A stretch of 24,702 nucleotides of DNA from a virus, in the IMG/VR virus record IMGVR_UViG_3300045120_000179, positions 1-24,702 of that record, one strand, 5' to 3'. Under the pieces are notes generated by a model. It was not told where the DNA came from. It did no database searches and worked only from the letters and a program-made list of their open reading frames with translations. Both the position numbers and the translations under genes were made by a program. Shown here one piece after another: positions 1-24,702 of this stretch (position 1 is its first letter; the number at the start of each line of letters is the position of its first letter).

Positions 1-2055
1 CTCGCTGACGTTGAGCAGCAGGATCTGGCCCGAGGCTTTGGCGATGCCGGTCAGCGTCTCGTCGATATCGTCGACCGAGGACCCTGTCGCACTGGCCTTG
101 GCGCTCGCCGCGATCGACGTTTCTGTCGCGGTGTCGCCGCTGGTGCCGCCCAGGTCGGCCTCCTGGACCCCTACAGCGCGCTGCAGGTCCTGGAAGATAG
201 GATTGACCTCGTAGAGGTTCGGGTCGACTGGCGCACCCTTTACGGCCTGCACGACGGTGTTGATGTCAACACCAGGCTGCAGCCCGGCGACCGCGATCAG
301 CGCGTTGACCGGATGATTGCGGAAGGCTTCCAGGTCATCCTCGGACAACACGCCCTCGGCGTAGACCGTCTTCGGCCGATTCGCGATCCTATGTTCGCGC
401 AGCCCCTGGCGAGCCCGGTTCAGCTCGCGCTGCATCGGCCGGATGAGCGACACGTCGGAAAGCGGCCAAACGCGCCCATCAACCTCGTTGAACGCCGTCA
501 GAAACCATGGCCAAAAGCGGTCGGTGTAGACGTCGGGGCTCTTCGGCTCCTCGAGGAAATCGGAATAGCCGTCACAGATCAGGTAGACCAGGCCGTCCTT
601 CTTGTTGAACACCTCCCAGACCAGGCAATTGTCGGTGTCGCTGCTATCAATCGCTCCGTCGCCGCCACCGCTCGAGCCGCGCCCCCACACGGCGCGCGCT
701 CGCTCATAGTCGGTGCCGACATCGAGGCGATCATATGTCGAGTGGCTCTTCGACACGTCGACCTTGTAGATCTCCTGAATCTCGTTGACCGTCAGGCAGA
801 ATTCCTCGGCCACCCAGTCGCAACCGAGAAAGTCGCGCAGCTGTATGCAGTGCGGGTCGGGAATGATCGCCGTCGACTTAGGCCAAGAGAACAGCAGACC
901 CTCACGCACGACGACATCTTTTTCGCGCGCCAGATCGGCGAGCGTCAGCCGCAGCTGCTCGGCCGCGGCGCTGTCGGCTTCTACCTCGCCGTCGGCCAGG
1001 TCGGACGAAATACGCTCACTCAGATCAAGCTGCGCCTGCACGTCGGCAATGCGGCTGTCGATGTCCGGACCGGACTTCATCAGCCGCTGGAAACCGACGC
1101 GCGTCCAGCCAACGCCGGAGGTGGCCGCCCTGCGGACGGTCATCTTCATCATCGACTTGAATGGCTGCTGCTGCTCGGAGATCTCGTATTCGTAGAGGAT
1201 TTCGAGCGTGCGGGCGATCTTGTTGAGGATCGTCAGCTGCTGCTTGACGCTCTGCGCATCGGCGATCACCGCCTGCGCGTTGGTGATCTCCTCCATCGGC
1301 GGCATCATGGGCATAGGCGGCGACGGAGAGACGGCGCCAGGCGCGCCTTCGGGTCCCGGTGCACCAGGAGAGCCGCCGGCGTCCATCGGCGCTCCAGCGG
1401 GCGCCCCTGCCGGCGCGCCGGCCATCGGGCCGGGGGGCTGACTGCCCGGAGGCGGCATGCCGGGCGGTGAGGCGGCGTCCATACCGCCACCATTCGGCGC
1501 TCCAGGCAACGCCCCGGCGGCGGCCGCCTGACCGCCAATGCCGAGACCCAGCGATCGGCCGACACCCATCATCGCCACCATCGAGGCTTGCTGCGCCTGC
1601 TGGACGACACCTTGCGCCTGGGCGACCGACTCCATCGTGCCGTCCCAGACCGTCGACAGGATCCTGGCGCGGCGCCGGCAGCTCGCCTTCGGGTTCTTGG
1701 CGTAGACCGAAGCGACGCGCTTCTGGACATGCTGCAGCGTGATGTTGGCGACGTACATGTCGTCATCGGCGACGTCGCCATAGATCGACAGCTTCGGGTC
1801 CTCGTTCCACTGCGCACCGGCGACAAATTTCTGGTCGCGCTCCATCTGCCGAAACGGCCTGTCCCAGAACGTCTTGGCCTGCTTGACCATGCTGGTCATC
1901 GCGTTGACCAGAGCCTTACGGCGTTCATCCGGCTCGGGCGGATCGCGCTTGACCATCTGTTCGCCGGGCGGCGTCCGCGGCGGCGCCAGGACCGGATCCA
2001 GCGGCGGTTCGGCCAGCGGATCGTCGGCAGGCGGTTCAAACGGAGGTATTGCCAT
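1..2055 (-). CDS. Phage portal protein, C-terminus outside window
   Basis: This open frame runs from an ATG at 2055 to the left edge, giving 685 residues without a stop. The portal forms the dodecameric ring at the capsid vertex through which terminase pumps DNA. The call rests on the sequence pattern (N-terminal WDRPFRQMERDQKFVAGAQW, later YVANITLQHVQKRVASVYAKNP and a segment LIRPMQRELNRARQGLREHR, all typical of podovirus-type portals) and on its place after the large terminase. Residues about 165-255 are an unusual Gly/Pro/Ala/Met-rich insert with repeated GAP triplets, followed by a helical segment at 255-300. An in-frame GTG lies four codons upstream of the ATG, directly after a TAA stop, so the exact start is open; neither has a strong Shine-Dalgarno. 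The gene is separated from terminase by an opposite-strand HNH gene. Confidence 0.85.
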   Translation of the reverse strand, partial: MAIPPFEPPADDPLAEPPLDPVLAPPRTPPGEQMVKRDPPEPDERRKALVNAMTSMVKQAKTFWDRPFRQMERDQKFVAGAQWNEDPKLSIYGDVADDDMYVANITLQHVQKRVASVYAKNPKASCRRRARILSTVWDGTMESVAQAQGVVQQAQQASMVAMMGVGRSLGLGIGGQAAAAGALPGAPNGGGMDAASPPGMPPPGSQPPGPMAGAPAGAPAGAPMDAGGSPGAPGPEGAPGAVSPSPPMPMMPPMEEITNAQAVIADAQSVKQQLTILNKIARTLEILYEYEISEQQQPFKSMMKMTVRRAATSGVGWTRVGFQRLMKSGPDIDSRIADVQAQLDLSERISSDLADGEVEADSAAAEQLRLTLADLAREKDVVVREGLLFSWPKSTAIIPDPHCIQLRDFLGCDWVAEEFCLTVNEIQEIYKVDVSKSHSTYDRLDVGTDYERARAVWGRGSSGGGDGAIDSSDTDNCLVWEVFNKKDGLVYLICDGYSDFLEEPKSPDVYTDRFWPWFLTAFNEVDGRVWPLSDVSLIRPMQRELNRARQGLREHRIANRPKTVYAEGVLSEDDLEAFRNHPVNALIAVAGLQPGVDINTVVQAVKGAPVDPNLYEVNPIFQDLQRAVGVQEADLGGTSGDTATETSIAASAKASATGSSVDDIDETLTGIAKASGQILLLNVSE

Positions 2056-2083
2056 CGGCTTATCCACTTACTACGGATGGTGG

Positions 2084-2545
2084 ATGTCCCGCGCCTATTA
2101 CGGCCGAAACGGCCGCCCCGAACACAAGACGAAACTCTACCGGGTTTGGAACGCTATGAAAGAACGGTGCCGGAATCCGAATGACCGATACTACGCCATT
2201 TACGGCGGCCGTGGCGTCGGCGTCTGCACAACGTGGCAGCACGACTTCCTCGCGTTCAAAACGTGGGCGCTGCAGACCGGGTATGGCGAAGGCTTGATGC
2301 TTGATCGCATCGACAACGAAAGCGGCTATAGGCCTGACAATTGCCGCTGGGCCACGCCAACGGAGCAGATGCGAAACAGGCGCAGCAATCGCCCTGTAAT
2401 CCGCTCTGACGACAAATGGTATCCGACGATGGTGGCGGCTGCGGAAGACGTGGGCGCCCTCAAGCAAGGCATATATAAAGCCTGCCAGGGGAAGATTAAA
2501 ACCTCTAGCGGCTACGGTTGGCGCTACGCTCATCACCATCCCTGA
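2084..2545 (+). CDS. Free-standing HNH-type homing endonuclease with NUMOD1-like tail
   Basis: The 153-aa protein matches a common phage endonuclease family. It has LYRVWNAMKERCRNP at about 18-32, YGGRGVGVC at 40-48, and LMLDRIDNESGYRPDNCRWA at 71-90 followed by TEQMRNRRSN, which is the HNH-like core. Residues about 105-148 (VAAAEDVGALKQGIYKACQG, then KTSSGYGWRYA) resemble a NUMOD1 DNA-binding module. The frame stays open upstream to 1874, but that part is a shadow of portal, so the ATG at 2084 is chosen. It is the only rightward gene in the structural arm, sits between terminase and portal, and its last 13 bases overlap the terminase 3' end in convergent orientation. Its own promoter would have to lie inside the portal coding region. 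Such genes are usually selfish mobile elements; activity here is inferred. Confidence 0.85.
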   Translation: MSRAYYGRNGRPEHKTKLYRVWNAMKERCRNPNDRYYAIYGGRGVGVCTTWQHDFLAFKTWALQTGYGEGLMLDRIDNESGYRPDNCRWATPTEQMRNRRSNRPVIRSDDKWYPTMVAAAEDVGALKQGIYKACQGKIKTSSGYGWRYAHHHP

Positions 2546-4095
2546 CGCACGGCGGCGTTCTTCTCGCGACGCTCGCGCTTCGAACTCTCGCGCACCCACG
2601 CCAGCGTGCCGCTCTTCGGCTCCGGCTTTTCCTTACGCTTCGGCGTCGGCGGAACGTGCAGGTTCAGCCCGTAGCCAATCCAGCTCAATGCGTCGACGAA
2701 GTCATCGTGGACCCCGAAGGGGAACTGTAACATTTCCTGGCGTGCCTGCATCCACCAGGGCGCGTGCGTCGGGAAGAACACCATGCCCATGGCGATGCGC
2801 GCCATGATCGACTGGGCGCGGGCCTTCTTGTCGGCGATCGGCGTCACCTCGAACACGGAGCAGAAGGTATTCCGCTCGACCATACGCTTACGCAAGAACG
2901 GTCCGATGGATTTGCTGATGTGGCCGCGCTCGGCCCACCACAGCAACGGCTTGTACTTGACCACCAGGTCAATCATTTTTTCGACGACGACATTGGTCGA
3001 GTAGTGGCCCCAGACCAGGTCCTCCATCACCCAGATGTGCTGGTCCTCGTCGATGCCGATGACCATGCAGCAGGTCTTGTCACGGTCCTGGTGCAACGAC
3101 ACCGCGTGATCGGAGGCCGCGAAAAAGCGCAGCTTGTCGTTCGGCGGGCGCTCATTGCGCGCGTAGGTCCGGATGCCTTCGGCGGGGAAGAAATTGCCCT
3201 TCTCAGGAGTTGGGCTGCCCTGATACAGCGCCTGAAAACCGCGAGGATCGGCGGCGCGCATCTCTTCCAAGTAAGTCGTAGGAAAACGCTCGGGCCAGAG
3301 CGCCTCCCCCTCTTTCCTGCCGAGCGGATCTCCAGATCCGAGCGACAGGGCGGGGAGGTCAATGATCCGCCACTTCGGACCTTCGACAGGTGAGTAATCG
3401 GGGTTGCGCGGATCGGTCAGACGGCCGACCAGGTCGTCCTCGTGCCAGCGCGTCTGGATGATGACGATCCAGCCGACCGAGCTGAGCAGGCGCGTCTTGG
3501 CGACCTGGTTGTACCAGGACCACAGCTTGTTGCGCGTCACCAGGCTGTCCGCCTCGACGCGGTCCTTGATCGGATCGTCGATGACCAGGCCGATCGAGCC
3601 GCGGCCGGTAATTGCCGAGCCGCGGCCGACGAAGAACACCTTGCCCTGCTGGTCGGTCTCGATGCGATCGACCGAAGCGGTGGTCAGCGGCACGCCGGGA
3701 AAGACCTGCTGGAAGACTGGATCCTCGATGAACTGCCGGACCTCGCGGCCGAAGTCCCAGGAGAGCTTGTCGCTATAGGTCGCCAGGATGAGGGACTCGG
3801 CCGGGTGGCGGCCCATGAACCAGGCCGGGAACAGCCGCGAGCTCAGCTGCGATTTGCCGTGCCTCGGCGGCACGTTGATGATGAGACGGCGGATCTTGCC
3901 GGCCTCGACCTGCTCGAGCGCCGCGGCGATCACGCGGTTGTGCTTGGTTGTGATGTACTGCGATCGGGTGGCGTCGTCCGGCGCCGCCGGATCCGGCATC
4001 ATGAAACGAGCAAACATATGTAAGTCATCTTTGGCCGCGATGGCCGCGCGCCGCCTGAGCAGCGCGCGGAGATAGCGCGGATCAGGCCGCGTCAC
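2533..4095 (-). CDS. terL: Terminase large subunit (ATPase/nuclease)
   Basis: This 520-aa protein is the DNA-packaging motor, an ATPase with a nuclease that cuts concatemers at the portal. Walker A is VPPRHGKS at residues 75-82, Walker B is GLVIDDPI at 169-176, and a coupling motif IIQTRWHEDDL is near 213-223. The RNase H-like nuclease domain shows an Asp in AASDHA near 329, Glu389 in WWAERG and Asp residues in VHDDFVDAL near 462-470, a plausible metal-binding triad. The length is normal for the family. The start is a GTG at 4095, three bases after the TGA of the upstream gene, so translation is probably coupled. The C-terminus is basic and Lys/Arg-rich. The stop overlaps the 3' end of the opposing HNH gene by 13 bases. 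Confidence 0.97.
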   Translation of the reverse strand: MTRPDPRYLRALLRRRAAIAAKDDLHMFARFMMPDPAAPDDATRSQYITTKHNRVIAAALEQVEAGKIRRLIINVPPRHGKSQLSSRLFPAWFMGRHPAESLILATYSDKLSWDFGREVRQFIEDPVFQQVFPGVPLTTASVDRIETDQQGKVFFVGRGSAITGRGSIGLVIDDPIKDRVEADSLVTRNKLWSWYNQVAKTRLLSSVGWIVIIQTRWHEDDLVGRLTDPRNPDYSPVEGPKWRIIDLPALSLGSGDPLGRKEGEALWPERFPTTYLEEMRAADPRGFQALYQGSPTPEKGNFFPAEGIRTYARNERPPNDKLRFFAASDHAVSLHQDRDKTCCMVIGIDEDQHIWVMEDLVWGHYSTNVVVEKMIDLVVKYKPLLWWAERGHISKSIGPFLRKRMVERNTFCSVFEVTPIADKKARAQSIMARIAMGMVFFPTHAPWWMQARQEMLQFPFGVHDDFVDALSWIGYGLNLHVPPTPKRKEKPEPKSGTLAWVRESSKRERREKNAAVRQGW

Positions 4096-4098
4096 CGC

Positions 4099-4707
4099 TC
4101 ACTTCTTCTTCGGCTTGGGGTCGTCCTTGTGCTCGGCGCGCGACAGCGGCGTGCCGCCGGCGGTGCCGAACTGCTCGGCGGACCGCTCCGCGGCGCGCTT
4201 GGTGGCGACGGCGTCGCGATCGGCCGGCGGCACGTCGGTAAGGTCGTCTTCCTCCTCGTTGATGCCGGCCCGCGCCGCGGCGCGATCGGCGATATTGCCC
4301 ATGCTGTCCGGCTCAGGCGCCGTGTGCTCGTCGGCACGCGTTGCCTTGGCCGGCGACGGCCGCAGACCCATCGGATTGGCGCGCGGGTCGTCGAGATCGT
4401 CGGGATCGTAATCCAGCGTCGCCGGGTCGCGGACCCAGCTCTCGTCGCGGTAGAGCAGCTCGGCTGCGGTGCGCAGCGCGCTCACCACCTGCTGCTTGTC
4501 GGCGCGGCCCTGGAAGCTTTTGATGATCTTGGTGAATTCGTCGCGGATGTCATCATCCGGCATCGCCACGACCTTGGTCTTGTGCTCACCCTTACCGCTC
4601 GGACCCTTGGTCTGGTCGTAACCGCCGGTCGCCTTCCGATTGCGCTCCTCGGCCTCTTCCGCCGCCTTGATCTCGGCAGCCGACATGTTTCTCTGGTCTT
4701 TGGCCAT
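4099..4707 (-). CDS. Charged 202-aa protein upstream of terminase; positional small-terminase candidate
   Basis: No family is recognised. The protein is highly charged, with an N-terminal Glu/Ala/Arg-rich helix (residues 9-25), a compact helical segment at 56-91 ending in LLYRDESW, a disordered Asp/Pro-rich middle and a Lys-rich end (DDPKPKKK). The 56-91 segment resembles segments in the next two upstream genes, which suggests a shared module. It lies directly before terL, the usual place of a small terminase subunit, but no helix-turn-helix is evident, so that role is only positional. A start ATG at 4707 follows the previous stop (4724) by 16 bases, with AGGAGCATGGCG just upstream giving a good Shine-Dalgarno. 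Confidence 0.75.
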   Translation of the reverse strand: MAKDQRNMSAAEIKAAEEAEERNRKATGGYDQTKGPSGKGEHKTKVVAMPDDDIRDEFTKIIKSFQGRADKQQVVSALRTAAELLYRDESWVRDPATLDYDPDDLDDPRANPMGLRPSPAKATRADEHTAPEPDSMGNIADRAAARAGINEEEDDLTDVPPADRDAVATKRAAERSAEQFGTAGGTPLSRAEHKDDPKPKKK

Positions 4708-4723
4708 CTCGCCATGCTCCTGT

Positions 4724-5170
4724 TCAGGTGAAGGTGAAATCGACCGCTGCGGTGCGCAGCGATCCCGTATGCACTTCCACCGGGCATACCGCCGGGACCA
4801 CGAACAGCGAGGGCTTGACGCCGGTCGTCAGCTCGGTGTCGGAGACCATCGTCGTCGGTTCGGCATTGCCGTTGAAGACGATGATTGAATCAGGGGTGAA
4901 GCCGGTGCCGATCACCGACATGGTGATGTCGGCGGCATCGCCGGCGATCGCGGTGTCCGGCTCCAGACTGTCGAGTGTCGGCTCGGCCACCGGCTCAGGC
5001 GGCTCGGGAGCACCCTCGTAGGTCGTCCAAGTCTCGTCGCGATAGACCGTTTCGGCCGCCATCTCGATGACGCGACGCGCTCGCTCCTTCGGCAGCACGT
5101 TGTGAAACGGCGTAATCGCCGCGTCCAATGCGTCGGACAATGCCTGTTCGTTTTCCTCGATGGTGGCCAC
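4724..5170 (-). CDS. Small protein with IPT/TIG Ig-like domain
   Basis: The frame is open back to 5230, but the GTG at 5170 is preferred: GAGGAGG lies about 6 bases upstream and immediately follows the stop of the previous gene. The resulting 148 residues have two parts. Residues about 11-48 are helical and end in TVYRDETW, matching the module seen in the neighbour at 4099-4707. Residues about 64-148, from PTLDSLEPDTAIAG through VIGTGFTPDSIIVFNG to the end, have the pattern of an IPT/TIG immunoglobulin-like fold. In phages such domains decorate virions or tails and may bind carbohydrate on the cell surface; the actual location here is unknown. A second IPT/TIG gene is at 6713-7105. Confidence 0.8.
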   Translation of the reverse strand: MATIEENEQALSDALDAAITPFHNVLPKERARRVIEMAAETVYRDETWTTYEGAPEPPEPVAEPTLDSLEPDTAIAGDAADITMSVIGTGFTPDSIIVFNGNAEPTTMVSDTELTTGVKPSLFVVPAVCPVEVHTGSLRTAAVDFTFT

Positions 5171-5181
5171 GGCTGCCCTCC

Positions 5182-5412
5182 TCAGGCTGCTTCTGGATCT
5201 TCCGGATTTACGTCCTTGGGCTGCGGCCAATCATAGTTGACACGATCACGCTGGCCTTCCAGCGAATCGATCACCTCCACCTTGGACAGCCTGCCGCGGT
5301 ACGTATCGATCAGCTCGGCCAGGGCGAGCTCGAAATTCTTGATTGGCTCATTAGCGTTCGGCATTGCGTCCTCCCAGCCAGGGCTGGCTTTGACTTCGGC
5401 GAATGTGATCAC
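5182..5412 (-). CDS. Hypothetical 76-aa protein with shared helical module
   Basis: No family is recognised. The gene starts with GTG at 5412 inside a GTGA overlap with the two-TM gene before it. Residues about 27-62, with LAELIDTYRGRLSKVEVIDS at their centre and NYDW at their end, resemble the helical modules of the two following genes, which end in YRDETW and YRDESW. The last dozen residues are acidic and proline-containing (PKDVNPEDPEAA). The similarity is by eye and weaker than that between the other two copies. Its stop codon abuts the Shine-Dalgarno of the next gene. Confidence 0.65.
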   Translation of the reverse strand: MITFAEVKASPGWEDAMPNANEPIKNFELALAELIDTYRGRLSKVEVIDSLEGQRDRVNYDWPQPKDVNPEDPEAA

Positions 5413-5627
5413 GACGCGAGCCTCGGCAGATGCAGGTCACCGCCGAGACCGATCAGGTTCAACAACAGCACGATAATGATCAGCACCATCAGCACCATCA
5501 ACGCAATCTTGATGATGCGATTCGGCGGGTCCGGAATCGGGACCGTGTCGAGCACGTAGATGCAGAGCCAGTAGAGTAGGCCCAGCACGAGCAGGTAGAT
5601 GATCAGGGTGATGAGTCCGGAGATCAC
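5409..5627 (-). CDS. Two-TM small membrane protein, holin candidate
   Basis: The 72-aa product has two hydrophobic segments, about residues 4-26 (LITLIIYLLVLGLLYWLCIY) and 40-62 (IKIALMVLMVLIIIVLLLNL), joined by a short loop with VPIPDPPNR. This resembles small membrane proteins of the Thivi_2564-like type, which occur in phages and bacteria. The endolysin three genes upstream has no signal peptide, so a membrane partner is needed for its release and this is the best holin candidate in the window; that function is inferred. The start is GTG at 5627, overlapping the previous TGA (GTGA), and the stop overlaps the next GTG in the same way, so it is translationally coupled on both sides. Confidence 0.75.
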   Translation of the reverse strand: MISGLITLIIYLLVLGLLYWLCIYVLDTVPIPDPPNRIIKIALMVLMVLIIIVLLLNLIGLGGDLHLPRLAS

Positions 5628-5863
5628 GGCTTGCCCTCCATCAGCTTGCGCACCGTATCACAATCCTCCGCAACGCTCGTGAATGAGCCATCGGCCAGCC
5701 TGATCACACATTGCACGGCGTCGGCTAAAACCTTGTTCGCGCCGCCCTGCGGCGGGGTCGACAGCAGCTGCGTGACCTGGCGCGGGTTAATCAAAACGAT
5801 GCGGCCGTCGATCATGTGCAGCATGACCAGCGCGACGGCGGCGACCGTGATAACACCCGTCAT
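5624..5863 (-). CDS. Small protein with N-terminal TM and FlbD-like segment
   Basis: The 79-aa protein begins with a hydrophobic stretch (GVITVAAVALVMLHM, about residues 3-17). It is followed by a compact domain: GRIVLINPRQVTQLL, then VQCVIRLADGSFTSV and DTVRKLMEG. The order 'NPxQV ... V.L.DG....V.E....V..LM' resembles the short FlbD-like fold found in many alphaproteobacterial and phage small proteins. It starts in an ATGA overlap with the coiled-coil gene and ends in a GTGA overlap with the two-TM gene, inside the lysis cluster. With its single TM it could be a lysis accessory such as an antiholin or spanin component; no lipobox is visible, so this stays open. Confidence 0.65.
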   Translation of the reverse strand: MTGVITVAAVALVMLHMIDGRIVLINPRQVTQLLSTPPQGGANKVLADAVQCVIRLADGSFTSVAEDCDTVRKLMEGKP

Positions 5864-6054
5864 TCCTTCTTGTTCGCCTTCTCAACCAGCCGTTCGAGTC
5901 GCGTCGACGGGCGGACGGCCAGCGCCTTGTCGATCATCTCGCACAGCGTCCTGACGATCTCGGCGAGATTGCCCGGCAAGGAAAGCAGCGTCAGCCGGTC
6001 GCGCACGACAGCCAGGGTCTTCTCGAGCTCGGCGATGCGCTGCTCGGCCCTCAC
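5860..6054 (-). CDS. Small coiled-coil protein in lysis cluster
   Basis: The true product is about 64 residues, starting at the GTG at 6054 that overlaps the endolysin TGA (GTGA); the frame is open further upstream only as a shadow of endolysin. The sequence is helical and charged: AEQRIAELEKTLAVVRDRL predicts a short coiled coil, followed by a second helix (NLAEIVRTLCEMIDKALAV) and a basic tail RLERLVEKANKKE. Its stop overlaps the next start as ATGA. No family is recognised. The position between endolysin and two small membrane proteins suggests a lysis or virion accessory role. Confidence 0.65.
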   Translation of the reverse strand: MRAEQRIAELEKTLAVVRDRLTLLSLPGNLAEIVRTLCEMIDKALAVRPSTRLERLVEKANKKE

Positions 6055-6716
6055 GGCTCGACCACCAACCCGTTGACGATGACGCGCAGGCCCCTCGGCA
6101 CGCTGAGCGTCACCGGCTCCGACGGCACCCCCGGGTCCGTCACGTCGTCGACCCAGGCTTCCTGCAGCGCCGCCAGGAAGACCTCGTGATAGCCGGCGAT
6201 CTCGACGTCGCAATCATGGCCGTTGACGATCTCGCGGGCGCCGACCGGATCATCGGTGTCGTCGTTGAAATACTCGCCGAGCTTGCGGCCGGTGAAAAAC
6301 CCCTCACTCATGCCCCTGAACAGGATCCGCGCAGATATCAGACTATCCAGCGCCACTTCGGGATGCGCCACCAGATCGCGATCGCCGACCAGGCCGAGCA
6401 TGGCGCTGGCGTTCCTATAGTTGGTTTCCCAGGTAAGCATGACAAATCCGCGACCGATATACGGCCAGTACTCTTTGCTTTGTAAATATTCCTGGGAGCC
6501 ATATTCAGTAATAGGCCACATTTTCGTGGCGCATTCTTTGTAAACCGTGGCCAAAACGTACGCCAACCACCTAACGTCATCCATCGGCGTGCCGGTCTGC
6601 TCGCCCTCCCAAAGACCGAGAATGACGTTCTGGCCGTCGACCTGTTGCTGATCGAGGGCGCCGGAAAACAGCCGGCCGCGAACCTGGTCGAAATAGATGC
6701 CGCGGTCGAAGGTCAT
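6051..6716 (-). CDS. GH19 chitinase-like endolysin
   Basis: The 221-aa protein is a probable peptidoglycan hydrolase acting at lysis. The pattern LAYVLATVYKECATKMWPI (residues 51-69) places the likely catalytic Glu at 61. YIGRGFVMLTWETNYRNASA (86-105) is the hallmark of GH19-like phage lysozymes, and AREIVNGHD (160-168) with AGYHEVFLAAL completes the family pattern. There is no signal peptide, so release should depend on a holin. Residues about 190-221 form a Pro/Val-rich tail beyond the catalytic domain, of unknown role. It starts in an ATGA overlap with the IPT/TIG gene upstream and heads a run of four tiny coupled genes, an unusual place between tail fibres and terminase. Confidence 0.9.
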   Translation of the reverse strand: MTFDRGIYFDQVRGRLFSGALDQQQVDGQNVILGLWEGEQTGTPMDDVRWLAYVLATVYKECATKMWPITEYGSQEYLQSKEYWPYIGRGFVMLTWETNYRNASAMLGLVGDRDLVAHPEVALDSLISARILFRGMSEGFFTGRKLGEYFNDDTDDPVGAREIVNGHDCDVEIAGYHEVFLAALQEAWVDDVTDPGVPSEPVTLSVPRGLRVIVNGLVVEP

Positions 6717-7105
6717 GGCGTAAAGCTCAAGCCCTTCGGCGCCGTCTGGAACACGCCCTTACGCACCGAAATGTCCCACTTGGCCGGCGGCGTCACCAGG
6801 CTGGGCTTGACCAGGATGGTCATCGACGTCGCCGAGACGAAAGTCTTGGTGAAAGGGGTATTGTTGACCAGCACCTCGTCGGTCGCCGCGAAATTGGTGC
6901 CGGTCAGCGTGATCGTGGCGTCAGGAGCGGCGCCGTTGGCGACCAGGGTGACCGGGCTGATCGAGGCCAGCGTCGGAATGTTGGTCGTGTTGGCCGACAT
7001 CCACGCCATGGCGTTCTCGGCGTGGAGAACATGGTAGGTCTTGCCGTCATCGCCGTTGAGGACGACCTTGTCGTCGCCGCGTACGCGGAAGCTGGTGATC
7101 TGCAT
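6713..7105 (-). CDS. Small IPT/TIG-domain structural protein
   Basis: The 130-aa product has an N-terminal part (residues 1-40, with VVLNGDDGKTYHVLHAENAM and AWM) that resembles the small 80-aa and 67-aa proteins upstream (ENGVEWHLTTASEVGDWL). This is followed by an IPT/TIG Ig-like domain from about 43 (IPTLASISPVTLVANG, ITLTGTNFAATDEVLVNN) to the end. It could be a virion or tail decoration protein. The start ATG at 7105 has GGAG about 9 bases upstream, and the stop is in an ATGA overlap with the endolysin start. The fused arrangement suggests domain shuffling between neighbouring small genes. Confidence 0.8.
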   Translation of the reverse strand: MQITSFRVRGDDKVVLNGDDGKTYHVLHAENAMAWMSANTTNIPTLASISPVTLVANGAAPDATITLTGTNFAATDEVLVNNTPFTKTFVSATSMTILVKPSLVTPPAKWDISVRKGVFQTAPKGLSFTP

Positions 7106-7107
7106 GG

Positions 7108-7350
7108 CTATTTTCTCCGTTTCCTGGGGGCAGGCGGCTCCTCTGCCGGCTTCGCCTCCGGTGGTGGTTCATAGGCCCGCACCGTGCCGCCGTCCTCGAC
7201 GTAGCGCAGCCAGTCGCCGACCTCGCTGGCAGTGGTGAGATGCCACTCGACGCCGTTCTCGTCGGTGCAGATGATGCGCTGCTCGCCGGACTTCAGGTTG
7301 GCGTCGGCCATCTCGTCGGGCGGGGCTTGGACACAAGAGACGTAGGGCAC
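7108..7350 (-). CDS. Small fibre-partner protein, downstream copy
   Basis: The 80-aa protein begins MPYVSCVQAPPDEMADAN and contains CTDENGVEWHLTTASEVGDW. It is a clear duplicate of the 67-aa protein at 8445-8648, differing mainly in a C-terminal extension rich in Pro, Glu and Lys/Arg (PPAPRKRRK). It starts with GTG at 7350, four bases after the fibre stop. Each copy follows its own fibre gene, so a role as fibre chaperone, connector or assembly factor is plausible but not shown. No known family is recognised. Confidence 0.75.
   Translation of the reverse strand: MPYVSCVQAPPDEMADANLKSGEQRIICTDENGVEWHLTTASEVGDWLRYVEDGGTVRAYEPPPEAKPAEEPPAPRKRRK
7181..7350. repeat. Duplicated partner-gene DNA (second copy at 8479-8648)
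   Basis: The 170 bases here and at 8479-8648 align without gaps, with about 13 differences counted by eye. They encode the conserved part of the two small fibre-partner proteins. Most differences sit near the start codon, while the central roughly 100 bases differ at only two positions. Confidence 0.9.
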
Positions 7351-7354
7351 GGGT

Positions 7355-8455
7355 TCACATCCTCGCGTTGAATGTCACGGTTGACGCAAATACCCCGGTG
7401 TTCCCGGTCACGTTTGCGGTGCGGCCTTCCTGTGCGTAATCGGCCCCTATAGATAACGTGCCGACAGTTGCTGGAAACGCCACATTTGAAATATTCACGC
7501 CAGATAAACTAGCCGCTGTACGTTTAGGGACCTTGATCCACGCCATTGCGTAGTAAGCCGCTGCATTCGTCACATTGCTGTTGAACCAAGACGTGGCTTT
7601 CTCATAGTACCGTTGGCACGCAGCCAGTTCAGCAGCCTCGTCGGGCATCTGCCACGGCGGCGCAAGCCCGGTGTTGTTGCGGTCGAGATAGAGGCCGACA
7701 TCAAATAGCTCAAAGGTATTGTTCACCGCTCCAACGCCATTGGTCTGCGCCGGTGCTCCCAGCGCGTTAGAGGCTTGCCATCCCAACACGCCCGTCACAG
7801 TCGGCCCACACGCAAGACCAATCTTCAGTTCCAGTGCTCTTGAAGAGTCAACCGCCCACGTTCCCGCAACATCCCCCGGCACGACAAAGACCTGTTCCGT
7901 ATCCGTGCCGGCCTGGCCCGCCGTGATGGTAAATGTTGTGATGTAGGAACGACCACCACCACCGTTGAAGTTCACCGAATAAGTGCCAGCCGGTCCCTTG
8001 AAGCCAAAGCGCAGCACGACCTGTCGCGCCGCCGCGGAGCCCCACCTGAAATCGGCGATGCGAGTGCCTTCGATCATGGTGGTGACGTAGGCAAGGTCGA
8101 CGCCGGTGATTGACGTGTCGGCGGTTGTAACAATCCAGCGCAGCCGGTTTGCTGAACCGTTCGGTGTCGGCACCTGCACGCGCTGCGATGAAAGAACCGC
8201 CGCTCCGCTAATATTTATCGACCACTGATCGGCGGCAAAATATCCGGTGACACTGCCAAGTGTGTTGCCGGTTTCCTGACTGATCTGCATCGCGCCGTTG
8301 ACGATGCGGTTGCGCGCCTCGGCGGTCAGCGGAACCGGCGGGCTTGTGCTGCCGGTGACCTGTATCCACTTCGCGCCGTCCCACTGCCACGACGGGCCGC
8401 CGGGCGGCGAGTAGATCGCGCCAACGGTCGGTGAGGCGGGGAAGTCAAACGCCAC
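7355..8455 (-). CDS. Tail fibre / receptor-binding protein, short copy (366 aa)
   Basis: After a short N-terminal segment (FPASPTVGAIYSPPGGPSW, then WDGAKWIQV) the protein enters a phage-fibre module that starts with RNRIVNGAMQISQE at about 48-61. It continues as a beta-rich jelly-roll-like domain and then has GLYLDRNNTGLAPPWQMPDE followed by AELAACQRYYEK at about 253-285. The same module forms the C-terminal half of the 618-aa fibre upstream, so this is a shortened paralogue lacking the long shaft. The last 80 residues differ strongly between copies, which fits a variable tip binding the host surface. The start is GTG at 8455, overlapping the previous gene by 11 bases. Confidence 0.85.
   Translation of the reverse strand: MAFDFPASPTVGAIYSPPGGPSWQWDGAKWIQVTGSTSPPVPLTAEARNRIVNGAMQISQETGNTLGSVTGYFAADQWSINISGAAVLSSQRVQVPTPNGSANRLRWIVTTADTSITGVDLAYVTTMIEGTRIADFRWGSAAARQVVLRFGFKGPAGTYSVNFNGGGGRSYITTFTITAGQAGTDTEQVFVVPGDVAGTWAVDSSRALELKIGLACGPTVTGVLGWQASNALGAPAQTNGVGAVNNTFELFDVGLYLDRNNTGLAPPWQMPDEAAELAACQRYYEKATSWFNSNVTNAAAYYAMAWIKVPKRTAASLSGVNISNVAFPATVGTLSIGADYAQEGRTANVTGNTGVFASTVTFNARM
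7636..7702. repeat. Conserved fibre DNA anchor A (copy at 8879-8945)
   Basis: Sixty-seven bases match the copy at 8879-8945 at 65 positions by eye. They encode DVGLYLDRNNTGLAPPWQMP and the DEA that follows in both fibres. The DNA on either side diverges strongly. Confidence 0.9.
8273..8314. repeat. Conserved fibre DNA anchor B (copy at 9522-9563)
   Basis: Forty-two bases are identical at 8273-8314 and 9522-9563 and encode RNRIVNGAMQISQE in both fibres. With anchor A it brackets the diverged central domain, a suitable site for recombination between copies. Confidence 0.9.
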
Positions 8456-8648
8456 TTGTCTCTTCCTTCGCAGCCAGCACCGTGCCGCCGTCCTCGACGT
8501 AGCGCAGCCAGTCGCCGACTTCGCTGGCAGTGGTGAGATGCCACTCGACGCCGTTCTCGTCGGTGCAGATGATGCGTTGCTCGCCGTCCTTCAGGCTGGC
8601 GTCGGCCATCGCGTCGGGCGGCGCTTGGATACAGGAGACATAAGCCAT
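8445..8648 (-). CDS. Small fibre-partner protein, upstream copy
   Basis: The 67-aa protein (MAYVSCIQAPPDAMADASLK, then CTDENGVEWHLTTASEVGDW) is nearly identical over about 57 residues to the 80-aa protein at 7108-7350. The DNA of the two copies differs at roughly 13 of 170 positions counted by eye, so the duplication is fairly recent. It starts with ATG at 8648, three bases after the stop of the 618-aa fibre, and its end overlaps the start of the 366-aa fibre. It ends in KEETSGV rather than the basic tail of its twin. Confidence 0.75.
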   Translation of the reverse strand: MAYVSCIQAPPDAMADASLKDGEQRIICTDENGVEWHLTTASEVGDWLRYVEDGGTVLAAKEETSGV

Positions 8649-8651
8649 CGT

Positions 8652-10508
8652 TCACAACCTCGCGTTGGCAACAAGATTTTGATAAGCCTGTGCCGTCTGG
8701 AATATTGAAATAGAGTAAGGCGTAACGTTCCCGAGAGTAAATCCAGTTCCGCCACCTGTAACAGCAGGATTAGACCGCATTGTTGCTCTTAACATAAGAG
8801 CGTAGGCACTAGTGGCGGAATTGACTATCGTATTGCTTAATTGCTGATAATACCTCATACACGCCGCCAGTTCCTGCGCCTCGTCGGGCATCTGCCACGG
8901 CGGCGCGAGCCCGGTGTTGTTGCGGTCGAGGTAGAGGCCGACATCGGCAAGCTGGATATGCGGGCCGGTGATGCTGGCGGCGTTCGCCATGCCCGCCACG
9001 CCAAGGAAAAAACCAGCTTGCCAGCCCGCCACGCCAATGTAGGTCGTCCCGCTGGCGAAACAGATCGCCAGATAAGCACCGACCGCACTCGTCTTCGGCC
9101 AAGTGCCGGTGGTGTCGCCGGGAATAACCAGCGTCCGCGTCACGTAGGTGTTGATCTCACCGGCAGCGATGGTGAACGCGCCAACCCACGTCCTGTTGCC
9201 TGCCGCGTTCCTGATGCTCGCAGCATAGGTTCCAGCCACACCGCACATGACGGTGAACCGCAGGACTGCCTGCCTTGCAGCAGCAGTTCCCCAGCCGAAA
9301 TCGACGAGGCGCGTGCCCTCGATGGGCTGATTTATCTGAAAATAGTCGCCTGCCGCCAGTGACGGCTTTGCTGTCGCGATATTGAAATTGAGGCTGGTGA
9401 GAGCGCCGCCCGGTGTCACCACGGTGCTGACATGCGCAGCGGAAATGGTTGGACCGGCATATTGAAACAGCCACTGATCGCAGAGGTACGCACCAGTAGT
9501 TCCCGTCGCGGTATCCCCAAGTTCCTGACTGATCTGCATCGCGCCGTTGACGATGCGGTTGCGGCTCTCGGCGGTCAGAGCACCGGCACCGCCAGAGAGG
9601 TTGATCTGCACCCACTGCGACGTGTCGGCGTCGGTGTACCAGATGTACAAATTGCCGGTGTCGCTCTCCCACCACAGCTGAAACGGTTGCGGCGACGATG
9701 GCGCATTATCAGACACCGAAGTAACGGCAGGCACCGATACCGCTGCCCACGCGGCGTTCTTCCTGGCGTACTGGGTGCCGTCGCTGGGCGCGTCGGAAAG
9801 CTTGGTATCAGCATATTGCTTGGTCGCCGCGTCGAGTGCGTTGGTCGGATCAGCCGGCAACGTCACCGGCACGGTCGTCACCAATGCGCTGCCGCCGATC
9901 AGCAGCTTCTGCGCGCTCTGAACGGTAAAGTTCAGCTGCGACGAGCCGCCATAGAGGCCGGTGCCGGTGGTGCCGAAGGTGATGCTGGCGGCGCTTGCCG
10001 AGCCGTTGGCCGGCATCACCAGCGGCCCGCTCATGCTGTCGCCGGCCTTGCTGACCTTGCCGTCGATGGCCGCCTGCTGGGCCGTGCTGACCGGCTTGTT
10101 GGCGTCGGAGGTGTTGTTGACGTTGCTCAGGCCGACGGCGGCCTTGTCGAGCACCTGCCAACTCTTGTCGCCGCGCCAGTATTGCGTCGACAGGCCGAGC
10201 GCGATCGGCGGCTCATAGTCGCTTGATAATGGTACTTGATCCCAATTGGCCACATTGAAGGCGCCGGCGACGATCGTGGCTTTGGCTCGGTAAAGCTTGC
10301 CGGCGTTCCAGACGAAATCGCCGGCGACGTAGTCGGTGGTCGCCGAAAAGAAACGCAGCGCCAGCAGATCCATCGCTGCCTTGCTGGCGTCGATGACGCC
10401 AAGCTGCTTGTCGGGATAGTTGGTATAGAGCTCGCCAGGCTCACGCGATCCCGCTGCAGGGCGCGTGTTCTTGACCGATGAACGTATGGTCTGAACGCGG
10501 ATCGGCAT
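8652..10508 (-). CDS. Tail fibre protein, long copy (618 aa)
   Basis: This multidomain fibre has a virion-attachment-like N-terminus, a carbohydrate-binding-like segment at about 58-92 (DYVAGDFVWNAGKLYRAKA, NVANWDQV), the classic fibre motif LSNVNNTSDANKPVSTAQQA at 127-146, AGDSMSGPLVMP at 155-166, and ALDAATKQYAD at 224-234. From about 317 (NRIVNGAMQISQE) it carries the same C-terminal module as the 366-aa paralogue, including the conserved GLYLDRNNTGLAPPWQMPDE block and a divergent tip. It acts in host attachment. The DNA coding for the last 60 residues is visibly more AT-rich than the rest, which suggests exchange of the tip. The ATG is at 10508. Confidence 0.9.
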   Translation of the reverse strand: MPIRVQTIRSSVKNTRPAAGSREPGELYTNYPDKQLGVIDASKAAMDLLALRFFSATTDYVAGDFVWNAGKLYRAKATIVAGAFNVANWDQVPLSSDYEPPIALGLSTQYWRGDKSWQVLDKAAVGLSNVNNTSDANKPVSTAQQAAIDGKVSKAGDSMSGPLVMPANGSASAASITFGTTGTGLYGGSSQLNFTVQSAQKLLIGGSALVTTVPVTLPADPTNALDAATKQYADTKLSDAPSDGTQYARKNAAWAAVSVPAVTSVSDNAPSSPQPFQLWWESDTGNLYIWYTDADTSQWVQINLSGGAGALTAESRNRIVNGAMQISQELGDTATGTTGAYLCDQWLFQYAGPTISAAHVSTVVTPGGALTSLNFNIATAKPSLAAGDYFQINQPIEGTRLVDFGWGTAAARQAVLRFTVMCGVAGTYAASIRNAAGNRTWVGAFTIAAGEINTYVTRTLVIPGDTTGTWPKTSAVGAYLAICFASGTTYIGVAGWQAGFFLGVAGMANAASITGPHIQLADVGLYLDRNNTGLAPPWQMPDEAQELAACMRYYQQLSNTIVNSATSAYALMLRATMRSNPAVTGGGTGFTLGNVTPYSISIFQTAQAYQNLVANARL

Positions 10509-10511
10509 TGG

Positions 10512-10967
10512 CTATCTAGCCCTCAACTTCCACCAGCACTTACGCGCTTCGGACATCTTTTTGCGCGTCTCAGCCGATTTCGGCCGGCGCCCCGTTTCGC
10601 GGATCTGCGCGACCTTCAATTGTTTCTCGGCTTCGGCCGCCGTGTCCCAAAACGATCGACCGTGGCCTCGCCCTTTGCGTAGCATATCCAGCGCATTGTC
10701 GCTCTTGGTGCCGAGGAACAGGTGCCCCGGTTCGATGCAGTGCCGGACATCGCACGAGTGCAACACCAGCATGCCATCCGGCACCAGCCCGAAAGTGTCG
10801 ATCCACGCTGCAACATGCGTTCCGACAATTTTGCTGTGCGGTGACGGCATCGAGACGCCACCATAACCGCTGCTGTTGACCGGGCCGGTCCACTCCAAGC
10901 AACCGGTCGTCTGATTTCTCCGAGCGCGATTCCAGAGTTTTTCGCGCGTCGTTCTGGTTAGGGTCAT
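10512..10967 (-). CDS. HNH homing endonuclease with NUMOD3-like tail
   Basis: The frame is open to a TTG at 11012, but the ATG at 10967 is the better start, giving 151 residues (MTLTRTTREKLWNRARR). The core GCLEWTGPVNSSGYG at 22-36 and VLHSCDVRHCIEPGHLFLGT at 68-87, followed by DNALDM, is a textbook HNH_3 nuclease: His70, Cys72, Cys77 and His82 are seen and Asn91 is conserved. The tail RRPKSAETRKKMSEARK at 127-143 resembles NUMOD3, a DNA-binding module of homing enzymes. It lies in the same orientation as the tail genes, between a 78-aa protein and the 618-aa fibre. No strong ribosome site is visible. A mobile role is inferred from family and context. Confidence 0.88.
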   Translation of the reverse strand: MTLTRTTREKLWNRARRNQTTGCLEWTGPVNSSGYGGVSMPSPHSKIVGTHVAAWIDTFGLVPDGMLVLHSCDVRHCIEPGHLFLGTKSDNALDMLRKGRGHGRSFWDTAAEAEKQLKVAQIRETGRRPKSAETRKKMSEARKCWWKLRAR

Positions 10968-10996
10968 GTAACCAGAGTACCATTGATCGGTACATA

Positions 10997-11233
10997 CTAG
11001 TACACCCCACAATCGATCGTCGCGACCGCGGTCCAGACATATGTCGGACCTGACCCTGAGACGAGCACGTAGTCGGCGCCCGGCGCCACTGGTACGCTCG
11101 AGCCGCCACCGCTGTCCATCCAGGCGCTCGGATATTGGTCGCCGGCCGGCGCGACCACCGTCACCACCTGCCCAGCCGACGGATCCGAAAACGGAACATG
11201 CAGCGCGACGCGAAAGGCCTGTGTGGTGCCCAT
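10997..11233 (-). CDS. Hypothetical 78-aa protein, probable tail component
   Basis: This short, non-hydrophobic, Gly/Ser/Val-rich protein (FRVALHVPFSDPSAGQVVTV, SGPTYVWTAVATIDCGVY) looks like a small beta-sheet structural component. It starts with ATG at 11233, one base after the TGA of the large fibre gene, so it is probably translated by coupling and may be a fibre partner. No family is recognised. An HNH gene follows 30 bases downstream. Confidence 0.65.
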   Translation of the reverse strand: MGTTQAFRVALHVPFSDPSAGQVVTVVAPAGDQYPSAWMDSGGGSSVPVAPGADYVLVSGSGPTYVWTAVATIDCGVY

Positions 11234-11234
11234 G

Positions 11235-13169
11235 TCAATACACCCAGCTCACCTCGAGCATCGAGCCAGGCCCGAATGTGGTGCCGCTGACCAGCTCGAA
11301 GGCCGTCAGTGACAATGCCGCTGTCTCGCCGGCGGGCAGCCAGTTGTTGAAGAGCGCGGTCCGCAACAGCCGGTTCGGAAGGTTCGAGTGGCAGATGCCG
11401 TGGCTTTTCAGCGAAAACGTCTTGGAGGTATTGGCCCGCACAAGGTTCATCTCAGCGCTGAAGGTGTGCGGGAAATCGGTCATGTTCGCGGTTCCCGTGA
11501 TGAACATCGCAGAGCTGCCAGCCGTCTCGCTGTAGATCAGCGTCTGGTCGGTTCCGGTATTGAAGGAAGCGCCGCCCCAGGAGTAGTTGGACATGATCAT
11601 CGTCGTTCCGGAGACGGCGATGTGCGCGGTGATGCCGTTGCCGACGAGCGGGTAGGCTGATCCGACCATCCTGACCATGCGGGCGCCAGCCGGCACTGGC
11701 ACGACTATCGTGGCCAGCCCGTCGAGGATGAAGCTCTGCGACTTCAGCCGCCAGGCTCCGTTGACGAAGACATATTCACCGCCGTCGCTGGGTGGGAAGG
11801 ACGGCATGCCGCCGCCGCCGCTACTGCCGCCGGCCGACTGTAGCCAAGTGATGAACACCTTGGAATCGGCCGCCGGCGGCGTGACGAAGGTGATCGAGGC
11901 GCCAGTTGCAGAATAGCTGGCAGTCGGTTCTTGGACGGCGCCGTCAACCGAGACGATCAGCTCTTCATTCCGTTGTACCGTAACCGGCGGGCCGGATCCG
12001 GAAGCCGTCGACAATGCGAAAGTCACCGTCGAGCCGTTCGGGGTGATCGGCGCCAGCTTCCAGGAGTTGACGTTGCCGGGCCCGAGCGCCTCGACCGGCA
12101 TCAGGATGTCGATGCCGACCATGTCGCCGGCGCGCAGCGGCCGCAGGAAGGTGATGGTGGACGTCGCGGCATTGACGGTGAAATCGCCTTCGGAGGAGCC
12201 ACTCGCTAGCGGCATCAGCTTAATGCCGTTGACGTGCGGATCGATGCCCTCGGGCGTCGTGGCGTTCATCGTATAGGTAGCGCCATGCAGGTCGGCTGAT
12301 GTCAGCGGAAAGGCGGTCTGGCCGGCGGTCGCCAGATACCAGCGCGTGGCGAGACCGGCACGCTCGACGCCGTAAAAGCTGACCCACTGCGAGCCGTCCC
12401 AGACCATCGCCTGGCCGGTTGTGGTGTCATAATAGATGCTGCCGATCTGGATCGGGCCGCCATTGTTGTTGGTGGTCGGCGGCAGCGGATGAGCGCCGAG
12501 ATAGAGCGATGTCAGCATGCCGAAGGCGTTGGCCGCCTGATTGGCCCACCAGCGGCTGGACCAGTGGTCGCCGGTGACGTCCATGACCTTGAGCGCGTTA
12601 TCCGGAAGAGTATCCGGCATGTGCTCGGCCCAAAGCCGCGACGATTCCGACCAGGCTTGCGCCTCCGACGCGGCGTCGTCCCAATCCTGGTTGTCGGTAA
12701 CCCAGCGGGCTTCAGCCTGGTCAACGAGCGTTTGCAGCTGCCGAATCCGCAAATCCAGGTCGGAAATGGCGCCAAAAACCTGGGTTTTGGCCTGCCAAAT
12801 GGCATTCCTGGCGATCTCAGCCTGGGCAGCGGCCATTTTGGCGTCTTCGGCACCCAAAACCGCGCTTAAACCTGATTTTATGGCGTTTTCGGCGGGGATC
12901 CGCACCAAATCGGCGGTTTCCTTGATCGATTGCGCGAGAATCCGGTCGAAATCGAGCAAAAAGTCCGGCGCCAGGCTGTCGAGCGAGACAATCTGGTTCT
13001 GCAGCCGGCCATCCGAGCGCAAAACGCCGAGGACCAGCTGCTCCAGCTCGGCGATGCGGCTGTTCTGCGCGTCAAACGTCGCATCGAGCATGTCGCCGGG
13101 CGGCGGCTCGGCCGGATGGTGCCGCGTCCAGTCGCTAAAGCTGAACGCACGCCGGAGGATCCCCAGCAC
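11235..13169 (-). CDS. Large tail fibre / tail protein (644 aa)
   Basis: The protein has a helical, coiled-coil-rich N-terminal half (for example NSRIAELEQLVLGVLRSDG at 36-54 and AISDLDLRIRQLQTLVDQAE near 134-153). A linker ASEAQAWSESSRLWAEHMP (167-185) is typical of phage fibres. Then come a WDGSQWVSFYG segment near 257 and two beta repeats of the fibre type 'VNG.. / FTV.. ITF ..GD.V' at about 280-360 and 380-442. A Gly/Ser linker SSGGGGMP at 449-456 leads to a beta-rich C-terminal tip. The start is GTG at 13169, with AAGGA six bases upstream. It is a virion adsorption protein by pattern; its specific receptor cannot be told. Confidence 0.85.
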   Translation of the reverse strand: MLGILRRAFSFSDWTRHHPAEPPPGDMLDATFDAQNSRIAELEQLVLGVLRSDGRLQNQIVSLDSLAPDFLLDFDRILAQSIKETADLVRIPAENAIKSGLSAVLGAEDAKMAAAQAEIARNAIWQAKTQVFGAISDLDLRIRQLQTLVDQAEARWVTDNQDWDDAASEAQAWSESSRLWAEHMPDTLPDNALKVMDVTGDHWSSRWWANQAANAFGMLTSLYLGAHPLPPTTNNNGGPIQIGSIYYDTTTGQAMVWDGSQWVSFYGVERAGLATRWYLATAGQTAFPLTSADLHGATYTMNATTPEGIDPHVNGIKLMPLASGSSEGDFTVNAATSTITFLRPLRAGDMVGIDILMPVEALGPGNVNSWKLAPITPNGSTVTFALSTASGSGPPVTVQRNEELIVSVDGAVQEPTASYSATGASITFVTPPAADSKVFITWLQSAGGSSGGGGMPSFPPSDGGEYVFVNGAWRLKSQSFILDGLATIVVPVPAGARMVRMVGSAYPLVGNGITAHIAVSGTTMIMSNYSWGGASFNTGTDQTLIYSETAGSSAMFITGTANMTDFPHTFSAEMNLVRANTSKTFSLKSHGICHSNLPNRLLRTALFNNWLPAGETAALSLTAFELVSGTTFGPGSMLEVSWVY

Positions 13170-13209
13170 GGGCAGTCCTTGTCTGGAAGCAGCGCCGGGA
13201 AACTAGCGT

Positions 13210-13275
13210 TTAGCCGTGGCCTGGGCAAGGCGGGGCGCCGAGGCCGTCCGGATGGCCCAGCGGTGTGAACGTCAT
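13210..13275 (-). CDS. Possible 21-aa leader peptide
   Basis: A minimal frame starts with an ATG that overlaps the stop of the preceding gene as ATGA and encodes MTFTPLGHPDGLGAPPCPGHG before TAA. The overlap is the only support. It fills part of the 102-base gap before the large fibre gene and could be a coupled leader or simply chance. Confidence 0.15.
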   Translation of the reverse strand: MTFTPLGHPDGLGAPPCPGHG

Positions 13276-13580
13276 TCGGTGACCTTTCGCTTCGGCTGCA
13301 GGCGCTGGATTTCCGCGTCGAGCTCCTTGGCATTCATCTCGTTCAACGGCTTCTCGGCGGCGCGTCCGAGCTCTTGAAGACGACCGATATCGCCGATGCT
13401 CTCGAGCAAAGTGCGCGACGCCGCGGCCCTGGCGGCCGGCGGCGCCGCGCTGCTCGCGGCGACGTCCAAAAGGGACAGGATGGCGACGCTGCGAATGCGA
13501 TCGCGGGGCGGTATGACCTCAGGCTTTGCGGCGGCCTTTGGCTTTGACCGCGGATTTGCCGGCGGCCTTCTGATCGGCAC
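13272..13580 (-). CDS. Hypothetical 102-aa protein overlapping upstream gene
   Basis: The frame is open to 14093, but the upstream part is low-complexity Pro/Arg/Ser sequence that shadows other frames. The GTG at 13580 has AAGGAG 7 bases upstream and is the best start. The product begins with a basic Pro-rich segment (VPIRRPPANPRSKPKAA). The helical part, with ASRTLLESIGDIGRLQELG and LNEMNAKELDAEIQRLQPKR, has real protein character and resembles short phage proteins of unknown function. The start lies inside the 56-aa gene at 13519-13689, an overlap of 62 bases in another frame. Function is unknown; a DNA-packaging or structural role would be a guess. Confidence 0.65.
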   Translation of the reverse strand: MPIRRPPANPRSKPKAAAKPEVIPPRDRIRSVAILSLLDVAASSAAPPAARAAASRTLLESIGDIGRLQELGRAAEKPLNEMNAKELDAEIQRLQPKRKVTE

Positions 13581-13689
13581 TGACGAACTCCTTGGCGACT
13601 GACTGCGGGATCTTGGCGGCCTTGGCGAACTTTGGGCTATGCGCGGCGGCCTGCATGAACTTGGCCTGCTTGGCTGACTTCGATGGCAT
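13519..13689 (-). CDS. Small basic phage protein (MPSKSAKQAKFM family)
   Basis: This 56-aa protein reads MPSKSAKQAKFMQAAAHSPK, then continues FAKAAKIPQSVAKEFVSAD with a basic tail ending KGRRKA. It matches a widespread tiny phage protein with the pattern MPSKS..Q..FM.AAAH.P.FAK..GIPQ.VA.EF..AD, usually found in structural regions. The function is unknown. A strong Shine-Dalgarno (AGGGAGG) lies 5 bases before the ATG, and a GC-rich hairpin lies just upstream. Its 3' part contains the ribosome site and start of the next gene, in a different frame. Confidence 0.85.
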   Translation of the reverse strand: MPSKSAKQAKFMQAAAHSPKFAKAAKIPQSVAKEFVSADQKAAGKSAVKAKGRRKA

Positions 13690-13711
13690 CGGTCCTCCCT
13701 GGCCCCGCTTC

Positions 13712-13743
13712 GGCCGCCGCCCGAGGGGATCGAGGCGGCGGCC
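13712..13743. repeat. GC-rich hairpin in 5' leader of small structural gene
   Basis: Two perfect complementary 10-base arms (GGCCGCCGCC at 13712-13721 and GGCGGCGGCC at 13734-13743) flank a 12-base loop. It lies about 12 bases upstream of the Shine-Dalgarno of the 56-aa gene. There is no T-run, so it is not a clear intrinsic terminator; it may be a leader structure or mRNA stabiliser. Confidence 0.55.
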
Positions 13744-14176
13744 CGACCTGGGTTCGGGGTGAAGGACCAGATCGTTCGAGGCGGGGGTGGTTTTAGCATA
13801 CGCGGATCGCGCTTAAAACGGCAGTTTGGGGTGGACCTGGATACCGAGTTGAACATAAGACCCAGCAGCGGCGGACTTAAAATCTCGAAAAATTTGGCGC
13901 TCAGGGGTGCACGCGGCGCGGCCGCACTCGCGCAGGCGGCCCAGGGGTGCGACGCGGCCTGGCACGCCGCCGCGGCGCGTTCGCGCCCCATTCGGCGGCT
14001 GCCTGATCCGCCGTACTGCCTTCGAAAGTGCAATGATATCAATGGGTTGCAACTCGAGCCCTTCACCGTCCCCACTTCTATCCCCACTCCCACGTCGCGG
14101 ATCTATGTCCGCCACCTGGCATTAGTAGGACTACTAATTCGCCGGCCAGCGCGGCCCGCGAAGGGCGCCGCGCGGG
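13744..14176. other. Non-coding or weakly coding stretch with operator-like palindromes
   Basis: No convincing gene was found here. Frames on both strands are open because of the high GC content and read as low-complexity Arg/Ala/Pro protein. The stretch contains an 18-base palindrome at 14121-14138, a hairpin next to the stop of the zinc-knuckle gene (14154-14177), and a 13-base direct repeat GCGGATCGCGCTT at 13802-13814 that recurs at 14188-14200. It is a candidate control region for the structural arm. Confidence 0.4.
14121..14138. promoter_or_regulatory. Perfect 18-bp palindrome, operator-like
   Basis: The arms are ATTAGTAG and CTACTAAT around the 2-base centre GA. It is AT-rich in a GC-rich surrounding and non-coding, so it could bind a dimeric regulator. 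No matching protein is known from the sequence. Confidence 0.4.
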
Positions 14177-14177
14177 C
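14154..14177 (-). terminator. Hairpin after zinc-knuckle gene, weak terminator candidate
   Basis: Seven-base arms GCCCGCG and CGCGGGC flank a 10-base loop, beginning at the stop codon of the gene ending at 14177. The stem is GC-rich but no T-run follows on the leftward strand, so termination is uncertain. Confidence 0.3.
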
Positions 14178-14614
14178 TACCGAATTAGCGGATCGCGCTT
14201 GCTAGTCAAACCTAATGATTGATTCCTATGCGTCTCGATCACCTTGCCCCGCTCGACATAGGATCTCGGCATCGCCACACCAATTGGAAAGTCCTCCTTC
14301 AGCCACAGCTTGAACAATGCCGCTCTAACAGCTGACGGACCGCTGCGAGATGAGATGAAGCCGGGCGCTCGCTTGGCCGCTACGGCGTATGCCTGCTTAT
14401 GCCCACCATGCGATCCACAACGATCGGCGCCCTGCAGCGCGTCACGCCTGCAACGCTCGCCAGTGGTCCTCGCCGTAGCCGTGCACTGCCTCCGGGACGG
14501 ATGCCCATCGCCGAACTGTGAACGCTTGAAGCCTGGCGGGAACTTGGCGTCCTTCCGCCCACAGTTCTTCGACGGCAGACGCCAGCTCGGGCGGTTGTTA
14601 TGTCTCGGTTCCAT
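14177..14614 (-). CDS. Zinc-knuckle 'HGG'-motif phage protein
   Basis: The 145-aa protein has the cluster QCTATARTTGERCRRDAL followed by DRCGSHGG. Cys44, Cys55, Cys66 and His69 form a probable zinc-binding site with C-x10-C-x10-C-x2-H spacing. This 'CTAT...RCR...G...C..HGG' pattern is common in small phage and mobile-element proteins; the biochemical role is not settled, with nucleic-acid binding likely. GAGG lies six bases before the ATG at 14614. It is the first leftward gene after the repeat region, and its leader contains the AT-rich block and alternating CG tract. The C-terminal half is unremarkable and helical. Confidence 0.75.
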   Translation of the reverse strand: MEPRHNNRPSWRLPSKNCGRKDAKFPPGFKRSQFGDGHPSRRQCTATARTTGERCRRDALQGADRCGSHGGHKQAYAVAAKRAPGFISSRSGPSAVRAALFKLWLKEDFPIGVAMPRSYVERGKVIETHRNQSLGLTSKRDPLIR

Positions 14615-14654
14615 CTACAACCTCTTTCAAAGGCGGGCACAACCTATAGACGCT

Positions 14655-14677
14655 CGCGCGCGCGCGCGTGCGCACGC
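14655..14677. repeat. Alternating purine-pyrimidine (CG) tract, Z-DNA-prone
   Basis: Twenty-three bases alternate pyrimidine and purine without a break, mostly CG. A 16-base perfect palindrome (GCGCGTGCGCACGCGC) occupies 14662-14677. It lies in the leader of the gene starting at 14614, next to the AT-rich block. Confidence 0.6.
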
Positions 14678-14692
14678 GCTGTACGGCCAACG

Positions 14693-14772
14693 GAGATTTT
14701 TTTACCTATCTGTAATTGCATTACATGTACCTTAAGTTGATTTATTTTTTACATCTCTAATTTATATAAAAC
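14693..14772. promoter_or_regulatory. AT-rich block, candidate unwinding element or promoter
   Basis: About 80 bases of strongly AT-rich sequence with T-runs (ATTTTTTT near 14696, TTTATTTTTT near 14740) and TTTATATAAA stand out in a GC-rich genome. It lies directly beside the ACCTGACACG repeat cluster. It may be the duplex-unwinding element of an origin and also carry the leftward promoter for the gene at 14614. Confidence 0.5.
14711..14725. promoter_or_regulatory. 15-bp palindrome inside AT-rich block
   Basis: TGTAAT and ATTACA are perfect complementary arms around TGC. The size and AT content fit an operator for a dimeric repressor, but no partner is identified. Confidence 0.35.
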
Positions 14773-14930
14773 CTAACACGCTGACACGCATCCATCTATA
14801 CGCCTTACCGCCTATGGGCTCCAGACCGTGTCAGGTTTGCTAAAACCTGACACGACCTGACACGACCTGACACGCCATTCCGCCGCCCGCGTGTCAGGTT
14901 TGGTGTCAGGTTTTCACCGACCTGACACGC
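14771..14930. repeat. Cluster of ACCTGACACG repeats (iteron or operator array)
   Basis: Perfect ACCTGACACG copies start at 14845, 14855 and 14865 (in exact 10-base tandem) and at 14920. Perfect inverse copies (CGTGTCAGGT) start at 14827 and 14890, and a one-mismatch inverse copy starts at 14902. Degenerate copies lie at 14771 (ACCTAACACG) and 14780. The inverse copy at 14827 and the direct copy ending at 14854 form a perfect 12-base inverted repeat with a 4-base centre. The cluster fills the gap between the primase-helicase stop and the AT-rich block, as expected for origin iterons or a multi-site operator. Confidence 0.75.
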
Positions 14931-14932
14931 CC

Positions 14933-17506
14933 TCATGGCAGGTCGATTCCCTGCTCCGGTACAACCCGCAAACCATTCTTCTCGACCTCGATGCGCAGCG
15001 TCTCGGCATCCATCGCGTCGCACGTCAATTCGTGCGCGCGACTACGCACGTAGACACGCGGCCGATCCTTGCCGATCGCCAGGCGCCGCTGTTGCCTGGG
15101 GTGCACACCCGGCATCGACAGTCCAATCATCCGCCGCATCACTTGGCTGAATTGCGCCTTGCCACTTTCGCGCAGCATGATCTCGCTGCCATCATCCATC
15201 AGCAGGTTCTGCATGTGCAGCAGCAGCTGCTCCTTGGTGAAGGCGATGCCCGGCATTGCCCGCAGCGCCGTCTGCATGGCCGCGTCGACATCGCTGACGC
15301 TGAGCTCCATCATGCGCTCGCGCGCCGGCGTCATCGGCGGGATGCCGACCATGTTGAACTGCGAGACATCGCGCGCCTTCAGCCAGGCCGCCAGCGCCGC
15401 CAGGTTGCCGTCGACCTCCATCCAGGCATAGATCCGCATGGCCAGCGCCTCATCGAGCCTGGCGCCATTGCTGAGCACCGCGAAGCGCCGATCGCTGCGC
15501 GGCAGCATCAGCGCGTCATTGTGGTTCGAGGCGATGATGAACGAGGCGACGATCCAGCTGTTGCGCCGCGGTAGGTTCTTGCCGTGCACCTCCATCCAGC
15601 GCGGGCCAGGCTCGATGCGTTTCAGGCGCTCATAGTTGCTCTTGCGCTCGCCGAACTTGCCGGTGCCCTCATGGCTCTCGTCGACACAAACCAGCAGATT
15701 GTCGGCCATCCAGTCGGTATAGACCGCCTGCGCGCTCTGCCCGGTCAAGATGTCGAAGTCGATGTGCGCGACGTAGCGGCGTCCCCACAGCCGTTCCAGG
15801 ATCTTGAACAGCGTGCCGCGGCCGGTGCCTGCCTGCTCATCACCCATGTCCGTTGTCGCCACCATGATGACGGCGTGGCCCGGCATACCCGGCTTCTGGT
15901 GCTTGTGCGCCAGCCAATCAAGGAAGTAGGCACGCTCAATCGGGTCCGGCACCAGGTGCTCAATGAACTCCAGGAACGTATCAAGCTCGCCCTCGCCCTC
16001 ATGCCGGGCAGGCACATAGAGGTTCTTGTAGACGCGCCCCTCGAACTCATAGAGCGGGAACGGCATGTCGGGGCGCATATCGTAGGTCAGCACCTTCTTC
16101 TTCGCCGCGTGGCTCAACCACTCCTTGGTGGCGTAGATGAAGCCGACGCCGCGCTGCTTCGGCCGCTTGTACTCCTGGTAGAACTTGTCGAATTCGGCGG
16201 TCGTCCGGAGATAGGGCGGATGCACGCTGTAGATCCGTGTCACCATGCTGCCGATCTCGGTCAGCGCGAATGAGCGCAGCATCCATACCAGCCCGTGCCC
16301 ATACTCGGCGCGCGGCGGCGGTCCTGGGTCGTCCGGCTCTTGTGGTGGCGGTTCGTCGCCATCGCCACCACCGCCCTCGCCTGGCGCGCTGTCGAGCTGC
16401 TCCTGCAGATCGCCGAGCTCACCCAGGTCGGTCGTCGTGACATCCGGCTGTTGATCCTTCCAGCGATGCTCGGTGCAATCCTCCCAGTTCTCGATGATGA
16501 ACTGGTTGCCTGGGCTCGATACGAACGCCTTGCAGTGGGCGCGCGAGCTCGACAGGCTCCATGATTCCCAGCTCATGCATCCCGATATGCCGCTGCTGGC
16601 GCCCGGCTCGAGCTGTTTCTCCAGCTCTGTCAGCTCGATCTCGTCGCCATCCCTGGTGATGAACGTCATGCCTGGCTCAAGGTCATAGTCCTTGCCAGGC
16701 GCCTTGCCGCTGAGCTCCGGGATCAGCATCAGCTGCTGTTCCAGAATCTTGTCGGCGATGTCGATCAGCGCGCCGACATCCTCGAACGGGAACACCGGCG
16801 TCTCGTCGAGACGCACCTCCGCGGGCGATCGGTCGGCTGGCACGCACACATATTCGCGGCCTTCCGAGTGTGGACCTTCATACGCAAAATAGCGGCCATG
16901 CGAGGCGCCGCCGAACACCTCGACCTTCTGCTTCTCGAGCATGCGGCTGATCGCCTTGCGCTCTTCCTTGCTGATGCCTTCGCGGGTGAGCTCGGCAAGC
17001 AGCGTCCGGTCGGCCGTGTACTTGTGCGTCTGCGATTGCTTGTAAGGCTGTGAGATCCGCCCGAAATAGGCGCGCTTCACGGCGCCAGAGTTGCGCTCGA
17101 TGGCGCCCTTGAACCATGCCGGCCAGTGTTTGCGAAAGGCGGCCAGCACCTTCTTGAACAGCTTCGGATCCGGGATGTCGACATCGACGACAAACATGTC
17201 GTCCTGCAGCCGGATGCCGGTGCCCTTGTAGTCCTTGTGACCGCCGCGTGGATTGTCCCAGGCGGCGATCGCCTCGGCGTCGTTCGGCATTGTCGTCCAG
17301 CCTGGCGGCACCTGGGACTTATTCTGCGAGGGAATGATCGGCCAGCCTTTGGCATGTGCTGCCAGGCGGCGCAGCTTCAAAGGCGTATTGCGGGAAATCG
17401 GCAATGGTCGTAAGGGTTTGCGCAAGATTGTCTTCCTCCGTGTAGCAGCGGGCGGCAGTCTTTGCGGGCCAGGTCGTGCTTCAAACACGATTTGGCCCTC
17501 TTTCAT
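14933..17506 (-). CDS. Primase-polymerase / helicase fusion (NrS-1-like, DUF5906 helicase)
   Basis: This 857-aa protein joins two replication activities. The N-terminal part (about 50-215) has the bifunctional primase-polymerase pattern: HAKGWPIIPSQNKSQVPPGW at 51-70, a metal-binding FVVDVDIPD with Asp108 and Asp110, and GGASHGRYFAYEG near 199-211. An acidic Gly/Pro linker spans about 373-398. The C-terminal part is an AAA-type SF3/DUF5906 helicase with Walker A AGTGRGTLFK at 559-568, Walker B LLVCVDESHEG at 604-614, a sensor Asn in IASNHND and arginines in PRSDRRFAVL near 669-678. It probably primes and unwinds phage DNA. The ATG at 17506 overlaps the VRR-NUC stop (ATGA). Its 3' end adjoins the repeat cluster, a natural site for an initiator gene. 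Confidence 0.88.
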   Translation of the reverse strand: MKEGQIVFEARPGPQRLPPAATRRKTILRKPLRPLPISRNTPLKLRRLAAHAKGWPIIPSQNKSQVPPGWTTMPNDAEAIAAWDNPRGGHKDYKGTGIRLQDDMFVVDVDIPDPKLFKKVLAAFRKHWPAWFKGAIERNSGAVKRAYFGRISQPYKQSQTHKYTADRTLLAELTREGISKEERKAISRMLEKQKVEVFGGASHGRYFAYEGPHSEGREYVCVPADRSPAEVRLDETPVFPFEDVGALIDIADKILEQQLMLIPELSGKAPGKDYDLEPGMTFITRDGDEIELTELEKQLEPGASSGISGCMSWESWSLSSSRAHCKAFVSSPGNQFIIENWEDCTEHRWKDQQPDVTTTDLGELGDLQEQLDSAPGEGGGGDGDEPPPQEPDDPGPPPRAEYGHGLVWMLRSFALTEIGSMVTRIYSVHPPYLRTTAEFDKFYQEYKRPKQRGVGFIYATKEWLSHAAKKKVLTYDMRPDMPFPLYEFEGRVYKNLYVPARHEGEGELDTFLEFIEHLVPDPIERAYFLDWLAHKHQKPGMPGHAVIMVATTDMGDEQAGTGRGTLFKILERLWGRRYVAHIDFDILTGQSAQAVYTDWMADNLLVCVDESHEGTGKFGERKSNYERLKRIEPGPRWMEVHGKNLPRRNSWIVASFIIASNHNDALMLPRSDRRFAVLSNGARLDEALAMRIYAWMEVDGNLAALAAWLKARDVSQFNMVGIPPMTPARERMMELSVSDVDAAMQTALRAMPGIAFTKEQLLLHMQNLLMDDGSEIMLRESGKAQFSQVMRRMIGLSMPGVHPRQQRRLAIGKDRPRVYVRSRAHELTCDAMDAETLRIEVEKNGLRVVPEQGIDLP

Positions 17507-17811
17507 TCAAGGGGCGCGCCCGCGTCTGGGCCGCACAGCCTCTCCATCAGCCGATCGACGTCGGCGCACGTCTTGCAGATCGCTACAATTGCTCCCAGCG
17601 CCTCGTAACGCTGGTGCCGCTCTCGCTGATGAACGGTCGTGCGACCGCCTCGTGGACGTTTTAGCTCGACGAAAGCGACACGGCCAGCCGGCAAAACAAT
17701 TACCCGATCGAAATAGCCGCGGCCGCTTGGGCTAATCGTCTTTTCGGCGACACCGCCGAGCGCGGCTACTCTTGACTGCAGGTAGGATTCGATGTCACGT
17801 TCGAGGTTCAT
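17503..17811 (-). CDS. VRR-NUC domain nuclease
   Basis: The 102-aa protein is a stand-alone VRR-NUC nuclease of the PD-(D/E)xK superfamily, a class linked to structure-specific cleavage in phage replication and recombination. The catalytic pattern is FDRVIVLPAGRVAFVELKRP, with Asp35 and Glu49-Leu-Lys51; a Gln62 follows in the next helix. The N-terminus (MNLERDIESYLQSRVAALGG) is the usual leading helix. It is followed in ATGA overlap by the primase-helicase gene, so both are made together, and it is divergent from the DUF2800 nuclease gene with only 36 bases between starts. Confidence 0.93.
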   Translation of the reverse strand: MNLERDIESYLQSRVAALGGVAEKTISPSGRGYFDRVIVLPAGRVAFVELKRPRGGRTTVHQRERHQRYEALGAIVAICKTCADVDRLMERLCGPDAGAPLE

Positions 17812-17847
17812 AAGTCCAAAGCTAGACGCGAACTCGAAGGATAATCA
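17812..17847. promoter_or_regulatory. 36-base divergent start region
   Basis: This spacer separates the leftward VRR-NUC/primase operon from the rightward replication operon. A Shine-Dalgarno AAGGA for the rightward gene is at its right end. It is too short for two full promoters, so at least one promoter must lie inside the opposite coding sequence or both must overlap. Confidence 0.4.
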
Positions 17848-19065
17848 ATGGCTGCGCATAGCGCGATTCTCGGCGGCTCGAACGCCGAGAGACTGCTGAA
17901 CTGTAACGCCAGCTACCAAGAGTCGTTACGCGCTCCCATCGCCGATCTTCCGTCGGTTTATGCGCAGGAAGGCACCGATCTTCATGCGCGCATGACCGCC
18001 TATCTCACCACCTGCGGCCTGCTCTCCGTCTATGCCGAGCCGGCGATCTCGGGCGACATCAGCCTTACCGACGATCACCGCACCGCCCTGCTACGCTGCT
18101 TCTGGGCGATCGATGAGCTGAAAGCTCGTTATGGCGGACGCTGGCGCATCGTCGCGCTCGAGACCGCCTATGCCTTTCCCGGCGTCCTCGGCAGCTTCGG
18201 CACGGTCGACCTGGTCATCACCAACGGCAAGGTGATCGTCCTGATCGATTGGAAATTTGGCACCGGCGTGCCGGTCCGTGCCTCGTACGAGATCGGTGGC
18301 GAGGTCTATCTCAATGCCCAGCTGATGTATTATGCGATTGCCGTGCGCGCTGCGCGCAAGCGGCTGTTCCGCGACAAGCTGATTGTCATCGTCGTCTGCC
18401 AGCCGCGCGCCGAGGAAGACCAGCAGCTCAGCTATGCCGAAGTCGACAATGCCGAGCTCGACGACTGGCAGGGTGCGCTCAACCAGGCCTATCTCACCGC
18501 TCTCGATCGCAATCCAGAACATGTGCGCGGACCTTGGTGCCAGTTCGCCGTCTGCAAGAGCGTTTGTCCGCTATGGATAGGCGGCCTGCATGAGCTCGGC
18601 GACCTGGATCTGACTGGCAACGCCCTGTTCGCCTCGATCGAGGCGTCGCCTAACATATTCGGCACCTTTCTTGGCCGTGCATTGACGGTCGGCCGCTTCG
18701 CCGAGCAATGGGCCGCCGAGGTGCAGCGGCAGGCTCATCTGTTCGCCAGCGATGGCCACCACATCCCCGGCTGGCGCCTGGTGCCGAAGCGCGGCACGCG
18801 TGCCTGGGCGCAGAGCGAAGACGATACCGTCAAGGCACTGGTCAAGCTCGGCGCGCCCGAGCCCGATCTCTATACCGAGCCCGAGCTCAAATCCCCTTTT
18901 CAGGTCGAGAAGGTGCTGAAGAAGCGCAAGCTCAAGCTGCCGGACGGCCTAGCAGTGATGGTCTCCAGCGGCGACACGCTGGCGCCAGAGGATGACCCAC
19001 GCCCAACCATCGATCACCGCAGCGCCCTGCATGAGCTCGGCGTCGCATTGGAGGCACTGAAATGA
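17848..19065 (+). CDS. DUF2800 PD-(D/E)xK nuclease (RecB/Cas4-like)
   Basis: The 405-aa protein fits the phage DUF2800 family, related to RecB/AddB/Cas4 exonucleases. It begins AAHSAILGGSNAERLLNC, has EGTDLHARM with His46, Asp121 in GSFGTVDLVI, and the core IDWKFGTG with Asp134 and Lys136, then Gln158 and Tyr162 in LNAQLMYYA. Cys19 with Cys231, Cys236 and Cys240 (GPWCQFAVCKSVCPLW) could hold an iron-sulfur cluster as in AddB and Cas4. The likely role is DNA end processing during phage recombination or replication. The start ATG has AAGGA six bases upstream. The stop overlaps the next gene as ATGA. Confidence 0.92.
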   Translation: MAAHSAILGGSNAERLLNCNASYQESLRAPIADLPSVYAQEGTDLHARMTAYLTTCGLLSVYAEPAISGDISLTDDHRTALLRCFWAIDELKARYGGRWRIVALETAYAFPGVLGSFGTVDLVITNGKVIVLIDWKFGTGVPVRASYEIGGEVYLNAQLMYYAIAVRAARKRLFRDKLIVIVVCQPRAEEDQQLSYAEVDNAELDDWQGALNQAYLTALDRNPEHVRGPWCQFAVCKSVCPLWIGGLHELGDLDLTGNALFASIEASPNIFGTFLGRALTVGRFAEQWAAEVQRQAHLFASDGHHIPGWRLVPKRGTRAWAQSEDDTVKALVKLGAPEPDLYTEPELKSPFQVEKVLKKRKLKLPDGLAVMVSSGDTLAPEDDPRPTIDHRSALHELGVALEALK

Positions 19066-19457
19066 CCGACCGAGAATTCGTCGACAAGCTACTGGCAAGC
19101 CTGCCGCGCTCACGCACATTGATCCCTGAACCCGAGCCGGAGCCGAACCCGCTTGACGCGCTGATCGCCGAGATCCGCGACTATGTCGAGGGTGGCCTCG
19201 AATGGCGCAAGCATGATTGGCTGGCGCAAATCCAGGGTATTGTCGACGGTACCAATGACCATGTCAGCGGATTGAGTGAAGGTTGGCACGATATCGGCAT
19301 CGATCACCTCGACGATATCGAAGGGCCGCTCGCGCACGCTACCGAGTTGATCGAGGCGCTCGACTTCAAGGTCGCCGACCTGCTTGAGGCGCTCGGCGAT
19401 GCGAAGAACGGACTCAACGAATTACAGGAGGCGACCACTTACGAGCCTGAAGAGTGA
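19062..19457 (+). CDS. Acidic helical 131-aa protein in replication operon
   Basis: No family is recognised. The product is acidic and mostly helical. A Pro/Glu repeat PEPEPEPNP at about 22-30 follows the N-terminal helix, and helical segments (WLAQIQGIVDGTNDHVSGL, ATELIEALDFKVADLLEALG) suggest a coiled or bundled fold. The ATG is in an ATGA overlap with the DUF2800 gene, so it is translated with it. Its acidic charge would fit a protein partner rather than a DNA binder. A hairpin follows five bases after its stop. Confidence 0.7.
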   Translation: MTDREFVDKLLASLPRSRTLIPEPEPEPNPLDALIAEIRDYVEGGLEWRKHDWLAQIQGIVDGTNDHVSGLSEGWHDIGIDHLDDIEGPLAHATELIEALDFKVADLLEALGDAKNGLNELQEATTYEPEE

Positions 19458-19462
19458 GAGTG

Positions 19463-19486
19463 CGGACCAGGGCTGTCCTGGGTCCG
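19463..19486 (+). promoter_or_regulatory. Hairpin between replication genes, possible RNA processing or attenuation site
   Basis: CGGACCAGG and CCTGGGTCCG pair with one bulged base around a 5-base loop, right after the stop at 19457 and 23 bases before the next start. No T-run follows, so read-through is likely; it could set relative expression of the gene at 19509. Confidence 0.4.
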
Positions 19487-19508
19487 ATTGCGTAAGAGGA
19501 ACACGCAT

Positions 19509-20300
19509 ATGGCTAAAGCGAAGAACGAAACAAACAGCAACGGCGCAGCACCAAAGACCGATCTCGCAAAGCGCGAAATGGGCACGGCGCTGTCGACCGA
19601 CATGCTCGACGAGATCTATGCCGGTCTCACCGTCGCCCAGTCGCAGACCATCGTGCCGGGTGGCAACCCGCTGCTCAAGCTCGACAAGGCGAGCGGCGAA
19701 TGGAACGTCGGCCTCAACAACGAGCCCTGCCAGGAAGGCTCGATCTGGATGATTGATCCGCGCTCGCTCGAGCACGGCTATATCTGCTGGGACTCCGACA
19801 CCGCGACCAAGCTCGGCGAAGTGATGACGCCGATGTACGATCGCAATCGGCCGAAGCCGGCGCTGCCGGCGCCGATCCAGGGCCACCCCTACAAGGAGCA
19901 GCGCGCCTTCGCGGCGGTCTGCATGAATGGCGACCATGAGGGCCTGACGGCGCTGTACCGCGCCAGTTCGGTCGGCGCCATCAAGGGCGTTGACCCGCTA
20001 GTGACGGCGATCCGCGTGCAGATCAACAAAGCCAAGGAGGCCGGCGTAAAGAGCAATGACGACCTCTACGTCTACCCGCTCGTTCAGCTCGGCTCGTCTG
20101 ACTACAAGCACAGCAACCCGGCCTACGGCCGGATTTGGAATCCGATTTTCACGGTGGTCGGCTGGGCCAATCACCAGGGTAAGGAGCGGCCGGTGGCAGC
20201 GTCGCCGGTTGACGTGCCGCACGTACCGAAGCCGCAGCCGGAAGCCGCTCCAGTGCAGCGCAAGGCGCCGTCGCGCACACGTAAGCCAGCGGCGGCCTGA
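19509..20300 (+). CDS. Phage DNA-replication-associated protein, possible ssDNA-binding protein
   Basis: The start ATG at 19509 has AGAGGA 8 bases upstream; a TTG at 19488 is less likely. The 263-aa protein has the order NPLLKLDKASGEWNVGL, QEGSIWMIDPRSLEHGYICW, KLGEVMTP, then a long middle segment and YVYPLVQLGSSDYKHSNPAY, IFTVVGWANH. This matches a conserved phage protein found beside DNA polymerase genes, for which ssDNA binding is a plausible but unproven role. The tail is Pro/Ala/Lys-rich (KAPSRTRKPAAA) and probably disordered. It directly precedes the polymerase, with 2 bases between. Confidence 0.75.
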   Translation: MAKAKNETNSNGAAPKTDLAKREMGTALSTDMLDEIYAGLTVAQSQTIVPGGNPLLKLDKASGEWNVGLNNEPCQEGSIWMIDPRSLEHGYICWDSDTATKLGEVMTPMYDRNRPKPALPAPIQGHPYKEQRAFAAVCMNGDHEGLTALYRASSVGAIKGVDPLVTAIRVQINKAKEAGVKSNDDLYVYPLVQLGSSDYKHSNPAYGRIWNPIFTVVGWANHQGKERPVAASPVDVPHVPKPQPEAAPVQRKAPSRTRKPAAA

Positions 20301-20302
20301 TC

Positions 20303-22477
20303 ATGGAGCGGGCGCGCGGCATCACCTTTGCGCCCGAGCATATCGGCTGGATCGATTTCGAATCCCGCTCACAGGTTCCGATTGACGCGGGGGCCTATCG
20401 GTACAGCCTGACAGCCAGCGCGAGCGTACTCGCGCTGGCGATCGGCGACGACCAGGTCCGCACCTGTGCCGTCGCCGATTTGTCTCAGCGCCTCGATTGG
20501 CGCGACATGCCGGACGATCTGAAGAAGCATTATGCGAAAGTGCAGCGTGGCACTGCAATTTTCGTCGCCCACAACAGCGGCTTCGACCGCTGCATCTGGA
20601 ACAATTCGACGATCGGGTTCCCCAGACTTGAGCCCGAGCACATCATCTGTAGCCGGGTGCAGGCGACCAATGCCGGCCTGCCCGCCGCGCTCGATCTCGC
20701 GGCCAAGTTTGCCAATGTCGGGCGCAAACTGCCGAGCGGCAAGGCACTGCTCAAGCTGTTTATGTTTCCTGGCGCGGTCGGCGAGATCGCCACGCATCCG
20801 GACGAATGGCAGCAGCTGCTCGACTACGCTCGCGTCGATGTCGAGGTGATGCGCGATCTGTTCCAGAATACCAGGCAGCTGCCGATCGAAGAATGGCGCC
20901 AGTTCTGGGCCGGCGAACGCATCAATGACCGCGGCGTCGGCGTCGACGTAACGCTGGCCACGGCCGCGGCCAGGATAGCGGCGATCGACAAGCTGCGGAC
21001 CGGGAGCGAGCTCGCCAATCTGACCAACGACAAGGTTACCACCGTCAATCAGACCAAGCGCATGCTCGAATGGCTGCGTCTCGTGCTGCCCTCCGATGGG
21101 CGCGACATACTGACCAAGCGGGCGGAAGAGGTCGACCTCGATACCGGCGAGCTGATCAAGCCCCGCAAGCAGTCGCTGGAGCGCGCTCGCATCGTGCGCC
21201 TCCTTGCCTACCTCCACGCGCAAAGCCCGCTCAGCGGGCCGCTGCGTGACGCTGAGCGGCTCTTGCAGATCCGTTTCTTTGGCGGCTCCAAGACACCTGC
21301 CAAATTCAGCAGGATCCTGGATCAGCATGTCGATGGCGTGCTGCGCGGTCAGTACGTGTTCGGCGGCGCCAGCCAGACGGGCCGCTATTCGTCGAAAGGC
21401 GTCCAGACCCACAACCTGGCACGCGATCCGCTGCCCTATGAGCTCGAGGCGATCAATGCTCTGCTCGCCGGCGCCGATTACGATGAATTCGCGGCGATCG
21501 GCGACGACACGCCAGTCGCCCGCAAGCTGTCGCTGCTGATCCGGCCGACGCTGGTCGCCGCTGATGGCAATGCCTTCGCCTGGTGCGATTGGGCCAATAT
21601 CGAGGCCAGGCTGCTGCCGTGGCTTTCTAACGATCCGAAGGCCGAATACCGCCTCGACAACTTCCGCGCCGTCGATGCCGATCCGAGCATCCCAGACATC
21701 TACAAGGTCACAGCCGCACGCATGCTCGGCATTGACGAGCCCGCGAAGGTTACCAAGCCGCAGCGCCAGGTCGGCAAGGTGATCGAACTCGCCGCCGGAT
21801 TTGGTGGTTCGGTCGGCTCGATGCTGGCAATGGCGGCCTCCTACGGCATCCACGCTACCGAAGCGGAAGCCAAGGAGGCGATCTCGCGCTGGCGCAAGGA
21901 CAATCGCTGGGCAGTCAATTTCTGGGGCAAGCACGATGAGAGCGGTAGCTTCGGCATCTGGGGCGCCGTCAATCAGGCGCTGCTGTATCCGGGCAAGCCG
22001 TTTCCGGCGGGGCGTGTCACTTACATCTACGCGCGCAACATGCACGGCGGCACGCTGTTCTGCCGGCTGCCGTCCGGCCGCTATCTCGCCTATCGCAAGA
22101 TTCACTGGGAGCGGGTCAACGAGATCGATGAGGACACCGGCAAGATCATCGCCATTCGCCGCGAGCTGCGGTTCAGCCGTGACGTCGGCCGGGTCAAGGC
22201 CTGGTATGGCCTGATGACCGAGAACATCGTCCAGGCGACCGCGGCCGATATTTTGCGCGGCACGCTGGTGCGGCTCGAGGAAGCCGGCCTGGCGCCGCGT
22301 GTGCATACGCATGACGAGGTGCTGATCGAGACCAGCGAGAATCAGATCGAAGCGGCCGGCGAGCGGCTGCGCGCCATCATGGAGCAAGGGTTCGAATGGT
22401 CGGCCGGTCTGCCGATCAAGGCCGATGTCGAGATCGGCCGCTGGTATTCAAAGGCAGAGGAGTCGGTGGGGCTGTGA
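20303..22477 (+). CDS. Family A DNA polymerase with 3'-5' exonuclease
   Basis: The 724-aa polymerase is the phage replicative enzyme. Proofreading motifs are Exo I WIDFE (Asp18, Glu20), Exo II FVAHNSGFD (His90-Asp95) and Exo III YARVDVEVM (Tyr175, Asp179). The polymerase part shows GRYSSKGVQTHNLAR near 360-374, motif A WCDWANIEARLLPW (Asp429, Glu434), motif B QRQVGKVIELAAGFGG (488-502, Arg488 and Lys492) and motif C VHTHDEVLIE with Asp671. No 5'-nuclease domain is present, as expected for phage PolA-type enzymes. It ends in a GTGA overlap with the helicase gene, giving coupled production of polymerase and helicase. Confidence 0.96.
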   Translation: MERARGITFAPEHIGWIDFESRSQVPIDAGAYRYSLTASASVLALAIGDDQVRTCAVADLSQRLDWRDMPDDLKKHYAKVQRGTAIFVAHNSGFDRCIWNNSTIGFPRLEPEHIICSRVQATNAGLPAALDLAAKFANVGRKLPSGKALLKLFMFPGAVGEIATHPDEWQQLLDYARVDVEVMRDLFQNTRQLPIEEWRQFWAGERINDRGVGVDVTLATAAARIAAIDKLRTGSELANLTNDKVTTVNQTKRMLEWLRLVLPSDGRDILTKRAEEVDLDTGELIKPRKQSLERARIVRLLAYLHAQSPLSGPLRDAERLLQIRFFGGSKTPAKFSRILDQHVDGVLRGQYVFGGASQTGRYSSKGVQTHNLARDPLPYELEAINALLAGADYDEFAAIGDDTPVARKLSLLIRPTLVAADGNAFAWCDWANIEARLLPWLSNDPKAEYRLDNFRAVDADPSIPDIYKVTAARMLGIDEPAKVTKPQRQVGKVIELAAGFGGSVGSMLAMAASYGIHATEAEAKEAISRWRKDNRWAVNFWGKHDESGSFGIWGAVNQALLYPGKPFPAGRVTYIYARNMHGGTLFCRLPSGRYLAYRKIHWERVNEIDEDTGKIIAIRRELRFSRDVGRVKAWYGLMTENIVQATAADILRGTLVRLEEAGLAPRVHTHDEVLIETSENQIEAAGERLRAIMEQGFEWSAGLPIKADVEIGRWYSKAEESVGL

Positions 22478-23871
22478 GAAAGAAAAGCGAGCTGCGCGCC
22501 TATCAGCAGCGAGTGGTCGACCACCTCTATGGCTATGACGAGACGATCGCGGTGCTGCGCATGGGCGCCGGCAAGACGGCGAGCGTGCTCACCGCGATGC
22601 GCGAGCTGATCGACGACAGGGTCATACGGCATGGCCTGGTGATCGCACCGAAACGGGTGAGCCGGATTGTCTGGCCAGACGAGATCCGCGCCTGGGAGCA
22701 CCTTCGCGGTCTGCGCTATGCCGTTCTCGATGGCGGCCCGGCTTCGCGGCGTTCCGTTCTCGAGCGCGCCGACCAGCGCGACCTGACGATCGTCGGCATC
22801 GACATCGCGCAGTGGCTGGTCGACGAGCTCAAGACGTTTGAATCCGATCATCCGCTGTTCGACCTGCTTTGCGTCGACGAGACGTCGAAGCTGAAGGACC
22901 CCAAATCGAAGCGGGCGCGGGCGCTGCGCTCGATCGCCAAACGCTTCAACATGCGCTGGGGGATGACGGGAACGCCGCGGCCGAACAGCGCCGCGGATCT
23001 GTTCGGACCGGCGGCGCTGATCACTGACGGCAAGCTGTGGGGCAATTCGTTCTACAAATGGCGCCAGCAGCATTTCTACGCCACCGACTGGCAGGGCTAT
23101 GACTGGCGGCCGCTGCCCGGTCACGAGGCGATCCTCGAGCACGAATTCGCGACGATTGCGATCACGCTCGGCGAGAGCGAGATGCCCGGTCTGCCGGAGT
23201 TGAGCATCCTGATCGACGAGGTCAAACTGCCGCCCGACGCGCGCCAGGCTTACGACCAGATGGAGCGCCGGCTGTTCGCTCGGCTCGATCAGAACACTAT
23301 CCTGGCCAAGTCGGCGGCGATCGCCACCGGCAAGCTGGCGCAGGCGGCAAATGGCTACATGTACGGAGAGGGTGGCAATGCCGACGTCAGCGAGCTGCAC
23401 AGCGAGAAGGCCGATTGGTTGGCCGAGCTGGTCGAGTCGCTCGATGGCGAGCCGCTGATCGTCGTCTACGAGTATGTCGAGGATCTGGCGACCATCCGCG
23501 AGCTGTTCGGCGACGTGCCTTATCTCGGCTCTGGCGTGACCGACAGGCAGGCTGGCGAGTGGGTGGCGGCCTGGAACCGCCGCGAGCTACCGTTGCTCGC
23601 CCTGCACCCCGCCTCGGCCGGCCACGGGCTCAATCTGCAGGCTGGTGGCTCGCGCATGGCGTGGATGGCGCCGACCTGGTCGGCCGAGCTGTGGGATCAA
23701 TGCATCAGCCGGCTGCACCGGCCTGGGCAGACCGAGCATGTGATGGTGCACGTCTGCGTCGCCACCAATACGGTCGACGAAGCCAAGCGCATGCGGGTGA
23801 TGGACAAGCTGAGCGCGCAGGCGGCGTTCGAGAAGTGGCTGGCTGGGCGACAAGGAAAAGTCGCGGCGTAG
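22474..23871 (+). CDS. SNF2-type SF2 DNA helicase/translocase
   Basis: The frame opens earlier, but the GTG at 22474 in a GTGA overlap with the polymerase stop is the natural start, giving 465 residues. Helicase motifs in order are LRAYQQRVVDHL (7-18), Walker A LRMGAGKTASV (28-38), Walker B LLCVDETSKLKD (131-142), motif III WGMTGTPRPN (162-171), motif V PASAGHGLNLQAGG and motif VI QCISRLHRPGQ. This is the short SNF2-like helicase usual in phage replication operons, where it may remodel forks or clear DNA-bound proteins. No accessory domain is fused. The gene ends at 23871, after which a short control region precedes the ribbon-helix-helix-like gene. Confidence 0.94.
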   Translation: MRKKSELRAYQQRVVDHLYGYDETIAVLRMGAGKTASVLTAMRELIDDRVIRHGLVIAPKRVSRIVWPDEIRAWEHLRGLRYAVLDGGPASRRSVLERADQRDLTIVGIDIAQWLVDELKTFESDHPLFDLLCVDETSKLKDPKSKRARALRSIAKRFNMRWGMTGTPRPNSAADLFGPAALITDGKLWGNSFYKWRQQHFYATDWQGYDWRPLPGHEAILEHEFATIAITLGESEMPGLPELSILIDEVKLPPDARQAYDQMERRLFARLDQNTILAKSAAIATGKLAQAANGYMYGEGGNADVSELHSEKADWLAELVESLDGEPLIVVYEYVEDLATIRELFGDVPYLGSGVTDRQAGEWVAAWNRRELPLLALHPASAGHGLNLQAGGSRMAWMAPTWSAELWDQCISRLHRPGQTEHVMVHVCVATNTVDEAKRMRVMDKLSAQAAFEKWLAGRQGKVAA

Positions 23872-23896
23872 AAAGCCGAAGGGACATAAGTCCCCT

Positions 23897-23929
23897 TGCA
23901 TACCTTCACATAGGCCGTTACTAGTAACG
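23897..23929 (+). promoter_or_regulatory. Possible promoter with overlapping 14-bp palindromic operator
   Basis: A perfect palindrome CGTTACTAGTAACG occupies 23916-23929. TTGCAT at 23897 and TACTAG at 23920 are spaced 17 bases and could be weak -35/-10 boxes, so the palindrome would cover the -10. GTTAC recurs just before the GTG start at 23951. This fits autoregulation by the small downstream protein. Confidence 0.4.
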
Positions 23930-23950
23930 TTTCCGCATGGAGGACGTTAC

Positions 23951-24145
23951 GTGACAAGCAAAGATCGCCAGGCCCGCCACAAGGCTGCTCTCGCCGAGCA
24001 GGGTCTTGTCCAGATCAACGGCTGGGTGCGGCCGCACCAGGCTGCCCGCCTCAAGCTGCTGCTGCGCGCGCTGCGCGAGAACGAGCATCTCGAGGTCGGG
24101 CCGGCAATCGATGCCGTTTCCCGTCGCTTCGTAAAATTCGATTAG
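23951..24145 (+). CDS. Small ribbon-helix-helix-like protein
   Basis: The 64-aa protein starts at GTG with GGAGG 7 bases upstream. A basic helix (KDRQARHKAALAEQG) is followed by a short beta-like segment LVQINGWV and a helix ARLKLLLRALREN, the general order of a ribbon-helix-helix DNA-binding domain. Similar small proteins occur at the ends of phage replication operons and as antitoxin-like regulators. A palindrome just upstream could be its own operator. The gene ends 16 bases before a strong terminator palindrome. Its target is unknown. Confidence 0.7.
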   Translation: MTSKDRQARHKAALAEQGLVQINGWVRPHQAARLKLLLRALRENEHLEVGPAIDAVSRRFVKFD

Positions 24146-24161
24146 GTTGTTAGTCCTTGTT

Positions 24162-24191
24162 AGGCCGGTGGCTAAATTTAGCCACCGGCCT
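24162..24191. terminator. Bidirectional terminator, 30-bp perfect palindrome
   Basis: Fifteen-base arms (starting AGGCCGGTGG and ending CCACCGGCCT) meet at AAATTT without a spacer. It lies between the convergent ends of the genes at 24145 and 24213. The GC-rich stem, with TGTCTTT following on the right and an A/T-containing flank on the left, suits an intrinsic terminator acting on both strands. Confidence 0.8.
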
Positions 24192-24212
24192 GTCTTTGCC
24201 CTTAAGGTGGCC

Positions 24213-24494
24213 TCAGAGGTCGTCTAGATCCGGCGGACGGCCGCTGAGCGGGTCGTTGCCGTACGGCCGATGTGTCACGATCTCGCCGTCGCGCTGCAGC
24301 ACGAACTCGAACGGTACGGTCCACCTGGCGCCGGGCTCGACCCAGTCGGGCTGGACGAGAAAGGCGACGTGGACTTTGCCAGGGGCGCGCGCCAGTGCTT
24401 CAGCCTCTGCGCGTTTGTCGGCTTCGGCCTCTTTAGCGAAGGGGCCTATCGCTTGCACGAAAGTGTCTGTGTCGACACATACGATCCACGCCAT
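24213..24494 (-). CDS. Hypothetical 93-aa protein
   Basis: The start ATG at 24494 has GGAAGG 7 bases upstream; a GTG three bases earlier is also in frame. The product begins MAWIVCVDTDTFVQAIGPFA and has an Ala/Glu/Arg-rich helix (KEAEADKRAEAEALARAPGK) and a C-terminal beta-like part with PFEFVLQRDGEIV. The pattern 'WIV...IGPFa...EAEA.A.ALA' is seen in many small alphaproteobacterial phage proteins of unknown function. Its start overlaps the stop of the HTH gene (TGATG), so both are co-translated. It ends at the two-way terminator. Confidence 0.7.
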   Translation of the reverse strand: MAWIVCVDTDTFVQAIGPFAKEAEADKRAEAEALARAPGKVHVAFLVQPDWVEPGARWTVPFEFVLQRDGEIVTHRPYGNDPLSGRPPDLDDL

Positions 24495-24702
24495 CACGCA
24501 GCCTTCCGACGCTTGAGCTTGAGCGGCGCCGGTTCGACCAGCCGCGGATTGCGGATCCGCTCCGGCACCAGGCTGCGCAGGTCGATCTTACCGTCCGCCC
24601 AATCGAAGATCACCAACGCGGTAGCAAGGCTCGGGTGCACAGCACCCTGGCGGATGCGACTGAAGTAGCCGCGGCTCAGCCCGGTGCGGTCGGCCGCTAC
24701 CT
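24494..24702 (-). CDS. Cro/YdaS-like HTH regulator, N-terminus outside window
   Basis: The frame enters from the right edge and ends at TGA 24496-24494; 69 residues are visible. VAADRTGLSRGYFSRIRQGA is a clear helix-turn-helix of the Cro/C1 or YdaS type (recognition helix near SRGYFSRI). It is followed by SLATALVIFDWADGKIDLRS and a basic end PLKLKRRKAA. It is probably a phage transcription regulator deciding early gene expression or lysogeny; this is inferred from the fold and location. The start and any operator lie outside the window. Confidence 0.75.
   Translation of the reverse strand, partial: VAADRTGLSRGYFSRIRQGAVHPSLATALVIFDWADGKIDLRSLVPERIRNPRLVEPAPLKLKRRKAA

Follow-up and report, generated by a model that had tools for sequence, protein, structure and literature searches.

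A candidate initiator-dependent replication origin directly 3′ of a Prim-Pol/DUF5906 helicase gene in a phage contig

In the 24,702-nt stretch of phage DNA analysed here (the window, an incomplete IMG/VR virus record), a cluster of nine short repeats adjoins the most AT-rich block of the contig and ends 3 bp from the stop codon of a primase-helicase gene. We consider this array a highly likely candidate for the phage's initiator-dependent DNA replication origin; in the best-supported reading, drawn from sequence comparison, it would be bound by the Prim-Pol/helicase encoded next door. The same idea had been put forward in a first-pass annotation made from the letters of the window alone, and comparison with relatives now supports it, because the position of the array is conserved across diverged relatives though its motif is not, and because in natural Escherichia coli variants the type of the initiator C-terminus tracks the unit sequence exactly.

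The left part of the window carries genes for large terminase, portal, tail fibres and endolysin, while its right part holds a replication module with genes for an endonuclease, the Prim-Pol/DUF5906 protein, an exonuclease, a family-A DNA polymerase (20303-22477) and an SNF2-type helicase. The array is situated between the initiator gene and the next leftward gene, that is, at the boundary between the replication genes and the leftward block. Two neighbouring tail-fibre genes (7355-8455 and 8652-10508), both assigned to phrog_4492 and adjoined by an HNH endonuclease gene (10512-11012), represent a possible duplication.

The cluster (14771-14929) consists of units of ACCTGACACG with at most two mismatches (six exact, two with one mismatch, one with two) in both orientations: ACCTAACACG (14771-14780, plus strand, one mismatch), the degenerate CGCTGACACG (14779-14788, plus strand, two mismatches), an exact unit on the minus strand (14827-14836), three exact plus-strand units in 10-bp tandem (14845-14854, 14855-14864 and 14865-14874), an exact minus-strand unit (14890-14899), ACCTGACACC (14902-14911, minus strand, one mismatch) and an exact plus-strand unit (14920-14929), the one that lies 3 bp from the initiator stop codon. 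Dyad 1 (14827-14854) is a perfect 12-bp inverted repeat with arms at 14827-14838 and 14843-14854 and a 4-nt centre, CGTGTCAGGTTT GCTA AAACCTGACACG; dyad 2 (14902-14929), 75 bp away, has the same geometry, with 8 bp separating the 10-mers. The number of units (about nine), the mixed orientation, the tandem triplet, the inverted pair and the 3-base distance to the gene end were thus all described correctly in the first-pass annotation. Folded as single-stranded DNA, the array strand was far more stable than its shuffles (z -7.3) and formed three hairpins built from the units, with dyad 1 as a hairpin. The short triplet GTG is present on one strand of every exact unit.

All six exact copies of ACCTGACACG in the whole record fall inside the cluster, so the repeat is not scattered over the contig or placed before other promoters. 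Six copies of one 10-mer were observed within 103 bp, while 200 first-order Markov simulations of the window reached no more than four. An 8-mer test on the 400 bp past the initiator stop gave seven copies against at most three in shuffled sequences, and of 234 further 400-bp stretches in the window none had as many. When bacteria and viruses were scanned for pairs of ACCTGACACG units within 30 bp, the window's array did not turn up a second time. Tandem repeats of unrelated bacteria and viruses were common among the matches, and the multi-unit viral matches had regular spacings suggestive of coding sequence or simple repeats. The ACCTGACACG motif yielded nothing relevant in the literature. 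Separately, we saw GTGTCAGGT repeats, tandem or in mixed orientation, in unrelated bacterial contigs (L094:4272-4311, L103:3268-3310 and L128:5190-5260) at apparently intergenic positions; these are perhaps small mobile repeats. The mixed-orientation copies in L103 and L128 led us to consider a REP/RAYT-like mobile repeat for the window too; the idea was dropped, as the cluster is confined to a single locus and its position is common to relatives with other motifs.

The AT-rich block, a proposed DNA-unwinding element, adjoins the array and occupies about 82 bp (14694-14775), in agreement with the roughly 80 bases originally noticed beside the repeats. It has the lowest GC content of the contig: GC drops to 18% in its poorest 50-bp stretch, a value to which none of the other 50-bp stretches sampled along the 24.7 kb falls. 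All nine units lie on the gene-proximal side of the block and none on the distal side. A Z-DNA-prone CG tract had been described as another neighbour of the repeats. The tract is real (14655-14679; at 25 bp the window's longest run of alternating purines and pyrimidines), yet the AT-rich block lies between it and the repeats, and by reading it is absent from most relatives' arrays; judged from these sequences, it is probably not a conserved or general part of the module. GC skew, suggested earlier as a check, was computed and was uninformative: there was no clear change at the array, which speaks, if anything, against an origin.

The proposed initiator (14933-17506, minus strand; 857 aa) has Pfam matches to Prim-Pol and DUF5906 and is an SF3-type primase-helicase; upstream of it in the same replication module is a gene of VRR-NUC/endonuclease type (17503-17811, minus strand) with PHROG hits. 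In a predicted structure (mean pLDDT 80), residues 407-822 resemble the helicase region of NrS-1 polymerase (Z 24.6, rmsd 3.7 over 358 residues), residues 40-320 resemble the prim-pol of pRN1 ORF904 (Z about 11), and there is likeness to the SaPI5 primase-helicase fold (Z 16); at sequence level the match to NrS-1 polymerase has a phmmer E-value of 0.004. The C-terminal domain (residues about 735-842; 14981-15304, minus strand), which we propose as the reader of the units from this model and from the covariation described below, gave weak but repeated winged-helix matches when modelled alone with AlphaFold (pLDDT 77, Z 4-7), and Foldseek returned no match below E 0.001 for the domain alone; on these weak matches the domain is probably a winged helix.

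The window primase and the window polymerase, used as single-protein queries, found no relatives in IMG/VR, and the primase found none in genome contigs either; relatives came to light with alignments as queries. The window protein aligned with two cyanophage proteins led to 12 loci and a larger alignment to 26 loci, the two sets overlapping. With near-identical contigs counted once, we tested 26 distinct lineages: the window, Nsp-JY18/Mel-JY33 and 24 IMG/VR lineages. The 400 bp past the helicase stop were compared with 200 shuffles. A strong array (reached by 0 of 200 shuffles) was present in 15 of 26 lineages and a weaker one (2-10 of 200) in four, while seven had none by this test; in three of these seven (L171, L172 and L180) the next gene appears, by reading, to start directly after the stop, where an array would not fit. 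L136 has the least marked of the 15 strong arrays: of 107 stretches elsewhere in its locus, 11 equal it.

Almost every lineage has a motif of its own, while the position 3′ of the helicase gene is kept, even where the next gene is a different one. The relatives' units include ACCCGGGTCC, TAGGCCA, GTGGGTCA, TGGGCTCA, TGGACCAG, TGTGGCCC, GGTGGACA, ATGGACCC, TGCGTCCC, TCGTGGGC, GTAGGTAC, TGGTGACA, GGATACAT and others; they occur in mixed orientation, mostly on both sides of the AT-rich minimum, and the lowest-GC stretch of a locus usually adjoins the array or falls in the same stretch. Nostoc phage Nsp-JY18, whose genome is complete, has eight exact copies of ACCCGGGTCC, all of them in one 380-bp cluster at the initiator 3′ end; three of its units (L147:13352-13381) are within the 3′ end of the initiator gene, so that this array starts in coding sequence. 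An array beside this helicase is not universal: among the Prim-Pol/DUF5906 phages outside the window's group, a small sample of an annotated collection, most were without one, and the 400-bp test detected none in five of six such phages or in BPP-1.

Several further observations concern the relatives themselves. In L135-L143 (at about 4800-7450; L137 excepted) Prim-Pol and helicase are encoded by separate genes that adjoin or overlap, while the window and other relatives have one fused gene. By reading, the arrays of L135 and L139-L142 carry a near-identical non-repeat element, AAAAAGTTCCA(TCG), between units, and several of them also have a TACCC motif past the AT-rich block; both could possibly be host-factor or primer sites. 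One contig of 94,958 bases (IMGVR_UViG_3300021082_000020) contains two different Prim-Pol/helicase loci (L136 and L145) with different unit types; either assembly fused two phages here or the replicon has two origins. In Rhizobium phage RHph_N65 (L157:11014-11210) a Prim-Pol protein whose helicase is of another type (AAA_25) is followed directly on its 3′ side by twelve copies of GCGGAGAT, mostly direct, a comparable layout in a second helicase family.

Natural variation in E. coli prophages bears on the question of what reads the units. Phage vB_EcoM-683R1 encodes a distant relative of the window initiator and has ten GGTGAC(G/A) units past its stop. The E. coli proteins are likewise only distantly related to the window protein (28.8% identity over 39% of its length); among complete E. 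coli genomes the initiator gene was found on 47 chromosomes. Six prophage copies aligned to 683R1 were 97-98% identical to it, with variable columns concentrated at residues 703-746 (20 of 44 columns, compared with 13 of the 702 that precede them; Fisher p 6e-19). Identity over the first 2077 bases of the gene is 98-100%, while the last ~50 codons and all iterons switch, with at least three types. The ten aligned units keep their places and geometry and change together, to GGTGACG, GGTGGCA or GGTAACA. Unit positions 4 and 5 vary in all ten units, position 7 in nine and position 1 in a single unit; no variation occurs at positions 2, 3 and 6, although 47% of the spacer columns between units are variable. 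Unit type agreed with C-terminal type in all 10 typed prophages (four GGTGACG, four GGTGGCA and two GGTAACA). It did not follow the neighbours: two unit types were seen with downstream gene WP_000034494 and two with WP_000868571, and GGTGACG was found with two different upstream regulators.

Since unit type matches the C-terminal type and not the neighbouring genes, the sequences are most simply explained if the initiator C-terminal domain is the reader of the units. In the E. coli set little distance separates the array from the C-terminal codons, and co-inheritance alone would link the two. Linkage, however, explains co-inheritance and not an identical change in every unit, which calls for a common reader.

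Some E. coli genomes showed other changes in this gene. In 82.0312, 89-3156 and JNEC-KY176 (H133-H135) the match was limited to the first 986-1303 bases of the initiator gene, and a VapE domain is annotated in two of the three; these partial matches and annotations suggest that the Prim-Pol half may have been swapped between helicases. In VL7S7 (L189:2941-3638) the 3′ end of the initiator gene carries an IS1 element, and no array region was matched beyond it; this insertion is a natural disruption.

A related signal was seen in the window's own lineages. Given similarity of the helicase core, a partial Mantel test related C-terminal similarity to unit similarity among eight close loci (r 0.49, p 0.006) and among 18 loci (r 0.29, p 0.006), while the helicase core alone gave r 0.07 (eight loci) and 0.21 (eighteen loci). 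L136 and L140, which share the unit GTGGGTCA, are mutual best matches in the C-terminal domain and not in the core. The E. coli evidence may be carried over to the window through homology, position and this independent Mantel result. Related phages thus very probably keep the arrangement while changing tags and reader together, as far as these comparisons reach.

One could picture initiation at the array as follows. Several initiator molecules would bind the units via their C-terminal domains and assemble helicase hexamers; the helicase would melt the adjacent AT-rich block, the strands opened in this way would receive their first primers from the Prim-Pol domain, and the family-A polymerase of the phage (20303-22477) would extend these. 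The units would then be the iterons of an origin that travels beside the gene of its own reader.

The rival that survives best, though we consider it unlikely, is that the array is an accessory element like crr of P4: bound by the initiator and needed in cis for copy control or helicase loading, with the start site in the unsequenced part of the genome. P4 crr is needed in cis yet annotated apart from the origin, and a site needed for replication is not necessarily the start point; the same repeats as in crr recur at the annotated P4 origin 4.7 kb away, and the incompleteness of the window contig leaves space for such an arrangement. However, there is no second unit cluster in the window or in the complete Nsp-JY18 genome, and in most relatives the AT-rich block is inside the array region, while the P4 record sets crr apart from ori.

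A different possibility is an origin driven by structure, in which extruded stem-loops and not the unit sequence are functional, as argued for pRN1 and BIP-1 (PMC4234260). Single-stranded folding is indeed far above shuffles in the window (z -7.3, three hairpins), as it is better than shuffles in the array strand of L139 (z -5.3), but inverted units yield hairpins automatically, and three of the window units are direct tandems. The concerted change of all E. coli units with the C-terminal domain points to reading of sequence, and the 3′ region of BPP-1 has neither an array nor unusual folding; we therefore regard this explanation as quite improbable.

The first-pass annotation had named a multi-site operator as the main alternative. 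An operator for a transcription regulator of the leftward late genes would suit the site, since the array lies between the replication genes and the leftward block and a promoter could be there. Yet no match to a sigma-70-type promoter or terminator was found in 14100-15100, and the array is kept at the helicase 3′ end in loci with different next genes. The operator fits less well than an origin, since the units are tracked neither by adjacent regulators nor by the genes downstream, and in E. coli their type goes with the initiator C-terminus; we rank it below the crr-like element and think it very improbable. Packaging (pac) and partition (parS-like) sites can also carry repeat clusters, which as general knowledge is what speaks for one here, but with no par genes in the scanned proteins, the terminase gene 10 kb away and an array position that follows the helicase gene across relatives, such a site is the least credible of these explanations.

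With the array read as an origin, a further proposal is that the initiator C-terminal reading domain and the array together form a swappable specificity cassette, and that a SaPI/PICI-like module of initiator gene, matching iteron array and AT-rich block is widespread in tailed phages; here we hold the balance to be about even. If the cassette is real, there would be selection to change origin specificity, for example against incompatibility with co-resident prophages or against use by satellites. A module so similar, present in tailed phages with a wide range of natural unit types, would link the replication of satellites, P4-like elements and Prim-Pol phages. The E. coli variants offer a natural series for studying how a probable winged-helix initiator reads iterons, and a way to ask whether origin specificity sets prophage compatibility. 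A practical rule for uncultivated phages would be to seek the origin directly 3′ of the Prim-Pol/DUF5906 helicase gene. We found no earlier description of these phage arrays in the open-access literature; an account in a subscription journal is possible.

Among known systems, the polymerase of phage NrS-1 is likewise a single-protein primase-polymerase-helicase of a phage and the best structural match of the window helicase part; it differs in recognizing a primer start on a single-stranded template, TTTGGTTA or GTG (PMC8718748), and not an iteron array. The pRN1 ORF904 and BIP-1/BPP-1 proteins share with the window initiator the combination of Prim-Pol, SF3 helicase and C-terminal DNA-binding domain (putative in the window), as well as a place for the origin 3′ of the gene, mapped in pRN1, proposed in BIP-1 (PMC4234260) and a candidate in the window. 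In pRN1 this 3′ DNA is essential; the origin suggested for phage BIP-1 takes the form of a stem-loop (PMC4234260). However, pRN1 has a single large stem-loop (about 100 nt) and no iterons, and BPP-1 has no array by the 400-bp test. The window array folds strongly as single-stranded DNA, though as three hairpins.

P4 resembles the window in having a mixed-orientation repeat array close 3′ of the initiator gene: crr comprises ten type 1 repeats, about 45 bp past the alpha stop. The P4 repeat GGTGAACA is also similar to units of relatives, GGTGGACA in L142 and GGTGACA in L175 and L182. Unlike the window initiator, which is a Prim-Pol (AEP) protein, the alpha primase is of TOPRIM type (PMC4234260), and P4 has a separate ori with the same repeats. 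The window, an incomplete contig, shows a single cluster.

The reading of downstream repeats by a helicase C-terminal domain, as proposed for the window, has a counterpart in the SCCmec helicase Cch2: on its own, the C-terminal domain of Cch2 binds direct repeats that lie downstream of the operon (PMC7581432). Cch2 differs in belonging to a chromosomal cassette with a separate primase-polymerase. The SaPI/PICI origins, with P4 crr and pRN1 the closest of the known systems, are directly 3′ of rep and, in SaPIs, are read by the C-terminal domain of Rep (PMC7581432, PMC6092414). In Gram-negative bacteria the PICI origin, 3′ of pri-rep, has an AT-rich region with a set of iterons on either side; for EcCICFT073 plasmid replication was shown, and the authors stated that no other known bacterial replicon shares this arrangement (PMC6092414). 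Like SaPIbov1, SaPI1 and EcCICFT073, the window has its array directly 3′ of a primase-helicase gene (3 bp), with multiple short element-specific units (nine, unique in the contig) and an AT-rich region; C-terminal reading, known for Rep, is suggested on the window side by covariation in E. coli relatives and by the Mantel result. In PICIs, however, two iteron sets always flank the AT-rich region, while the window units are all on one side, and PICIs are satellites, while the window carries the genes of a phage (terminase, portal, tail fibre and endolysin). A layout known until now chiefly from satellites of phages is thus seen here in a phage, with one-sided units.
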